NCBI RefSeq assembly: GCF_002005225.1
Contig: NZ_CP019724.1
Span: 1,550,001-1,614,000, forward strand
DNA: 64,000 bases
Source of the DNA: Streptomyces pactum
GTDB lineage: Bacteria > Actinomycetota > Actinomycetes > Streptomycetales > Streptomycetaceae
Direction: 5' to 3'
The notes under the pieces were generated by a model. The model had not been told where the DNA came from. It saw only the letters and a program-made list of their open reading frames with translations, and ran no database searches. Within the stretch, counting starts at the first letter, position 1, and every line of letters begins with the position of its first letter. A program made the translations under genes and the position numbers. Shown here piece after piece: positions 1 to 64,000 of the stretch.

Positions 1-3000
1 CACCATGTAGTGCGGCAACTGCGCGGAGAGGTGCTCCTTGAGGGCGCGGGCCAGTGACGGCGCCCTGCGGCCGAGCTGCGGATGGTTGGTCGCGGCGGGC
101 GCCCGGTAGGGCTCACGCGCCCGTACGCGGGGCAGTTCGCCGCGGCCGAGCACCAGGTCGAGGCCGTCGAGCCGGTCCTGTGACCAGGTGGCCGCCACCT
201 GGAAGCCGAGTTCCTCGGCGTGCCGGAGGACGGCTTCGAGCTCGCGGACCTCGTCCGCGGTCCGCGACCGGGGCGTCGGCGGCTCGGCCGCTCGGGCGTG
301 CGGCCGCTGCCCGAGCTCCGCGCCGAGGCGCACGGCGTCGGTGACACGGGGGTTCGTCAAGCCGCTCACCCCGAACCGGTCGGGGACCTCGCCGTCCAGC
401 AGGTCGCGCAGCTCCGCCGGGGAGGCGGCCTCCAGCCACGGCAGGGGGACGGCCGGTGCGACGTCCTTGCGCAGGATCACGTCGTAGCGGTAGGCGAGTG
501 CCCCGTCGGCGCCCTCGCCCCGCCCGACGACGAGGTCGACCGCCCCCAGCTCGGGGAGCCGCTCCGGCAGGCGGGCGAAGTACGTCGGGCTGACGAGCAG
601 TTCCCGCTCCTGGCGCCGGGCGCGTGCCACGCGGGTGGCCGGCGTGTCGGCGGTGTCCGCGGGCTCCGGACGATCCCGCTCGGCCGCGCAGAGCTCGGCG
701 GTGAACAGATCCAGGTTCCGGACGCCGCCGACGAGGACGCCGCCACCGTCTTCCAGGAGCGGCACCAGGAGCTCGAGCACCTTTTCCAGGTACTCCTCGT
801 TCGGGAAGTGCCGCACCACCGAGTTGAGCACGATCGTGTCGAACTTCTCGCCGGACAGCTCCGCCGCGGACAGTGCGTCCCCCTGGGTCAGGGTGACGTG
901 CGACCAGCCGCGGCGTGCCACCTCGCGACGTGCCGCGTCGAGCGCGGCGGCCGACGGATCCAGCGCGTGCACCGAAGCGCGGCCCGCGGCGTAGCGCAGG
1001 AGCAGCTCTCCCCCGCCGCAGCCGATCTCCAGCACCCGCTTCGGGCCCATGCGCTCCACCTGCCGGGCCACTGCCTCGGCGGCTGCCGGGTCGGCGGACG
1101 CGGTGCCGAGGGCGTACCGGTCCTCGGAGTCCTGCCGCCACTGTTCGAGGTGGGCGGCGTTCTCCTCCCGGGCGGCGGTGTGCAGCCACTGGGGGGTCGG
1201 GCTCAGGTAGGCGGCGAGGGTGCGGGCGGCACCGCTCCCCTGCGGGACGACCACGGCACGGTGCACCGAGGGGTGCTGGAGCAGCACGTTGGCGACTTCA
1301 CCGGGCTCTACGCGGAAGCCGCGCACCTTGATCTGGTCGTCGACACGGCCGAGGTAGTCGAGCGTGCCCCGCACCCGCCAGCGGACCAGGTCGCCGGTGC
1401 GGTACATGCGGGTTCCGGGGTCGAACGGATTGGCCACGAACCGCTCGGCGGTCAGGTCCGGCCGGTTCAGATAGCCGCAGGCCGTGCCGTCACCGGAGAC
1501 GTACAGCTCACCCGGCACTCCGAGCGGTACCTGTCGCAGCGCCTCGTCCAGCACGTACACCCGGGTGTTCCACACCGGGGGGCCGATGGGCACGGCCGTC
1601 GCTCCGGGCTCGGACCGGTAGCGGCAGGCGGTGAGGGGACCGCCCTCGGTGGGCCCGTACAGGTTGTGCAGTTCGGTGTCCGGCAGTACGCGTGCGAACC
1701 GTTCGGCGAGCTCGACCGGCAGCGCCTCGCCCGCGGTCTCCACGCGGCGCAGGCCGGTGCAGTGTTCCGCGGCCGGTTCCGACAGGAACTCGGCCAGCAT
1801 GGACGGGACGAAGTGGAGGTCGGTGACCCGCTCGTCGCGGATCAGCCGGGCGAGGTACTCCGGGTCCTTCTGTCCGTCGGGGCGGGCGATCACCACGGCC
1901 GCGCCGACCTGGAGCGGCCAGAACAGCTCGGGCACCGAGACGTCGAAGCCCACCGACGTCTTCAGCAGCATCCGGTCCTCGCCGCTCATGCCGTAGTGCC
2001 CCTGCTTCCACGCGGTCCAGTTCAGGCCCGCGCGGTGGGGGATCACCACGCCCTTCGGCCTGCCCGTGGAACCCGAGGTGTAGAGCACGTACGCGGCGTC
2101 GTCCCTGCCCACCCGGACCAGGGGGTTGTCGTCCCGGCGGCCGGTGGTGTCCGGCAGTTCGTCCAGCACGAGCAGCGGCTCACTGTCGGTGAGCACCTGC
2201 TCCGCGCGCTCGTCCGGGAGGTCGGTCTCCATGGGGAGGTACGCCGCTCCGGTCTTCACCACGGCGTGGACGGCGACCACCAGGTCGAACGAGCGGGGCA
2301 TCCGGATCGCGACCCGCTGCCCGGGCCCGGCGCCCCGCTCGATCAGCCAGTGCGCGAGCCGGTTGGCACGGGCGTTCAGCTCCGCGTACGTCAGGGTGCG
2401 GCCCTCGAAGACCAGCGCGGTGCGGTCCGGAGTGCGTGCGACCTGCGCCTCGAACGCGGCGGGCAGCGTCTCGTACGGCAGGGGCTTCGCGGTGTCGTTC
2501 CACTCGGCCAGGCGCCGCCGGTCGCCCGCCGGCAGGACATCGACGTCCAGGGCGGCGGTACCGGTCCCGTCGTCGGTGGCGAGGGCGTCGACCAGGCCCG
2601 CCAACGCGGTCTCGAGGCAGTCGGCCACCGCCTCGCAGGTGACCGTCTCCTCCACCTGGACGTCGAGCGACAGCTCGGTGCCGAAGTCGTCGAGCGACAC
2701 CGTCACGGGGTAGTTGATGGCGTCCACGGCCGCGCGAAAGCGCACCCCGTGGTCGTCGATGCGCGGCAGCTCCTCGTCGTGCTCCGCCTCGAAGTGACGG
2801 AAGTTGACCACCGCGGTGAACAGCGGGGCGTCGCCCTCCAGGCCGCTGCACCGCTGGACCAGGCTCAGAGGGCTCTGCTCCCGCGCGATCAGTTCCCGCA
2901 GTCCGGTGTCGACGTCCGTGAGCAGCTCACGCACGGACCGCCCGGCGAGCCGGGTGCGCAGGGGGAGCGTGTTGATGAAGTTGCCGAGCATGCGCTCCAC

Positions 3001-6000
3001 CCCGGGCACGCCCTGCAGGCGTCCGGACATCACGGCGCCGAACACCACGTCGTCGCGCCCGCTGGTGGCGGCGACGAAGCAGGCCCACGCCGCGTGGAAG
3101 AGACAGGCCGGGCTCAGTCGCAGACGCTGCGCCTGGGCGCGCAGGTCGCGTGCGAGGGGCTCGGGCAGCGCTCGGCGCAGCCGGCCGACCCGACGGCCGT
3201 TGCCGTGCACGTCGGTGAGGCCGAACGGCGCGGTGGGCTCCGTGACGTCCTCGAGGGCCGCCCGGAAGTAGGCCACCGTGTCGTCCTCGGTGTGCCTGGC
3301 CAGGGTGTGGGAGACGAAGTCGCGGTAGGGCGCCGGGGTGGACAGCAGGTCGGCGCGGCCCGCCATGTGCGCGGCCAGCTCGTGCAGGATCAGCCGCAGG
3401 GAGGTGGCGTCCTCGATGAGATGGTGGGCGGTCAGGAGCAGGTGGCGCCGCGGCGAGTGCGGCTCCTCGGCGACGACCAGGCGCAGCAGCGGCGCGCTGT
3501 CGAGGCGCATCCGTTCCTGGCGCGCGAGCAGTTCCCTCGCCTGCTCCTCGGGGTCGCGGCCGGCGGCGAGCCTGGTCCGCAGCACGGGGAGCCGCGCGGC
3601 CCGGAGCACGACCTGGACCGGTTCGGGCAGGCCCGCGGTGAGCACGGCGGTGCGCATGACGTCGTGGCGGTCGACGATGCGCTGCAGCGCGTCGATGAAC
3701 CGGGCGCACGCCTGCTCGTCGTCGGCCCGGTAGAGGGTGGAGACGAGATACGGGTCGTTGTCCGGGTCCATCAGGTGGTGGAAGAGGATGCCCTCCTGCG
3801 TGGGCAGCAGGGGGTAGACGTCCTGGATGGCGAAGGCCCCGCCGGGCACCGCGGCCACGACGGTGTCGATCTGCTCCTGTGTCAGGTCGATCAGTGGAAG
3901 CAGGTCGGGGGTGAGGCGCTCGCAGCCCTCCGGTATCCGGTTGGCCGGGACGGTGTGCGCGGGCGCGGTCCCGGCCGCGTCGACGCGCGCCGCGAGATCG
4001 GCCAGCGTGGGTGCGGTGAAGACGTCCTGGACGGTGACGTGCAGGCCGCTGTCCTTCAGCCGCGCCACCAGCACCGTGATCATCAGGGAGTGGCCGCCGA
4101 GGGCGAAGAAGTTGTCCTCGGCGCTGACCCGGTCGGCGTCGAAGCCGAGGAGTTCGGCGCAGACGTCGGCCAGGCGCCGTTCGGTGTCGGTGACGGGTGC
4201 GACGTAGTCGCGCCGGGCGAAGGCGTCGATGCCCGGGGCGGGCAGGGCACGGCGGTCCAGCTTGCCGTGCGCGGTCACCGGCAGGGCGTCGAGCTCGACG
4301 AACGCGCTCGGCACCATGTACTCGGGCAGGGCACCCTCGAGGTGCCGGATCAGGTCGGCGCGGTGGTCGGCGAGGGGGTGTCCGGGTTCGGGCACCACGT
4401 AGGCGACCAAACGGGGGCTGCCGGGCTGGTCCTCACGGACCAGGACGGCCGAGGAGCGGACGGCGGGGTGTTCCGTGAGCCGGTGCTCGATCTCGCCCGG
4501 CTCGATGCGGAAGCCGCGCACCTTGACCTGGTCGTCGGCGCGGCCGAGGAACTCCAGTTCGCCGCCGGGCAGTCGGCGCACCAGGTCGCCGGTGCGGTAC
4601 ATGCGGGCGTCGGGGGAGGCGTCGAACGGGTTGGGCACGAACCGCTCCCGGGTCAGCCCGGGCTGGTGCAGGTAGCCGCGGGCCAGTCCCGTGCCGGCGA
4701 TGTACAGCTCGCCGACGCAGCCGACGCCCTGCGGTGCGAGAGCATCGTCGAGCACGTGCAGTTGGATGTTCTGGATCGGCCGGCCGATGGGCACGACGCG
4801 GGGGGTGCCCTCGGCGGGGACGGTCCAGTGGCTGACGTCGACGGCCGCCTCGGTGGGCCCGTACAGGTTGTGCAGCGGGGCGGTGTGCCGCTCGTAGTGG
4901 CGGGCGCACAGGTCCGCGGGCAGCGCCTCGCCGCTGCAGAAGACCTGCCGTACGGTCGTGCACCGCGCCCAGCCCGGCTCCTCGACGATGCTGCGCAGCA
5001 TCGACGGCACGAAGTGCAGGGTGGTCACGCCGAACGCGCGGACGGCGGAGAGCAGGTAGGCGGGGTCGCGGTGACCGCCGGGCGCGGCGATCGCGAGCCG
5101 GGCGCCGCACAGCAGCGGCCAGAAGAACTCCCAGACGGACACGTCGAAGCTGTAGGGGGTCTTCTGGAGGACGACGTCGTCACCGGTGAGCCGGTACTCG
5201 TTCTGCATCCACTCGATGCGGTTGACCGCCGCCCGGTGCTCGATCATCACGCCCTTGGGGCGGCCCGTGGAACCGGAGGTGTGGATCACGTAGGCCAAGT
5301 GGCCCGCGCGCACCTCCGGTTCGGCCGTGGGGGCGTCCGCGTCGCGCGCGTCGAGGACGTCCGCGCCCGCCCGGTCGCGCAGGGTGCCGTCGGGGTGCAG
5401 GACGAGCAGGTGCTCGACGCCGTGCAGCGGTTCGGCGTCCAGGTGCGGCTGGGTGAGGACGACGGTGACACCGGTCTGGTCCACGAGGCCGGTGCGGCGG
5501 GCCGCCGGGTAGGACGGCTCGACCGGCATGTAGGCGCCCCCGGCCTTCAGGGTGCCCAGGATGCCCGCGACCATCTCGGCGGAACGCTCGGCGTGCAGAC
5601 CGACCAGCGTGTCCGGTCCGACGCCGAGGTGGCGCAGTCCGCGGGCGATCCGGCCGGCCCAGGCGTCGAGTTCGGCGTACGTCCACGAGCGGTCGGTGGT
5701 GACCAGGGCGGTGCGCCCGGGGTGCCGGGCCACCCGCTCCTCGAAGAGTTCGTGCAGGCACCGGTCGTCGCTGAAGGGGCGCCCGGTGTCGTTGAACTCC
5801 TCGACCACCTGGCGACGCTCCTCGGCGTCGATCATGGCGAGCCGGGACACGGGCAGCGCCGGATCGTCGGCGACGGCGGCGAGCAGCCGGGTGTAGTGGC
5901 CGATGAAGCGCCGGATGGTCGCGCGGTCGTACAGGTCGGGGTTGTACTCGACGGTGCCGACCAGTCCGTCGGGGGTCTCCCGCAGGTCGAGCGTCAGGTC

Positions 6001-7284
6001 GAACTTGGTGAAGCTGAGGTCGACGTCGACCGGGGAGACCTCGAGGCCGCCGAGGGTGGCGTCCCGTCGGGTCTGTGCCTCCTGGAGGACGAACATCGTC
6101 TGGAAGACGGGCGAGTGGGCGAGGCTGCGCTCGGTGTCCAGGGACTCCACGACCGCCTCGAAGGGGACTTCCTGATGCTCGTAGGCCTCCAGGGCGGTCT
6201 GCTTCACCTGGGCCAGCAGGTCGCGGAAGTCCGGGTCGCCCGCGAGGTCCGCGCGCATCACCAGGGTGTTGGCGAAGAAGCCGACGAGGTCCTCGAGCTC
6301 GCGTCGCCCGCGGCCTGCGACGACCGTGCCGACGGCGATGTCCGTCTGGCGGGTGTAGCGGTTGAGGACGACGGTGTAGGCGGCCAGCAGGGTCATGTAG
6401 AGCGTGGCCTCGTGGACCTTGGCGACGTCGCGCAGGGCGCTCAGCAGTTCCGCCGGGCAGGTGAAGTTCTCGCCTGCCCCCGTGTAGGTCTTCAGCCGCG
6501 GGCGCTCCCGGTCGACGGGCAGCGTCAGCCGCGGGTCGATCCCGGCCAGTTGGCGCTTCCAGTAGTCCGTCTGCCGGTCGTGCAGGTCACCGGCGAGCCG
6601 CTCACGCTGCCAGTGCGCGTAGTCCGCGTACTGCACGGCCAGCGGCTCCAGCGGGTCGGGGCGGCCCGCGCGGAACGCCTCGTACAGAGCGACCAGGTCG
6701 CGGAAGAACACGCCGACCGACCAGCCGTCGGACACGCTGTGGTGCGTGGTGACGAGCAGGTGGTGTTCCTGCTCCGACTGCCGCAGCAGCCGTACCCGGA
6801 TCAGGGGTCCGCGCTCCAGGTCGAACGGGGCGGCGGCCTCCTCGCGGCAGATCGCGGTGAGCCGCGCCGGGTCGGTCAGCTCCTCCTCGGCGACCGTGAA
6901 GTCGCCGCCGTCGCCGATGACCTGGCGCGGTACGCCGCCGACGTCGGTGAAGCGGGTGCGCAGCACCTCGTGCCGCTGGACGACGGCCGCCAGGGCGCGC
7001 AGCAGCGCCGGACGGTCGAGGCGGCCTCGCAGCCGCATCGCCATCGGGATGTTGTAGGCGGCGCTGGTGCCGTCCAGTTGGGCGAGGAACCACAGCCGCT
7101 GCTGGGTGAAGGACAGCGGCACGGGTGTGCCGTCGGTCCGGGGCAGCCGGGGAATGGTCTCGAGCGCGGAGAGGTCGACGCCCTGCTTGCGCAGCAGCGC
7201 GATCAGGGCGCGCTGCCGCTTCTTCGGCAGGGAACGGATCCTGCGGATGAGATCAAGGCCGGTGTCCTGCGTGGTGGTGCCCAT
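1..7284 (-). CDS. Non-ribosomal peptide synthetase, C-A(Ser)-PCP-C-A(MT), 3' end outside window
   Basis: Peptide synthetase of at least 2428 residues; it runs off the left edge. Visible order: C domain (HHSVSDG at 181-187), A domain (TSGSTGRPKG near 675), PCP (GGHSLM, Ser1066), second C domain (HHLIEDA near 1286, with Ala for the usual Gly), second A domain (FDVSVPEL near 1781), then a methyltransferase with SAM motif LEIGCGGGE near 2083 inserted before the A9/A10 end. The window stops just after LPHYMV of A2. Read against GrsA, the A1 pocket is D-V-W-H-F-S-L-V-D-K, the same as I recall for EntF, so serine is predicted. The A2 pocket D-V-P-H-E-A-L-P-L matches nothing I recognise. The methyltransferase position suggests N-methylation of the second residue. 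The ATG is preceded by AGGCAGGGGGA and lies 15 bp after the PKS stop, so the two are probably co-translated. No thioesterase is visible. Confidence 0.93.
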   Translation of the reverse strand, partial: MGTTTQDTGLDLIRRIRSLPKKRQRALIALLRKQGVDLSALETIPRLPRTDGTPVPLSFTQQRLWFLAQLDGTSAAYNIPMAMRLRGRLDRPALLRALAAVVQRHEVLRTRFTDVGGVPRQVIGDGGDFTVAEEELTDPARLTAICREEAAAPFDLERGPLIRVRLLRQSEQEHHLLVTTHHSVSDGWSVGVFFRDLVALYEAFRAGRPDPLEPLAVQYADYAHWQRERLAGDLHDRQTDYWKRQLAGIDPRLTLPVDRERPRLKTYTGAGENFTCPAELLSALRDVAKVHEATLYMTLLAAYTVVLNRYTRQTDIAVGTVVAGRGRRELEDLVGFFANTLVMRADLAGDPDFRDLLAQVKQTALEAYEHQEVPFEAVVESLDTERSLAHSPVFQTMFVLQEAQTRRDATLGGLEVSPVDVDLSFTKFDLTLDLRETPDGLVGTVEYNPDLYDRATIRRFIGHYTRLLAAVADDPALPVSRLAMIDAEERRQVVEEFNDTGRPFSDDRCLHELFEERVARHPGRTALVTTDRSWTYAELDAWAGRIARGLRHLGVGPDTLVGLHAERSAEMVAGILGTLKAGGAYMPVEPSYPAARRTGLVDQTGVTVVLTQPHLDAEPLHGVEHLLVLHPDGTLRDRAGADVLDARDADAPTAEPEVRAGHLAYVIHTSGSTGRPKGVMIEHRAAVNRIEWMQNEYRLTGDDVVLQKTPYSFDVSVWEFFWPLLCGARLAIAAPGGHRDPAYLLSAVRAFGVTTLHFVPSMLRSIVEEPGWARCTTVRQVFCSGEALPADLCARHYERHTAPLHNLYGPTEAAVDVSHWTVPAEGTPRVVPIGRPIQNIQLHVLDDALAPQGVGCVGELYIAGTGLARGYLHQPGLTRERFVPNPFDASPDARMYRTGDLVRRLPGGELEFLGRADDQVKVRGFRIEPGEIEHRLTEHPAVRSSAVLVREDQPGSPRLVAYVVPEPGHPLADHRADLIRHLEGALPEYMVPSAFVELDALPVTAHGKLDRRALPAPGIDAFARRDYVAPVTDTERRLADVCAELLGFDADRVSAEDNFFALGGHSLMITVLVARLKDSGLHVTVQDVFTAPTLADLAARVDAAGTAPAHTVPANRIPEGCERLTPDLLPLIDLTQEQIDTVVAAVPGGAFAIQDVYPLLPTQEGILFHHLMDPDNDPYLVSTLYRADDEQACARFIDALQRIVDRHDVMRTAVLTAGLPEPVQVVLRAARLPVLRTRLAAGRDPEEQARELLARQERMRLDSAPLLRLVVAEEPHSPRRHLLLTAHHLIEDATSLRLILHELAAHMAGRADLLSTPAPYRDFVSHTLARHTEDDTVAYFRAALEDVTEPTAPFGLTDVHGNGRRVGRLRRALPEPLARDLRAQAQRLRLSPACLFHAAWACFVAATSGRDDVVFGAVMSGRLQGVPGVERMLGNFINTLPLRTRLAGRSVRELLTDVDTGLRELIAREQSPLSLVQRCSGLEGDAPLFTAVVNFRHFEAEHDEELPRIDDHGVRFRAAVDAINYPVTVSLDDFGTELSLDVQVEETVTCEAVADCLETALAGLVDALATDDGTGTAALDVDVLPAGDRRRLAEWNDTAKPLPYETLPAAFEAQVARTPDRTALVFEGRTLTYAELNARANRLAHWLIERGAGPGQRVAIRMPRSFDLVVAVHAVVKTGAAYLPMETDLPDERAEQVLTDSEPLLVLDELPDTTGRRDDNPLVRVGRDDAAYVLYTSGSTGRPKGVVIPHRAGLNWTAWKQGHYGMSGEDRMLLKTSVGFDVSVPELFWPLQVGAAVVIARPDGQKDPEYLARLIRDERVTDLHFVPSMLAEFLSEPAAEHCTGLRRVETAGEALPVELAERFARVLPDTELHNLYGPTEGGPLTACRYRSEPGATAVPIGPPVWNTRVYVLDEALRQVPLGVPGELYVSGDGTACGYLNRPDLTAERFVANPFDPGTRMYRTGDLVRWRVRGTLDYLGRVDDQIKVRGFRVEPGEVANVLLQHPSVHRAVVVPQGSGAARTLAAYLSPTPQWLHTAAREENAAHLEQWRQDSEDRYALGTASADPAAAEAVARQVERMGPKRVLEIGCGGGELLLRYAAGRASVHALDPSAAALDAARREVARRGWSHVTLTQGDALSAAELSGEKFDTIVLNSVVRHFPNEEYLEKVLELLVPLLEDGGGVLVGGVRNLDLFTAELCAAERDRPEPADTADTPATRVARARRQERELLVSPTYFARLPERLPELGAVDLVVGRGEGADGALAYRYDVILRKDVAPAVPLPWLEAASPAELRDLLDGEVPDRFGVSGLTNPRVTDAVRLGAELGQRPHARAAEPPTPRSRTADEVRELEAVLRHAEELGFQVAATWSQDRLDGLDLVLGRGELPRVRAREPYRAPAATNHPQLGRRAPSLARALKEHLSAQLPHYMV

Positions 7285-7299
7285 CGTCGTCCCCCTGCC

Positions 7300-10200
7300 T
7301 CAGCTCTCGGTGTCCAGCGCGTCCAGCTCCTCGTCGCTCATGTGCTCGACGAGGGCCATGCTTTCGAGGATCAGATCCAGCTCGGGTCTGCTCGTGTCCC
7401 CGGCCACGAGGAGCCGTTGGCGCAGTTCCCCGGCCATGTCGGACAGGCGCGGGGCGGCGAAGACCGCCTCGACCGGCAGCTCGACGCCCGCCCGTTCCTT
7501 GAGCAGGTTGATCAGCCGGGTGGCCAGCAGCGAGTTGCCGCCGAGCGAGAAGAAGTCGGTCCGTGCGGTCAGCGTGGCCGCGTCGACCTGGAGGACGTCG
7601 GCCCAGGCCTGCCCCATGACCTGCTCGGCGTCGGTGGCGGCGTCGGCGGGCGGCACGGGTTCCGGTGCCCTCGTGTGCGGTACGGCCGCCTGCGCGTCGC
7701 GGCCGACCCAGTAGCTGCCCGCCTCGAACGCGGTGGCCGGCAGCGGCGCCATCCGGCGCCGCCCGGTGTGCAGCGCGCTCCAGGGCACCCGGACCCCGCG
7801 CACCCAGAGGGCGGCCAGTTCCTCCAGGGCCCGGTCCTCGGCGAGCCCGGCGAGGAAGGCCCGGCTCCGGGCGCCGGACAGGACGGAGGTCCAGGGTCCG
7901 GCGTCGTCGTCGGCGTTGCCCCGGTACACGGGTGCCGCCGTGGGGGTGCCCGCCAGGTGGTCGGCGAGCGCCCGGGCCAGTTCGGCTCGGTCGGCGGCGA
8001 CCACGGCGAGGCGCTCGGCCAGCGGCTCGCGGCCCAGTTGCGTGGTGTACGCGATGTCCGCGAGGCTCACGTGGGAGCCGGTGCCGTCCTCGCCGGGCAG
8101 GTCCGCCAGGTGGTCGAGCAGGCGCCGTACCGCCGTGCGCAGGCGTTCCTCGGTCCGGGCGGAGACCACGACGACCTGCGGCGCGGTGTCCGGGGTGGCG
8201 GGCCCGGCCTCGGCCGCGGCCGGCGGTGCCTCCACGACCATGCTGACGTGCGAGCCGCCCGCGGCGACACAGTTGATGAGGGCGCGGCGGGGCCGGGAGG
8301 GGCCGCCGGTGTCCGTACCGCCGCGCGGCTCCCAGTCGGTCAGCCGGTCGCACAGCTCGAGCGGCGAACCGTCCAGGTCCAGGCGCGGGTTGGCGGTGCC
8401 GGCTGCCACGAGCGGAGCTATCCGGCCGTGCTGGAGCTGCAGGACGACCTTGGTGAGCTGGGCGATGCCGGAGGCCGCCTCGGGGTGCCCGAGGTTCGAC
8501 TTCACGGCGCCGACCGGCACCGGCGTGGTGACGCCGGTGAACACCTCACGCAGGGCGCGCAGTTCGACCTCGTCGGAGAAGGCGGTGCCGTTGGCGGCGG
8601 ACTCGACGTAGCCGATGGAGCCGGGTTCGGCGCCGGCCCGCTCCAGCGCCCGGCGCATGGCCGCGACCTGGGTGCGGTGGCTGGGCGTCATGAAGCCGTT
8701 GGAGCGGCCTCCGTGCAGCGAGGACGTGCTCTTGAGGACCGCGAGGACGGTGTCGCCGTCGCGCAGCGCCGCGTCCAGCGGCTTGAGCAGGACCGCGCCG
8801 ACCGCCTCGGCGGGCAGGTAGCCGTCGCCGTCGCGGAAGCTGCGGCTGCCCGGGTGGGTGCCGAGCAGTTGCATCTCCGAGAGCGCCACGTACTTGTCCT
8901 CGTGGACGGTCAGGTTGACCCCGCCCGCGACGGCCAGCTCGCACTCGCCGCGCAGCAGGTCGGCGCAGGCGAGGTGGACGGCCATCGCCGAGGAGGTGCA
9001 CATGCTGTCCACGGCGAGGCTCGGGCCTTCGAGGCCGAAGAAGTGCGAGACGCGGTTGGCTATCAGGTTGTACGAGGCGGACGAGGTGAGCGCGGCGAGC
9101 ACCGGTTCGGAGGTGTCCGCCCGGTACATCTGGTAGGCGGCGCCGACGTACACGCCGACACGCCGGCCGTAGCGGCGCTCGATCACCTCCTGGGTGACGC
9201 CGCCCTGTTCGAGCAGGTGCCAGACGGTCTCCAGGAACAGCCGCTGCTGCGGGTCCATCGCGGCCGCCTCGCGGGGCGAGATGCCGAAGTGCAGCGGGTC
9301 GAACCGGTCGATGCCGTCGAGGAAGGCGCCGTACCGGGCGCCGCCCTCGGTCTTCCAGCGGTCGCCGGGGACCTCGGTGACGCAATCCCGGCCCTCGCGC
9401 AGCACGGCCCAGAACTCCTCCAGGTCGTCGGCGTGCGGGTAGCGCCCGCCGATACCGATGACGGCGATGTCCCGGTCCGTCGGAGCCTGGGCCGGGGCAT
9501 GGGCCAAAGCGGGAACGGGAGCGGGGGCGGTGGAGTCCGTCCTGGCCGTTACGGGTGCGGCGGTCCGCGCCCGAGGGGCCTCGGGTGCCGCCTCGCCGAC
9601 GAGTGCGCGCAGCGCCTGCCCGTGCTCGTCGGCGAGGTACCGGGCCAGACCGCGCACCGTCCGCACCTCGAAGAGCAGCGTGCGCGACAGCGGCCCGAAG
9701 GTGTCCTCCAGCGGCTGGACCATGGTCACGGCGAGCACGGAGTCCATGCCGTACCGCTCCAGCGGTGTGTCGGGGTCGAGGCGCTCGGGCCCGAGCTTGA
9801 GGGCCGCGGCCAGCACGCGCCTGAGGTGCGCCACGGCACGGTCCTCGACGGACGGCGCGGATCCGCCGCCGGCCACCGGGGCGGGCGCGGGGGCCTGCGG
9901 TGCCGCATCCGTCGTGGTCCGCGCCGCGGGGTTCTGCGGTACGGCGGTCTCCGCTGCGGCGTTCTGCGGTACGGCGGTCTGCGCCGCGGCGTTCTGCGGT
10001 ACGGCAGTCTCCGCTGCGGCGTTCTGCGGTACGGCAGTCTCCGCTGCGGCGGTCTGCGGTACGGCGGTCTGCGGTGCCGACTCCCCGGCGCGCTCGGTCA
10101 GCCGGCTCAGCAGCGCCTCGCGGTCGCCCGCCACCACCAGCAGCCTGCCGTCCGTGACGCCGCCCTCGGCGCCGGCCAGGGCCTGACGCAGGGCGGCGAG

Positions 10201-13200
10201 GCCACGCCGCGTGTCGAGGGGGGCGAGGCCCAGTGCGCGCAACTGCTCGCGGACGGGGCCCTCGGTGCCCATGCCGCCCTCGTCCCACAGCGGCCAGTTG
10301 ACGGACACGGTACGGCCGCTGCGCAGGCCCGCGCCGACGAGCCGGTCGCGGTGGGCGGCGTAGGCGTCCATGAAGGCGTTGGCGGCGGCGTAGTCGCTCT
10401 GCCCCGGGTTGCCGAAGGCGCCGGCGAGAGACGAGAAGCAGACGAACAGCTCCAGCGGCTGCTCCTGGGTCAGCTCGTCCAGGTGGACGAGTCCGGCGAC
10501 CTTGGGGGCGAGGACCCGGTCGAGTTCCTCGGCGCTCTTGCGGACGACGAAGTTGTCGTGGACGACGCCGGCGGCGTGCAGCACGCCGGTCAGCGCGCCG
10601 TGTTCGTCGGTGATGCGGGCCAGTAGGGCGGCAAGGGCGTCCCGGTCGGTGACGTCGACGGCCTCGTACCTGACGGTCAGGCCGGTGGTGCGCAGGGCGT
10701 CCAGAGCGGCGCGCCGCTCCTCGGTCAGTGGCGAGCGCCCGGTGAGGACCACGGTGGCGCGGCCGACGGCGGCCGCGATGTCGCGGGCCGTGATCAGACC
10801 GAGTCCGCCGATGCCGCCGGTGATGAGGTAGACACCGCCCTCCCGCCAGGGCGCGGCGGCGGCCCGGGCCCCGGTGACCTCGGTGAAGCGGCGGATCAGG
10901 CGCCGGCCGTCGTGGTGGCGCACCTCCGGCTCGGGGTCGGTGGTGGCCTCGCTGGTGAGGCGGGCGGCGACGGTGGCGGGTGAGGCGCCGTCCAGGCACT
11001 CCAGGTACTGGGTGCGCAGCTTGGGGTTCTCCAGGTGGGCCGTGCGCAGCAGCGCGCCCAGGCCGCTGAACCAGACCGGCCGGTCGCCGTCGCCGACGGC
11101 CGCCACCTGGAGCAGCGTGGGCCGGCGCACGCCCCGCTCCAGCAGCCGCCGGGTCAGCGTGAACACCTGCCGCACGGCATCGGCGTACTGCCGGTCCGGC
11201 GATGCGTCCGCCGGTGCGAGGAAGGTGCACTCGGTCCCGGCGGGCAGGGCGGCCCGCAGGGTGTCGCGTGCGTCGGCGGTGAGCCGGCCGAGCACCACGA
11301 CGTGCCGTTGTGCGGAAACGCCCGCCGCCCCGGCCGTGGCCTGCCGCTCGGCCCATTCGGGTCGCAGGAGCACGACGTCAGGGATGTCGCCCTCGGCGGC
11401 CGGGGAGCCGGCGGCCGGTGCGGGTCGGTGGGGTGCGCCTTCGGTGTCGAGGTCGAACCAGCAGCGTTCGCGGGCGAAGGGGTAACCCGGAAGGCTGATG
11501 CGGCGCACGGCGCTGCCGGCCGGCCAGGCGTCCTCCCAGCGCACCTCGGCGCCGTCGGCCCATCCCGCGAGCAGCTCCTCGGGGGCCCCGTGCCGGGTCC
11601 AGGCGTCCAGGGCGGCGCGTTCCGCCGGGGCGTCGGCGGGCCGGCCGGGGCGGACGGTACCCCGGTACCAGGGGCCCCTCGCGGCGGGGTCGGTGGCGAA
11701 GGCGGCGAGCCGTTCGCGGGCCTCGGCGAGAGAGGTCACGGCGAGGGCGAGACGCTCCTCCAGAGCCATGCGTCCGGTCTGCAGGGTCCACGTTGCGGCC
11801 CAGAGGTCGGCGTCGGTCAGCCGGCCGAGCCGGGCGTGCAGACGACGGGCCTGCTCGACTAGCTGGGCCTCGCTCTTGGCGGAGAGCACCAGCAGCGCCG
11901 GGCGGCCGTCGGCCGACGCGACCGCGGGGCGGGCGGGTGGCTGGTACTCGGCGATGACGAGATGGGCGTTGGAGCCGCCGCCGCCGAAGCTGGAGACCCC
12001 GGCGACGCGGGGCAGGGTACGGCCCTGAGGCGCGGGCCGGTGCCAGGGCTCCAGGGTCCGCTGGACGCGCAGCGGGGTGCGGTCGAAGTCGATGTGCGGG
12101 TTGAGGGTCGCGGAGTGCAGGCTCGGCACGAGTTCGCCGTGGCGGAGCTGGAGCAGCACCTTGGTGAGCGCGGCGATGCCGGCGGCGGACTCCAGGTGTC
12201 CGATGTTGGACTTCACGGAGCCGACGGCGAGCTGCTCCGGTGCGCCGCCCGCGCGGCGGAAGGCCTGTTCCAGGCCGCTGACCTCGATCGGGTCGCCGAG
12301 GGACGTACCGGTGCCGTGCGCTTCGAGGTAGCTCAGGGAGCGTGCCTCGACACCGGCGGCGGCGAGCGCGTCCGCGATGACCTCGCCCTGCGCCACCGGG
12401 GTCGGCACCGAGTAGCCCGAGGTGCGCCCGCCGTGGTTCACGGCCGTTCCCTTGATGACCCCGTGGATCTGGTCGCCGTCGGCGACGGCCCGCTCCAGTG
12501 GCTTGAGGAGGACGGCGCCGACGCCCTCGCCGGGTACGTAACCGTCGCCGCCCTCGCCGAAGCTGCGGCACCGGCCGTCACTGGAGAGGAACTTGCGCTG
12601 CCCGAGCACCAGGTGCTTGTTGGGATGCGGGGTGAGGTTGACACCGCCCGCGAGCGCGGTGTCGCACTGACCGCTGCGGATGGCCTCACAGGCCAGATGG
12701 ATGGCGGTGAGACTGGACGAGCACATGGTGTCCACGGCCAGGCTCGGTCCGTGGAAGTCGTAGAAGTACGACACCCGGTTGGCGACCGTGGAAGCGCTGC
12801 CCCACAGGGCCGCGGGCTCCCCGCGCTCCTGCGCCTGGGCCCCCAGGAGCTGGTACTCCTGGTACATCACACCGACGAACACACCGACCTTCGCGCCGCG
12901 CGAGAGCCGGTCGGCGGTGTATCCGGCATCCTCCAGGGTGTGGTGAGCGCACTGCAGGAACAGCCGCTCCTGCGGGTCGAGGTAGTCGGCCTCCAGCAGC
13001 GAGATCTGGAAGAACAGCGGGTCGAACCGGTCGATGTCGTCCAGGAAGCCACCCCAGCCGCCGGCCCCCGCCTCCGCGTACCGCCCCCGGTTCCAGCGAT
13101 CGGCCGGTACCTCCCGGACACAGTCCCGGCCCACGCGCAAGTTCTGCCAGAACTCATCCAGGTCGGCCGCCTCCGGATACCGGCCGCTGACACCGACGAT

Positions 13201-16200
13201 CGCGATGTCACCGGGACGCACGGACCCCGGCCCGGCGGGTGCCCCGGCGGTCCCGGCGGTCCCGGCGGTCGGGACGGTCGGGACGGTCTCGAGCTCCGGG
13301 ACGGGCTCGACAGCGGGCAGCGGACGGCTGGAGAGCCCGGTCAGCTCCGCGCACACACGGCCCCGTTCGTCCAGGACGGTGACGTCCAGCCGGGCGGAGG
13401 CCCGGTCGGTGCCGCCGCCGGGCCGGTGGCGGATCCAGGCGTACGCCCGGGCGGGCGAGGCGGCGAGGGCCTCGGCGCGGGTGAGGGCGAACGGCAGCGC
13501 GAGCGCCGCCGAGCCGCCGTCGCCCAGCCACAGGCCGATGGTGCTCTGGAGGGCGCCGTCGAGGATGCTCGGGTGCAGCAGGCCGCCGGGCAGCGCTTCG
13601 GCCGCCTCCGGCAGGCGCAGCTCGGCGAGGACCTGGCGCCGGCCCTCCGCGTCCCCGCCGGTGCGCAGCTCGGTCAGGGACCGCTGCGAGGGGCCGTACG
13701 CCAGGCCGAGGCCGTCGTAGACGCCGTAGACGTGCTCACCTGTGTACGTCGCCCCGGTGCATGCGGCCCGCAGTTCGGCGAGGGGCAGGGTGCGCCCGGT
13801 GGCATCCTCGGCCAGGGCCGCCCGGCCCTGGCCGCACAGGGTGGTGCCACCGTCGGCTCCGACGGTGAGGATCTCGTACGTGCAGACCTTGCCGCCGGTG
13901 CGCACGCGCACCCGCAGCGTCAGTCCGTCGGGGCCGTACACGGCGGCCCGGAGCCACACCACGTCGGTCAGCCGGACGGCGGCGGTGTCCTCCCGGCCCA
14001 GCGCCCGGGCGACCGCCACGCGCGCCATCTCCAGATGCGCTACGCCCGGCAGCACCCGGCCGCCGCGGATCCGGTGGTCGCGCAGATACGGTTCCGAGCC
14101 GTCGAAGCGGGTCTCGTACGTCGCCTCGTCCGCCGGGCCGCCGGGCACGGTCCGCTGGAGCAGCGGGTGGCTCCGCGGGGCGGTGGTACTCGGCGAGTCC
14201 GCCTGGGCGGCGGGCGCGTTCCGGACGCCGTGGGCGCCGACGAGGTGGGTCGCCATGGCCTGCAGCGTGCGGTGCTCGCCGAAGACGCCCGCAACCAGCG
14301 CCGTCCCGTACCGCTCGTTCACCCGCTCGGCGAGCCGCGCGCGCCCGCCCAGGTCCAGCCCGAACTCGCCGAGCTCCGCGTCGGGGTGCACATCGTCGGG
14401 GTGCACCCCGACCAGGGCCGCCACCTCTTCGGTGAGGGCGGTGCGTACGCCGGCGAGGGAGTCGGGGGTGCCGGGGGCGGTCGGAGCGGGGGCCGTTTCG
14501 GCCGGAGCCTCGGCGGCGGGACTCTGCGCGGGGAAGGACGGTGCGGCGGGAGCGGGCACGGCAGGCGCCACGGAAGCAGGCACGGCGGGAGGGTGCACGG
14601 CCGGCGCTGCCGCCACCGCACCGGCACCGGCACCGGCACCGGCACCGGCACCGGCAGGCACCTGAGGCTCCAACCACGCCGCGAGCTCCGCGATCGTCCG
14701 GTGCTCGAACATCACCGTCGGCGACAACTCCACCGACAGCCGCCCCTCCAACTCCCCCACCAACGCCAACAGATCAGCCGACCCCAACCCCAACTCGTAA
14801 TAACCCACACCCACATCCACCACATCCACCGCCACACCCAGCCGAGCACCCACCAACTCCCGCAACACGGCGGAAACGGACAGCGACTCCACCACCGGCA
14901 CCGCGACAGGGCCGGAAACGGGCACCGCCGACGCGTCGGGAGCGGGCACGGCGGGAGCGGGCGCGACGGGAGCGGGCACGGCGGGAGCGGGAGCGGGAGC
15001 GGGAGCGAGCACGGCGGGAGCAGGCGCGGCGGGAGCGGGCGCGTGCGCGGCCGACGCTGCCGCCACCGCACCGGCTCCAGAACCGGCACCGCCACCGGCA
15101 CCGGCACCGGCAGGCACCTGAGGCTCCAACCACGCCGCGAGCTCCGCGATCGTCCGATGCTCGAACATCACCGTCGGCGACAACTCCACCGACAGCCGCC
15201 CCTCCAACTTCCCCACCAACGCCAACAGATCAGCCGACCCCAACCCCAACTCGTAATAACCCACGCCCACATCCACCGCATCCACCGCCACACCCAGCCG
15301 AGCACCCACCAACTCCCGCAACACGGCGGAAACGGACAGCGACTCCACCACCGGCACCGCGACAGGGCCGGAGACGGGCACCGCCGACGCGACGGGAGCG
15401 TCACCACGGACGTCGAGCGCGCCGGCGGCCCGGATGCGCTTGGCGACGAACTGCCCGACCTCGGCGACCTTCCGACCGGCCTCGTCGTAGAACTCCACGA
15501 CCAGACGGATGAGTTCGTCGTCGCGGCGGACGGAGTCGGCGGGCACCCGGACGTAGCAGCGCCCGCCGAGCGGCCCGGCCGCGCGGAACCGGTCGAACAT
15601 CAGCGGGAGGTAGAGGCCGGGGCCGTCGTTGTCCCCGTGCAGCATGCCCAGGGCGACACCGCCGCCGAGGAGCCCGGCTTCGAAGAGGGCGGGGTGGAAG
15701 AGGAACGCACCGGTGGAGGCCTGGTGTTCGGGAGCGAGTTCCAGCTCGGCGATCCAGTCGCCGGGGCGGTGGTGGACCGCGCCGCCGAGCTTCATCAGGC
15801 CCGAGTGGAAGAGGTCGTACTCCCGGCACCAGGTGTAGATCTCGTCCATGGTGGTGCGCCGGGTCGCCTCCTGGACGGGCAGCGGGAGCCGCTCCGTGTA
15901 GGTGACGGGACCGCGGTGGTGCGCGGTGACGACGGCGTGCAGCACGTCGGTGGTGTCCTGACCGCGACGGCTGCGCACCTCCATGCGCCATCCCCCGCCG
16001 GCGGCGGGGCGCCCCTCGACGGTGGTCAGGACGGCCTCACCGGGCCCGGCGACGAGCGGCGCGAGGATGGTGAGGTTGCGCAACTCCACCTCGGGCATGG
16101 GGTGTCCGTGCCGGGCCAGCACCTGGAGCACCAGGTCCACGTAGCCGACACCGGGCAGCAGGCTGCGGCCGTACACGACGTGCCCGCGCAACAGGGGGTT

Positions 16201-16248
16201 GTCGGCGGTGACGGTGAAGGTCTCGGCGAACGCGGGAGATGTGGTCAT
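7300..16248 (-). CDS. Trans-AT type I polyketide synthase, DH*-ACP-ACP-ACP0-DH-KS-KR-ACP-KS0-PCP
   Basis: A 2982-residue modular PKS with no acyltransferase domain; malonyl units must come from a separate AT not in this window. Order: N-terminal double-hotdog DH (H23 in HVVYGRSLLPG, but HPALFEAG has Glu where Asp is usual); ACP1 (Ser338); ACP2 (Ser490); a third ACP near 590-667 whose motif reads FGLDLGG with no serine; DH near 690-980 (HRIRGGRVLPG, HPSILDGALQS); KS1 near 1013-1435 with Cys1176, HGTGT and NIGH intact; KR (TGGIGGLG near 1810, SDYAAAN near 1951); ACP (Ser2170); KS2 near 2257-2680; PCP-like carrier (LGGNSLL, Ser2906). KS2 keeps Cys2417 and the last His but has SAANGT in place of AHGTGT, so the middle His is Ala2551 and it is probably a non-elongating KS0. 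The ATG overlaps the TGA of the PPTase gene. The product is unknown. Confidence 0.93.
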   Translation of the reverse strand: MTTSPAFAETFTVTADNPLLRGHVVYGRSLLPGVGYVDLVLQVLARHGHPMPEVELRNLTILAPLVAGPGEAVLTTVEGRPAAGGGWRMEVRSRRGQDTTDVLHAVVTAHHRGPVTYTERLPLPVQEATRRTTMDEIYTWCREYDLFHSGLMKLGGAVHHRPGDWIAELELAPEHQASTGAFLFHPALFEAGLLGGGVALGMLHGDNDGPGLYLPLMFDRFRAAGPLGGRCYVRVPADSVRRDDELIRLVVEFYDEAGRKVAEVGQFVAKRIRAAGALDVRGDAPVASAVPVSGPVAVPVVESLSVSAVLRELVGARLGVAVDAVDVGVGYYELGLGSADLLALVGKLEGRLSVELSPTVMFEHRTIAELAAWLEPQVPAGAGAGGGAGSGAGAVAAASAAHAPAPAAPAPAVLAPAPAPAPAVPAPVAPAPAVPAPDASAVPVSGPVAVPVVESLSVSAVLRELVGARLGVAVDVVDVGVGYYELGLGSADLLALVGELEGRLSVELSPTVMFEHRTIAELAAWLEPQVPAGAGAGAGAGAGAVAAAPAVHPPAVPASVAPAVPAPAAPSFPAQSPAAEAPAETAPAPTAPGTPDSLAGVRTALTEEVAALVGVHPDDVHPDAELGEFGLDLGGRARLAERVNERYGTALVAGVFGEHRTLQAMATHLVGAHGVRNAPAAQADSPSTTAPRSHPLLQRTVPGGPADEATYETRFDGSEPYLRDHRIRGGRVLPGVAHLEMARVAVARALGREDTAAVRLTDVVWLRAAVYGPDGLTLRVRVRTGGKVCTYEILTVGADGGTTLCGQGRAALAEDATGRTLPLAELRAACTGATYTGEHVYGVYDGLGLAYGPSQRSLTELRTGGDAEGRRQVLAELRLPEAAEALPGGLLHPSILDGALQSTIGLWLGDGGSAALALPFALTRAEALAASPARAYAWIRHRPGGGTDRASARLDVTVLDERGRVCAELTGLSSRPLPAVEPVPELETVPTVPTAGTAGTAGAPAGPGSVRPGDIAIVGVSGRYPEAADLDEFWQNLRVGRDCVREVPADRWNRGRYAEAGAGGWGGFLDDIDRFDPLFFQISLLEADYLDPQERLFLQCAHHTLEDAGYTADRLSRGAKVGVFVGVMYQEYQLLGAQAQERGEPAALWGSASTVANRVSYFYDFHGPSLAVDTMCSSSLTAIHLACEAIRSGQCDTALAGGVNLTPHPNKHLVLGQRKFLSSDGRCRSFGEGGDGYVPGEGVGAVLLKPLERAVADGDQIHGVIKGTAVNHGGRTSGYSVPTPVAQGEVIADALAAAGVEARSLSYLEAHGTGTSLGDPIEVSGLEQAFRRAGGAPEQLAVGSVKSNIGHLESAAGIAALTKVLLQLRHGELVPSLHSATLNPHIDFDRTPLRVQRTLEPWHRPAPQGRTLPRVAGVSSFGGGGSNAHLVIAEYQPPARPAVASADGRPALLVLSAKSEAQLVEQARRLHARLGRLTDADLWAATWTLQTGRMALEERLALAVTSLAEARERLAAFATDPAARGPWYRGTVRPGRPADAPAERAALDAWTRHGAPEELLAGWADGAEVRWEDAWPAGSAVRRISLPGYPFARERCWFDLDTEGAPHRPAPAAGSPAAEGDIPDVVLLRPEWAERQATAGAAGVSAQRHVVVLGRLTADARDTLRAALPAGTECTFLAPADASPDRQYADAVRQVFTLTRRLLERGVRRPTLLQVAAVGDGDRPVWFSGLGALLRTAHLENPKLRTQYLECLDGASPATVAARLTSEATTDPEPEVRHHDGRRLIRRFTEVTGARAAAAPWREGGVYLITGGIGGLGLITARDIAAAVGRATVVLTGRSPLTEERRAALDALRTTGLTVRYEAVDVTDRDALAALLARITDEHGALTGVLHAAGVVHDNFVVRKSAEELDRVLAPKVAGLVHLDELTQEQPLELFVCFSSLAGAFGNPGQSDYAAANAFMDAYAAHRDRLVGAGLRSGRTVSVNWPLWDEGGMGTEGPVREQLRALGLAPLDTRRGLAALRQALAGAEGGVTDGRLLVVAGDREALLSRLTERAGESAPQTAVPQTAAAETAVPQNAAAETAVPQNAAAQTAVPQNAAAETAVPQNPAARTTTDAAPQAPAPAPVAGGGSAPSVEDRAVAHLRRVLAAALKLGPERLDPDTPLERYGMDSVLAVTMVQPLEDTFGPLSRTLLFEVRTVRGLARYLADEHGQALRALVGEAAPEAPRARTAAPVTARTDSTAPAPVPALAHAPAQAPTDRDIAVIGIGGRYPHADDLEEFWAVLREGRDCVTEVPGDRWKTEGGARYGAFLDGIDRFDPLHFGISPREAAAMDPQQRLFLETVWHLLEQGGVTQEVIERRYGRRVGVYVGAAYQMYRADTSEPVLAALTSSASYNLIANRVSHFFGLEGPSLAVDSMCTSSAMAVHLACADLLRGECELAVAGGVNLTVHEDKYVALSEMQLLGTHPGSRSFRDGDGYLPAEAVGAVLLKPLDAALRDGDTVLAVLKSTSSLHGGRSNGFMTPSHRTQVAAMRRALERAGAEPGSIGYVESAANGTAFSDEVELRALREVFTGVTTPVPVGAVKSNLGHPEAASGIAQLTKVVLQLQHGRIAPLVAAGTANPRLDLDGSPLELCDRLTDWEPRGGTDTGGPSRPRRALINCVAAGGSHVSMVVEAPPAAAEAGPATPDTAPQVVVVSARTEERLRTAVRRLLDHLADLPGEDGTGSHVSLADIAYTTQLGREPLAERLAVVAADRAELARALADHLAGTPTAAPVYRGNADDDAGPWTSVLSGARSRAFLAGLAEDRALEELAALWVRGVRVPWSALHTGRRRMAPLPATAFEAGSYWVGRDAQAAVPHTRAPEPVPPADAATDAEQVMGQAWADVLQVDAATLTARTDFFSLGGNSLLATRLINLLKERAGVELPVEAVFAAPRLSDMAGELRQRLLVAGDTSRPELDLILESMALVEHMSDEELDALDTES
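9931..10080. repeat. 30-bp tandem repeat in PKS linker (5 units)
   Basis: Five consecutive 30-bp units start at 9931, 9961, 9991, 10021 and 10051, the last one diverged. On the minus strand they encode a decapeptide of the type ETAVPQNAAA in the linker between the KR and the fourth ACP. The unit is a multiple of three, so changes in copy number would keep the frame and only alter linker length. Confidence 0.9.
14655..14935. repeat. Duplicated ACP block, copy A (ACP2)
   Basis: This 281-bp block matches 15111-15391 with five mismatches that I count, at a fixed offset of 456 bp. It encodes the ACP with Ser490. Its codon use differs from the rest of the PKS: on the coding strand it is rich in TTG, GGT, GGG, GAT and GCT instead of C-ending codons. 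Confidence 0.93.
15111..15391. repeat. Duplicated ACP block, copy B (ACP1)
   Basis: Partner of 14655-14935; encodes the ACP with Ser338. The two proteins differ at only two places I can see (Ala/Val before the conserved DVGVGYY and Lys/Glu in the following helix). Between the copies lies an Ala/Pro-rich linker, and hexanucleotide CACCGG runs border both. Confidence 0.93.
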
Positions 16249-16973
16249 CGGATTTCCGTCCCAGAAAGGGCGCACGAAGGTGCCCGAGTGTGCGTGGCGC
16301 GAACCGGGGTCTCGGCTACGGACAGGGGGAGAGCGATGGCTGTCAGGATGAACCCGTCGCGGTGCATCCAGCGCCCCGTGAGCCGGGGGACCGGATTCCC
16401 GGCCGCCTGGGGCGGGGGCACCAGGAACCGCGCGGAGAAGAAGCCACCGGAGTCGATGTCGATCCGGGCCCCGTCGAATCCCAGCATCCGCTGGGTGAGG
16501 GGGAACCAGACCTTGAAGACCGCCTCCTTGCAACTGAAGAGCAGACGGTCCCATGGCACCGCGTCGCTTCGCGCGCCCAGCCGTTCCACGAGGTCTCGTT
16601 CGGCCGGCAGGGCGATCAGGTCCAGCAGGTCTCCGGGAAGCGGGGCGCTTTCCTCGGCGTCGATGCCCACGGAGTGCAGTCGGCTGGCCCGCGCCACCGC
16701 GGCGGCGCGGTATCCGGCGCAGTGCGTCATGCTGCCGACCACTCCGGCGGGCCACCGCGGCGCACGCTGCCTCCCGGGCGGCAGCGGAACCGGCGGTATT
16801 CCCAGTTCACCGAGCGCGGTACGAGCGCACCGTCGCACCGTCGCGAATTCCCGCCGACGCCGTGGTACGGCGTCGGCGACGGCCGCGCGTTCCTCGGCGA
16901 AGAGACGAATGTCCGCGTCGTCGTCGAATGCCTCGGCGGACATCACGTCGACGGGAAGTATCTCCTCGATCAC
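16245..16973 (-). CDS. Sfp/EntD-type 4'-phosphopantetheinyl transferase
   Basis: A 242-residue PPTase that moves phosphopantetheine from CoA to the serine of ACP and PCP domains, so it probably activates the carriers of the adjacent PKS and NRPS. Family motifs are present: SVGIDAEE for the Mg-binding acidic pair, and the helix motif FSCKEAVFKVW. RRCARTALGELG and VGSMTHCAGY fit the EntD-like group, and the length is normal. Its TGA overlaps the ATG of the PKS gene (ATGA), so it is the first clear gene of a PPTase-PKS-NRPS operon. The ATG is at 16973. I am sure of the family; dedication to this cluster is inferred from position. Confidence 0.93.
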   Translation of the reverse strand: MIEEILPVDVMSAEAFDDDADIRLFAEERAAVADAVPRRRREFATVRRCARTALGELGIPPVPLPPGRQRAPRWPAGVVGSMTHCAGYRAAAVARASRLHSVGIDAEESAPLPGDLLDLIALPAERDLVERLGARSDAVPWDRLLFSCKEAVFKVWFPLTQRMLGFDGARIDIDSGGFFSARFLVPPPQAAGNPVPRLTGRWMHRDGFILTAIALPLSVAETPVRATHTRAPSCALSGTEIR

Positions 16974-17002
16974 TGCTCCCCCGAGCCCCGTTCTTTGACC
17001 GA

Positions 17003-17206
17003 TTACCAGGTGGTCGGCGAGGAGCGCTCGACGAATGTCCCTGCTCCGCCGGCCGGACGGAAGGCCGGCGGGCTGTTATCGGGCATCAAGCGGACGCGAA
17101 GACAATGGTCGGCTTCGCCGTCGAAATCCATACGGCCGAGCATGTGCGAGCGCACGCGTATTTCCCCCGTGTCGATGTGCGTTGTGCGACTGCGAAATGG
17201 ACTCAC
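17003..17206 (-). CDS. Possible small protein, unknown function
   Basis: A 67-codon frame starting with GTG and ending 29 bp before the PPTase start, in the same direction. The middle part (HIDTGEIRVRSHMLGRMDF) looks protein-like and third-position GC is moderate. I see no ribosome binding site before the GTG and recognise no family; it is not MbtH-like. It could be a real short leader gene of the biosynthetic operon, a gene remnant, or chance. Confidence 0.25.
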   Translation of the reverse strand: MSPFRSRTTHIDTGEIRVRSHMLGRMDFDGEADHCLRVRLMPDNSPPAFRPAGGAGTFVERSSPTTW

Positions 17207-17645
17207 ACAGGTGACGCCATGGCCAGGCGGAGGCTGTGCGATCGCAGATCAGTGTTCTACGTGATAAAGGCGAGGCAGACCTGGCGGCTTACAGCGTCCC
17301 GCCGTGAGGATTCCGGCAAGTCGCGCTCAGGATCGCCACCTTGGATGTCCGGTACCAAGAGCCGGTAACCGGAGAAGGGCAATCGCGGGGATGCCGTCCC
17401 CCTGCCCATGCGATGTCAGGCTTACCCATCTCGTTCCCCCATTCGAATCGAGAGCTTAGATTGGCTGATCACGACCGTCAACCGTCTCCCGAAGATCGCG
17501 CAGCTCGATTCCTCGACCCGGACCCCGCCCGCCGCGACGGACCTGCGGACTTCCCGTCAGTGGACGGTGACCGCGAACAGGACGACGTCCGGCGCATCAC
17601 ATGACGAGGCCGGTGGGCACCGCTGTTCTGAGTGGCGGATCATGG

Positions 17646-17674
17646 TTGACGACGTGCAGTCGATGGCCTAGGCT
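17646..17674 (+). promoter_or_regulatory. Candidate sigma-70-like promoter
   Basis: TTGACG at 17646-17651 and TAGGCT at 17669-17674 are 17 bp apart, close to the main vegetative sigma consensus. It points right, but the next clear gene on that strand starts 570 bp further on, so its target is unclear. It may be a relic of a lost gene or serve a small transcript. Confidence 0.3.
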
Positions 17675-17965
17675 CCCTTCCCATTCGATCACGGTTGTGA
17701 AGCTCTCGGGGGGCGGATCCAACCATGATGGGCGGGGGTGAACGGGGATTGTGCGAGTGGTGAACTCCCACTACTTCTTACTGGCCGTTCGTCATTCAAC
17801 TTCTGGCTTTCGACGCCACGCGGGCCGAGTGCGCATTCTTCAGTGCCGCCTTCCAGGATTACCCGCGGGCGGCGGCCGGCCTGTCGAGACGCGTTTTCCC
17901 CCGACCCGGGTCGGCGAGGAGACCCGCCCGCCGGAGTCACCCCGCGCCGACGCGTGCCCGGCGCC

Positions 17966-18123
17966 GCGTACTGCGGCAGCGCGAAACCGGTGACGGTGAG
18001 CGCCTGGAGCACCGTCCACACCGCGCCCGCCGTGGTGGGCGTCAGCCACAGGCCCAGGCGACACAACTGACCGCCGCCCAGGCGAGATCGGACTCCACGA
18101 CGGTCCGCACGCCGAGGGCCGGC
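17966..18123 (-). pseudogene. Fragment of a small integral membrane protein, frameshifted
   Basis: Read on the minus strand, one frame gives TVVESDLAWAAVSCVAW and the next frame continues LWLTPTTAGAVWTVLQALT and GFALPQY. Joined across one frameshift, this resembles the last two membrane helices of small actinobacterial membrane proteins with a DLAW...GWLTP...VQAL pattern. No start or N-terminal half is visible, so I read it as a remnant. The assignment rests on pattern memory and is weak. Confidence 0.3.
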
Positions 18124-18243
18124 CGGGGCGTGACAGGTCGATTACCCCGCCGGTGACGATGTTGACCCGCCGCCACCCCTGTGAGACTGCCGGGGGAACA
18201 TGACAGACTGCGGTGAGACTTGGGCGCGTTGGGGAGGCGTGGC

Positions 18244-19107
18244 GTGAGTGAGCGGCGGGCCGCACCCACCGTGGGCCAGGTGGTCCTGGGCAGACGGCTG
18301 CAGGAGCTCCGGGAGGGTGCGGGACTCAAGCGTGAGGAGGCCGCCAAGGTCCTCCGGGTGGCCCCGGCGACCGTGCGGCGCATGGAAACGGCCGAGGTTG
18401 CACTGAAAATACCGTACGTCCAGATTCTGTTGACGGCTTACGGAGTGCCCGCGGACGAGGTCTCGGCGTTCATCACGCTGGCCGAGGAGGCGAATCAACC
18501 GGGCTGGTGGCAGCGGTACCACGACGTGCTGCCGGACTGGTTCAGCATGTACGTGAGCCTCGAGGGCGCGGCACGGATCGTCCGCTCCTACGAGCCGCAC
18601 TTCGTACCGGGGCTGTTGCAGACCGAGGGCTACGCACGCGCGGTCCTGGAGGCCGGGACGATCGGCAACGCGGGCCGGGACGCGGTCGAGCGGCACGTGT
18701 CCCTGCGCATGGAGCGGCAGCGGCTGCTGGAGGGCGCGGACCCGCCCCACCTGTGGGTGGTGATGGACGAGACGGTGCTGCGCCGCCCGGTGAGCATCGA
18801 CGGCCGGGTGATGCGCGACCAACTCGACAAGCTGCTGGAGTTCGGGACGCGGGACCGGGTGACTTTGCAGGTCGCCGAGTTCGAGGACGGGCCGCACCCC
18901 GGGACGTACGCGCCGTTCACGCTCTTCCGGTTCGCGGAGCCGGAGCTGCCCGACATGGTCTTCACCGAGTACCTGACCGGTGCCCTGTACCTGGACTCCC
19001 GCGCGGAGGTCTCCGCGCACCTGGAGGTCCTGGACCACATGACGGCACGTGCCGCCTCGACCCAGCGCACCGAGAAGGTACTGCGCGAGTACCGCGAGAA
19101 GTTCTGA
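18244..19107 (+). CDS. XRE-family helix-turn-helix regulator with DUF5753
   Basis: A 287-residue DNA-binding protein. Residues about 10-65 form an XRE helix-turn-helix (LGRRLQELREGAGLKREEAA, then VLRVAPATVRRMETAE). The rest is the DUF5753 region typical of the large WhiJ-like family in Streptomyces (FVPGLLQTEGYARAV, VVMDETVLRRPV, LPDMVFTEYLTGALYLD). The GTG at 18244 follows GGGGAGG with good spacing; a longer frame starts at 18220 but has no such site. Family members usually sit beside a DUF397 partner. None is seen here; instead a methyltransferase gene follows. The role is likely control of development or a nearby toxin-like partner; the target is unknown. Confidence 0.88.
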   Translation: MSERRAAPTVGQVVLGRRLQELREGAGLKREEAAKVLRVAPATVRRMETAEVALKIPYVQILLTAYGVPADEVSAFITLAEEANQPGWWQRYHDVLPDWFSMYVSLEGAARIVRSYEPHFVPGLLQTEGYARAVLEAGTIGNAGRDAVERHVSLRMERQRLLEGADPPHLWVVMDETVLRRPVSIDGRVMRDQLDKLLEFGTRDRVTLQVAEFEDGPHPGTYAPFTLFRFAEPELPDMVFTEYLTGALYLDSRAEVSAHLEVLDHMTARAASTQRTEKVLREYREKF

Positions 19108-19111
19108 CCCG

Positions 19112-19165
19112 GCACCCCCGCACCCCCCGCACCCCCGCACCCCCGCACCCCCGCACCCCTGCACA
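19112..19165. repeat. C-rich short tandem repeat (CACCCCCG-like)
   Basis: Directly after the XRE stop lies a run of about six imperfect 8-9 bp units of the type CACCCCCG, ending near 19165. It separates the regulator from the methyltransferase gene. It is strongly strand-biased for C, so slippage is likely. No terminator hairpin is evident in it. Confidence 0.75.
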
Positions 19166-19225
19166 CCCGGACACCAGGCCCCGGCGCACCGAGCCGCGGC
19201 ACCCCAGGCCCCGAGGAGACACCGC

Positions 19226-20041
19226 ATGACCGGATCCCACACCGGCCCCGCCCCCCTCGACACCAGCCGGCCGCACCCGGCCCGCGTCTACGACTGGTGG
19301 CTGGGCGGCAAGGACAACTACCCGGTGGACGAGGAGCTGGCCCGGAAGATCCTCGCCGCGGACGGCACGGCGGTCCGCGGGGCGCGGGCCAACCGCCGGT
19401 TCATGCACCGGGCCGTCCGCACCCTCGCCGAGGCCGGGATCCGCCAGTTCCTGGACATCGGGACCGGTATCCCCACCGAGCCGAACCTCCACCAGGTGGC
19501 CCAGTCGGTGGCGCCCGAGGCGCGCGTCGTCTACGCCGACAACGACCCGATCGTCCTCAGGCACGCGGAGGCGCTGCTGCACGGCTCCGCCGAGGGCGCG
19601 ACGGAGTACGTGCACGCGGACGTACGCGACCCGAAGACCATTCTCCGGCTGGCGGGCGAGACCCTGGACTTCGGCCGGCCGGTGGCCCTGTCCCTGGTGG
19701 CCCTGACGCACTACCTCGGTGACGCGGCCGACGGCGACGACGCGCACGGCCTGCTGAAGCGGTACGTCGACGTACTGGCCCCCGGCAGCTACCTGGTCCT
19801 CTCCCAGGTCACGCCCGATCTGAATCCGGAAGCCGTGGGCAAGGCCGCCGGTCTGTTCGCCCGCAGCGGCACCTCGTTCCACCCGCGCTCCCTCGCCGAG
19901 TTCTCCCGCTTCTTCGACGGCCTGGAGCTGCTCGGCCCGGGCGTCATCCCGGTCACCGGGTGGCGGCCGGACCCCCAGGACGTGGCGGCCCAGGCGGAGG
20001 GCATCGTGCCGGTGTACGCGGGGGTGGCGCGCAAGGCCTGA
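19226..20041 (+). CDS. SAM-dependent methyltransferase, Methyltransf_19 (DUF574) family
   Basis: A 271-residue protein of the actinobacterial SAM methyltransferase family often found beside XRE/DUF397 regulators. Seen: the N-terminal family signature HPARVYDWWLGGKDNYPVD, SAM-binding FLDIGTGIPTEPNLHQVAQ, acidic motif VVYADNDPIVL, and LSLVALTHYL. The length is normal. The ATG follows GAGGAGAC. Substrates are unknown for the family. It lies 118 bp after the XRE gene in the same direction and probably works with it. The next gene, narG, starts 98 bp later, likely from its own promoter. Confidence 0.88.
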   Translation: MTGSHTGPAPLDTSRPHPARVYDWWLGGKDNYPVDEELARKILAADGTAVRGARANRRFMHRAVRTLAEAGIRQFLDIGTGIPTEPNLHQVAQSVAPEARVVYADNDPIVLRHAEALLHGSAEGATEYVHADVRDPKTILRLAGETLDFGRPVALSLVALTHYLGDAADGDDAHGLLKRYVDVLAPGSYLVLSQVTPDLNPEAVGKAAGLFARSGTSFHPRSLAEFSRFFDGLELLGPGVIPVTGWRPDPQDVAAQAEGIVPVYAGVARKA

Positions 20042-20139
20042 CCCGGGCGGCCCGCCCTGACCCGTACGGGCCCCGCGAACGGGTGCGCTCCCGCGCCCGC
20101 CCCTAGGTTCGGAAGCCGAGGGTGATCAAGGGAGCGCAC

Positions 20140-23100
20140 GTGACCGAGACGCGGACACCGCCCACCGAGCCGGGCGCGGCGCTGCTGCGCGCGGGACGGT
20201 TCTTCCGGCCCGGCACCGCGGCGCCCGACCTGCACAGCATCGGGCTGGTCGGCGGCCGGGAGGCGGACGCCTTCTACCGGGACCGCTGGAGCCACGACAA
20301 GGTCGTGACCTCCACGCACGGCGTGAACTGCACCGGCTCCTGCCGCTGGAACGTGTTCGTCAAGGACGGCGTCATCACCTGGGAGACCCAGGCGACGGAC
20401 TACCCGTCGGTCGGCCCGGACCGCCCCGAGTACGAGCCGCGCGGCTGCCCCCGGGGAGCGGCCTTCTCCTGGTACACGTACTCGCCTACCCGCGTGCGCT
20501 ACCCGTACGTGCGCGGCGTGCTGCTGGACATGTACCGGGAGGCGAAGGCGCGGCTGTCGGATCCGGTGCTGGCCTGGGCCGACGTCCAGGAAGACCCCGA
20601 GCGGCGGCGGCGCTACCAGCGGGCGCGCGGCAAGGGCGGCCTGGTCCGGGCGACCTGGGACGAGGCCGTCGAGATGGTCGCCGCGGCCCACGTCCACACC
20701 ATCCGCACCCAGGGCCCCGACCGCATCGCCGGCTTCTCTCCCATCCCGGCGATGTCGATGGTGTCGCACGCGGCCGGTGCCCGCTTCCACTCCCTCATCG
20801 GCGCGCCGATGCTGTCGTTCTACGACTGGTACGCCGACCTCCCCGTGGCGTCCCCGCAGGTCTTCGGCGACCAGACGGACGTGCCGGAGTCGGGCGACTG
20901 GTGGGACGCGGCGTACCTGATCATGTGGGGTTCGAACGTCCCGGTGACCCGTACGCCGGACGCGCACTGGATGGCGGAGGCCCGCTACCGGGGCCAGAAG
21001 GTCGTGGTCGTCTCCCCCGACTACGCCGACAACACCAAATTCGCCGACCAGTGGCTGCACCCGCACCCGGGCACGGACGGCGCCCTGGCCCTCGCCATGG
21101 GGCACGTGGTCCTCAAGGAGTTCTTCGTCGACCGCGTCACGCCCTTCTTCGACGACTACGTACGGCGCTTCACGGACCTTCCGTTCCTGGTGACACTGAC
21201 CGAGCGGGACGGGGGTCACGTCCCGGCGAAGTTCCTGCGCGCCGCCGACCTGGGGCAGGAGGGCGCGGACGCCGCCTGGAAGACGGTCGTGCTGGACGGG
21301 ACGACGGGCCGCGCGGTCGTCCCGAACGGGTCGCTGGGCTTCCGCTGGAACGAGGCGGACCAGGGGAAGTGGAACCTCGACCTCGGTGACGTGCGGCCCC
21401 TGCTGAGCCTGCACGGCCACGAGATGGCGTCGGGCGTTCAGGTGCTGCTCCCCCGCTTCGACACCGAGGGCGGCGCGCACGCGCAGGGCCGCGGCGAGGT
21501 CGTTCGGCGGGGTGTGCCGGCGACACGGCTGGGCGGGGCGACCGGGCCGCTGGTGACCACGGTGTTCGACCTGCTGCTGGCGCAGTACGGCGTGGCACGG
21601 CCCGGGGTGCCGGGCGACTGGCCGGTCTCGTACGAGGACGCGGACGCGCCCGGCACTCCGGCCTGGCAGCAGACGCACACCTCGGTCCCGGCCACGGCCT
21701 GTGTGCGGATCGCCCGGGAGTTCGCGCGCACCGCCGAGCGCTCCAAGGGCCGCTGCATGATCCTCATGGGCGCGGGCACCAACCACTGGTTCCACTCCGA
21801 GACGATCTACCGGGCCTTCCTGGCCCTGCTCCAGCTCACCGGCTGCCAGGGCCGCAACGGCGGCGGCTGGGCACACTACGTGGGCCAGGAGAAGTGCCGC
21901 CCGGTGACCGGCTGGGCGTCGCTGGCCGCCGCGTCGGACTGGTCGCGCCCGCCGCGCCAGATGATCGGCACCGCGTACTGGTACCTCAACACCGATCAGT
22001 GGCGCTACGACCGGTTCGGCGCCGACGTACTGGCCTCGCCGCTGGGCGAGGGGCGGCTGGCGGGCATGACGGGCGCGGACTGCCTGGCGCTGTCGGCGCG
22101 GACGGGCTGGATGCCGTCGTACCCGACCTTCGACCGCAGTCCGCTGGAGCTGGGCGAGGCGTTCGGCGACCCGGTGGCGAACGCGGTGGCCGAACTGCGG
22201 GCGGGAACACTGAAGTTCGCCTGCGAGGACCCGGACGCGCCGGAGAACTGGCCGCGGATCCTGACCCTGTGGCGGGCCAACCTGCTCGGTTCTTCGGCGA
22301 AGGGCGCCGAGTACTTCACCAAGCACCTGCTGGGCACGCACTCCTCGCTGCGCGCCGAGGAGGCCGCGCCCGACGAGCGTCCCCGGGACGTGGTGTGGCG
22401 GGAGGATGCGCCGGAGGGGAAACTCGACCTCTTGCTGTCGCTGGACTTCCGGCACACCTCGTCCACGCTGCTCTCCGACGTGGTGCTGCCCGCCGCGACC
22501 TGGTACGAGAAGCACGACCTGTCCAGCACGGACATGCACCCCTACGTGCACGCCTTCTCCCCGGCCGTGGACCCCCCGTGGCAGACACGGACCGATTTCG
22601 ACGCCTTCAAGGCACTCGCCGAGCGACTGAGCGAGCTGGCCGTCGGCCACCTCGGGGTACGCAAGGACCTGGTGGCGGCTCCGCTCCAGCACGACACGCC
22701 GGGCGAGACGGCCCAGCCGGGCGGGGTGGTACGGGACTGGCGGCGCGGGGAGTGCGATCCCGAGCCCGGGAGGACCATGCCGAACCTCGTCGTCGTGGAG
22801 CGCGACTACACGGCGGTCGGCGCGAAGTTCGCGGCGCTGGGCCCGCTGGTGGAGGCCAAGGGCCTGCCCGCCAAGGGCATCACCCTGCGGCCCGACGCGG
22901 AGGTGGAGCGGCTGCGGCGCATGAACGGGGCGGTGCGCGGCGGCCCGGCCGACGGGCGTCCGGCGCTGGACACGGCGGTGAAGGCCGCCAACACCATCCT
23001 GGCCCTGTCCGGCACGACCAACGGGCGCCTGGCCGTCCAGGGCTTCCACACGCTGGAGGCGAAGACCGGGCAGCGGATGGCCCACCTCGCCGCCGAGCAC

Positions 23101-23835
23101 GAGGGCAAGCGGATCACCTACGCGGACACCCAGGCGGCGCCCGTGCCGGTGATCACCTCGCCGGAGTGGTCGGGCAGCGAGGCCGGCGGGCGCCGGTACA
23201 CCGCGTTCACGCTCAACACCGAGCACCTCAAGCCCTGGCACACCCTCACCGGCCGCCAGCACTTCTTTCTCGACCACGACTGGATGCACGAGCTGGGCGA
23301 GGCGCTGCCGGTGTACCGGCCGCCGCTGGACATGAGCAGGCTGTTCGGCGAACCGCAGCTCGGTCCGGACGGACACCGGGCGGTGACGGTCCGCTACCTC
23401 ACCCCGCACAACAAGTGGTCCATCCACTCCGAGTACCAGGACAACCTGTTCATGCTGGCCCTGTCCCGGGGCGGTCAGACCGTCTGGATGTCCACGCGGG
23501 ACGCGGAGGCGATCGGCGTCGCCGACGACGACTGGATCGAGGCGGTCAACCGCAACGGCGTGGTGGTGGCCCGCGCGATCGTCTCGCACCGCATGCCGCC
23601 CGGCACGGTCTACATGCACCACGCGCAGGAACGGACGGTCAACGTCCCCCTGACGGAGACGACCGGCAGACGCGGCGGCATCCACAACTCCCTCACCCGG
23701 CTGATCCTCAAGCCGACCCATCTCATCGGCGGCTACGCCCAGTTGTCCTGGGCGTTCAACTACCTCGGTCCGACGGGCAACCAGCGCGACGAGGTCACCG
23801 TGATCCGCCGCCGCGGCCAGGAGGTCGAGTACTGA
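20140..23835 (+). CDS. narG: Respiratory nitrate reductase, alpha subunit
   Basis: Catalytic subunit of the membrane-bound quinol:nitrate oxidoreductase, reducing nitrate to nitrite on the cytoplasmic side with bis-MGD molybdenum and the FS0 [4Fe-4S] cluster. At 1231 residues it has the family length. The FS0 ligands are in place: HGVNCTGSCRWN, then PRGCPRGAAFSW. Also typical are SFYDWYADLPVASPQ, WGSNVPVTRTPDAHW and YADNTKFADQWL. I chose GTG 20140 because AAGGGAG lies just upstream; an in-frame GTG at 20122 lacks a good site. The TGA overlaps narH by one base. With narHJI this is a complete operon. Streptomyces coelicolor has three nar operons used in spores and hypoxic mycelium; which one this matches cannot be settled here, though gene order favours nar1. 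Confidence 0.98.
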   Translation: MTETRTPPTEPGAALLRAGRFFRPGTAAPDLHSIGLVGGREADAFYRDRWSHDKVVTSTHGVNCTGSCRWNVFVKDGVITWETQATDYPSVGPDRPEYEPRGCPRGAAFSWYTYSPTRVRYPYVRGVLLDMYREAKARLSDPVLAWADVQEDPERRRRYQRARGKGGLVRATWDEAVEMVAAAHVHTIRTQGPDRIAGFSPIPAMSMVSHAAGARFHSLIGAPMLSFYDWYADLPVASPQVFGDQTDVPESGDWWDAAYLIMWGSNVPVTRTPDAHWMAEARYRGQKVVVVSPDYADNTKFADQWLHPHPGTDGALALAMGHVVLKEFFVDRVTPFFDDYVRRFTDLPFLVTLTERDGGHVPAKFLRAADLGQEGADAAWKTVVLDGTTGRAVVPNGSLGFRWNEADQGKWNLDLGDVRPLLSLHGHEMASGVQVLLPRFDTEGGAHAQGRGEVVRRGVPATRLGGATGPLVTTVFDLLLAQYGVARPGVPGDWPVSYEDADAPGTPAWQQTHTSVPATACVRIAREFARTAERSKGRCMILMGAGTNHWFHSETIYRAFLALLQLTGCQGRNGGGWAHYVGQEKCRPVTGWASLAAASDWSRPPRQMIGTAYWYLNTDQWRYDRFGADVLASPLGEGRLAGMTGADCLALSARTGWMPSYPTFDRSPLELGEAFGDPVANAVAELRAGTLKFACEDPDAPENWPRILTLWRANLLGSSAKGAEYFTKHLLGTHSSLRAEEAAPDERPRDVVWREDAPEGKLDLLLSLDFRHTSSTLLSDVVLPAATWYEKHDLSSTDMHPYVHAFSPAVDPPWQTRTDFDAFKALAERLSELAVGHLGVRKDLVAAPLQHDTPGETAQPGGVVRDWRRGECDPEPGRTMPNLVVVERDYTAVGAKFAALGPLVEAKGLPAKGITLRPDAEVERLRRMNGAVRGGPADGRPALDTAVKAANTILALSGTTNGRLAVQGFHTLEAKTGQRMAHLAAEHEGKRITYADTQAAPVPVITSPEWSGSEAGGRRYTAFTLNTEHLKPWHTLTGRQHFFLDHDWMHELGEALPVYRPPLDMSRLFGEPQLGPDGHRAVTVRYLTPHNKWSIHSEYQDNLFMLALSRGGQTVWMSTRDAEAIGVADDDWIEAVNRNGVVVARAIVSHRMPPGTVYMHHAQERTVNVPLTETTGRRGGIHNSLTRLILKPTHLIGGYAQLSWAFNYLGPTGNQRDEVTVIRRRGQEVEY

Positions 23836-25430
23836 TGCGCCCGATGGCCCAGGTCGCCATGGTCATGAACCTCGACAAGTGCATCGGCTGCCACACCTGC
23901 TCGGTCACCTGCAAGCAGGCGTGGACCAACCGGCGGGGCATGGAGTACGTCTGGTTCAACAACGTCGAGACCCGCCCCGGCCAGGGCTATCCGCGCCGCT
24001 ACGAGGACCAGGGGAAGTGGCGGGGCGGCTGGGAGCTGAACCGGCGGGGTGCGCTGAAGCTGAAGGCGGGCGGCCGGTTCAAGAAGCTCGCGGGGATCTT
24101 CTCCAACCCGAGGCTCCCGGAGATCAAGGACTACTACGAGCCCTGGACGTACGACTACAGGAACCTCACCGACGCCCCGCTCGGCGAGGACTACCCCGTC
24201 GCCCGGCCCGTCTCCCAGCTCGACGGCAAGCCGATGAAGATCGGCTGGTCCTCGAACTGGGACGACAACCTGGGAGGCACCCCCGCCTACGGAGACCTCG
24301 ACCCGATGGTGGAGCGCACGCGCCAACAGGCTTCCAAGAAGGTGCGGTTCGCGTACGAGGAGACCTTCATGTTCTACCTGCCGCGCATCTGCGAGCACTG
24401 CCTCAACCCGTCGTGCGTGGCCTCGTGCCCGTCCGGGGCGATGTACAAGCGTGCGGAGGACGGCATCGTCCTGGTCGACCAGGACCGCTGCCGGGGCTGG
24501 CGGATGTGCGTGACGGGATGCCCGTACAAGAAGGTGTACTTCAACCACCGCACCGGCAAGGCCGAGAAGTGCACCTTCTGCTATCCGCGCGTCGAGGTGG
24601 GGCAGCCGACGGTCTGCTCGGAGACCTGCGTGGGCAGGCTCAGGTACCTGGGGGTCGTGCTGTACGACGCCGACAAGGTGACCGAGGCGGCCTCCACGCC
24701 GGACGAGCGGGACCTGTACGAGGCGCAGTTGGGCTTGTTCCTCGACCCCGCCGACACCGCGGTGCGGCGGGCGGCCGAGGAGGCGGGGATCCCGTACGAC
24801 TGGATGGAGGCGGCCCGGCGCTCCCCCGTGCACGCGCTGGTGAGCAGGTACCGGGTGGCGCTGCCCCTGCATCCGGAGTACCGGACCATGCCGATGGTCT
24901 GGTACATCCCTCCGCTGTCGCCGGTGGTGGACGCGCTGACGGAGACCGGGCACGACGGCGAGGACCCGGACAACCTCTTCGGCGCCATCGACACGCTGCG
25001 GATCCCGCTGGAGTACCTGGCGGAGGTGTTCACGGCGGGCGACGTGGGCCCGGTGCGGGCGTCACTGGAGAAGCTGGCGGCGATGCGCGCCCACATGCGG
25101 TCGGTCAACCTCGGCGAGGACCCCGACCCGGCCGTCTGCGCGGGCGTCGGGATGCGCGCCCAGGAGGTCGAGGACATGTACCGGCTGCTGGCGATCGCCA
25201 AGTACGAGGAGCGGTACGTGATCCCGACGGCGGCCGTCGGTGACGCGCACCGGCTGGAGGCGTCCGCGCTGCCGGACACGTGCAGCCTGGACACCGACGG
25301 CGGGCCGGGCATGGGCGGCGACGGCCCCTTCGGCCAGGACTCCGGACGCAGGCGGCTGCCGCTGGTGCCGGTGGAGAACTTTCACATCCTGCGCAGGCGG
25401 CAGACCGCGGGCGACGAGAGGGAGGTCTGA
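23835..25430 (+). CDS. narH: Respiratory nitrate reductase, beta subunit
   Basis: A 531-residue iron-sulfur subunit that passes electrons from NarI haems to NarG. Four cysteine groups are visible: CIGCHTCSVTC near the N-terminus, CEHCLNPSCVASC, CRGWRMCVTGC with Trp replacing a Cys as expected for the [3Fe-4S] cluster, and CTFCYPR followed by CSETCVGR. The ATG shares its A with the narG stop (TGATG), so translation is coupled. The C-terminal tail is Gly/Asp-rich and ends in ENFHILRRRQTAGDEREV. Nothing is missing compared with the family. Confidence 0.98.
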   Translation: MRPMAQVAMVMNLDKCIGCHTCSVTCKQAWTNRRGMEYVWFNNVETRPGQGYPRRYEDQGKWRGGWELNRRGALKLKAGGRFKKLAGIFSNPRLPEIKDYYEPWTYDYRNLTDAPLGEDYPVARPVSQLDGKPMKIGWSSNWDDNLGGTPAYGDLDPMVERTRQQASKKVRFAYEETFMFYLPRICEHCLNPSCVASCPSGAMYKRAEDGIVLVDQDRCRGWRMCVTGCPYKKVYFNHRTGKAEKCTFCYPRVEVGQPTVCSETCVGRLRYLGVVLYDADKVTEAASTPDERDLYEAQLGLFLDPADTAVRRAAEEAGIPYDWMEAARRSPVHALVSRYRVALPLHPEYRTMPMVWYIPPLSPVVDALTETGHDGEDPDNLFGAIDTLRIPLEYLAEVFTAGDVGPVRASLEKLAAMRAHMRSVNLGEDPDPAVCAGVGMRAQEVEDMYRLLAIAKYEERYVIPTAAVGDAHRLEASALPDTCSLDTDGGPGMGGDGPFGQDSGRRRLPLVPVENFHILRRRQTAGDEREV

Positions 25431-25434
25431 TCCG

Positions 25435-25929
25435 ATGCCCGGATTCGAGGTGCTGTACCAGGCGGCGGCGCTCTGTCTGACGTATCCCGACGACGACTTC
25501 CGCACCCGGCTGCCGCTGCTGCGCGAGGCCGCGCCGCAACTGCGGGGGTTCACCGACCACGCGGCCGTGACCCCGCAGGGAGAGCTCCAGGCACACTACG
25601 TGGAGGTCTTCGACTTCAAGAACCGGCACAGCCTGTACCTGAGCTGGTGGACCGACGGCGACACCCGCAACCGCGGCATGTCGCTGGTCCGCTTCAAGGA
25701 GCTGTACCGGGCCCACGGTCTGGAGTTCACCGACGAGGAGCTGCCGGACTTCCTGCCGGCGGTGCTGGAGTTCGCCTCCCGTACCGGGGACATCGGCATG
25801 CTCGCCGAGCACCGCGACGCCCTGGACCAGCTCCGCTCCCGGCTCACCGCCTTCGGAACGCCCTACGCGTGCGTCCTGGACGCCGTGTGCGCCACCCTGC
25901 CGCCCGCACCCACCGGAGCACGCCCGTGA
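25435..25929 (+). CDS. narJ: Nitrate reductase molybdenum cofactor assembly chaperone
   Basis: A 164-residue cytoplasmic chaperone that holds NarGH until the Mo cofactor is inserted and membrane attachment is complete. Family signatures: the helical N-terminus LYQAAALCLTYPDDDF, then HYVEVFDFKNRHSLYLSWW and GDTRNRGMSLVRFKELY. It is shorter than E. coli NarJ, but this is common in actinobacteria. It starts 4 bp after narH and its stop overlaps the GTG of narI. Confidence 0.97.
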   Translation: MPGFEVLYQAAALCLTYPDDDFRTRLPLLREAAPQLRGFTDHAAVTPQGELQAHYVEVFDFKNRHSLYLSWWTDGDTRNRGMSLVRFKELYRAHGLEFTDEELPDFLPAVLEFASRTGDIGMLAEHRDALDQLRSRLTAFGTPYACVLDAVCATLPPAPTGARP

Positions 25930-26648
25930 CCGTCTTCCTCTGGGGCGTGCTGCCCTACGCCGCGTTCGCCCTGCTGATCGCCGGCCTGGTCTGGCGGCAC
26001 CGCTACGACCGCTTCGGCTGGACGACGCGGTCCTCCCAGGTCTACGAGTCCAGGCTGCTGAACATCGCCTCGCCGGTGTTCCACTACGGCATCCTGTTCG
26101 TGCTGGTCGGCCATCTCATCGGGCTGTTCGTCCCCGAGTCGTGGACGGACGCGGTGGGCGTGAGCGGGCACGCCTACCACCTGCTGTCCCTGTACGGCGG
26201 CACGGCGGCCGGGGCGCTGGCGGTCGCCGGGATCATCGTCCTCATCTACCGGCGTCGCACCAACGCGCCCGTGTTCCGGGCGACGACCGCCAACGACAAG
26301 GTCATGTACGTCTTCCTGCTGAGTGCCATCGTCCTCGGCATGGTGGCCAAGCTCGCGCACTCCTCCGGCACGGGCTACGACTACCGGCACACCATCGGAC
26401 CCTGGTCGCGCGGCCTGTTCACCCTCCAGCCGAGAACGGAGCTGATGGTGGGGGTGCCGGCGCTGTACCAGGTGCACGCGGTGATCGGGATGGTGCTGAT
26501 CGCCCTGGTGCCCTACACGCGGCTCGTGCACATGTTCAGCGCGCCGGTCCAGTACCTGGTCCGGCCGTACGTGGTCTACCGGTCGCGCGACCCCAGGCAA
26601 CTGGGGCCGCGCCCGGACCGGCGTGGCTGGGAGCGCGCGGGCTCCTGA
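25926..26648 (+). CDS. narI: Respiratory nitrate reductase, gamma subunit (cytochrome b)
   Basis: A 240-residue membrane subunit that oxidises menaquinol and carries two b haems. About five membrane helices are seen. Haem-ligand histidines fit the E. coli pattern: H53 and H63 in FHYGILFVLVGH, and the pair in YQVHAVIGM and RLVHMF, 18 residues apart. Also typical is KLAHSSGTGYDYRHTIGPW. The GTG at 25926 overlaps the narJ stop. Last gene of the operon; it converges on osmC only 12 bp further on. Confidence 0.97.
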   Translation: MTVFLWGVLPYAAFALLIAGLVWRHRYDRFGWTTRSSQVYESRLLNIASPVFHYGILFVLVGHLIGLFVPESWTDAVGVSGHAYHLLSLYGGTAAGALAVAGIIVLIYRRRTNAPVFRATTANDKVMYVFLLSAIVLGMVAKLAHSSGTGYDYRHTIGPWSRGLFTLQPRTELMVGVPALYQVHAVIGMVLIALVPYTRLVHMFSAPVQYLVRPYVVYRSRDPRQLGPRPDRRGWERAGS

Positions 26649-26660
26649 ACCGGACGGACC

Positions 26661-27089
26661 CTAGCCGGCGAGCTTCGCCGTGAGGGTGATGGTGGTGCCG
26701 GTCAGGGCCTGGCTGACCGGGCAGTTCTTCTTGGCGTCCTCGGCGGCGGAGACGAACGCGTCGTTGTCGAGGCCGGGGACGGTGCCCTCCACGGTGAGGT
26801 GGATGCCCGTGATGCCCTCACCGGGCTGGAAGGTGACGTCGGCGGAGGTGGTGAGCTTGGTGGGCGGGGTGCCGGCGCCGGCCAGACCGTGCGACAGCGC
26901 CATGGAGAAGCAGCTCGAGTGGGCGGCGGCGATCAGCTCTTCCGGGCTGGTCTTGCCGTTCGCCTGCTCGGCGCGCGACGGCCACGACACCGGCTGCTCG
27001 CCGATGCCGGACGAGTCGAAGGTGACGACACCGTTGCCCTCGAGCAGGTTGCCTTCCCAGACGGTGTGTGCGGAGCGCGTGGTTGCCAC
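26661..27089 (-). CDS. osmC: OsmC-family peroxiredoxin
   Basis: A 142-residue OsmC/Ohr-type thiol peroxidase that reduces organic hydroperoxides. The two redox cysteines are in AAHSSCFSMAL and KKNCPVSQAL, and the N-terminal AHTVWEGNLLEGNG strand is typical of the OsmC rather than Ohr branch. The GTG at 27089 follows AGAGGA; upstream in-frame codons lack a site. It converges with narI, leaving little room for a terminator. It may be induced by osmotic or oxidative stress, as in other actinobacteria, but no operator was recognised. Confidence 0.93.
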   Translation of the reverse strand: MATTRSAHTVWEGNLLEGNGVVTFDSSGIGEQPVSWPSRAEQANGKTSPEELIAAAHSSCFSMALSHGLAGAGTPPTKLTTSADVTFQPGEGITGIHLTVEGTVPGLDNDAFVSAAEDAKKNCPVSQALTGTTITLTAKLAG

Positions 27090-27177
27090 GGCGGGTCCTC
27101 TCGAATTCGCTTGCTGTACTGGGGCGGTGGGAGCCCGTGTCCGGGTTCCCACCCCCATCCGATCACACTCCGGCTCA

Positions 27178-27905
27178 GCTCACGCGGAAGACCGGTCCCC
27201 GGGCGGTGAACGGCAGCCGCGCACCCCGCGGGACCAGGCAGGCGTGCTCGCGCGGCACCCGCGGTAGTCGCACCAGCCGCCGGTGCTGACGGGCACCGGC
27301 GCGGCGGGCGGGAAGCCGTCGGCGCGCCGCAGCGGACCGACGCCGGGCCGGGGCACCGTGCCACCCCTGCCGTGCGCCCGCACCCGGCCCGCGAGGTCCG
27401 GCACGGGCAGGTACCCGGCGTCGTGCGGCGCCGCGTCGCAGAACACGACCCGGGCGGCGGGCACGTCGGGGGCCCCGGCGCGGGAGGCGATGGCGCCGAG
27501 TGCCTCGCCGAGCAGGGTGCGGCCCATCGAGCCGGAGGTGTCCAGGACGGCGCCGAAGGTGCGGCGGGCGACCTCTTCGGGCGGGAAGTACCGTCCGGCG
27601 CGCGGGACGCCGGGGGTGGCCGCCAGGCGCCGGGGGGCGCGCGTAGGACCGTACGGGCTCGGGCCGGGGTACGGGCTCGTCGAACCGGCGGGCACCGGTC
27701 GGCCGTTGACGACGTGGTCGCAGGCTACGTTGCGGAGGTGGGGGAGGTGGGGGTCGCGGGTGCCGCGGCGGTCGCCGTGGCGCACGGCGGCGTGCGGCAT
27801 TTCGTGGGCGAGGACGATCCGCCACTCTCGTCGTCGAAGCGCCGCAGCGGGATGACGTGGATTTCGCCGGCCCAGGGGGGGCGGCGGCGACGCAGACGCC
27901 GTGCG
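27178..27905 (-). pseudogene. VWA-like metallopeptidase (DUF2201) pseudogene, frameshifted
   Basis: Pieces of a predicted metal-dependent peptidase with a VWA-like end lie in different minus-strand frames. GEIHVIPLRRF is in one frame near 27870; EWRIVLAHEMPHAAVRHGD (HExxH) and NVACDHVVNG follow in another. Then comes a shortened middle, FGAVLDTSGSMGRTLLGEAL with the MIDAS motif, and GRGGTVPRPGV. After GGWCDY near 27262 the frame shifts again and the true end PREHACLVPRGARLPFTARG ends at about 27178. At least two frameshifts and a missing central part make a working product unlikely. The usual MoxR ATPase partner is absent. Sequencing error cannot be excluded for single shifts. Confidence 0.75.
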
Positions 27906-27949
27906 CGCGGACACCAGTGCGGGTCCCCCGCCGCCCCCGCGCAGCCGGA

Positions 27950-29362
27950 TCACGGTGCGGCGGGGCCCTCCGCGCGCCGTCTGCGGGCCGCCATCACCGC
28001 GTAGACCAGCACGCCCGCGAAGAGGAACAGCACGCCCTGGTACACCGCCGCGTAGCCGGCACCGGCGACCAGCCAGAGGGAGAATCCGGCCGCGACCGCC
28101 GCGATCACACCGTCCCGCACGAGCCGCGACCGGTCGACCCTCTCGCCCTGTCCCGACACCAGGTGGAAGAGCTGCGCGGCGGTGGCCAGCAGGTACGGCA
28201 CGGTCGCGGTGAAGGTGGTGACGAGGACGAGGACCTCGAAGACCTTCGCCGGACCCGACGTGTAGTTGTAGACGGTGAGCAGGGAGGCGAGGACGACGGT
28301 GACGGCGACCCCGGTCGTCGGGACGCCGCGCCGCCTGCGGGCGAACGCGGCCGGGAAGAGGCCGTCCTTCGCGGCGGCGTACGGGGTCTGGGCGCTGAGC
28401 AGCGTCCAGCCGTTGAGGCAGCCGGTCATGGACACCAGGGCGGCGAGTGCCACGGCCCAGCCGCCCCAGGCGCCGCCGAACATGGCGTTCACGGCGTCGG
28501 AGAAGGGCGCGGTGGAGTCCACCAGACGGTCGTGGGCGACCGTGCCGAAGACGGACAGGGTGCCCAGGAGATAGACCAGGGCGGCGCCCGCGGTGCCGAT
28601 GACCGTGGCCCGGCCGACCGTGCGGCGGGGGTCCTTGACCTCGCCGGCGCTGACGGCGGCGGACTCCACGCCGAGGTAGGAGAAGAGCAGGATCGCGGCG
28701 GCGGCGGAGACCGCGCCGATGCCGCTGCCGCCGCTCGCGTTGAACGGGCCGAGGTTGTCCGCGTCGAAGAAGAACAGCCCGCCGACCGCGACCAGGAGCA
28801 GCGGAGCGAACTTCAGGACGGTCGACACCAACTGGACGGCGCCCACGTAGCGGGTGCCCGCGAAGTTGGCGAGCGCCGGCAGCCACTGGATGACGAGCGC
28901 GGCAAGGCAGGCGGTCCAGCGGTGGTCGTTCACCGGGATCAGGACGTCGAGGTAGCCGACGGCGGCGACGGCCAGGGCCGCGTTGGACACCCAGGTGGTG
29001 ATCCAGTACGCCCAGGCGGCGAGGAAGCCGGCGAAGTCGCCGAAGGCCTCGCGGGCGTAGACGTAGGGGCCGCCGGTGCGCGGGTCGCGGGCGGCGAGGC
29101 GGCCGAAGACCAGGGCGAGCGCGACGGCGCCGACGGTCAGGACACCGAAGGCGAGCAGACTGATCGTGCCGAAGGGCGCGACGGAGGCCGGAAGCAGGAA
29201 GATGCCGCCGCCGATGATGTTGCCCATGACCAGGGCGGTGGCGACGGGGAGCCCGAAGCGGCGGGCGTGCCTGCCGTCGCCGGGTGCCGGAGCGGAATCG
29301 GGGGCCGCGGGGGTTTCCCGCTGGTCCGGAGCCGGTGGGGGGACGGTCCCGGTGACGTGCAT
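27950..29362 (-). CDS. APC-family amino acid permease
   Basis: A 470-residue transporter with about 12 hydrophobic segments. The first helix carries the substrate motif GNIIGGGIFLLPAS of the APC (amino acid-polyamine-organocation) family. Also seen are PRTGGPYVYAREAFGDF and LFSYLGVESAAVSAGEVKDPRR, which place it near arginine/agmatine or basic amino acid permeases (AdiC-like); the substrate cannot be read from sequence. The N-terminal 30 residues are Pro/Ala-rich and cytoplasmic. The ATG at 29362 is preceded by AAGGAAGG. It lies 84 bp after the next minus gene and may be transcribed with it. Confidence 0.9.
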   Translation of the reverse strand: MHVTGTVPPPAPDQRETPAAPDSAPAPGDGRHARRFGLPVATALVMGNIIGGGIFLLPASVAPFGTISLLAFGVLTVGAVALALVFGRLAARDPRTGGPYVYAREAFGDFAGFLAAWAYWITTWVSNAALAVAAVGYLDVLIPVNDHRWTACLAALVIQWLPALANFAGTRYVGAVQLVSTVLKFAPLLLVAVGGLFFFDADNLGPFNASGGSGIGAVSAAAAILLFSYLGVESAAVSAGEVKDPRRTVGRATVIGTAGAALVYLLGTLSVFGTVAHDRLVDSTAPFSDAVNAMFGGAWGGWAVALAALVSMTGCLNGWTLLSAQTPYAAAKDGLFPAAFARRRRGVPTTGVAVTVVLASLLTVYNYTSGPAKVFEVLVLVTTFTATVPYLLATAAQLFHLVSGQGERVDRSRLVRDGVIAAVAAGFSLWLVAGAGYAAVYQGVLFLFAGVLVYAVMAARRRRAEGPAAP

Positions 29363-29446
29363 GGGGTGGGGCGCCTTCCTTGGAACTGGTGCCCGGGATC
29401 GCCGGGACGGCGCCCATGGTCGGGCACGGTCCGGCACGGTTCCAAA

Positions 29447-31591
29447 TCAGGCGCTTTTGTCCTGTACGACCCCGTCCACCACCGGAAAAGGTCCGCTGTC
29501 GACGGCTCTGGACCGGGGATCCTCCACGGGCACCTGCGGGCCGTTCGACTCGCGTAGCCAGCGGCGCAGGACCCGGTGCACGTGCTCGGCGCCGACGATC
29601 TCCGCGCCCTCGGCGACCGGCGCGGACAGGACCACCGGTGACAGCAGGAAGGCACGCGACTGGGCGCCGCCGAGCCCGCCGTGGGAGCCGATCTGCTCCT
29701 CGAAGGCGAGAACTTCGCCGTCGGCCGGGTCGTGGAAGGAGTTGACCATGATGTCGGCGGTGTGCGGGAAGGAGTGCGTGCGGCGCACGGCGTCGGCGGC
29801 GCCGGGTCCGAAGGGCGCGAGCGGGCCGGGGTCCTCGTCGAGCCGGTCGAGCCGGACCTCCGCGCCCCGCGCGCCGAGTACGACACCGCCGTGCCGCTCG
29901 CTGCGGACCAGCAGGAAGCCGATGCCGGGGTGGTTGGCGAGGGTGGGCAGCAGGGCGGGGTGGCGGGCGTCGATCTCCTCCCGGGTCATCCGGTGCCGGA
30001 CGTCCGGGAAGGAGACCAGGCCCAGATTGCCGGAGGCCAGCACGATCGGCTCCGAGCGGCGGCCGGTGGGGGTGTCGGCGGGGCGCTGCTGCTCGGCGCC
30101 CTCCTCGACGGGCCGGTGCAGGGCGGCCCGTACGGTGTTGCGCGCCTCGGCGCCGCTGCGGGTGCGCTGCGCGCGGCGCGGCACGGGCAGCCCGCAGCCG
30201 GCCCGCACCAGGTCGCCGAGGGTGAGGCCGTAGCGGGCGCGGAAGGTCTCGCCGGGGCTCTGGCCGTGGTCGGACAGGACGACGACGCGGTACCTGCGGG
30301 GGGCGTGCTCGGCGACCTTCTCGATCAGCGCGAGGGAGCGGTCGAGCCGCTGGAGGACCTTCGCGGCGTCCCGGCTGCCCGGCCCGGAGTGGTGCGCCAC
30401 CTCGTCGTAGGCGACCAGGTCGGCGTAGACGGCGGTGCGGCCGGCGAGCATGTCGCCCATCACCGCGGCGACGACGACGTCCCGTTCGACGACGGTCGCG
30501 AAGGCGCGGACGAAGGGGTAGAGGCCGCCGCGGGAGACGCGGGGGCGGACCTTGTGGACGCGGGCGCGGGTGGACTGGCCGATCTCCCGGCAGACCTCGG
30601 CGACGAAGGACATCGCGGTGCGTACGGCGTTCGCCGGGTCGGAGAAGTAGGCGAAGTAGCCGGACCGGGACCGCGTCTGAGGGCCGCGGCGGCGGGTGGC
30701 GATGGAGAGGACGAGGGCCTGTTCGTCGGCGCCGCCCCCGAAGAGGTTGCCGCGGCTGGCGCCGTCGAAGCTGAGCAGTCCGCCGTCGCCGGTGTGCTTG
30801 ACGGCGCGGTGCTGCAGTTGGGCGGCGCTGGTCGGGCGGTTGCAGACCACCACCTCGCCGCTGTCCTTCTCGTACCAGCGGAAGGCGGGGACGTCGTGGT
30901 TGGAGCCGTGCAGGATGCCGAGTTGGCTGGCGCCGGTCTGGCTGGACCAGTCGGTGCGCCACAGGGCGAGCCGGTGGGTCGCGGAGGTGCCGTCGCGGCC
31001 CAGCCACCGGGCGACGGTGGGCATGGCGCCGCCGTCGACGGCGTCCAGCAGGACGTCGTGACCGACGCCGTCCAGTTGCAGGAAGACGGTGCCCGGGTCG
31101 GCCGGGCAGGGCGGGCCGGATCCGCGGCGGCGGTCGGCGAGGCGGTAGAGCCGGCGCCGGTAGGCGTCGTCGTCGCGCACGGCCAGGGCACCGCCGGTGG
31201 CGGAGGCGACGGCCGACATGACGGCGGCCACCACGACCGCCGTCTCCGGAGCGACGCCGCCGCGCCCGGCCGGATTCACGTCGATCGCGAGGAGCAGCAG
31301 CCCGCCGTTGAGGAAGAAGACGAGGAGCCCGAGGACGAGCGCCGGCACCAGGAGCAGCAGTCGGACCAGCAGTGGCCACACCAGGGCGGACAGCAGGCCG
31401 AAGGCGCCGGCGCCGACCGCGGCGGTCATCGCGATGTCGGTCGCGCTGTCGCCGTCGGGCGACTGGAGCCGGAAGTCCGGCAGGATCCCGGCGAGCACGA
31501 GCATGGTGAGGGTGGAGACGGCCCACACCGTGACACTCCGCCCGATCTGACTGGCGACCCGGCGCCAACGCCCTCCACCCACGCTCCGCAC
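29447..31591 (-). CDS. Membrane-anchored alkaline-phosphatase-fold protein with holin-like N-terminus
   Basis: A 714-residue two-part protein. Residues about 15-130 contain four hydrophobic segments like the Phage_holin_4 family (TLTMLVLAGILPDFRL, LVRLLLLVPALVLGLLVFFL). From about 165 on it has an alkaline phosphatase/phosphodiesterase fold: the metal motif TVFLQLDGVGHDVL, then YADLVAYDEVAHHSGPGS, VVVLSDHGQSPGETF, and HGGLGG near the end. It is likely an exported or membrane-bound hydrolase of phosphate esters or nucleotides; the substrate is unknown. A GTG start at 31591 is chosen, with only a weak binding site; a GTG at 31582 is possible. Confidence 0.8.
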   Translation of the reverse strand: MRSVGGGRWRRVASQIGRSVTVWAVSTLTMLVLAGILPDFRLQSPDGDSATDIAMTAAVGAGAFGLLSALVWPLLVRLLLLVPALVLGLLVFFLNGGLLLLAIDVNPAGRGGVAPETAVVVAAVMSAVASATGGALAVRDDDAYRRRLYRLADRRRGSGPPCPADPGTVFLQLDGVGHDVLLDAVDGGAMPTVARWLGRDGTSATHRLALWRTDWSSQTGASQLGILHGSNHDVPAFRWYEKDSGEVVVCNRPTSAAQLQHRAVKHTGDGGLLSFDGASRGNLFGGGADEQALVLSIATRRRGPQTRSRSGYFAYFSDPANAVRTAMSFVAEVCREIGQSTRARVHKVRPRVSRGGLYPFVRAFATVVERDVVVAAVMGDMLAGRTAVYADLVAYDEVAHHSGPGSRDAAKVLQRLDRSLALIEKVAEHAPRRYRVVVLSDHGQSPGETFRARYGLTLGDLVRAGCGLPVPRRAQRTRSGAEARNTVRAALHRPVEEGAEQQRPADTPTGRRSEPIVLASGNLGLVSFPDVRHRMTREEIDARHPALLPTLANHPGIGFLLVRSERHGGVVLGARGAEVRLDRLDEDPGPLAPFGPGAADAVRRTHSFPHTADIMVNSFHDPADGEVLAFEEQIGSHGGLGGAQSRAFLLSPVVLSAPVAEGAEIVGAEHVHRVLRRWLRESNGPQVPVEDPRSRAVDSGPFPVVDGVVQDKSA

Positions 31592-31707
31592 ACCTCACGT
31601 CCCGGCCCGTCGTCCGCGCGGGCCTGCCCCACCCTGTCACAACGGTCCGGAGCACCCGTTTGTCCCCCCGGGTCCGGTTCACGCCCCCGCGGTGCCCGCG
31701 ACGGAGG

Positions 31708-32109
31708 TCAGCGGCCGTCGTACCCGGCCGTCGGCATCGACAGCCGCCGGTGCACGCACGCCTTCATCCGGGCGTCGTAGGACGGTTCGGCGTGACCGAC
31801 CGTCTCGACCCGGACCCCGCGCCGCGCGCACTCCGTCAAGAACTCCTCCACGGACGACAGGGCACTTTCCAGCACCCGGCGGCTGGGCGCCACGAACAGG
31901 TCGTGCCCGGGCCGGACTCCGTCCCACAAGGCGTCGTGGTCGGTCCGCAGTCCGCGTACCAGGAGTTCCCTGGCGACGACGTATCCGTGCGCCGCGGCCC
32001 AGCGGGCGCACATGGCGTGCTGGCTGCGGGAGTCGACCAGGAAGGGGTCGTCGTCCAACTGCTCCAGCGGCGTCAGACTCGCGATCGCCGTCACCCGCAC
32101 CCGTCTCAT
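31708..32109 (-). CDS. Small protein with resemblance to serine-recombinase N-terminal fold, function unknown
   Basis: A 133-residue protein with no certain family. The pattern SQHAMCARWAAAHGYVVARE, a middle stretch DLFVAPSRRVLESALSSVEE and CARRGVRVETV recalls the resolvase fold (Q-R-C-A-A-GY, then a second strand, then G-V-R-V). The usual YxRVS catalytic serine motif is replaced by VRVTAIASLTP and no DNA-binding end is present, so it is not a working recombinase. It may be a signalling or regulatory relative. The ATG at 32109 follows GAGGGGGAC. It is divergent from the next gene with an 82-bp gap. Confidence 0.6.
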   Translation of the reverse strand: MRRVRVTAIASLTPLEQLDDDPFLVDSRSQHAMCARWAAAHGYVVARELLVRGLRTDHDALWDGVRPGHDLFVAPSRRVLESALSSVEEFLTECARRGVRVETVGHAEPSYDARMKACVHRRLSMPTAGYDGR

Positions 32110-32191
32110 GGCGTCCCCCTCACCTCCCGTTTCGCCGCCGACCCTACTCCTGGACGTAGGCTTCGGGGAGTCGCGCGAAGGAGGCAAAGGG

Positions 32192-32965
32192 GTGCCGGTG
32201 GAGCTCACGTGGTGGGGTCACGCCACCTGCACGGTCGAGGACTCGGACATCCGCGTGCTCACCGACCCTCTGTTCGTCCGCCGGCTCGCCCATCTGCGCC
32301 GCAGGCGGGGCGAGGTGCCGCCGCCGGACGCCTGGCGCGCGGACGTGGCGCTCGTGTCCCACCTGCACGCCGACCACCTGCACGTGCCGTCGCTCGCGCG
32401 GCTCGCGCCGGGCACGCGCCTGCTCGTGCCCCGGGGCGCACGACGGGCGGTGCCGGGGCTGCGCCGGCTGGGGCACCTGGAGCTGACCGAGGTGGCGCCC
32501 GGCGACCGGACGGTCGTCGGGGGCCTGCGGATACGGGCGGTGCCCGCGCGGCACGACGGGCGGCGGCTGCCGCTCGGACCGCACCGCTCCCCCGCCCTCG
32601 GCTATGTCGTCGAGGGCGAGGCACGGACCTACTTCGCCGGGGACACCGGCCTGTTCGACGGCATGGAGAAGGAGGTCGGGCCGGTCGACGCGGCGTTGCT
32701 GCCGGTGGGCGGCTGGGGGCCGTACCTGGGCGCGGAGCACCTGGACGCGGGGCGGGCGGCCGAGGCGCTGGCCCGGCTGGCGCCGCGCACGGCGGTGCCG
32801 GTGCACTACGGCACGTACTGGCCGATCGGGATGGACGCCGTGCGCCCCCACGAGTTCCACACGCCGGGTGACGAGTTCGTGCGCCTGTCGGCGCTGCGCG
32901 CGCCGGGCGTGGCGGTGCACCGGCTGGGGCACGGTGAGAGTGTGCGCGTGGAGGTCGCGCGGTGA
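32192..32965 (+). CDS. Metallo-beta-lactamase-fold hydrolase (UlaG-like)
   Basis: A 257-residue metal hydrolase. Metal ligands are in the family motif VSHLHADHLHVPSL (HxHxDH), and further family positions are ARHDGRR, FAGDTGLFDGM and VPVHYGTYWP. The N-terminal TWWGHATCTVED places it with UlaG/YtnP-like proteins rather than true beta-lactamases. It is cytoplasmic, with no signal peptide. The GTG start is preceded by AAGGAGG. Its stop overlaps the start of the DedA gene, so the two are co-translated. Substrate unknown. Confidence 0.88.
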   Translation: MPVELTWWGHATCTVEDSDIRVLTDPLFVRRLAHLRRRRGEVPPPDAWRADVALVSHLHADHLHVPSLARLAPGTRLLVPRGARRAVPGLRRLGHLELTEVAPGDRTVVGGLRIRAVPARHDGRRLPLGPHRSPALGYVVEGEARTYFAGDTGLFDGMEKEVGPVDAALLPVGGWGPYLGAEHLDAGRAAEALARLAPRTAVPVHYGTYWPIGMDAVRPHEFHTPGDEFVRLSALRAPGVAVHRLGHGESVRVEVAR

Positions 32966-33594
32966 GCCGACTGGGAGCCGCCGTGACGAGCATCCCGGCC
33001 GAGCCGGCCCAGCAGGCGTTCGGCTATCCCTCGCTGTTCCTGCTGGTGCTGATCGGGGCGCTGGTGCCGGTGGTGCCGACCGGCGCGCTGGTGAGTTCGG
33101 CGGCCGTGGTGGCGATGCACCAGTCGCTGCCGTTCTCGATGCTGATGGTGTTCGCGACGGCGTCGCTGGCCGCGTTCTGCGGGGACATGGCGCTGTACTG
33201 GCTGGGGCGGCGCGGGGTCGGCTCGAGGAACGGCTCGCGCTGGCTGGAGGCGATCCGGTCCCGGGCGCCCGAGGACCGGCTGGAGCAGGCGCAGGAGAAG
33301 CTCGCCGAGCACGATGTCGCGGTGCTGGTGCTGTCCCGGCTGGTGCCGGCGGGGCGGATACCGGTGATGCTGGCCTGCCTGCTGGCCGAGTGGCCGCTGC
33401 GCCGGTTCGCCCGGGGCAACCTGCCGGCCTGCCTGGCCTGGGCGGTGACGTACCAGCTCATCGGCGTCCTCAGCGGCGCCCTGTTCAGCAAGCCGTGGGA
33501 GGGCGTGGCCGCGGCGATCGCACTGACCGTGCTGGTCAGCGGGGCGCCGAGCGTGTGGCGGCGGCTGCGGGGGCAGGGGCCGGCGAAGGCGTAG
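32962..33594 (+). CDS. DedA-family membrane protein
   Basis: A 210-residue integral membrane protein of the DedA/VTT family (half-transporters linked to lipid carrier recycling and membrane homeostasis). Family marks: LVLIGALVPVVPTGALVSSA, FCGDMALYWLGRRGV (G-D-x3-Y-x2-G-R) and VLVLSRLVPAGRIPVMLACL. Four to five helices are visible. The GTG at 32962 overlaps the stop of the metallohydrolase gene. In Streptomyces such members are often called membrane-associated proteins without a set role. Confidence 0.88.
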   Translation: MSRLGAAVTSIPAEPAQQAFGYPSLFLLVLIGALVPVVPTGALVSSAAVVAMHQSLPFSMLMVFATASLAAFCGDMALYWLGRRGVGSRNGSRWLEAIRSRAPEDRLEQAQEKLAEHDVAVLVLSRLVPAGRIPVMLACLLAEWPLRRFARGNLPACLAWAVTYQLIGVLSGALFSKPWEGVAAAIALTVLVSGAPSVWRRLRGQGPAKA

Positions 33595-33862
33595 GCCGCC
33601 GGCGGCCCGGGCCTGGGCGGGGCCCTGGAGGGGCCGGGAGGGGCGGGTTCGGCAGAGGGCGGGCCCGGCAGGCACGCGGATCCCGGACGCGAGCCCGGAG
33701 AGCACGCGGACCCGGAAAGCATGCAAGCCCGGCAACACGAGGACCCGGAAAGCGCTGGAGCCCGGAAGGCACGCGGGCGCGAGCACCGGCGGCACCGATG
33801 GCACCGATGGCACCGGCGCCATCGGACTCGTGGACTGGCGGACTGGCGGACTGGCGGACTGG
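33595..33862. repeat. Repeat-rich spacer between convergent genes
   Basis: A 268-bp non-coding spacer between the DedA gene and a minus-strand hydrolase. It holds degenerate CCCGGAAAGCACG-type direct repeats at about 33650-33780, a GGCACCGAT repeat near 33790-33815, and four tandem GACTGGCG units near 33834-33865. No simple terminator stem stands out. The repeats are short, imperfect and of low complexity. Confidence 0.65.
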
Positions 33863-34954
33863 TCACTCCAGCAGGCGGGACGCACCGACGGGGAGGTCCC
33901 ACAGGTGCTCCCGGGGCAGGCCCGCCCGCTGCCAGGCGGCGCGTACCCGGGTGAGCGGTTCCATCACCGGTTCCGCGGACAGGACGAACGTGCCCCAGTG
34001 CATCGGCGCCATCCGTCGGGCGCCGACGTCCTGGGCGGCCCGCACCGCCTCCTCCGGGTCGCAGTGCACGTCGCGCAGCCACCAGCGGGGATCGTAGGCG
34101 CCGATGGGAAGCAGGGCGAGGTCGATGCCGGGATGGCGGCGGCCGATGCGGGCGAACCAGTGGCCGTACCCGGTGTCACCGGCGAAGTACACGCGCCGGC
34201 CGTCGGCGTCGGTGAGGACCCAGCCGCCCCACAGCGTGCGGCACGTGTCGGTGAGGGTGCGCTTGGACCAGTGGTGGGCCGGTACGAAGTCGAAGCGGAC
34301 GCCGTCCAGTTCCGCGGCCTCCCACCAGTCCAGCTCGGTGACCCGGGTGAAGCGGCGGCGGTGGAACCAGCGGCCGAGCCCCGCCGGGGCGAAGACGGGG
34401 GTGTCGCGCGGCAGCCGGCGCAGGGTGGGGGCGTCCAGGTGGTCGTAGTGGTTGTGGCTGATGACGACCGCGTCGACGCCCGGCAGGGCGCTCCAGGGGA
34501 CGCCGACGGGAGTGACGCGGGCCGGGGTGCCGAGGATGCGGCGGGACCAGACCGGGTCGGTGAGCACGGTGAGCCCGCCGATGCGCACCACCCAGCTCGC
34601 GTGTCCCGCCCAGGTGACGGCGACGGTGCGCGCGTCCACGCGGGGCAGCGGGCCGGGCGCGTAGGGCAGCCGGGGGATGTCGGCGAGGCCCTCGGGGCCG
34701 GGTCTCACCGCGCCCTCTCGGGCGAATCTGGCGACGGCCTTCAGGCCGGGAAGCGGCGCGGTGAGCCGGTCGTGGAAGGTCCGCGGCCACACCCGGTGTT
34801 CGGCCATCGGCCGGGGTTCGGCGAGCGGCGGGTACGGGGGAGCCGAGGAGGACGTGGCCGCCGGCGCGCCGGTGCCCTTGACGGACGTGGACCCCGACGT
34901 GGACGTGCTCGTGGACATGGACGTGGACGTGCTCGACCGAGGCTGCTGCGTCAT
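33863..34954 (-). CDS. Metallo-beta-lactamase-fold hydrolase (NAPE-PLD-like)
   Basis: A 363-residue hydrolase. Metal motif VVISHNHYDHLDAPTL (HxHxDH), then FVPAHHWSKRT, VYFAGDTGYGHWF and MHWGTFVLSAEPVMEPLTR match the NAPE-phospholipase D-like/RomA group. The first 40 residues are a low-complexity Ser/Thr tract (SSTSTSMSTSTSTSGSTS) with no clear signal peptide. Its ATG overlaps the TGA of the upstream PLP-fold gene (ATGA), so the two are co-translated. A lipid or phosphodiester substrate is possible by family; nothing in the sequence proves it. Confidence 0.88.
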   Translation of the reverse strand: MTQQPRSSTSTSMSTSTSTSGSTSVKGTGAPAATSSSAPPYPPLAEPRPMAEHRVWPRTFHDRLTAPLPGLKAVARFAREGAVRPGPEGLADIPRLPYAPGPLPRVDARTVAVTWAGHASWVVRIGGLTVLTDPVWSRRILGTPARVTPVGVPWSALPGVDAVVISHNHYDHLDAPTLRRLPRDTPVFAPAGLGRWFHRRRFTRVTELDWWEAAELDGVRFDFVPAHHWSKRTLTDTCRTLWGGWVLTDADGRRVYFAGDTGYGHWFARIGRRHPGIDLALLPIGAYDPRWWLRDVHCDPEEAVRAAQDVGARRMAPMHWGTFVLSAEPVMEPLTRVRAAWQRAGLPREHLWDLPVGASRLLE

Positions 34955-36363
34955 CGAGGAGGCTCCCGTCGCTGAGCGTCGCGCAGATCGCCGAAGACCG
35001 ACTTCAGACCGATCAACGCGCGTTGCACGTGTGGCAGTTCCAACGGGTCGGGGGAGGTGAGGCATTCCGCGCGCTGCTCCGCGGTGCCGCCGTCCAGCAG
35101 CGGGCCGGTGGCCAGCCGCACGCGCAGGGCCGGAAGGTCGTCGCCGAAGCGGTGCCCACCGGGGGCGGGCATGCCGAGCCGCGCGGTGAGGAAGTCCTCC
35201 AGTTCCTGGGCGTCGCCGACGCCCTGGGCGCCGAGCGCGTCGCGCAGCGGGCCGAGGTCGGCGTACAGGTGGCGGCCGGCCTGCGGGGGCCGGGCGGTGG
35301 CGCCCGCGGCGACGACGGCGGCGTGTACGGCGGCGGCCACGCGCGCGTGCAGGCGTACGGCGCACGACCGGCGGGCGGCGACGGGCTCGGGTTCGGCGAG
35401 CGCGTACCCGGCCGCCGCGGCGACGGGCGCGGCGACGCGGGCGCCGAGGGCGGTGAGCACGTCGAGCACGCGCGCGTGGAGGCCGTCCCCGGCGGCGGAC
35501 GCGGGGAACCGGGCGACGGCGGCCGGCCAGCCCGGCGGCAGCAGCGCGCCGGCCAGGTCGGTGACGACGGTGACCCGCTCGGGCAGCATCTCGGCGGGGC
35601 TGAGCAGCACGGTGGCATGCGGGTCGTGCACGGTGTCCCGCCAGGTCTCGTCACCGACCAGGTGCAGTCCCTCACCGGCGGCGGCCTCGACGGTCTCGTG
35701 CAGCAGTTCGGGCGGCGCGACGGTTCCGGTGGGGTCGTCGGCGACGGCCAGTACGAGCAGGCGGGGGTCGCCGCCCTCGGCGCGGACCCGGCGGACGGTT
35801 TCCAGGAGGGCGTACGGGTCGGGGACGCCGCCGGACTCGGCCGGGGTCGGCACGTGGAAGACGGGCCTGCCCAGCAACCGTGCGTACGGCGCCCACCAGG
35901 CGGCGCAGGGACGGGGCACCAGGACGTCGCCGCCGAGCGCGGCGGTCAGCGCGAGCAGCAGGGCGTTGGCGCCGGGGGCGGCGGCGACGTGGTCGGGCCC
36001 GGTGGGCAGACCGCGCCGCTCCCAGTAGCCGCAGGCGGCGTCGAGGAGGGGCGGGGCGCCGCCGGCCGGTTCGTCGCGGCCGCGGCCCGCCGCGGCGGCG
36101 AGTACGGCGGAGAGTTCGGGCAGCACGGGCAGTCCGTCGTCGGGAATGTGCGGGCCGTATCGGACGGGCCCATGCCCCACGGGGTCGTGCCCCACCGACC
36201 CTCGCCCCACGGGGTCGTGCCCCACGGGGTCGTGCGCGGGCCGGTGGTGCCGCACGGCCACGCGCCTCACGGCGTCGTGCCCCTCGAAGCCATGCCCCTC
36301 GAAGCCATGACCCTCGGAGCCATGGCCGTCGGAGTCATGGCCGTCGGGATCCGTCCACCGCAT
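34951..36363 (-). CDS. PLP-dependent aminotransferase-fold protein lacking the catalytic lysine
   Basis: A 470-residue protein with the class I/II aminotransferase fold: GPDHVAAAPGANALLLALTA, a large-domain stretch LLVLAVADDPTGTVAPPELL, and VGDETWRDTVHD. Two key residues are changed. The Asn of the usual NPTG is Asp (DDPTG), and where SxSKxxG with the PLP lysine should stand the sequence reads VVTDLAGALLPPGW, without lysine. The N-terminus has His/Gly/Asp repeats (DGHDSDGHGSEGHGFEGHG, and HDPVG units) that could bind metal. I chose ATG 36363, which has GCGGAGGCACGC in front; ATG 36465 has no such site. It overlaps the hydrolase gene after it. It is probably a non-catalytic relative. Confidence 0.75.
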   Translation of the reverse strand: MRWTDPDGHDSDGHGSEGHGFEGHGFEGHDAVRRVAVRHHRPAHDPVGHDPVGRGSVGHDPVGHGPVRYGPHIPDDGLPVLPELSAVLAAAAGRGRDEPAGGAPPLLDAACGYWERRGLPTGPDHVAAAPGANALLLALTAALGGDVLVPRPCAAWWAPYARLLGRPVFHVPTPAESGGVPDPYALLETVRRVRAEGGDPRLLVLAVADDPTGTVAPPELLHETVEAAAGEGLHLVGDETWRDTVHDPHATVLLSPAEMLPERVTVVTDLAGALLPPGWPAAVARFPASAAGDGLHARVLDVLTALGARVAAPVAAAAGYALAEPEPVAARRSCAVRLHARVAAAVHAAVVAAGATARPPQAGRHLYADLGPLRDALGAQGVGDAQELEDFLTARLGMPAPGGHRFGDDLPALRVRLATGPLLDGGTAEQRAECLTSPDPLELPHVQRALIGLKSVFGDLRDAQRREPPR

Positions 36364-36514
36364 GCGTGCCTCCGCCCAGTCCTGGGTGCCGTGTCCTGTC
36401 GCCGCCCGGCCGGGTGCTCTCTCCCCCGGTCGTTGCTCCAAGTACCCACCGTGCCGCCCTGTCATGGCTGTGCCCCCCGGTCGCGGATCACGCGCGGACC
36501 GGCGGCGGCGCGGG

Positions 36515-37384
36515 TCAGCGGTGCCCGGCGTCCCCGCGCAGGCGGAGCCGCAGCCGGTGCGCCGCCGCGCCGAACGCGCCCGCGATCAGGACTCCACCGG
36601 CGACCAGGGCGGGCATCGAGTCGGTGAAGGCCCCGCCCGCGCCGGCCCGTACCCCGTGCTCCGCGGTCCCGCCCCCGCAGGACTTGCCCGGAACGACGGG
36701 CTCGGGGCACGGCGGCTTCGTCGTGCAGGACGTGCCCCGCGCGGCGCTCTCGCCGTGCGGGACGGTCGTTTCAGGACACACGGGCTCGGTCCCACCGCAC
36801 TGCCCGCCGGGCTTGGCGGAGTGTGTGGGCTCGGGGCACGGAGGTGCGACGGCTCCGCTCCCCTGCTCCGGTACGGTCACGGCCTCCTCCGGTACGGTCA
36901 CCGCCTCCTCCGGCACGTGCACCGGCTCCTGCGGCACGGTCATCGTCGTGCTCCAGGGATCGCCCTCGGCGCCGGATTCCCCGGGACAGGCGCCGTCGAC
37001 GGTCCACGCGTCCTCGGAGCCCTCCGCTTCCGGCTCGCTCTCGAAGTCCTCGGCGGCGGCTATGCGCGCGGTGCCGCGGTAGGCGGGCCCGGTGGCCGCC
37101 CCTTCGTCGCCCGCCACCTTGCGCAGCGCGACGGTGCCCTCGTCGAAGGCCGGTGAGGTGGCGTCCAGGGTGGCGGGCGCGGACCCGCCGGTCGGGGCGC
37201 AGGTCACCGAGACGGTGACGGTGCCGCCCGGGGCGGCGTCGGCCGGGCTGACCTCCGCGGCGGGCGAGCCGGCACCGGTGGGCGGCTGCGGGGCGCCGGG
37301 ATCGGCCGAGACAGGCCCGGGGAAGACGCCGAGGACGGCACTGGCCAGGACGGCGGCGGACAGGGCGCGGGCGGTACGGCGCAT
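36515..37384 (-). CDS. Secreted or cell-surface protein with Pro/Glu repeats and C-terminal membrane segment
   Basis: A 289-residue exported protein of unknown function. The signal peptide is clear (MRRTARALSAAVLASAVLG, cleavage near SADP). Residues 45-110 may be a small beta domain (GGTVTVSVTCAPTGG). Then come VPEEAVTVPEEAVTVPEQ repeats and a Cys/Pro-rich tract (CPEPTHSAKPGGQCGG, VCPETT, SCTTKPPCPEPVVPGKSCGG). The C-terminus has a hydrophobic helix (MPALVAGGVLIAGAFGAAA) followed by Arg, as in wall-spanning anchored proteins; no LPXTG is seen. The ATG follows GAAGGAG. It lies 152 bp downstream of a SigB-type sigma factor gene on the same strand, which may hint at stress control. Confidence 0.82.
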   Translation of the reverse strand: MRRTARALSAAVLASAVLGVFPGPVSADPGAPQPPTGAGSPAAEVSPADAAPGGTVTVSVTCAPTGGSAPATLDATSPAFDEGTVALRKVAGDEGAATGPAYRGTARIAAAEDFESEPEAEGSEDAWTVDGACPGESGAEGDPWSTTMTVPQEPVHVPEEAVTVPEEAVTVPEQGSGAVAPPCPEPTHSAKPGGQCGGTEPVCPETTVPHGESAARGTSCTTKPPCPEPVVPGKSCGGGTAEHGVRAGAGGAFTDSMPALVAGGVLIAGAFGAAAHRLRLRLRGDAGHR

Positions 37385-37536
37385 GGGGCGGGCTCCTTCG
37401 AGCGACGGCTGCGGGGGCACGGCACTCGCGCCCCCTCGGCCATCACAGCCCGTCCGCCACGGGTGCGCGCGCCGCCGTGCGCCGTATGCGGGAACGGGAC
37501 GCCCGAGCGGGTGAGGCCGCAGTTTCGCCCGCGGGC

Positions 37537-38331
37537 TCAGGCCGCCGGGTCCCGGAGCACCTGTTCCCGCACCCGGTTGCAGCACCGGCTGATCAGGCGG
37601 GAGACGTGCATCTGGGAGATGCCGAGCTGTTCGGCGATGCGGCTCTGGGTCATGTCGTCGAAGAAGCGCATGTAGAGGATGGCGCGTTCCCGCTCGGGCA
37701 GCGCTGCGAGTCGGTCCTTGACGGCTTCGCGGTCCACGACGGTCTCGAGGGCCGGGTCGAAGGCGCCGAGGGCGTCACCGAGTGAGTAGCCGTCCTCGCT
37801 GCCGGGGAGTTCCGCGTCCAGGGACAGGGCGGTGAAGCTCTCCAGGGCCTCCAGGCCCACGCGGACGTCCTCCTCGCTCAGGTCGGCGTGCTCGGCGATC
37901 TCCGCGACGGTGGGACGGCGGCCGGAGATGGTCTGGGACAGGTCCTGGCCCGCGAAGCGCACACGGTTGCGCAGGTCCTGGACCCGGCGCGGCACGTGCA
38001 GGGTCCACATGTGGTCGCGGAAGTGGCGCTTGATCTCGCCGGTGATGGTCGGCACGGCGTAGCTCTCGAAGGCGTTGCCGCGTTCGGGGTCGTACCGGTC
38101 GACGGCCTTGACCAGGCCGAGCGCCGCGACCTGGCGCAGGTCCTCGTGGCTCTCACCGCGACTGCGGAACCGCCCCGCGAGCCGTTCGGCCATGGGCAGC
38201 CAGGCCTCGACGATCCGGTCGCGGACCGCGTCGCGTTCCGGGCCGTCGGGAAGGGTGGCGAGTCGGCGGAAGGCGTCGGCGGTGTCGGGGGCGTCGTCGT
38301 GCGGGTGCTTCGCGCTGGCGTGGATCGGCAT
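37537..38331 (-). CDS. RNA polymerase sigma factor, SigB/SigF/SigG family
   Basis: A 264-residue alternative sigma factor. Region 2 is seen in VEAWLPMAERLAGRF, GLVKAVDRYDPERGNAFESY and EIKRHFRDHMWTLHVPRR; region 3 in RRPTVAEIAEHADLSEEDV; region 4 in LAALPERERAILYMRFFDD with the helix-turn-helix QSRIAEQLGISQMHVSRLI. This is the stress/differentiation branch that Streptomyces has in many copies. Its position between nar and gvp clusters suggests the orthologue of S. coelicolor sigK, reported to restrain differentiation; that is recall plus synteny, not proof. No anti-sigma gene is adjacent. Confidence 0.95.
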   Translation of the reverse strand: MPIHASAKHPHDDAPDTADAFRRLATLPDGPERDAVRDRIVEAWLPMAERLAGRFRSRGESHEDLRQVAALGLVKAVDRYDPERGNAFESYAVPTITGEIKRHFRDHMWTLHVPRRVQDLRNRVRFAGQDLSQTISGRRPTVAEIAEHADLSEEDVRVGLEALESFTALSLDAELPGSEDGYSLGDALGAFDPALETVVDREAVKDRLAALPERERAILYMRFFDDMTQSRIAEQLGISQMHVSRLISRCCNRVREQVLRDPAA

Positions 38332-38722
38332 GGTGCGTCGCAACTCCCTCGGAGCGCGGGGTCCTGTCGTCGCGGCCGGGCGATGGCCGGCCGGCGCGGC
38401 CGGTGCGGACGGCGCCGAAGCTCGTGGAACCTCCGGCACGCGGGACGGGCGTCACCGGTGCGACGACACAACCCTTGGTTTCGGGCGGTCACCGTGGGAG
38501 GGCGTCCGGCCCGGACGGACGCATCCGTGGCGGCGTCGCGCCGCTCCCACGGACGTGCCTCCTGTCCGAAGCACTGGTTTTGCGCCTGCCCCCTCAACCC
38601 CACGGCAAACGCCCGATGTTTCCCGGCATGAGACGAGGGCTGCCGGAACGCGGGCAGCGGTGAGCGCGGTTGCGGCGGTCAGGTATCGCGCGGCCGGCCG
38701 GAGCGCGGCACGTCCACGCGCT
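38332..38722. other. Non-coding interval upstream of sigma factor gene
   Basis: 391 bp between the sigma factor start and the AraC-type gene end, both on the minus strand. It should hold the sigma factor promoter. I see no clear consensus boxes, repeat or small gene; frames here are mostly Arg-rich shadows. Confidence 0.5.
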
Positions 38723-39151
38723 TCACGCCACGGGCGGGGGCTCCGACCTCGCTTCCCCGTTCCTGACCGGGCGCGTGGAGATCTTGGCGACGCAGGCCGG
38801 GATGGCGGCGCCGTCGGCGTGGTCGCGGGCCCGGTACGCGCTCGGGCTCTCGCCGACCAGTTCGGTGAACCGCGAGCTGAAGGACCCCAGCGAGGTACAG
38901 CCGACCTCGAAGCACACCTCCGTCACCGTCAGGTCGCCGCGCCGCAGCAGGGCCTTGGCCCGCTCGATCCGGCGCGTCATCAGGTAGCTGTAGGGCGTCT
39001 CCCCGTAGGCGGCGCGGAAGGCGCGGGAGAAGTGGCCCGCCGACATGAGGGCGACACGCGCCAGCGCCGGGACGTCGAGCGGCTCGGCGTAGTCGCGGTC
39101 CATCAGGTCGCGGGCCCGGCGCAGCCGGACCAGGTCCTCCAACGTCGTCAC
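38723..39151 (-). CDS. AraC-family transcriptional regulator
   Basis: A 142-residue protein that is almost only the AraC DNA-binding domain. It has two helix-turn-helix units, [22 protein letters not shown] and [22 protein letters not shown], followed by [11 protein letters not shown]. It lacks the usual sensor half; such short AraC regulators are often paired with VOC-type proteins, but none is adjacent here. A GTG start at 39151 is used, with a poor binding site. It lies 64 bp after the UvrA-like gene, same strand, so the pair may be one unit. Confidence 0.9.
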
Positions 39152-39215
39152 CCCACCACGATCCCACAGCGCCGGACACCTCGGGCGCCGACGCCGCGGG
39201 AGTGCCCGGCCGCGG

Positions 39216-41606
<2,391 letters not shown>

Positions 41607-41692
41607 CGTGTCTCCATCTGTCGGCGGGTCAGCAGTGACACGCTAGACGGAGCAGGGTGGGCGCCGCTTCTCGATTCCTGATCCGCTCGTGG

Positions 41693-41833
41693 CTACCGGT
41701 TCGCACCCGCGGCCGCGTCGGGGTCGTCCGGCGGCGGAGCGGTGCCCGGCAGCACCAGTTCCTCGTAGCGGCCCAGGGCCAGCACCACGCCGAGCATGAG
41801 GACCGGAATGAACACAGCGAGCAGCACCGCCAT
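41693..41833 (-). CDS. Small single-pass membrane protein
   Basis: A 46-residue protein: one hydrophobic helix at residues 2-20 (AVLLAVFIPVLMLGVVLAL) followed by GRYEELVLPG and an acidic/Pro tail. The ATG is preceded by AAGGACGGATC. Such tiny membrane proteins are common in Streptomyces stress regions; the function is unknown. It is divergent from the DUF2795 gene with a 201-bp shared upstream region. Confidence 0.7.
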   Translation of the reverse strand: MAVLLAVFIPVLMLGVVLALGRYEELVLPGTAPPPDDPDAAAGANR

Positions 41834-42034
41834 GATCCGTCCTTCCCGATAAGGGGTGGGCGTGGGGGGTGGTGGCGCGGACCGGGTTCCCTGTGCCCGC
41901 CGGGCAAACCGGCGGTGCACGCGGACGCACGCACCGTGTCCGGGGAAATCGGTCCGGACCCGTCCGGATGAATCCGTGTCGGCCCCGGGTGGCCGGGTAC
42001 GCGGTCGGCACCCCCTGAGGATGTGGAGGGAGAC

Positions 42035-42442
42035 ATGCAGCGAGGCAGTGACCGGATGAGCGTCCACCGCGACGACGAGATGAAGCACGAACTGCAGGGT
42101 CTGCTCAGGTCCGGGCACCCCACCCGCACCGAGGAGTGGCACGACCCGGAACCGGCTGCCGAGGACGACCCGGACGTCACCTACGGACCGGTGACACCGG
42201 GCCGCGGACCGACGTACCTGGAAGCCCTCCGGCTCGAACTGGCCCGGAACCTGACCCGGGGCGCCTTCCCCGCGGGCCCGCGGGAACTGACCCGGGCCCT
42301 GCGCCGCGGCAACGCGCCCGACGCCCTCGTCGAGGGACTGGAAAGGCTGCCGCACAAGGCGCGCTACGACAACGTCCAGGAACTGGCGATGGCCCTGACA
42401 GAGAGCGGCGGGCCCGGATCCGCCGGCACGCAGGGCGCGTAG
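42035..42442 (+). CDS. DUF2795 protein
   Basis: A 135-residue soluble protein. The C-terminal half carries the DUF2795 pattern (LARNLTRGAFPAGPRELTRA, ALVEGLERLPHKARYDNVQELAMAL); the N-terminal half is charged (HRDDEMKHELQGLLRSGHPTRTEEW). The function is unknown; members often lie near stress genes. The ATG at 42035 follows GGAGGGAGAC; a GTG at 42023 is in frame but worse placed. The CBS gene starts 21 bp after its stop. Confidence 0.85.
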   Translation: MQRGSDRMSVHRDDEMKHELQGLLRSGHPTRTEEWHDPEPAAEDDPDVTYGPVTPGRGPTYLEALRLELARNLTRGAFPAGPRELTRALRRGNAPDALVEGLERLPHKARYDNVQELAMALTESGGPGSAGTQGA

Positions 42443-42463
42443 GCGCCGGAAAGGGCGGCCCCC

Positions 42464-42907
42464 ATGACCGAGCACGCGGCCGACCACGTGCGGGACGTGA
42501 TGACACCGGGCGTGACCGCCGTTCGTCCGGACTCCTCACTCGTCGAGGCGGCGCAGCTCATGCGCACGCAGAACATCGGTGACGTGGTGGTCGCGGACGG
42601 GCAGGACGTCGTGGGTCTGCTCACCGACCGTGACATCACGGTGCGTGCGGTGGCGGCGGGCCTCGACCCGATGGGGGTGGGGGTCCGGACGGTGTGCACC
42701 CACGACCCGCTGACGGTCTCCCCGGACGATCCGGTCGCGGACGTGGTCACGCTGATGCGCGAGCACTCCGTACGCCGGGCGCCGGTCGTGGAGGACGGGC
42801 TGCCGGTCGGGATGGTGAGCCTCGGTGATGTGGCCGAGGCCCTGGATCCCTCCTCGACGCTCGCCGGCATCAGCCGCGCGGAACCGGACGCCCGGAGCGG
42901 CGGCTGA
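42464..42907 (+). CDS. Two-CBS-domain protein
   Basis: A 147-residue protein made of a CBS pair (VRDVMTPGVTAVRPDSSLVE..., VGLLTDRDITVRAVA; then VRTVCTHDPLTVSPDDPVAD..., GMVSLGDVAEAL). Such stand-alone modules bind adenosyl nucleotides and sense energy state. Many copies occur in actinobacterial dormancy and stress regions. The RBS is GGAAAGGGCGG. Probably in one operon with the DUF2795 gene; the partner is unknown. Confidence 0.93.
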   Translation: MTEHAADHVRDVMTPGVTAVRPDSSLVEAAQLMRTQNIGDVVVADGQDVVGLLTDRDITVRAVAAGLDPMGVGVRTVCTHDPLTVSPDDPVADVVTLMREHSVRRAPVVEDGLPVGMVSLGDVAEALDPSSTLAGISRAEPDARSGG

Positions 42908-42934
42908 GTACGTACCGGGTCCCCAGGCGGCCGG

Positions 42935-42969
42935 ACGACTCACGCGCGCCGAACGACTCACGCGCGCCG
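42935..42969. repeat. 17-bp direct repeat, two copies
   Basis: ACGACTCACGCGCGCCG occurs at 42935-42951 and again at 42953-42969, one base apart, in the gap before the PfpI-like gene. It could be a tandem operator or a simple duplication. Confidence 0.7.
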
Positions 42970-43015
42970 GGCGGCGACACCGGCCGGCGCGTTTAAGGAA
43001 AGGAATCCGAACCAC

Positions 43016-43558
43016 ATGCGCATCGCATTTCTGACCGCGCCCGAGGGCGTGGAGCAGGTCGAGCTGACCCAACCGTGGCAGGCGGCGAAGGACGCGGGGC
43101 ACGAGCCCGTGCTCGTCTCCACGCAGTCCGGTGAGGTCCAGGGCTTCCACCATCTCGACAAGGCGGACACGTTCCCGGTGGACGAGGTGGTGGGCGACAC
43201 CTCGGCCGACTCGTTCGGGGGGCTGGTCCTGCCCGGCGGCGTGGCCAACCCGGACTTCCTGCGGATGGACGAGAAGGCCGTGGCGTTCGTCAGGGACTTC
43301 TTCCAGCAGGGCCGGCCGGTGGCCGCCATCTGCCACGCCCCGTGGACGCTCGTCGAGGCAAACGTCGTACGCGGCCGGGTCGTGACCTCGTGGCCCAGCC
43401 TGCGAACCGACCTGAGCAACGCCGGGGCCACCTGGGTCGACGAACAGGTGAAGGTCTGCGACCACGGCGACAACGTACTGGTCACCAGCCGCAAGCCGGA
43501 CGACCTCGAGGCGTTCTGCGAGACCTATCTCGCGGAGTTCGCCAAGGCGGGCGGCTGA
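43016..43558 (+). CDS. PfpI/DJ-1 family protein (type 1 glutamine amidotransferase-like)
   Basis: A 180-residue protein of the DJ-1/PfpI superfamily (deglycase, chaperone or protease activities are reported for members). The nucleophile elbow AAICHAPWTLVEA carries the reactive Cys and the following His. FGGLVLPGGVANPDFLRMD supplies the typical acidic side. Length is normal (about 180). AAGGAAAGGA lies about 10 bases before the ATG. A stress role is likely, in line with neighbours. Confidence 0.92.
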   Translation: MRIAFLTAPEGVEQVELTQPWQAAKDAGHEPVLVSTQSGEVQGFHHLDKADTFPVDEVVGDTSADSFGGLVLPGGVANPDFLRMDEKAVAFVRDFFQQGRPVAAICHAPWTLVEANVVRGRVVTSWPSLRTDLSNAGATWVDEQVKVCDHGDNVLVTSRKPDDLEAFCETYLAEFAKAGG

Positions 43559-43561
43559 GAA

Positions 43562-43626
43562 GCCGTCGAAGAGCCGCGCGGGTCGACGGCCCCTGCCCGG
43601 ACCTTTGGCGCGTCCCCGGCGCGCCA
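43562..43626. terminator. Candidate bidirectional terminator (two stems)
   Basis: Two short inverted repeats lie directly after the PfpI stop: GCCGTCGA/TCGACGGC (43562-43569 with 43583-43590) and TGGCGCG/CGCGCCA (43606-43612 with 43620-43626). They sit between convergent genes. No U-tract follows, as is usual in Streptomyces. Confidence 0.4.
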
Positions 43627-43680
43627 GGGGTCCGGGCCTTCGTCCGTCCGTGCGGCCCGGTCAGCCGCCGGGGGGCCCGG

Positions 43681-43959
43681 TCAGCCACCGGGGGCGGTGG
43701 CCTCCCCACAGCCCCGTTCCCGGGCGCCCTCGCGGGTGCGGCCCGCGGCGACCGGGCGCCGGGGGTTGCGGCGCAGCCACTCGCCCTCGAGCTGCGCCAT
43801 GCGGTCGTTGTGGGCCCGCAGCGCGTCGTTCGACCCGTACAGCAGGGTGTCGTGGCGCGTGCGGTGGATGGTCTCCAGCTCCTTCATGAGCTGTTGGTCG
43901 TCCAGGCGGCCCGGGTCCACTCCGGTCATGGTGTCGTCCCGCGTGTCGTGTTCGTTCAT
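43681..43959 (-). CDS. DUF6158 family protein
   Basis: A 92-residue soluble protein with the recognisable core TGVDPGRLDDQQLMKELETI, HRTRHDTLLYGSNDALRAHN and LEGEWLRRNPRR, which I associate with the Streptomyces DUF6158 family. Function unknown. Start at ATG 43959; a second ATG at 43929 begins exactly at the conserved core and is an equal candidate. It is divergent from the baeRF-like gene (58-bp gap). Confidence 0.8.
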   Translation of the reverse strand: MNEHDTRDDTMTGVDPGRLDDQQLMKELETIHRTRHDTLLYGSNDALRAHNDRMAQLEGEWLRRNPRRPVAAGRTREGARERGCGEATAPGG

Positions 43960-44017
43960 GCGGTCCGGGTACCCGCCCCCGGAGTCACCACCCCCGAGCG
44001 GCACCCGGGAGGGAGCC

Positions 44018-45139
44018 ATGGATCTCGCGTTTCTGCATCCCCTCTACGAACATCAGGGGCCCTGGGCCTCCGTCTACGTCGACCTGTCCCGGCACACGGA
44101 GGACACCGCCCACGAACGTGAGCTGACGGCCGCCGCGGTGGCCCGGGAGCTGGCGGAGCAGGGCGCGGACGACGCGACCTGCCGGGCCGTGCGGGAGGCG
44201 GTGGAGGGGCTGCGCCACGCCACCGACCCGCACGGGCGGGCACTGTTCGCGTGCGCCGGGCGGGTGGTCCTCGATCCGCCGCTGGCCCGGCCCCCGTACG
44301 GCGGGACCACCGCCGACTGGGCGCCGCTGCCGCACGTCTCGCCGCTGCTGGACCTGGCCGGCGAGGACCCGGTGTGCGTGGTGGCGTACGTCGACCGCAA
44401 GGGCGCCGACTTCGAGCTGCGCAGCGCGCTGGGCAGCTCGGACGCGGGCGGTGTGACCGGCCGGCAGTGGCCGGTGCACCGCACGAGCACCGTCGACTGG
44501 TCGGAGCGCCACTTCCAACTGCGGGTGGAGAACACCTGGGAGCACAACGCGGCGGAGATCGCGGACGCGCTCGCGGTGTGCCAGGAGGAGACAGGCGCGG
44601 ACCTGCTGATCCTCGTGGGTGACGACCGGGAACGGCGGTCCGTGCACGAACGGCTGCCCAAGCGGTTGCGGGACCGGATCGCCGAGGCCTCGCGCGGCGC
44701 CGGCAGCAGGCTGCTGGACGACGAGGTGGAGGGGCTGCGCGAGGACCACGTCCGCTCACGCGCGCGGGAGGACCTGGACCGTTTCCTGGCCGCCCGGACA
44801 CCGGACGGCGAGGGCCGGGCCGGCGCCGCGGAGGGCGTGCCCGCGCTGGTCGAGGCCGCCCGGGAGCACCGCATCGACGAGCTGCTGGTCATCCCGGACG
44901 CCCCCGACACCCATCGCGAGGTGTGGATCGGCGAGGAAGCCGACCAGCTCGCGGTGCGCCGTACGGAGCTGAAGACGCTCGGCGAGCAGAACTCGTGGTC
45001 GGCCCGCGCGGACGACGCCCTGCTGCGCTCGGCGGTGATGACCGGTGCGGCGGCGATCTCGGTGACGCCGGCCCTGCCGTCCGAGGCGGCGGAGAAGACA
45101 CCGGTGGGCGGCCTGGGGGCGCTGCTGCGCTGGAAGTGA
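44018..45139 (+). CDS. baeRF-family protein (Rv2629/Vms1-like)
   Basis: A 373-residue protein resembling the bacterial eRF1-like (baeRF) family, which includes mycobacterial Rv2629. Seen: N-terminal WASVYVDLSRHTEDTAHERE, middle VCVVAYVDRKGADFELRSAL, and an eRF1-like third part with LLILVGDDRERRSVHERLP, DELLVIPDA and DDALLRSAVMTGAAAISV. Such proteins are proposed to act on stalled ribosomes or tRNA and rise in dormancy. The start is ATG 44018 with GGGAGGGAG upstream. It ends 13 bp from the converging ABC-F gene, which also acts on ribosomes by family. Confidence 0.8.
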   Translation: MDLAFLHPLYEHQGPWASVYVDLSRHTEDTAHERELTAAAVARELAEQGADDATCRAVREAVEGLRHATDPHGRALFACAGRVVLDPPLARPPYGGTTADWAPLPHVSPLLDLAGEDPVCVVAYVDRKGADFELRSALGSSDAGGVTGRQWPVHRTSTVDWSERHFQLRVENTWEHNAAEIADALAVCQEETGADLLILVGDDRERRSVHERLPKRLRDRIAEASRGAGSRLLDDEVEGLREDHVRSRAREDLDRFLAARTPDGEGRAGAAEGVPALVEAAREHRIDELLVIPDAPDTHREVWIGEEADQLAVRRTELKTLGEQNSWSARADDALLRSAVMTGAAAISVTPALPSEAAEKTPVGGLGALLRWK

Positions 45140-45152
45140 CCTCCGCCGAGCG

Positions 45153-46772
45153 TCAGCGGGCCCGCTCCACCCGCCGTTCGTCCCAGACCGGTTCCGGCGT
45201 CTCGCGCACGCGGCCGTCGCTGCCGAAGACGAGGTACCGGTCGAAGGAGCGGGCGAACCAGCGGTCGTGGGTGACCGCGAGGACCGTGCCCTCGAAGCCC
45301 TCCAGGCCCTCCTGGAGGGCTTCGGCCGATTCCAGGTCGAGGTTGTCGGTCGGCTCGTCGAGCAGCAGCGCGGTGACGCCCTGGAGTTCCAGCAGGAGGA
45401 TCTGGAAGCGGGCCTGCTGGCCGCCGGAGAGCCGGTCGAAGGCCTGCTCGGCCTGCTGGGTCAGCTCGTAGCGGCGCAGCCTCGACATGGCGGCGCCCCG
45501 GTCCTGCGAGTACTCGGTCCACAGGATGTCCAGGAGGGTGCGGCCCAGCAGTTCGGGGTGGGCGTGGGTCTGCGCGAAGTGTCCGGGCACCACGCGCGCC
45601 CCGAGCTTGAAGTGCCCGGTGTGGGTCACGCCGTCGCCGGCGAGCAGCCGCAGGAAGTGCGACTTCCCGGAGCCGTTGGAGCCGAGGACGGCGACCCGTT
45701 CGCCGTAGAAGACCTCCAGGTCGAAGGGTTTCATCAGGCCGGTGAGTTCCAACTGCTCGCAGGTGACGGCGCGGACGCCGGTACGGCCGCCCTTCAGGCG
45801 CATCCTGATGTCCTGCTCGCGCGGCGGCTCGGGCGGCGGGCCGGCCTCCTCGAACTTGCGCAGCCTGGTCTGCGCGGCGGCGTACCGGGAGGCCATCTCG
45901 TGGCTCACCGCCGCCGCCTGGCGCAACGTCAGCACCAGCTTCTTGAGCTGCGCGTGCTTCTCGTCCCAGCGGCGGCGCAGTTCCTCGAAGCGGGCGAAGC
46001 GCTCGCGCCGGGCCTCGTGGAAGGTGGCGAAGCCGCCGCCGTGCACCCAGGCGTCGGCGCCCGCGGGGCCGGGTTCCAGGGAGACGATCTTCTGAGCGGC
46101 GCGGGCGAGGAGCTCGCGGTCGTGGGAGACGAAGAGGACCGTCTTGCGGGTCTCCTTCAGCCGCTCCTCCAGCCAGCGCTTGCCGGGCACGTCGAGGTAG
46201 TTGTCCGGCTCGTCGAGGAGCAGCACCTCGTCGGTGCCGCGCAGCAGCGCCTCGAGCACCAGCCGCTTCTGCTCCCCGCCGGACAGGGTGCTCACCCGCC
46301 GCCACTGGGCCTTCTCGTAGGAGACGCCCAGCGCGGCCGTCGTGCAGATGTCCCACAGGGTCTCGGCCTCGTACCCCTGCGCCTCGGCCCAGTCGGCGAG
46401 CGCCTGCGCGTAGCGCATCTGCGCGGCCTCGTCGTCGACCGTCATGATCCCGTGCTCGGCGGCGTCGACGGCGCGCGCGGCCTCGCGGATGCGGGGCGGC
46501 GCCACGGACACCAGCAGGTCGCGTACGGTCGTCTCGTCCCGGACGGAGCCCACGAACTGCCGCATCACCCCGAGGCCGCCGCCGACGGTGACGGTGCCGC
46601 CGTGCGGCTTGAGCTCCCCCGACAGCAGGCGGAGCAGGGTGGTCTTGCCCGCTCCGTTGGGTCCGACGAGGGCCACGACGGCCCCCTCCCCCACGCGGAA
46701 GGAGACGTCGCCGAGCAGCGTCCTCCCGTCGGGGAGGTAGTACTCCAGGTGCGCGGCTTCGAGATGACCCAT
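45153..46772 (-). CDS. ABC-F family ATPase
   Basis: A 539-residue soluble protein with two ABC domains and no membrane part. Walker A: GPNGAGKTTLLRLL and GSNGSGKSHFLRLL; signatures: STLSGGEQKRLVLEA and DRLSGGQQARFQIL; Walker B: VLLLDEPDNYLD and ALLLDEPTDNLDLES. The linker (about 245-320) is charged and helical, as in ABC-F proteins that enter the ribosomal E site. Typical roles are translation control or antibiotic resistance; the linker alone does not decide which. Not an EttA sequence. Divergent from the PAP2/DAG kinase gene. Confidence 0.93.
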   Translation of the reverse strand: MGHLEAAHLEYYLPDGRTLLGDVSFRVGEGAVVALVGPNGAGKTTLLRLLSGELKPHGGTVTVGGGLGVMRQFVGSVRDETTVRDLLVSVAPPRIREAARAVDAAEHGIMTVDDEAAQMRYAQALADWAEAQGYEAETLWDICTTAALGVSYEKAQWRRVSTLSGGEQKRLVLEALLRGTDEVLLLDEPDNYLDVPGKRWLEERLKETRKTVLFVSHDRELLARAAQKIVSLEPGPAGADAWVHGGGFATFHEARRERFARFEELRRRWDEKHAQLKKLVLTLRQAAAVSHEMASRYAAAQTRLRKFEEAGPPPEPPREQDIRMRLKGGRTGVRAVTCEQLELTGLMKPFDLEVFYGERVAVLGSNGSGKSHFLRLLAGDGVTHTGHFKLGARVVPGHFAQTHAHPELLGRTLLDILWTEYSQDRGAAMSRLRRYELTQQAEQAFDRLSGGQQARFQILLLELQGVTALLLDEPTDNLDLESAEALQEGLEGFEGTVLAVTHDRWFARSFDRYLVFGSDGRVRETPEPVWDERRVERAR

Positions 46773-46896
46773 GGCACCGGATTCTGCGGCGTTGGGCAGG
46801 CTCGGGGCAAACCGCTTTTCCCGGCCGGGGTCCGGGGCGCCGTTACACGGGGCACGCCACCCGCAGGAAACGCCGTCCGCAGGGTAGGCGGGAGCC

Positions 46897-48402
46897 ATGA
46901 GCCCCGACGTAGACCTCACCGCCACGATGCCCGGCCCGCACCCGGTCCGCAACGGTTTCCTGCGGCTGGACCAGCGCATGTTCGAGGCCGTCGCCGCCCG
47001 TACCTGGCCCGGCGCCGACCCCCTGCTGCCCCGCCTGAGCCGCAGCGCCAACCACGGCGTGCTGTGGTTCGCGGCGGCTGCCGCACTGGCCGCGTCCCGC
47101 ACCCCGAGGGCCCGTCGCGCCGCCGCCCGGGGCCTCGCCTCGCTGAGTCTGGCCTCACTGGCGATCAACACCCTCGGCAAGCGCTCGGTCCGCCGCACCC
47201 GCCCCGTACTGGATCCGGTGCCGCTGGTGCGGCAGCTCAAGCGGCAGCCGATCACGACGTCCTTCCCCTCCGGGCACGCCGCGTCGGCCGCCGCGTTCGC
47301 GACCGGCGTCGCGCTGGAGTCCCCGGCGTGGGGCGCGGCGGTCGCCCCGGTGGCCGCCGCGGTCGCCCTGTCCCGGGTCTACACCGGCGTCCACTTCCCG
47401 AGTGACGTACTGGCGGGCGCGGCCCTCGGTGCGGGGGCCGCGTTCGCCGTCCGGGGCATGGTGCCGACGCGGGCGCAGCTCACCCCGCCGGCCCGGCCGC
47501 GGGCCGAGGTGCCGGCGCTGCCCGGCGGCGAGGGACTCGTCATGGTGGCCAACATCGGTTCGGGCACCTCGGACCGGGTGCGGGCGCTGTGCGACGCGCT
47601 GCCCGACGCGGAGGTGGTGGAGTGCGAGCCGGAGGACGTCCGGGCGGAGCTGGAGAAGGCGGCGGGACACGCCCGGGTGCTGGGGGTGTGCGGCGGCGAC
47701 GGCACCGTGAACGCCGCGGCCGGGATCGCGGTACGCCACGGACTGCCGCTCGCGGTGCTGCCCGGCGGCACGCTCAACCACTTCGCCTACGACCTCGGCG
47801 TGGAGGACGTGCGGGACCTGTGCCGGGCGCTGGAGCGGGGCGAGGGTGTGCGCGTGGACGTGGGCCGGTTCGCCTCCGGCGGGCGGCACGGCATCTTCCT
47901 GAACACCTTCAGCCTGGGCGTGTACCCGGAACTGGTGCGCGAGCGGGAGCGCTGGTCGCCCCGGATCGGCGGCTGGCCGGCCGGGGTGGTGGCGGCCGTA
48001 CGGGTGCTGCGCGCCGACCGGCACCCGCTGGAGGCGGAGGTACGGGGCCGCCGGCGCCCACTGTGGATGCTGTTCGCGGGCAACGGCACGTACCACCGCA
48101 GGGGCATCGCCTCCGGCCGCCGCCTCGACCTGGCGGACGGGCAACTGGACGTGCGGGTCGTGCACGGTGGCCGCCGGCCCGCCCTGCGGCTGCTGTCCGC
48201 GGCCCTGGCCGGTCCGCTGACCCGCTCCCCCGCTCACGCGGCGGTGCAGGTGAGCCGGCTGCGCCTGTCCGGGGTCGCGCCGGGCACGCTGATGGCGTTC
48301 GACGGCGAACTGACGGAGACGGAGGGCGACCTGACGCTGGAGAAGCTGCCCGAAGCGCTCACGGTGTACCGCCCGCTGCCCGGTGAGGGACTCCTCCTCT
48401 GA
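46897..48402 (+). CDS. PAP2 phosphatase - diacylglycerol kinase fusion protein
   Basis: A 501-residue two-domain lipid enzyme. Residues about 1-200 form a PAP2 phosphatase with all three motifs (KRSVRRTRP, SFPSGHAAS, SRVYTGVHFPSD) in a hydrophobic setting. Residues about 215-495 form a DAG/sphingosine kinase catalytic domain (VCGGDGTVNAAAGIA, LPLAVLPGGTLNHFAYDLG, GTLMAFDGE). The two halves have opposite formal activities on phosphatidic acid and diacylglycerol, suggesting a role in lipid turnover. This fusion is known in actinobacteria. Start ATG 46897. Confidence 0.92.
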   Translation: MSPDVDLTATMPGPHPVRNGFLRLDQRMFEAVAARTWPGADPLLPRLSRSANHGVLWFAAAAALAASRTPRARRAAARGLASLSLASLAINTLGKRSVRRTRPVLDPVPLVRQLKRQPITTSFPSGHAASAAAFATGVALESPAWGAAVAPVAAAVALSRVYTGVHFPSDVLAGAALGAGAAFAVRGMVPTRAQLTPPARPRAEVPALPGGEGLVMVANIGSGTSDRVRALCDALPDAEVVECEPEDVRAELEKAAGHARVLGVCGGDGTVNAAAGIAVRHGLPLAVLPGGTLNHFAYDLGVEDVRDLCRALERGEGVRVDVGRFASGGRHGIFLNTFSLGVYPELVRERERWSPRIGGWPAGVVAAVRVLRADRHPLEAEVRGRRRPLWMLFAGNGTYHRRGIASGRRLDLADGQLDVRVVHGGRRPALRLLSAALAGPLTRSPAHAAVQVSRLRLSGVAPGTLMAFDGELTETEGDLTLEKLPEALTVYRPLPGEGLLL

Positions 48403-48561
48403 CCCTTACCGCCGCACTCCCCTCCCCCCGACGCACGACGCCCTCCGCCCACGGACTCCGACCATTTCCTGACGCCTCGTCAATCCATATGGCGAGACGC
48501 GGGTCTCACCATCCGGCCGGTGCGCGTACCGTGACCGCATCGTCGGGAGAGGGGATCCACC

Positions 48562-49404
48562 ATGCCGAAGCCGCAGGAGACCGCCGTCTACACGCACGGA
48601 CACCACGAGTCCGTGCTCCGCTCGCACACCTGGCGCACCGCCGCCAACTCCGCCTCCTACCTGCTCGGCCTCCTGAAGCCGCACATGCGGATCCTGGACG
48701 TCGGCTGCGGCCCGGGCACCATCACCGCGGACCTGGCGGAACTGGTCCCGGACGGGCACGTCACCGGCGTGGACCGCGCGCCGGAGATCGTCGAGCGGGC
48801 CCGGGCCACGGCGGCCGGACGCGGTCTCGCCAACACCGCCTTCGCGGTCGCGGACGTACACGCCCTGGACTACCCGGACGACACGTTCTGCGTCGTCCAC
48901 GCCCACCAGGTGCTCCAGCACGTGGGCGATCCGGTGCGGGCCCTGCGCGAGATGCGGCGGGTCGCGAGGCCGAACGGCATCATCGCCGTCCGCGACTCGG
49001 ACTACGGCGCCATGACCTGGCACCCCGCCTCCCCGGGCATGGACGACTGGCTGGACCTGTACCACCGGGTGGCCCGCGCCAACGGCGGCGAGCCGGACGC
49101 CGGGCGCCGGCTGAAGGCCTGGGCGCTCGAGGCGGGGTTCACCGACATCACGGCGACCTCAGCCACCTGGACCTTCGCCACACCCGAGGAGCGGGAGTGG
49201 TGGAGCGGCCTGTGGGCGGACCGCACGCTGGCGTCGGCGTACGCCGAGCGCGCCACCGAGGGCGGCCACGCGACGACGGAGCAACTGCGGACCGTCTCGG
49301 CTGCCTGGCGGGAGTGGGGCGAGCGGCCGGAGGGCTGGTTCAGCGTCCTGCACGGGGAGATTGTCTGCCGAAAGGAAGCGAAAGAAAGCCTGCCGGGCGC
49401 CTGA
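48562..49404 (+). CDS. Class I SAM-dependent methyltransferase
   Basis: A 280-residue methyltransferase of the UbiE/Methyltransf_11 type. SAM motif I is ILDVGCGPGTITADLAEL, acidic loop VTGVDRAPEIVERAR, motif IV DTFCVVHAHQVLQHVGDP. The N-terminus (YTHGHHESVLRSHTWRTAANS) is shared by a group of actinobacterial and fungal methyltransferases of unknown substrate. The ATG follows GGGAGAGGGG. It lies in a monocistronic setting, 42 bp before a tiny membrane protein gene. Confidence 0.9.
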   Translation: MPKPQETAVYTHGHHESVLRSHTWRTAANSASYLLGLLKPHMRILDVGCGPGTITADLAELVPDGHVTGVDRAPEIVERARATAAGRGLANTAFAVADVHALDYPDDTFCVVHAHQVLQHVGDPVRALREMRRVARPNGIIAVRDSDYGAMTWHPASPGMDDWLDLYHRVARANGGEPDAGRRLKAWALEAGFTDITATSATWTFATPEEREWWSGLWADRTLASAYAERATEGGHATTEQLRTVSAAWREWGERPEGWFSVLHGEIVCRKEAKESLPGA

Positions 49405-49446
49405 TCGGTGGAATTCGGGAAACCAGTACGACAGGAGGTTCACATC

Positions 49447-49617
49447 ATGGTTCCGCTTCTGATCGTACTGCTTCTCGCAATCATTCTTTTCGGCGCAGGC
49501 TTCGCCGTGAAGATTCTCTGGTGGATTGCCTTGGCAGTCCTTGTCCTGTGGCTGCTGGGGTTCCTGCTCCGCGGGACGACGGCCGGCGGCGGCAGGGGCC
49601 GCTGGTACAGGTGGTGA
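49447..49617 (+). CDS. Small hydrophobic membrane protein
   Basis: A 56-residue protein that is nearly all membrane-embedded: VPLLIVLLLAIILFGAGFAV, then WWIALAVLVLWLLGFLL, ending in a basic Gly/Arg tail. The ATG at 49447 has ACAGGAGG upstream. Many Streptomyces encode such 'hydrophobic proteins' near stress loci; the function is unknown. Its codons are less GC-biased than its neighbours at the start. Confidence 0.8.
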   Translation: MVPLLIVLLLAIILFGAGFAVKILWWIALAVLVLWLLGFLLRGTTAGGGRGRWYRW

Positions 49618-49622
49618 GGCTG

Positions 49623-49651
49623 CTGCCCCGGGAGGTTCACTCCCGGGGCAG
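49623..49651. terminator. Bidirectional terminator, 12-bp perfect stem
   Basis: CTGCCCCGGGAG (49623-49634) pairs perfectly with CTCCCGGGGCAG (49640-49651) around a 5-base loop. It ends transcription of the small membrane protein gene on the plus strand and overlaps the last codons of gvpK, whose stop lies in the loop, so it likely serves both strands. Confidence 0.75.
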
Positions 49652-49930
49652 TAGCGGTCCCAGCGGCCCGAGGTCCAGGTTCAGGTCCTCGGGCCGCAGG
49701 CCGTAGCGGTCGCGCAGTTCCGTCATGCGGTCGTCGAGGAGCATCAGGGTGAGCCCGATCCGCTCCTCCTGCTCCTCGCTCAGGTCGCCCTCGTCGACGC
49801 GGCGCAGTGCCTGGCGTTCCATGAGCTGGCGCAGCAGCTCGACGACCGTCAGCACCAGTTTGATCAGATCGCGCTCGACCGTGTCGGGTTCGAGGTCGAG
49901 GCGCTTGCGGGGCTCTCGGTGTTCGCTCAC
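49637..49930 (-). CDS. gvpK: Gas vesicle protein GvpK
   Basis: A 97-residue GvpK. The core LDLEPDTVERDLIKLVLTVVELLRQLMERQALRRVD and LTEEQ-like LSEEQEERIGLTLMLLDD match the family. Last gene of the gas vesicle operon. GTG 49930 is preceded by GGGGACTGAC and lies one base after the gvpS stop. Small accessory protein needed for vesicle assembly by family; there is no sign of truncation. Confidence 0.93.
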   Translation of the reverse strand: MSEHREPRKRLDLEPDTVERDLIKLVLTVVELLRQLMERQALRRVDEGDLSEEQEERIGLTLMLLDDRMTELRDRYGLRPEDLNLDLGPLGPLLPRE

Positions 49931-49931
49931 G

Positions 49932-50114
49932 TCAGTCCCCGAACGGCGACGGGACATCGCGGTTGACCGAGCTGATCAGCGCGTTCAGGTCGATGCGGAC
50001 CAGGTCGACGTCCGCGATGCGCAGCGTGACGTCGCCGGTGATGACCACGCCGCCGGCCAGCAGTCGGTCGAGCAGGTCGACGAGGGCGATCTCACGGCGT
50101 TCGACGACGGTCAT
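49932..50114 (-). CDS. gvpS: Gas vesicle protein of the GvpA/J family (GvpS)
   Basis: A 60-residue member of the GvpA/GvpJ family. The vesicle-core segment LVDLLDRLLAGGVVITGDVTLRIADVDLVRIDLNALI is the amphipathic structural unit seen in GvpA. It lacks any C-terminal tail. The ATG overlaps the stop of gvpL. Named by position after the S. coelicolor order. Confidence 0.9.
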   Translation of the reverse strand: MTVVERREIALVDLLDRLLAGGVVITGDVTLRIADVDLVRIDLNALISSVNRDVPSPFGD

Positions 50115-50908
50115 GAGCCCTCCCCCGTGCTTTCCTCGCCGGCCGCCCCTTCTTCACCGGCGAAGGAATAGGCCGCCCACGGTCCGGTGAGTTCCACGCG
50201 AATTCCGGGAGCGTCGTCCTTCGTCCGGTCCACCATTTCCACGAATTCCTCCGACACGTCGCGCCGCACCAAATAGGCGGCGTTGAGCACGTTCCGTCCG
50301 GCCGCACCGGAAAGGCGGGGGTTCTGCGGCGCGTGCAGCCGCGCGTCGTCGGCCCGGGTGGCCAGCGTCCCGTGCAGGCGGGTCGCGAAATCCTCGGCCC
50401 GGCTCCACAGGTCGTCGTTCGCCCGCGTGCGCATGCGCCGCTGCCGCAGGTAGTCCCGGCCCGAGGCGGGCTTAGGGGCGGGCCGCTCCGGTCCGGCGGC
50501 CTGCTCCGGCTCCGCCTCCACGTACACCTTGACGCCCCATTCCACCCGCCCGTCCAGCCGCTCCAGCGTGCGCCGGAAGGCCTCCCCGCGCTCCTCCATC
50601 ATCACGCGTACGCCGCTGTCGTCCCGGAAGACGGTGGCCAGCCGGAGCGGCAGCGGGGTGGTGACGGCGGTGAGCGCGTCGATGACCTGCTGGTGGGCGC
50701 GGGCGGTCCCGGCGAGCCAGTCCAGGTCCTCCAGGTGGGCGCGGAGCGCCTCCTCGCAGAAGTCGGCCTCGGGCACATGGCTGACGACGGCGACCAGGTC
50801 ACCGTGGGGCAGCAGCCGGGGCGGGTCGCCCGCGACCCCGGTCAACTGCGACTGGAGGGCCGCGCCGAAGGGGCGGCAGACGGCGTAGACGTACCGCAGT
50901 CCGGTCAT
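50111..50908 (-). CDS. gvpL: Gas vesicle protein GvpL/GvpF family
   Basis: A 265-residue GvpL/F protein. Family marks: YVYAVCRPF start, GDLVAVVSHVPEADF, FCEEALRAHLEDLDWLAGTARAHQQVIDAL, PLPLRLATVFRDD and the C-terminal strand VELTGPWAAYSF. Members coat or nucleate vesicle growth. It is the second L/F gene of the cluster, with gvpF at 53414-54187. Start and stop overlap both neighbours by 4 bases. Confidence 0.93.
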   Translation of the reverse strand: MTGLRYVYAVCRPFGAALQSQLTGVAGDPPRLLPHGDLVAVVSHVPEADFCEEALRAHLEDLDWLAGTARAHQQVIDALTAVTTPLPLRLATVFRDDSGVRVMMEERGEAFRRTLERLDGRVEWGVKVYVEAEPEQAAGPERPAPKPASGRDYLRQRRMRTRANDDLWSRAEDFATRLHGTLATRADDARLHAPQNPRLSGAAGRNVLNAAYLVRRDVSEEFVEMVDRTKDDAPGIRVELTGPWAAYSFAGEEGAAGEESTGEGS

Positions 50909-51231
50909 GGTGCCTCCCTCGGTACGCGGCCCGGATCCAGTTCGCGCAGGCGCTCGCGCAGCTCGGCGTTCTCCCGGGTCAGTTCGTCGCGCCGGGCGCG
51001 CGAGGAGAGCGCGGGGTCGCTCTCCCACCAGTCGATGCCCATTTCCTTGGCCTTGTCGACGGACGCCACGACCAGCCGCAGCTTGATGGTGAGCAGCTCT
51101 ATGTCGAGCAGGTTGATCCGGATGTCGCCGGCGATGACGACTCCCTTGTCGAGCACCCGCTCCAGGATGTCGGCGAGATTGGCGCTCTGTCCCTGGCCAT
51201 AGGGATCGGGCAGCCGGCTGGGTGTGGTCAT
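50905..51231 (-). CDS. gvpJ: Gas vesicle protein GvpJ (GvpA family)
   Basis: A 108-residue GvpA-family protein. The structural segment NLADILERVLDKGVVIAGDIRINLLDIELLTIKLRLVVASVDKAKE is followed by a short coiled tail (RRDELTRENAELRERLREL). Minor structural subunit by family. Overlaps both gvpZ (4 bases) and gvpL (4 bases). Confidence 0.93.
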   Translation of the reverse strand: MTTPSRLPDPYGQGQSANLADILERVLDKGVVIAGDIRINLLDIELLTIKLRLVVASVDKAKEMGIDWWESDPALSSRARRDELTRENAELRERLRELDPGRVPREAP

Positions 51232-52412
51232 CGACGGCTCCCGCTGTCGGCGTCCTCGTCCTCGTCACGGGACGCGTACTCGTCCTCGCCGGCTTCCCCG
51301 TCGTCCTCGTATCCGGCTTCGGGCTCCTCGTACTCCGCCTCCGGTTCGTCTTCCGGCTCTTCCCCGGGTTCTTCCTCGTACTCGCCCCCGTCCTCGCCCT
51401 CGTACTCGGTGTCCGGCGCCTCCTCCTCGTCCTCGTACCCGGCGTCCGGCGCCTCCTCCTCGTCCTCGTACCCGGCGTCCGGCGCATCCTCCCCGCCCTC
51501 GTGGGCCTCCGCGCCGTCCTGGCTCTCCTCCTGCTCCTGCGCGAGGGCGTCCTCGTGGCTGCGGACGACCTCGCCGTCGCGGATCTCGCCGCGCCAGCCG
51601 TCGTCCGCCTCGCCCTTGAGGGTGATGTGACGGACGTAGTTCTTCAGGTCGAGGCGGGCCCGGCGGCCCTGGGCGCGCCAGATGTTGCCGGTCTTCTCGA
51701 ACAGCCCCTGGGGGTAGTACTCGATGACCAGGATCACGCGGGTGAGGTTGTCGGCCAGCTCGTGGAAGCTGACGACGCCCTTCGTCGAGCCCTTGGCGCC
51801 CTCCGACGTCCAGGAGATGCGGTCGTCGGGCACCTGCTCGGTGGTCGTCGCCTTCCAGCTCCGGTTGGACCAGAAGACCTTGAGCTGCCAGTCGGAAGAG
51901 GTGTCGTCGGCGCGGTTCGCGCTCTTGACGCCCTTGGCGAAGGTGCTGAAGTCCTGGTACTGCGTCCACTGGTCGTAGGCCGTGCGCAGCGGTACGCCGA
52001 CGTCGACGTACTCGATGATGACGGTCGGCTTCTGACCGCCGCCGCCCTTCTTCCCGCCCTTGCCGCCGCCGAGGTTCTTGACGGCGCCGACCACGTTGTC
52101 CTTGACCTTGCCGGCCCCGACCTCGAACGCGGTCCGCAGGGGGCTCTTGCCCTCGGCGAGCTTGCGCCCGCCGTCGAGTGCGAGCTTGGCGAATCCGGGG
52201 CTGTTGCCCTCGGCGATGTCGTTCAGCTTGCCGGTGGTCTCGCCGAGCTTGGTGCCGACACCGGTCAGCAGCCGCGTGAGCTGGGCGGCGAGATAGTCCT
52301 GCAGTTCCTCCTTGAGGCGGTCGGCCGCCTCGCTCCGGGCCACGTCCGCGACCGGGTTCTTCTTCGCGGCCTTGCCCGCCGTGGAGGCGGCGGATCCGAC
52401 GGTGTCGGTCAT
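51228..52412 (-). CDS. gvpZ: Gas vesicle cluster SRPBCC protein with acidic repeat tail (GvpZ)
   Basis: A 394-residue protein. The N-terminus is helical (residues 1-110). The middle part (about 128-275) is a SRPBCC/polyketide-cyclase-like domain (IIEYVDVGVPLRTAYDQWTQ, DRISWTSEGAKGSTKGVVSF, RVILVIEYYPQGLFEKTG). The last 110 residues are very acidic with repeats of the type DAGYEDEEEAP, coded by a 33-bp DNA repeat near 51420-51490. The order in the cluster matches gvpZ of S. coelicolor as I recall it. The role in vesicles is unknown; the tail may balance the basic tail of GvpY encoded just upstream. Confidence 0.85.
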   Translation of the reverse strand: MTDTVGSAASTAGKAAKKNPVADVARSEAADRLKEELQDYLAAQLTRLLTGVGTKLGETTGKLNDIAEGNSPGFAKLALDGGRKLAEGKSPLRTAFEVGAGKVKDNVVGAVKNLGGGKGGKKGGGGQKPTVIIEYVDVGVPLRTAYDQWTQYQDFSTFAKGVKSANRADDTSSDWQLKVFWSNRSWKATTTEQVPDDRISWTSEGAKGSTKGVVSFHELADNLTRVILVIEYYPQGLFEKTGNIWRAQGRRARLDLKNYVRHITLKGEADDGWRGEIRDGEVVRSHEDALAQEQEESQDGAEAHEGGEDAPDAGYEDEEEAPDAGYEDEEEAPDTEYEGEDGGEYEEEPGEEPEDEPEAEYEEPEAGYEDDGEAGEDEYASRDEDEDADSGSRR

Positions 52413-53149
52413 CGCTCACCACCGCCCTTCGTCTGCCGGGTCCCGGCCCCGCGTGCGGCGCCCCGGGTGCCGGCCGTCTTCTTGCCGGCCGTCTTCTTGG
52501 CGGCCGTCTTCCCGGCGGGCTGCGCCCGCTTCGCCGCGGCCTTCTTCGCGGGCGCCTCGGCCGCCTTCTTCGCGGGCGCCTTCTTGGCGGCCCTCCGTGC
52601 CTCGGGCGGGGCCTTCTTCGCGGCCCGCTCGCGGTGCGGTTCGCGCCGCTCCGGGCGCCGCTCCGTGCCGCGCTCTTCTTCGGACGGCTCCTGACCGGAC
52701 CGCTCGCCGGCCGGCTCGTCCTCCTCGTAGCGCTCGTCCTCGTACTCCGCGCGCTCGCCGTCGTACTCCGAGTCCTCCGAGGCCTCGGGGTCACGGGAGT
52801 CGCCGGATCCGGCGCCCGGCGCCCGGGACGCCACGCCGGAGAGCTGGTCGCGCACCTGGGCGGTACGCCCGTGCAGGCGGTCGGCGAGCGCGTCGATCTG
52901 CCGCTCGACCATGGCGCCCGAGGCCGCCTTGCCCACGCCCCGCAGATCGGTGCGTAGCTGGTCGCCGATCTCCTTGAACTGGGGGTTGTCCTGTAGCTGA
53001 GTGGAGACCAGCTCCGCGATGCCCTTCGGGGTCAGGTTCATCTTCTTGCCGGCCACCATGGTGCCCACGGCGACCGCCAGTTTCAGCTTCTTCGTGCGTC
53101 CCAGCAGATAACCGGCCCCTACCGCGAGGCCCAGTCCGACTCGATTCAT
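52409..53149 (-). CDS. gvpY: Gas vesicle cluster protein with Lys/Ala-rich tail (GvpY)
   Basis: A 246-residue protein. It begins with a short hydrophobic start (GLGLAVGAGYLLGRTKKLKLA) and a region DNPQFKEIGDQLRTDLRGVG. Then comes an acidic stretch, and the last 75 residues are highly basic with KKAPAKKAAEAPAKKAAAK, like histone H1 or mycobacterial histone-like tails. The function is unknown; such tails bind nucleic acids or polyanions. Position between gvpG and gvpZ gives the name. Four-base overlaps with both neighbours indicate strict co-translation. Confidence 0.85.
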   Translation of the reverse strand: MNRVGLGLAVGAGYLLGRTKKLKLAVAVGTMVAGKKMNLTPKGIAELVSTQLQDNPQFKEIGDQLRTDLRGVGKAASGAMVERQIDALADRLHGRTAQVRDQLSGVASRAPGAGSGDSRDPEASEDSEYDGERAEYEDERYEEDEPAGERSGQEPSEEERGTERRPERREPHRERAAKKAPPEARRAAKKAPAKKAAEAPAKKAAAKRAQPAGKTAAKKTAGKKTAGTRGAARGAGTRQTKGGGER

Positions 53150-53409
53150 GGTGCCGTCCCGTTGCCCAATCCCGCGCTCGTGCGCGTAGCGATCTCCAGC
53201 CGGTCCAGAAGCTCGTCCTCCTGTCGGTCGAACTCCTCCTCGGTGATCTCGCCGGCCTCCAACTGCTCCTCCAGACGGGTTAGTTCGGCCCGAATCGTGG
53301 CGGGGTCGTAGTAGATCCGCTCGGCCTCGCGCATTACCTGTCTGATGGCCCACCCGCTGCCGCGCACCGGGGCGAACGGCAGCAGCAGGACCTCCGAGAT
53401 CAGTCCCAC
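53146..53409 (-). CDS. gvpG: Gas vesicle protein GvpG
   Basis: An 87-residue GvpG. Family core: GLISEVLLLPFAPVRGSGWAI and LTRLEEQLEAGEITEEEFDRQEDELLDRL. GTG 53409 starts just at the conserved GLI; an in-frame ATG at 53439 would overlap gvpF and adds a non-conserved stretch. Small accessory protein that helps assembly. It overlaps gvpY by 4 bases. Confidence 0.92.
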   Translation of the reverse strand: MGLISEVLLLPFAPVRGSGWAIRQVMREAERIYYDPATIRAELTRLEEQLEAGEITEEEFDRQEDELLDRLEIATRTSAGLGNGTAP

Positions 53410-53413
53410 GTCG

Positions 53414-54187
53414 TCACCCCACTCCGGCGTCCACGCCACCGGCCGCGGTGCCCGCGGGCTCGGCCGGGCCGGGCTCGACGAAGCTGTACGGCGGCAGCGG
53501 ACCGTTCACGCGCACCTCCAGGTGCGGCATCTCCCTGCGGGCCTGCTCGACGGCCGCCAGGAACTCCTCGGCCGACTCGCGGTTCACCAGGAACGACACG
53601 TTGGCCAGCCAGCCGGTGGACTCGGGACCCACGCTCACGGCGTCGGCGGCCCGCTCCAGGGCCCGCTCCAGCGTGGTGGCGTCCTCGGCCTCCTTGCCCT
53701 TGACCGCGGCCGCGACCATCTCGCCGAGCTGAATCTTGGCCTCGTAACTTCCGCCTCCCGCCTGCCGGTTGGACTCGGCCAGCGCGCGGATCTCCGGGTT
53801 CTCGGCCATCACGTGGTGCAGGACGGCCTCTTCGACGTGGTTGGCCTTGATGTTGTACTCGACCCGGCCGTCCAGCGCCCCGAGGCGTTCCCGGTAGTGC
53901 TCGGCCCGCTCGGCGAGCACACCGGTGACCGCCTCGTCGTCCGGGGCGACGCTGCCGAAGCGCATGGGCAGGACACAGCCCGCCGCGCCGACCTCGCTCA
54001 GCACGTTCTGGTGGGCGAGCAGCTCCCTGCGCTTGGGGCGCAGTCCCTCGGGCGCGTCACTGACGACGGCCGCCAGCTCGCCCTCCTTCAGGATCCGCAC
54101 CTCCCGCGGCGGATCGCCGACGCCACTGAGGCCCTCGGGCAGCGAGGCGTGGGAGCCGGCGGTGATGCCGTAGACGTACGTACTCAC
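53414..54187 (-). CDS. gvpF: Gas vesicle protein GvpF
   Basis: A 257-residue GvpF/L protein. YVYGITAGSHASLP start, ELAAVVSDAPEGLRPKRRELLAHQNVLSEV, LPMRFGSVAPDDEAV, and the end strand EVRVNGPLPPYSFVEP all match the family. GTG start, overlapping the gvpA stop by 4 bases. GvpF binds GvpA monomers in other systems, which fits the immediate linkage. Confidence 0.93.
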   Translation of the reverse strand: MSTYVYGITAGSHASLPEGLSGVGDPPREVRILKEGELAAVVSDAPEGLRPKRRELLAHQNVLSEVGAAGCVLPMRFGSVAPDDEAVTGVLAERAEHYRERLGALDGRVEYNIKANHVEEAVLHHVMAENPEIRALAESNRQAGGGSYEAKIQLGEMVAAAVKGKEAEDATTLERALERAADAVSVGPESTGWLANVSFLVNRESAEEFLAAVEQARREMPHLEVRVNGPLPPYSFVEPGPAEPAGTAAGGVDAGVG

Positions 54188-54621
54188 TCCTGCTCCTCCT
54201 TCCGGCGCGAGGGCGCGGCCTTGCGGGCGCGCGGACGCGATGTGGTCTCGCGCTCGGAGCCGCCCTCGTCACGGGCCTGCTTGAACGCGTCGGAGATGGT
54301 CTCGGCGGCGCCGGACAGCGCCCCCTTGGACTTGCCGCGGGCGCCGGACTCGGTCATCTCGCCGACCAGGTCGGGCAGACCCGGGTCCTTGCGCGGCCCG
54401 GCCTCCAGATCGAGCCGGTTGCACGCCTCGGCGAAGCGCAGATAGGTGTCCACGCTGGCGACGACGACGCGAACGTCGATCTTCAGGATCTCGATGCCGA
54501 CCAGGGAGACGCGCACGAATGCGTCGATGACGAGCCCCCTGTCCAGAACGAGCTCCAGCACGTCGTAGAGACCGCTGCTGCCGCCTCCGCCGCCGGTCTG
54601 TTGTGCCGGTACGACACTCAT
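54184..54621 (-). CDS. gvpA: Major gas vesicle structural protein GvpA (extended form)
   Basis: A 145-residue GvpA. The vesicle wall segment is SGLYDVLELVLDRGLVIDAFVRVSLVGIEILKIDVRVVVASVDTYLRFAEA. Classical GvpA has about 70 residues; this one has a 60-residue charged tail (KDPGLPDLVGEMTESGARGKS..., ending in RRKEEQE), as is common in Streptomyces. Long tails would hinder dense wall packing, so the vesicle role in this genus is doubtful. ATG 54621; gvpO lies 66 bp upstream. Confidence 0.93.
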   Translation of the reverse strand: MSVVPAQQTGGGGGSSGLYDVLELVLDRGLVIDAFVRVSLVGIEILKIDVRVVVASVDTYLRFAEACNRLDLEAGPRKDPGLPDLVGEMTESGARGKSKGALSGAAETISDAFKQARDEGGSERETTSRPRARKAAPSRRKEEQE

Positions 54622-54687
54622 GCCTGCTGTTCCTCCATCTTGGGTGTGGGTGCGTTCGGTCGGCCGGGGCCGGGCGGGTCGGGCGGC

Positions 54688-55059
54688 CTAGCGGCCGCCG
54701 GATCCGCGCGCGTCGGCCCGCCCGCGCTCGTAGCGTCGGACCCGCCGGTAGCCGGTGAGCTGCCCCTCGGCATCGAGCTCCACCTGGTAGCTCGCCATCA
54801 GGCTCATCGTGTCGGGCACCCGCTCGAGTTCGAGGATCTCGACCTCCAGAGACCAGCCCTCCTCCGTCCGCTCGAAGGACGACACGGACTCCGCGGTCAT
54901 GCCGGTGAGCTCCGCGAGCTGGGCGCGCGCGTCGCGCAGCACCTCCATCGGCCGGGGCCGACGCGACTCCTGTGAGTCTTGGGTCTTCTGTGTTCTCTGT
55001 GACTTATGTGAACTCTGTTGTGAGCCTTGCGATTCGGGCGTGTTGTTCGTGTTCGACAT
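54688..55059 (-). CDS. gvpO: Gas vesicle protein GvpO
   Basis: A 123-residue GvpO, the first gene of the cluster. Core: MEVLRDARAQLAELTGMTAESVSSFERTEEGWSLEVEILELERVPDTMSLMASYQVELD. The first 35 residues are Asn/Gln/Ser-rich (TPESQGSQQSSHKSQRTQK) and their DNA has repeated GTGACTTATG-like words. ATG 55059 follows GGGGGAGG. The gap to the LigD-type gene (116 bp) is likely to hold the gvp promoter, but no boxes were recognised. Confidence 0.93.
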   Translation of the reverse strand: MSNTNNTPESQGSQQSSHKSQRTQKTQDSQESRRPRPMEVLRDARAQLAELTGMTAESVSSFERTEEGWSLEVEILELERVPDTMSLMASYQVELDAEGQLTGYRRVRRYERGRADARGSGGR

Positions 55060-55175
55060 GGCCACCTCCCCCTTCGTGTGGCCGCAAGAGTGTTCGCCAA
55101 ACCTCCATCGGCGCGTGCATGTGCCACCCGCCGACGCCCACCGCCCCGCCCCCTGCCCCCTCGGCCGCGCGGGGG

Positions 55176-56102
55176 TCAGCCGCGCAGGGTGTCCAGCCGC
55201 CGCCGGGCGGGCCCCAGGGCCCGGGCACGGCTCATGAGCCCGGCCCAGGGCCGGGTGCGCGCCTGGTCGACGGCGTCCGCGATCGTCCAGCGGCGGGCGT
55301 GCAGCGCGGGGTCGTCGAGCTGGTCCCAGGCGATGGGCGTGGCCACGGGTGCGCCGGGCCTGGCACGGACGGTGAAGGGGGCGACCGCGGTCTGCGCGTA
55401 GGCGTTGCGCTGGATGTCGAGGTACAGCCGGTCGCCGCGGTCCTTCTTCCGGGCGGCGGTGGTGAGCCGGCCGGGATGGGCCGCGACCAGGACCTCGGCC
55501 ACGTCCCGGGCGAACTCCCGCACGCCGTCGAAGTCCTGGCGGCCACCCAGCGGTACGACCACGTGCAGGCCCCGGGATCCGGTGGTCATGAGGGCCGAGG
55601 GCAGTTCCAGCTCGTCGAGCAGCCCGCCCAGCAGCCGGGCCGCCTCCCGGACCTCCTCGAAGTCGTCACCGGCCGGGTCGAGGTCGAAGACCATCCGGTC
55701 CGGCCGGTCCACCCGCCCGGCCCGGGACAGCCAGCGGTGCAGGGTGAGGGAGGCCTGGTCGGCGAGGTAGAGGAGGGTGGCGGTGTCGTCGCAGACGGTG
55801 TGGCAGACCGTGCCGCCCTCCTTGCCCACCTCGACGCGGCCGATCCAGTCCGGGTAGTGCTCCGGGGTGTTCTTCTGCATGAACCGCGGTCCGTCGACAC
55901 CGTCCGGGTGCCGCTCCAGCATCAGCGGGCGGCCCCGCAGGTGCGGCAGCATGAAGGGCGCGACGGCACGGTGGTAGTCGACGAGATCGCCCTTGGTGTA
56001 CTCCTTCGCGCCGCCGCCCTCGGGGAACAGCACCTTGTCCGGCCGGTGGACCTCCACCGCGTGCCGGCCGGCCCGGACGGTCCGTACGGCGTCACCGCTC
56101 AC
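55176..56102 (-). CDS. LigD-type polymerase domain protein (NHEJ primase-polymerase)
   Basis: A 308-residue stand-alone LigD polymerase (archaeo-eukaryotic primase fold), without ligase or nuclease domains. Start VEVHRPDKVLFPEGG with KGDLVDYHRAVAPFMLPHL, then RPLMLERHPDGV, catalytic acidic motif RMVFDLDPAGDDF, LMTTGSRGLHVVVPL and KKDRGDRLYLDIQRNAYAQTAVAPF. It fills gaps in non-homologous end joining, often in spores. GTG 56102 overlaps the transketolase stop (GTGA), so it is co-translated as third gene of an operon. No Ku gene is in the window. Confidence 0.93.
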   Translation of the reverse strand: MSGDAVRTVRAGRHAVEVHRPDKVLFPEGGGAKEYTKGDLVDYHRAVAPFMLPHLRGRPLMLERHPDGVDGPRFMQKNTPEHYPDWIGRVEVGKEGGTVCHTVCDDTATLLYLADQASLTLHRWLSRAGRVDRPDRMVFDLDPAGDDFEEVREAARLLGGLLDELELPSALMTTGSRGLHVVVPLGGRQDFDGVREFARDVAEVLVAAHPGRLTTAARKKDRGDRLYLDIQRNAYAQTAVAPFTVRARPGAPVATPIAWDQLDDPALHARRWTIADAVDQARTRPWAGLMSRARALGPARRRLDTLRG

Positions 56103-57946
56103 CGCACGATCGCCTGCTCCACCAGCATCCGTACGGCCGCCTCGACGGACTCGGCGTCGATTCCGGCGGCGTGCAGCTCCTCGGCCGGGGTCGCGGAGCC
56201 CGGCATCGTGCCGACGGCGAGCCGGACCAGGCGGGGCACGGGCCGTCCGTCGCAGAACGCGTCGAGGACGGCGTCGCCGATGCCGCCCTCCTGGCGGTGG
56301 TCCTCCACGGTCACCAGGCAGCCGGTGTCCTCGGCGGCCTCGCGCAGGGTGGCCCGGTCGACGGGCTTGACCGAGTACAGGTCGATCACCCGGACCGCAA
56401 TGCCGTCCTGGGCGAGGGCGTCGGCCGCGGCGAGCGCCTCGTGCACGGTGACGCCGGCCGCGACGACGGTGAGCCGGTCGCGGTCGGAAGAGCGCAGCAC
56501 CTTGCTGCCGCCGACGGAGAACTCCTCGTCGGGGCTGTAGATCACCTTGCTCTCGCCGCGTGAGGTGCGCAGGTAGCGGATACCCTCCAGGCCGGCCATC
56601 TCGGCGACGAGGCGGGCGGCCTGGTTCGCGTCGCACGGGTACAGCACGGTCGAGCCGTGGACGGCCCGCATCATCGCGATGTCCTCCAGGCCCATCTGGC
56701 TGGGCCCGTCCTGGCCGATGGCGACGCCCGCGTGGGAGCCGACGAGGTTGATACCGGAGCCGCTGACGGACGCCATCCGCACGAAGTCGTGGGCACGGGT
56801 CAGGAAGGCGGCGAACGTGGTGGCGAACGGCACCCAGCCGCGCGCCGCCATGCCGACCGCGGTGGCGACCATCTGCTGCTCGGCGATGTAGCACTCGAAG
56901 TAGCGCTCGGGGTGCTCCTTGGCGAAGAACTCGGCCCGCGTGGAGTCGCCGACCTCGCCGTCGAGGGCGACGACGTCACCGCGGGCGGTGCCGAGCGCGG
57001 CGAGCGCCTCGCCGAAGGCGTTGCGGGTGGCGACCTCGTCGCCCTTGTCGTAACGGGGCAACTCGGTCTGTCCGGTGCCGGCCGAGTGCAGCGCCCGTGC
57101 GGACGGCGGCTCCTGCACCCGGACCCGGAGGTCGCGGGGTCCGCCGAGTTCGGCGATGGCCTCCTCGGCCTCGGGGAGGGGCTTGCCGTGCTGTCCCTCG
57201 CGGTCCTCCACGGCCTTCACCCCCTTGCCCTTGAGGGTGCGGGCGATGATCGCGGTGGGCTGGCCCTTGGTGGACAGTGCCTCGCCGTAGGCGCGGTCGA
57301 CGGCGTCCACATCGTGGCCGTCGATCTCGATCGTGTGCCAGTCGAAGGCCCGGAAACGGCGCGCGTACGCGTCGAGGTCGTGGCCGTGCCGGGTCTGGCC
57401 GCGCTGGCCGAGCCGGTTGACGTCGACGATCACGGTGAGGTTGTCGAGGTGCTCGTACCCGGCGTGCTCGGCGGCCTCCCACACCGACCCCTCGGCCATC
57501 TCGCTGTCGCCGCACAGGACCCACACACGGTAGTCGGCGTGGTCCAGCCGCTTGCCGGACAGCGCGATGCCGACACCGACGGGCAGCCCCTGGCCGAGCG
57601 AACCGGTGGCCGTCTCGACCCACGGCAGCCGCTGCGGCGTGGGGTGTCCCTCCAGGCGGCTGCCCAGCTTGCGGAAGGTGAGCAGTTCCTCGTCGTCGAT
57701 GGCGCCCGCCGCCTTGTAGGCGGAGTAGAGGAGGGGGGAGGCGTGTCCCTTGGACAGGACGAAGCGGTCGTTGCCGGGGTGGGCGGGGCGCTCGAAGTCG
57801 TAGCGGAGGTGGTTGGCCAGGAGCACGGCCATCAGGTCCGCGGCGGACATCGAGGACGTCGGGTGTCCGGAGCCCGCGGCGGCGGACGTCCGTACGCTGT
57901 CGACGCGTAGCTGCTGTCCGAGGTCGACGAGTTCACCGGTGTTCAT
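56099..57946 (-). CDS. Transketolase
   Basis: A 615-residue full-length transketolase of the shorter, archaeal-like fused type. Thiamine-diphosphate binding region LCGDSEMAEGSVWEAAEHAG with VIVDVNRLGQRGQ; active-site His regions GHPTSSMSAADLM and KGHASPLLYSA; pyrimidine domain VVALDGEVGDSTRAEFF and GWVPFATTFAAFLTRAHD; C-terminal domain with VIDLYSVKPVD. It moves two-carbon units between sugar phosphates in the pentose phosphate pathway. ATG overlaps the stop of the flavin dehydrogenase gene and its stop overlaps the LigD-type gene. Probably not the housekeeping copy, which usually lies with tal and zwf. Confidence 0.94.
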   Translation of the reverse strand: MNTGELVDLGQQLRVDSVRTSAAAGSGHPTSSMSAADLMAVLLANHLRYDFERPAHPGNDRFVLSKGHASPLLYSAYKAAGAIDDEELLTFRKLGSRLEGHPTPQRLPWVETATGSLGQGLPVGVGIALSGKRLDHADYRVWVLCGDSEMAEGSVWEAAEHAGYEHLDNLTVIVDVNRLGQRGQTRHGHDLDAYARRFRAFDWHTIEIDGHDVDAVDRAYGEALSTKGQPTAIIARTLKGKGVKAVEDREGQHGKPLPEAEEAIAELGGPRDLRVRVQEPPSARALHSAGTGQTELPRYDKGDEVATRNAFGEALAALGTARGDVVALDGEVGDSTRAEFFAKEHPERYFECYIAEQQMVATAVGMAARGWVPFATTFAAFLTRAHDFVRMASVSGSGINLVGSHAGVAIGQDGPSQMGLEDIAMMRAVHGSTVLYPCDANQAARLVAEMAGLEGIRYLRTSRGESKVIYSPDEEFSVGGSKVLRSSDRDRLTVVAAGVTVHEALAAADALAQDGIAVRVIDLYSVKPVDRATLREAAEDTGCLVTVEDHRQEGGIGDAVLDAFCDGRPVPRLVRLAVGTMPGSATPAEELHAAGIDAESVEAAVRMLVEQAIVR

Positions 57947-60021
57947 GAGTCTCCTTCCACGGCGCGGCCGTCGGTGCGCTTGACGGGGCCGGGGGCGATG
58001 TCGGGTCCGGGGGGCGGCTGGTGCGCTGGGGGTTCGGGACCGGGGTCTTCGGGAGCCCCGGCCGACCGGGCCGGGGCGGGCGCCGCGCCGGCGGGCCGGG
58101 GCTTCCCGGGCGCCGCGCCGGGCCGCCGCGGCTCGGCGGGGGCGTTGGCGGAGGGCGGCTTGGCGGGCGCCGCGGTGGACGGCGGCTTGGCGGGCGCGCG
58201 GGCGGGACGGGGCTTGGCGGCGGCACCGGCCGGACGGCCCTTGGCCGGTTCAGCAGCGGGCTGCCTCTTCGCGGGCTCACCACCCGGCTGACCCTTCGCA
58301 GGCTCACCACCCGGCTGACCCTTCGCAGGCTCACCACCCGGCTGACCCTTCGCAGGCTCACCACCCGGCTGACCCTTCGCAGGCTCACCACCCGGCTGAC
58401 CCTTCGCAGGCTCACCACCCGGCTGACCCTTCGCAGGCTCACCACCCGGCTGACCCTTCGCAGGCTCACCACCCGGCTGACCCTTCGCAGGCTCACCACC
58501 CGGCTGACCCTTCGCAGGCTCACCACCCGGCTGATTCTTGGCGGGTTCGCCGCCGGGGCGGCTCTTGCCTGCCTGTCCCTTGTCAGCCTGTCCCGTGTCG
58601 GCCCGACCCTTGTCAGCCTGGTGCCGGGCGCGCGCCTCGCCGGGCGTGTCCGTCGTCGGCTGGCCTTCGGCGGGCTCGTCTCCCGCGGGCGCTCCCTCCC
58701 TCTTCCGGGCCGCCGCACCGCCCGGCACCCGCGCCACCTCCGGCGACGCCGACTCCAAAGGCACGGACCAGGAGCGTACGAGGCCCAGTTGGACGGCCTG
58801 CCGGGGCAGCACCGCGTCGAGCAGCCAGTCCGCGGCGACCCGGACACGGTTGCCGGGCATCGCCGCGAGGTGGTAGCCCCGGGTCACCGCGCCCGCCGCC
58901 GGGCCGGACACCGGGAGGCCGAACGGGTTGGCGGCGGCCTTCGCGCCGCCCAGGTCGACGACGAACCCCATGTCACGGTGGCGGTACGCCCGCCGCTCGC
59001 CGACGCCGAGCGACGCGGCGACGTTCCGGGCGCAGACCTTGCCGTGCCGCCAGGCGTGCTGTGCGGTCATCGGCGTGTACTGGCCGGGCTGGTTCAGGTC
59101 GGGCACCGCCGCCACGTCACCGCACGCGAACACCTCGGGCCGCCCCGGCACCTGGAGGTGCGGGTCGACGAGCAGGCGGCCGCGTTCCATGGGCAGCCCC
59201 AGGGACTCCACGAGGGGGTCGGGCCGTACGCCCACGCACCACACCAGCGTTCGGGTGTCGACCGTCGTGCCGTCGGTGAGCAGGACCCCGTCGTGCGTGG
59301 CCTCCTTCACGGAGGTTCCCATCCGCACGTCGACGCCCCGCTGCCGCAGCACCCGCTCGGCGGTGCGGGAGAGGCGTTCGTCCATCTCGGGCAGCACCCG
59401 TGGCGCCACGTCCAGCAGCATCCAGCGGGGCCGCATGCCGGTGCGCATCGGGTGTCGCCGGACCTGCGCGTCGGTGTACATCTGGCCGTGCGCGGCGACC
59501 TCGGTGCCGGTGTATCCGGCGCCGACCACGACGAAGGTGCACCGGGCGGCGCACTCCGCGCGGTCGTCGGCCGCGGCGGCCAGTTCCACCTGCCGGGTGA
59601 CGTGATCGCGCAGGTACAGCGCCTCCGGCAGCCCGCGGAAGCCGTGGGCGTGCTCGGCGACGCCGGGAATGGGCAGCAGCTTGTTGACGCTGCCCGCGGC
59701 GAGCACCAGCCGGTCGTAGGACAGGGTGCCCTCGCCGCCCTCCGGGCCGGTGTAGTGCACGGTCTGCCCGTCGAGGTCGATGCCGTCGGCCTCGCCGAGC
59801 ACCAGCCGCACGCGCGGCAGGGTGCCCGACAGGGACACGCTGACCCGGCGGGGTTCCAGGATTCCGGCGGCGACCTGGGGCAACAGGGGAAGGTAGAGGA
59901 AGTAGTCGGTCGGGTTGAGCAGGGTGATGTCGGCCTGGTGCCGGGTGAGACGGGACAGGGTGCGGGCCGTCCGGTACCCGGCGAAGCCGGCACCGACGAT
60001 CACGATGCGGGGTCGGCTCAC
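57943..60021 (-). CDS. FAD-dependent NADH dehydrogenase-like protein with long repeat tail
   Basis: A 692-residue protein. Residues 1-420 form a type II NADH dehydrogenase-like flavoprotein: FAD motif IVIVGAGFAGYRTARTL, NADH motif FVVVGAGYTGTEVAAHG, second FAD contact VFACGDVAAVPD, then TPMTAQHAWRHGKVCARNV. The remaining 240 residues are low complexity: nine perfect PGGEPAKGQ nonapeptides flanked by variants, then Ala/Pro/Lys-rich sequence. The GTG at 60021 follows CCGGAGG. It overlaps transketolase (ATGA), so respiration or redox may be tied to sugar metabolism. The tail looks disordered and could tether or bind polyanions. Confidence 0.87.
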   Translation of the reverse strand: MSRPRIVIVGAGFAGYRTARTLSRLTRHQADITLLNPTDYFLYLPLLPQVAAGILEPRRVSVSLSGTLPRVRLVLGEADGIDLDGQTVHYTGPEGGEGTLSYDRLVLAAGSVNKLLPIPGVAEHAHGFRGLPEALYLRDHVTRQVELAAAADDRAECAARCTFVVVGAGYTGTEVAAHGQMYTDAQVRRHPMRTGMRPRWMLLDVAPRVLPEMDERLSRTAERVLRQRGVDVRMGTSVKEATHDGVLLTDGTTVDTRTLVWCVGVRPDPLVESLGLPMERGRLLVDPHLQVPGRPEVFACGDVAAVPDLNQPGQYTPMTAQHAWRHGKVCARNVAASLGVGERRAYRHRDMGFVVDLGGAKAAANPFGLPVSGPAAGAVTRGYHLAAMPGNRVRVAADWLLDAVLPRQAVQLGLVRSWSVPLESASPEVARVPGGAAARKREGAPAGDEPAEGQPTTDTPGEARARHQADKGRADTGQADKGQAGKSRPGGEPAKNQPGGEPAKGQPGGEPAKGQPGGEPAKGQPGGEPAKGQPGGEPAKGQPGGEPAKGQPGGEPAKGQPGGEPAKGQPGGEPAKGQPGGEPAKRQPAAEPAKGRPAGAAAKPRPARAPAKPPSTAAPAKPPSANAPAEPRRPGAAPGKPRPAGAAPAPARSAGAPEDPGPEPPAHQPPPGPDIAPGPVKRTDGRAVEGDS
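58268..58537. repeat. 27-bp tandem repeat, nine perfect copies
   Basis: Copies of a 27-bp unit begin at 58295, 58322, 58349, 58376, 58403, 58430, 58457, 58484 and 58511 with no mismatch in the shared core; a slightly changed unit starts at 58268. Each encodes PGGEPAKGQ on the minus strand. Exact DNA identity over nine units implies recent expansion. There are no spacers, so it is not a CRISPR array. Confidence 0.95.
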
Positions 60022-60199
60022 GGTTCGCCTCCGGGCTGTCGCGTACCTCGTGAGCCTTCCGCGTCCCCCTGGCCAAGCCCTCCAAACGTGCGCCGGGCCC
60101 GTACGGCGGCCCCGTTCGACGCCCCGAACCGCCGGTTTCCGGCCGGGCCCCCGGGTACCCGGGCCGGGACCCACCCCCGTCATGTCCCGGAGGCGCCCC

Positions 60200-61162
60200 A
60201 TGCCCGAGTACGGCTACTTCCTCTCGTGCGAGCAGTACGGTCCCGCGGAGCTGATCGAGCAGGCGCGGATGGCCGAGCAGGCCGGATTCCAGGCACTGTG
60301 GATCTCGGACCACTACCACCCGTGGAACGACGAGCAGGGACAGAGCCCGTTCGTGTGGTCGGTGATCGGCGCGCTGTCCGACGCGGTGTCCCTGCCCGTC
60401 GAGACGGCGGTGACCTGCCCGACCCTGCGTATCCACCCGGCGGTGGTGGCCCAGGCCGCGGCGACCAGCGCGGTGATGACGGACGGCCGCTTCCGGCTCG
60501 GCGTCGGCACTGGCGAGGCGCTCAACGAGCACATATTCGGGGACGCCTGGCCGGCCGCGCACGTACGCCTGGAGATGCTGGAGGAGGCCGTCCTGATCAT
60601 GCGCCGGCTGTTCACGGGCGAGGAGGTCAACCACCACGGCACGCACTACACGGTGGAGAACGCCCGCCTGTACACCGTCCCCGACGAGCCCGTGCCGATC
60701 GACATCTCCGGCTTCGGCCCGGCGGCGACCAAACTGGCGTCCCGGGTGGGCGACGGCTACATCACGATGATGCCGGACACCTCGATGGTGGAGCAGTACC
60801 GCAAGGGCGGGGGCGGCGCCAAGCTGGTCAGCGGGGGCACCAAGGTCTGCTACGACACCGACCGGGACGAGGCGGTACGCACCGTGCACCGCCTGTGGGC
60901 CAACGAACTGCTGCCGGGCGAGCTGGGCCAGGTGCTGCCCTCGCCCAAGCACTTCGAGCAGGCACAGACCCTGGTCACCGAGGACATGGTCCGGGACAAC
61001 CGGGTGTGCGGCGACGACGTGGACGAACACGTCGCGCAGCTCCAGCAGTTCGCCGACGCCGGCTTCGACCGGGTCTACGTCAACCAGATCGGCCCCGACC
61101 TGCGCGGCTTCTTCGACTTCTACCGCACCAAGGTGCTGCCTCAGCTCCAGCGGGCCACCTGA
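60200..61162 (+). CDS. LLM-class F420-dependent oxidoreductase
   Basis: A 320-residue luciferase-like TIM-barrel enzyme using coenzyme F420. The start YGYFLSCEQYGPAELIEQARMAEQAGF with ALWISDHYHPW is the signature of the TIGR03557 group related to F420-dependent glucose-6-phosphate dehydrogenase. RFRLGVGTGEALNEHIFG and FGPAATKLASRVGDGYI complete the pattern. The substrate is unknown. ATG 60200 follows CCGGAGG. Divergent from the flavin dehydrogenase gene (178-bp gap with GC-rich palindromic sequence); ended by a strong hairpin. Confidence 0.94.
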   Translation: MPEYGYFLSCEQYGPAELIEQARMAEQAGFQALWISDHYHPWNDEQGQSPFVWSVIGALSDAVSLPVETAVTCPTLRIHPAVVAQAAATSAVMTDGRFRLGVGTGEALNEHIFGDAWPAAHVRLEMLEEAVLIMRRLFTGEEVNHHGTHYTVENARLYTVPDEPVPIDISGFGPAATKLASRVGDGYITMMPDTSMVEQYRKGGGGAKLVSGGTKVCYDTDRDEAVRTVHRLWANELLPGELGQVLPSPKHFEQAQTLVTEDMVRDNRVCGDDVDEHVAQLQQFADAGFDRVYVNQIGPDLRGFFDFYRTKVLPQLQRAT

Positions 61163-61175
61163 GCGGCGCGGACAC

Positions 61176-61230
61176 GCAGACACGGCGCCCCCCGAACCGC
61201 TTCCGCGGATTCGGGGGGCGCCGTGTCTGC
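61176..61230. terminator. Strong bidirectional terminator, 21-bp perfect stem
   Basis: Positions 61176-61196 pair without mismatch with 61210-61230 across a 13-base loop. The stem core is GACACGGCGCCCCCCGAA. It lies 13 bp after the F420 oxidoreductase stop and 14 bp before the stop of the converging holin-like gene. Confidence 0.92.
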
Positions 61231-61244
61231 CGAGTCGCGGCCGG

Positions 61245-61760
61245 TCAACCGCGGTCGCGCGGGGCCGCGGGGTCGACGCCCTCCCGGGGCGGCGCCGCGG
61301 GCCCGGTGGCGCTCGGCGGGGGCGTGCCCGCCACCGGGGCGCCGCTCGTGCCGCCGACGCCGCCGGGCGCGGCGGGCGGCATCGGCGGGTACGGCACGCC
61401 CAGGCCGTTCGGCGGCGCACTCGGCGCGGTTCCGCCGAGTGCGCCGCCGTGTCCCGGGCCGTGGGCGGACCCCGGCCGGGCCGCACCGCGCAGCAGGTAG
61501 GCCACGACGCCCAGCAGGACGGCCGTGATCAGCGCGGCGGCCCAGTCCGGCAGGCCGGTGGCGAGGGCCAGGCCCACCGTGAGCGCGAGGGCGGCACCCG
61601 CGTACAGGGCGGCGGCACCGGACGCGGCGTAGAGCGTGGCCTTGCGGCGCTGCTTCCGCGTCTGCTCACGCAGCTCGTCGCGCACGGTCTCGCGTGCCAC
61701 CTGCGCCAGTTCGTCGACCAGATGCTTGTCCAGGTGTTCCAAGTGATCCATGCGGTCCAT
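61245..61760 (-). CDS. Phage-holin-family (DUF1469-like) membrane protein
   Basis: A 171-residue protein. The N-terminal helix HLVDELAQVARETVRDELREQ and two membrane segments (LYAASGAAALYAGAALALTVGLAL and WAAALITAVLLGVVAYLL) fit the actinobacterial phage_holin_3_6/DUF1469 group. The last 80 residues are Pro/Gly/Ala-rich and likely disordered. ATG 61760 and ATG 61751 are both possible; neither has a good binding site. Membrane stress function is likely, not lysis. Confidence 0.75.
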   Translation of the reverse strand: MDRMDHLEHLDKHLVDELAQVARETVRDELREQTRKQRRKATLYAASGAAALYAGAALALTVGLALATGLPDWAAALITAVLLGVVAYLLRGAARPGSAHGPGHGGALGGTAPSAPPNGLGVPYPPMPPAAPGGVGGTSGAPVAGTPPPSATGPAAPPREGVDPAAPRDRG

Positions 61761-61842
61761 ACGTCGCGGGTACCCGCGGGCGGAACTTCCATGGGGCCGG
61801 ACCGTGAGTGCGGCCCCGCCGCGCCCAACTAGGCTCTTCCGC

Positions 61843-62190
61843 ATGGACATTCTGGGAGCCACACTGCGCATCTACGTCGACGACCTGGACAAGGCGATCC
61901 CCTTCTACGAAGGTCTGGCCGGCGGTCCGGCCCACCGCTTCGAACGCGGCGGTGTCCAAGTCGCCGCGGTCGGCTGCTTCCTGTTGATGAGCGGCCCCGA
62001 GTCCCAGCTCGAGGTACTGCGCAAGATCACCGCGACGATCGCCGTGACCGACGTCGAGGAGACCCATCGTGTCCTGACCTCGCTGGGCGCGGACATCATC
62101 GCGGGCCCGGTCCCGACGCCGGCGGGCCGCAACCTGATCGCCCGGCACCCGGACGGCACGATCTACGAGTACGTGGACCGGCGGGCGTAG
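61843..62190 (+). CDS. VOC-family protein (glyoxalase/bleomycin resistance fold)
   Basis: A 115-residue single VOC domain: LRIYVDDLDKAIPFYEGLAG at the start and LIARHPDGTIYEYVDRRA at the end carry the paired beta-alpha-beta-beta-beta pattern, with an acidic metal-ligand position in YEYV. There is no His in the first strand, so metal binding may be altered. Short genes of this kind serve as metal-dependent lyases, dioxygenases or antibiotic binders. Function not assigned. Confidence 0.85.
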   Translation: MDILGATLRIYVDDLDKAIPFYEGLAGGPAHRFERGGVQVAAVGCFLLMSGPESQLEVLRKITATIAVTDVEETHRVLTSLGADIIAGPVPTPAGRNLIARHPDGTIYEYVDRRA

Positions 62191-62207
62191 CGGCGGGCCG
62201 GGCGGGC

Positions 62208-64000
62208 TCACCCTCCGTCCGGCCGCATCCGGAAGTCGTGGCGGGCCGGGAGCGGTTCGTCGCCGAGCCGGGCCCACAGCCGGCCGATGCTCTCCGCACC
62301 CTCCCGCAGGTCGGCGACCTCGAAGCCCTCGTCGAAGACGGCCCGTGCCGCCTCGCGCCGGCCCTCGGCGGCCAGCAGCTCCGCCTCGGTCAGCCGGAAC
62401 CGGCCGCGGGCTCGGGTCGCGGGGCGCAGCCGCTGCCACACGGCACGGGCGTCCGCCGTGCGCCCGACCGCGAGCAGCGCCTCGATCGCCTCGCGGCCGA
62501 GCGCGGCGGCGACGGCCGTCCACTGGGCGTCTTCGACGCGGACGTCCGTCTCCTCCCGTTGCTCCCGCAGTCGCTCGCACAGGTCGTCGAAGGCCTCGGT
62601 GTACCGGTCGGCGGCCCGCTCGTGGTGTCCGTCCTCCCGGTCGGCGACGGCGAGGCAGCGCAGCAGGGGCCAGCCGGCGGGCGCGGTCTTCAGGCCGCGC
62701 TCCCAACTGCGCACCGCCTGGGCCCGGTCGCCGCCGTGCCACTGGGCGACGCCGAGGTGGTACTCGGCGATCGGTGTGGCGGCCGTGGTCTCCAGCATGT
62801 CCCGCCAGGGCCGGGCGACCAGGGTGCTCCCGGGCGGTTCGTGGCGCCCCGGTTCGGGCAGCGAACCGGTGCGCAGCAGGTGCAGCCAGGGCCGCTGCTC
62901 GTCGCCGAGGGTGTCCTCGGCGAAGGGCGTGCCGGGCAGCTTCCAGCCCGTGCGCAGCACTTCGAGCGCGCCCCATCCCGAGCCGGTGGCGAGGCTCTGA
63001 CCGGGCTCGGCGTCGGCGTACGGCAGCCAGGCCTCGTACGCCGCGTCGACGTCGTCGCGCGGCAGGACCGCCTCCAGCCGGTCCTCGGCGCGGCGCAGTG
63101 CGGCGTGCCACTCGCCCCGGGGCGCCGCGTCGAGCGGCCCGTACGCCTCCAGCCAGGACACCTCGCTCTCCGCCTCCAGCCTGACGTGCTCCAACTGGGT
63201 GCGGGCGAGCCCGGCCTGGATCTCGCAGTAGCCGCCGGTGCCGGGCTCGGTGAGCCACTCCTGCCAGCGCCGCCCGCCGGATCCCGTGCCCCACACGAAC
63301 AGCTTGCGGCCGCGCAGTAGGTCGGTCGACGTCTGCGCCAGCCCGTGCCCGTGCTCGTCGAGGGCGGCGATCCAGCGGCGCCGGCCGTCCGGCACCTCGT
63401 AGAAGTAGTCGGCGGGGTGGGTGCTGTTCAGCGGGTACGTCCGGTCGGTCCCGTCGTACGACGGGACGGGCACCCGCCGCAGCCGCCGTTCGTAGCCGAA
63501 GAGCCATGCCTCGTCGGCCGGGGCGAGGACGCGGCGGTCCTCGGGCACGGCGATGTTGGACCACCAGTAGGTGGGGACCGGGCGCTCGTGCGGATTGCGG
63601 ATCCGGACGCCGACGTGGAGGAAGTCCGAGCCCTCCGGCAGCCACAGGTCCACCTGGAAGGGCAGGTCCCGCAGCCGCTCCCACTCCCAGAGGCGCAGCA
63701 TCTCCCCGCCGTCCGGGGCGGGCACGCGGGCGGCGTGCACGGGTGAGCAGGCAAGGGTGGTGTGACCGGTGGCGCCGATGTTCCATTCGATGCCGCCGGA
63801 GAACCAGGCGCCGTTGAGGGCGAAGTTGGCGGGCTGGAGCACGGGGTTGACGTAGAGCAGCTCGCGGTCGGTCGGCTTGTGGTGGAGGGAGGCGACGCGG
63901 CCGCCGAGGCCGGGCAGGACGGTGGCCCGCAGCCGGTCGTTCTCGATGACGAGGGCGTCGACCTCCCGGGGCTCGCGCTCGCGGTCGTAGCCGTCCCGGA
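62208..64000 (-). CDS. DUF5107 protein with TPR-like C-terminal half, 5' end outside window
   Basis: At least 597 residues; the start is beyond the right edge. The visible N-terminal part is a galactose-mutarotase-like beta-sandwich assigned to DUF5107 (VIENDRLRATVLPGLGGRV, PANFALNGAWFSGGIEWNIG, YWWSNIAVPED). The rest is alpha-helical with TPR-like repeats (AEYHLGVAQWHGGDRAQAVRSWERGLKTAP, EAIEALLAVGRTADARAVW, LLAAEGRREAARAVFDEGFEVADL). Such proteins are linked to carbohydrate recognition or processing in Streptomyces. Convergent with the VOC gene (17-bp gap). Confidence 0.88.
   Translation of the reverse strand, partial: RDGYDREREPREVDALVIENDRLRATVLPGLGGRVASLHHKPTDRELLYVNPVLQPANFALNGAWFSGGIEWNIGATGHTTLACSPVHAARVPAPDGGEMLRLWEWERLRDLPFQVDLWLPEGSDFLHVGVRIRNPHERPVPTYWWSNIAVPEDRRVLAPADEAWLFGYERRLRRVPVPSYDGTDRTYPLNSTHPADYFYEVPDGRRRWIAALDEHGHGLAQTSTDLLRGRKLFVWGTGSGGRRWQEWLTEPGTGGYCEIQAGLARTQLEHVRLEAESEVSWLEAYGPLDAAPRGEWHAALRRAEDRLEAVLPRDDVDAAYEAWLPYADAEPGQSLATGSGWGALEVLRTGWKLPGTPFAEDTLGDEQRPWLHLLRTGSLPEPGRHEPPGSTLVARPWRDMLETTAATPIAEYHLGVAQWHGGDRAQAVRSWERGLKTAPAGWPLLRCLAVADREDGHHERAADRYTEAFDDLCERLREQREETDVRVEDAQWTAVAAALGREAIEALLAVGRTADARAVWQRLRPATRARGRFRLTEAELLAAEGRREAARAVFDEGFEVADLREGAESIGRLWARLGDEPLPARHDFRMRPDGG

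Follow-up and report, generated by a model that had tools for sequence, protein, structure and literature searches.

The question raised by this locus is whether a polyketide synthase (PKS) with three altered domains, a DH, an ACP and a KS, is an odd machine of its own or a member of a described family that shares the alterations. The gene lies in the window, a stretch of 64,000 nucleotides (G000:C1:1550001-1614000) from the Streptomyces pactum genome, which has 8.55 Mb in one contig.

Gene, domain order and type of cluster

The open reading frame is on the (-) strand, starts with ATG at 16248, ends with a stop at 7300-7302 and is intact. It encodes a PKS of 2982 aa. A GTG at 16755 was rejected as the start, as the upstream stretch is a phosphopantetheinyl transferase gene in a different frame. 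The Pfam listing contains two KS, two DH, one KR and five carrier domains and no acyltransferase (AT) domain, in agreement with the AT-less protein of the preliminary description. The three substitutions claimed there are also present in the translation. The first DH has HPALFEAG at 185, with Glu190 for Asp; the third ACP has FGLDLGG at 629, with Leu633 at the Ser site; and the second KS has SAANGT at 2550, with Ala2551 for His, and retains Cys2417. KS1 is intact (CSSS, EAHGTGT), and DH2 is canonical (HPSILDG). The domain order is DH1-ACP1-ACP2-ACP3(no Ser)-DH2-KS1-KR-ACP4-KS2(Cys kept, His to Ala)-PCP, and the features are as follows.

16245..16973, (-): 4'-phosphopantetheinyl transferase gene; its stop codon and the start codon of the PKS gene overlap
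7300..16248, (-): PtxH-type trans-AT PKS, 2982 aa plus stop (ORF, Pfam, gene order against ptx)
15463..16248, (-): DH1, probable second half of a split type A dehydrating bimodule, with Glu190 (15679-15681) for the usual Asp (motif, Pfam, homologue alignment)
15094..15348, (-): ACP1, LGLGS, Ser present (motif, homologue alignment)
14638..14892, (-): ACP2, near-copy of ACP1, missing from some orthologues (alignment)
14209..14463, (-): ACP3, Leu633 (14350-14352) at the Ser site (alignment, profile score, predicted fold)
13306..14169, (-): DH2, canonical His and Asp (Pfam, alignment, structure search)
11938..13212, (-): KS1, elongating type, Cys-His-His (motifs, KS tree)
10279..10836, (-): KR (Pfam)
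9634..9846, (-): ACP4, YGMDS (motif, alignment)
8224..9477, (-): KS2, a KS0 with Cys2417 (8998-9000) and Ala2551 (8596-8598) for the first His (motifs, alignment, trees)
7429..7611, (-): PCP, LGGNSL, putative acceptor of the chain from KS0 (motif, Pfam)
7303..7356, (-): acidic C-terminal tail, DEELDAL, which may dock to the NRPS as a short linear motif (by eye)
1..7284, continuing left to G000:C1:1546749, (-): NRPS, 3511 aa, C-A-PCP-C-A(MT)-PCP-C-P450

The NRPS gene is followed leftward, on the same strand, by genes encoding an SDR protein, a SIS-type protein, a PKS of 4988 aa, a formyltransferase-A-PCP protein and an OzmP/PtxD-type protein with the motif SGGKDS. Further left are a KS-ACP protein of 884 aa, a hybrid of 6197 aa with an internal NRPS module, an AT-AT-oxidoreductase protein and a methyltransferase. 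A large molybdopterin oxidoreductase gene beside the cluster (window 20122-23832, (+)) is probably outside it.

The order AT, hybrid, KS-ACP, OzmP-type, formyltransferase-A-PCP, PKS, NRPS, PKS is that of ptxA-H in S. avermitilis KA-320, whose products have the similar sizes of 1065, 5939, 877, 362, 1154, 4885, 3542 and 2860 aa (PMC5764310, Table 1). According to the ptx text, KS9 and KS11 have changed active-site motifs and are KS0s, KS11 forming the terminal KS0-ACP, module 11; module 9 contains an ACP without Ser (ACP9a); modules 8 and 9 form a split type A dehydrating bimodule, where a DH-ACP start completes KS-KR-ACP-KS0; and the NRPS has MT and P450 domains (PMC5764310). The same architecture is seen here, including the PtxH-type trait of one Ser-less ACP beside an active ACP in the bimodule. 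By gene order, sizes and domains as published, and not by the PtxH sequence, the 2982-aa protein is a PtxH-type subunit in a phthoxazolin/inthomycin-type (oxazolomycin-related) cluster. The assembly line, unrecognised in the preliminary description, thus has a known counterpart. That description was to be refuted by a near-identical characterised cluster: the ptx cluster is one in architecture, but not as regards near identity of sequence, PtxH having been compared by its description.

Several differences from ptx were observed. The protein here has 2982 aa and PtxH 2860 aa. The Ser-less ACP is the first of module 9 in the ptx text, whereas in the rows examined it is the last; here it is the third, and two Ser-bearing ACP copies precede it, unlike in that description. 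The SDR and SIS-domain genes (G000:C1:1544584-1546549) between the NRPS and PKS3 have no entry in the ptx table (PMC5764310). The database protein P0102 is as long as PtxH (2860 aa), though its name gives Streptomyces sp. MCL20-2 as the source.

The oxazolomycin (ozm) and lajollamycin (laj) systems are similar as trans-AT PKS-NRPS lines, with counterparts of OzmH, OzmN, OzmJ/K and OzmL listed (PMC10831120). However, the J and K counterparts of laj are separate (Laj8, 2559 aa; Laj9, 1187 aa), whereas here one protein precedes the NRPS (PMC10831120). An inthomycin cluster was described in strain SYP-A7193 and compared with phthoxazolin (PMC13136089, PMC8621525).

A scan of one-per-species genomes yielded 30 loci. 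In a protein search, 49 of the best 120 of 2500 matches belong to the family by length and build. The KS2-PCP part was found at E <= 1e-180 in 8 of 295 genomes of the same genus, own genome included. S. coeruleorubidus has two PtxH-type genes (L014, L016) located head to head, with the KS2s about 11 kb and the open frames about 1.3 kb apart. The second copy is without KS1 in the alignment, and its PCP has Ala for Ser (LGGNALL) and is followed by another Ser-bearing carrier. Two KS2-like matches were also observed in L015 (1-1221, (-)), G067, G088 and G138; in L015 and G067 they are close and in opposite orientation.

The substitutions in DH1, ACP3 and KS2 recur in homologues, and hence they are neither isolated changes nor errors. 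The preliminary description presented the protein as an odd combination of domains; in the rows examined these oddities are family traits. This is a new member of a described family and not a new machine, and the altered parts are shared traits.

The probable split bimodule, DH1 and ACP3

The upstream OzmH/PtxB-type PKS (G000:C1:1503520-1522113) ends with KR-ACP-KS0 and a conserved C-terminal tail. The active site of this KS0 is Cys-Asn-His in all 16 rows (own and 15 orthologous loci); in L050 and L051, which have no match to the E-x-N pattern, the Asn was read by alignment. All 15 orthologous loci have this tail, LFWDTYR or a variant, which ends the protein or lies close to its C-terminus, with a few more residues after it in L053 and L056; it was recognised by pattern in 14 loci and by eye in L055. 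L057 was excluded from this count; it comes from locus L025, which is a different cluster type. The RhiE-like and CurL-like Pfam linker models have one match each at the end of the upstream protein, after the KS preceding KS0, and a scan of the C-terminal stretch yielded no such match after KS0 itself. KAsynt_C_assoc has two matches in this stretch. At described KS/DH junctions, disordered C-terminal docking regions of about 70 residues follow KSs that have no flanking subdomain (PMC9113145).

Since the upstream protein ends in this way, and docking at KS/DH junctions has been described, DH1-ACP is best read from sequence as the second half of a split dehydrating bimodule begun by that protein. 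The type A layout, KS-KR-ACP-KS0 and then DH-ACP, is found here across the subunit break. The N-terminal DH, formerly called odd, would thus complete a bimodule whose first half is the PKS ending in KS0. A similar bimodule occurs in HtmA1 of the hangtaimycin system, as KS-KR-ACP-KS0(Cys-Asn-His) and then DH-ACP, but within one protein, whereas the bimodule here is split over two subunits (PMC8456789). The Cys-Asn-His KS3 of HtmA1 was shown to be a transacylase: it transfers and does not extend, and C155A stopped transfer (PMC8456789). Hangtaimycin itself was rejected as the identity of the cluster, being the product of a different assembly line (PMC8456789). P0029 from S. spectabilis was rejected as HtmA1; its KSs have no Asn at the His site.

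The Glu of DH1 is conserved. It was observed in 39 of 39 database DH1s, these being the proteins that include DH1 among the 49 of the family (from the best 120 of 2500 matches), and in all 10 rows covering the site among 17 (16 orthologous loci and the query). One apparent DH1 with Asp was taken as P0081, the only family protein with a DH2 starting within the first 60 residues. Among the remaining DHs in the listed proteins, 118 in all, Asp occurs in 97, Glu in 2, Asn in 2 and Gln in 1, with 16 unread. The DH2 rows of the family, 47 of which were read, have Asp in 45 and His in 2. One possibility is that the change from Asp to Glu inactivates DH1 and that DH2, beyond the ACP array, dehydrates instead. 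The rarity of Glu in other DHs and the Asp of DH2 are consistent with this, as is the loss of the His of the HP motif in two DH1 rows, P0092 and P0107 (QPALFEA). On the other hand, the first His of DH1 (HVV, HVI or HLV) is retained in the 39 rows shown, dN/dS of DH1 is below that of DH2 in 7 of 8 orthologues covering DH1 (the value for L012, with 26% identity, was excluded as a mis-hit, as this locus has no DH1), and the Glu carboxylate could serve the same role. We regard an inactive DH1 as rather unlikely.

The absence of Ser from ACP3 is equally regular. None of 49 rows (48 family proteins and the query) has Ser at this site; instead there are Leu (21), Val (13), Trp (11), Ile (2), Gly (1) and Pro (1). 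In a set of 13 chosen proteins ACP3 was found in 12, none with Ser, and L016 gave no match. The rows of the Ser-bearing ACPs contain Ser in 46 of 49 cases; the exceptions are a gap and two rows whose motifs (FGLDVTG, FGFDWAG) are those of ACP3. One or two Ser-bearing ACPs precede ACP3 in full-length family rows. In the window protein there are two, identical in 236 of 240 bases over the compared stretch (window 14638-15348), which suggests recent duplication or gene conversion.

ACP3 is still recognisable as a carrier. Alone, it scores 36.1 bits against a Pfam cut-off of 20.8, and its predicted structure is an ACP-like helical bundle (helices 2-20, 33-36, 40-54, 60-65 and 69-79; block pLDDT 75-88). 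Of the nine domains compared, ACP3 has the top dN/dS value in 6 of 10 comparisons (0.36-0.81). Such values fit a structural role without catalysis, but would also fit partial relaxation. PMC10921412 also discusses an inactive ACP, but this is an S941A mutant, and the passage was set aside as a parallel.

KS2 and the junction with the NRPS

KS2 is of the KS0 class, judging by its sequence: Cys is kept and the catalytic His is lost. Cys and Ala (for His) are both found in 17 of 17 rows (16 orthologous loci from 15 genomes and the query). The second His is retained (KSNLGH at 2583), and the PCP motif LGGNSL is at 2902.

A tree was constructed from 104 KSs, 10 from the cluster and 94 from 26 of the 120 listed proteins. 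KS2 belongs to a clade of 24 rows (SH-aLRT 95), none of which has the His. Members of this clade are named as Streptomyces, Sorangium, Brevibacillus, Methylobacter, Rathayibacter, a clostridial MAG and others, and represent several phyla. When 34 catalytic-site columns were masked and four long rows removed, KS2 falls in a 20-row clade where all rows have Ala (90), and in a 14-row clade (98). Two Ala rows, P0043_k5 and P0051_k4, are outside the KS2 clade in the masked tree; grouping of all 22 is not rejected (AU p 0.088). The preliminary description had proposed a KS phylogeny as a check, and KS2 indeed groups with His-less and not with elongating KSs, the references being His-less homologues whose non-elongating nature is deduced from the missing His.

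KS1 belongs to a clade of 24 intact KSs. Counted from the tree, 21 His-less rows come from proteins that also have an upstream KS; in 19 of them that KS is in the clade of KS1, and KR and ACP lie between the two KSs in 18 of the 20 database proteins among the 21 (the exceptions, P0043 and P0045, are the same in both counts). This pattern suggests that KS-KR-ACP-KS0 is a shared cassette of old origin. KS2 and the upstream KS0, which forms a long branch, do not group together, so the two KS0s need not behave alike.

The dN/dS values against 10 orthologues are 0.10-0.33 for KS2 and 0.10-0.26 for KS1, which indicates purifying selection on both, although the values are crude because GC-rich third positions limit silent changes.

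The best PDB sequence match to KS2 is the K3DAK4 bimodule core of Brevibacillus brevis BGC11 (7zma/7zsk), whose KS keeps EAHGTGT, and the first His is intact in all three alignments shown with the nearest solved structures. Thus whole-domain similarity alone does not mark a KS0, and 7zma was dropped as support. The K3DAK4 structure is also among the top structural matches to DH2. It is very improbable that KS2 still elongates with another residue in place of the first His. KSNLGH still provides the second His and the Lys, and the closest PDB entries have the first His, but Ala is invariant in the orthologue rows, the 24-row clade contains no His, and HtmA1 KS3, with one His changed, transferred without extending (PMC8456789).

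The next gene, encoding the NRPS, starts with a C domain. In P0091 a KS0, a carrier motif and the C-domain motif HHxxxDG are in a single protein, and the condensation family PF00668 was also found in P0072, P0099, P0112 and P0115. Profile and pattern searches detected a carrier downstream of KS0 in some of the His-less proteins, but not in all. The NRPS N-terminus was found in 12 of 15 loci. By eye, this N-terminus and the DEELDAL-like tail of the PKS resemble a docking pair of the type formed by a short linear motif and a beta-hairpin, as described in PMC9113145. The His-less clade, the retained Cys, the purifying selection, the PCP-type carrier and the C domain of the next gene support the preliminary suggestion that KS0-PCP is a likely transfer-only handover point to the NRPS.

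Proposed pathway and the modules after glycine

The best explanation, which we consider quite probable, is a PtxH-type subunit with entry through a split bimodule, one extension and transfer-only handover to the NRPS by KS2. The upstream KS-KR-ACP would make a beta-hydroxyacyl chain, and the terminal KS0 would hand it on, from one subunit to the next, to the ACPs in the window protein. On these ACPs DH1 would dehydrate the chain in the manner of a type A dehydrating bimodule, and a Z olefin is expected. ACP3, having no Ser, could not carry the chain and would be at most a structural or spacer element. KS1 would then add one malonyl unit, and KR would reduce the product to beta-hydroxyacyl-ACP4. 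The chain would be loaded on Cys2417 of KS2; as KS2 would not extend it, it would only move it to the PCP. The AT-AT-oxidoreductase protein, whose gene lies at the left of the cluster, would supply the extender units. Finally, the C domain of the NRPS would condense the PCP-bound chain with the first amino acid, for which the reading is Ser. The adenylation readings for the A domains before the last one, which we take to be Gly, Gly and Ser, were made by eye from the sequences. For ptx, A6, A12 and A13 were read as Gly, Ser and Tyr (PMC5764310).

According to the ptx authors, who offer no explanation for the modules that come after it, the glycine module is where phthoxazolin is released (PMC5764310). 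As phthoxazolin A needs only the modules up to the glycine module, the window protein could belong to a decaying or relic half of the assembly line, making nothing and losing its activities. The high dN/dS of ACP3 and the loss of the PCP Ser in one S. coeruleorubidus paralogue agree with decay. However, dN/dS of KS1 and KS2 does not exceed 0.33 against any of the 10 orthologues, the substitutions are common to 39 to 49 rows, no stop interrupts the reading frame and conservation extends to the docking ends. We regard a relic as improbable: since KS1 and KS2 of the post-glycine modules are under purifying selection, these modules probably make something.

A tentative possibility, to which we give somewhat less than an even chance, is that the post-glycine half (the terminal modules of the hybrid, the window protein and the NRPS) builds the second half of a larger hybrid compound. 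This half would be cut off, perhaps by the fused P450, leaving the phthoxazolin/inthomycin carboxamide. The Ser-less ACP would then be a fixed structural element, and the Glu-containing DH a fixed catalytic variant, in dozens of actinobacterial proteins. P450-assisted release of inthomycin is reportedly the subject of a separate paper. The idea of a larger, cleaved compound is that of the ptx authors (PMC5764310); what is added here is the evidence from fixed traits and selection.

The analysis removes a false lead, as the three apparent defects are traits of a described family. It also sharpens the question posed by ptx, which becomes that of the product of the post-glycine modules. ACP3, which still scores as a carrier and for which a preserved fold is predicted, could reveal the part played by an inactive carrier in a dehydrating bimodule.
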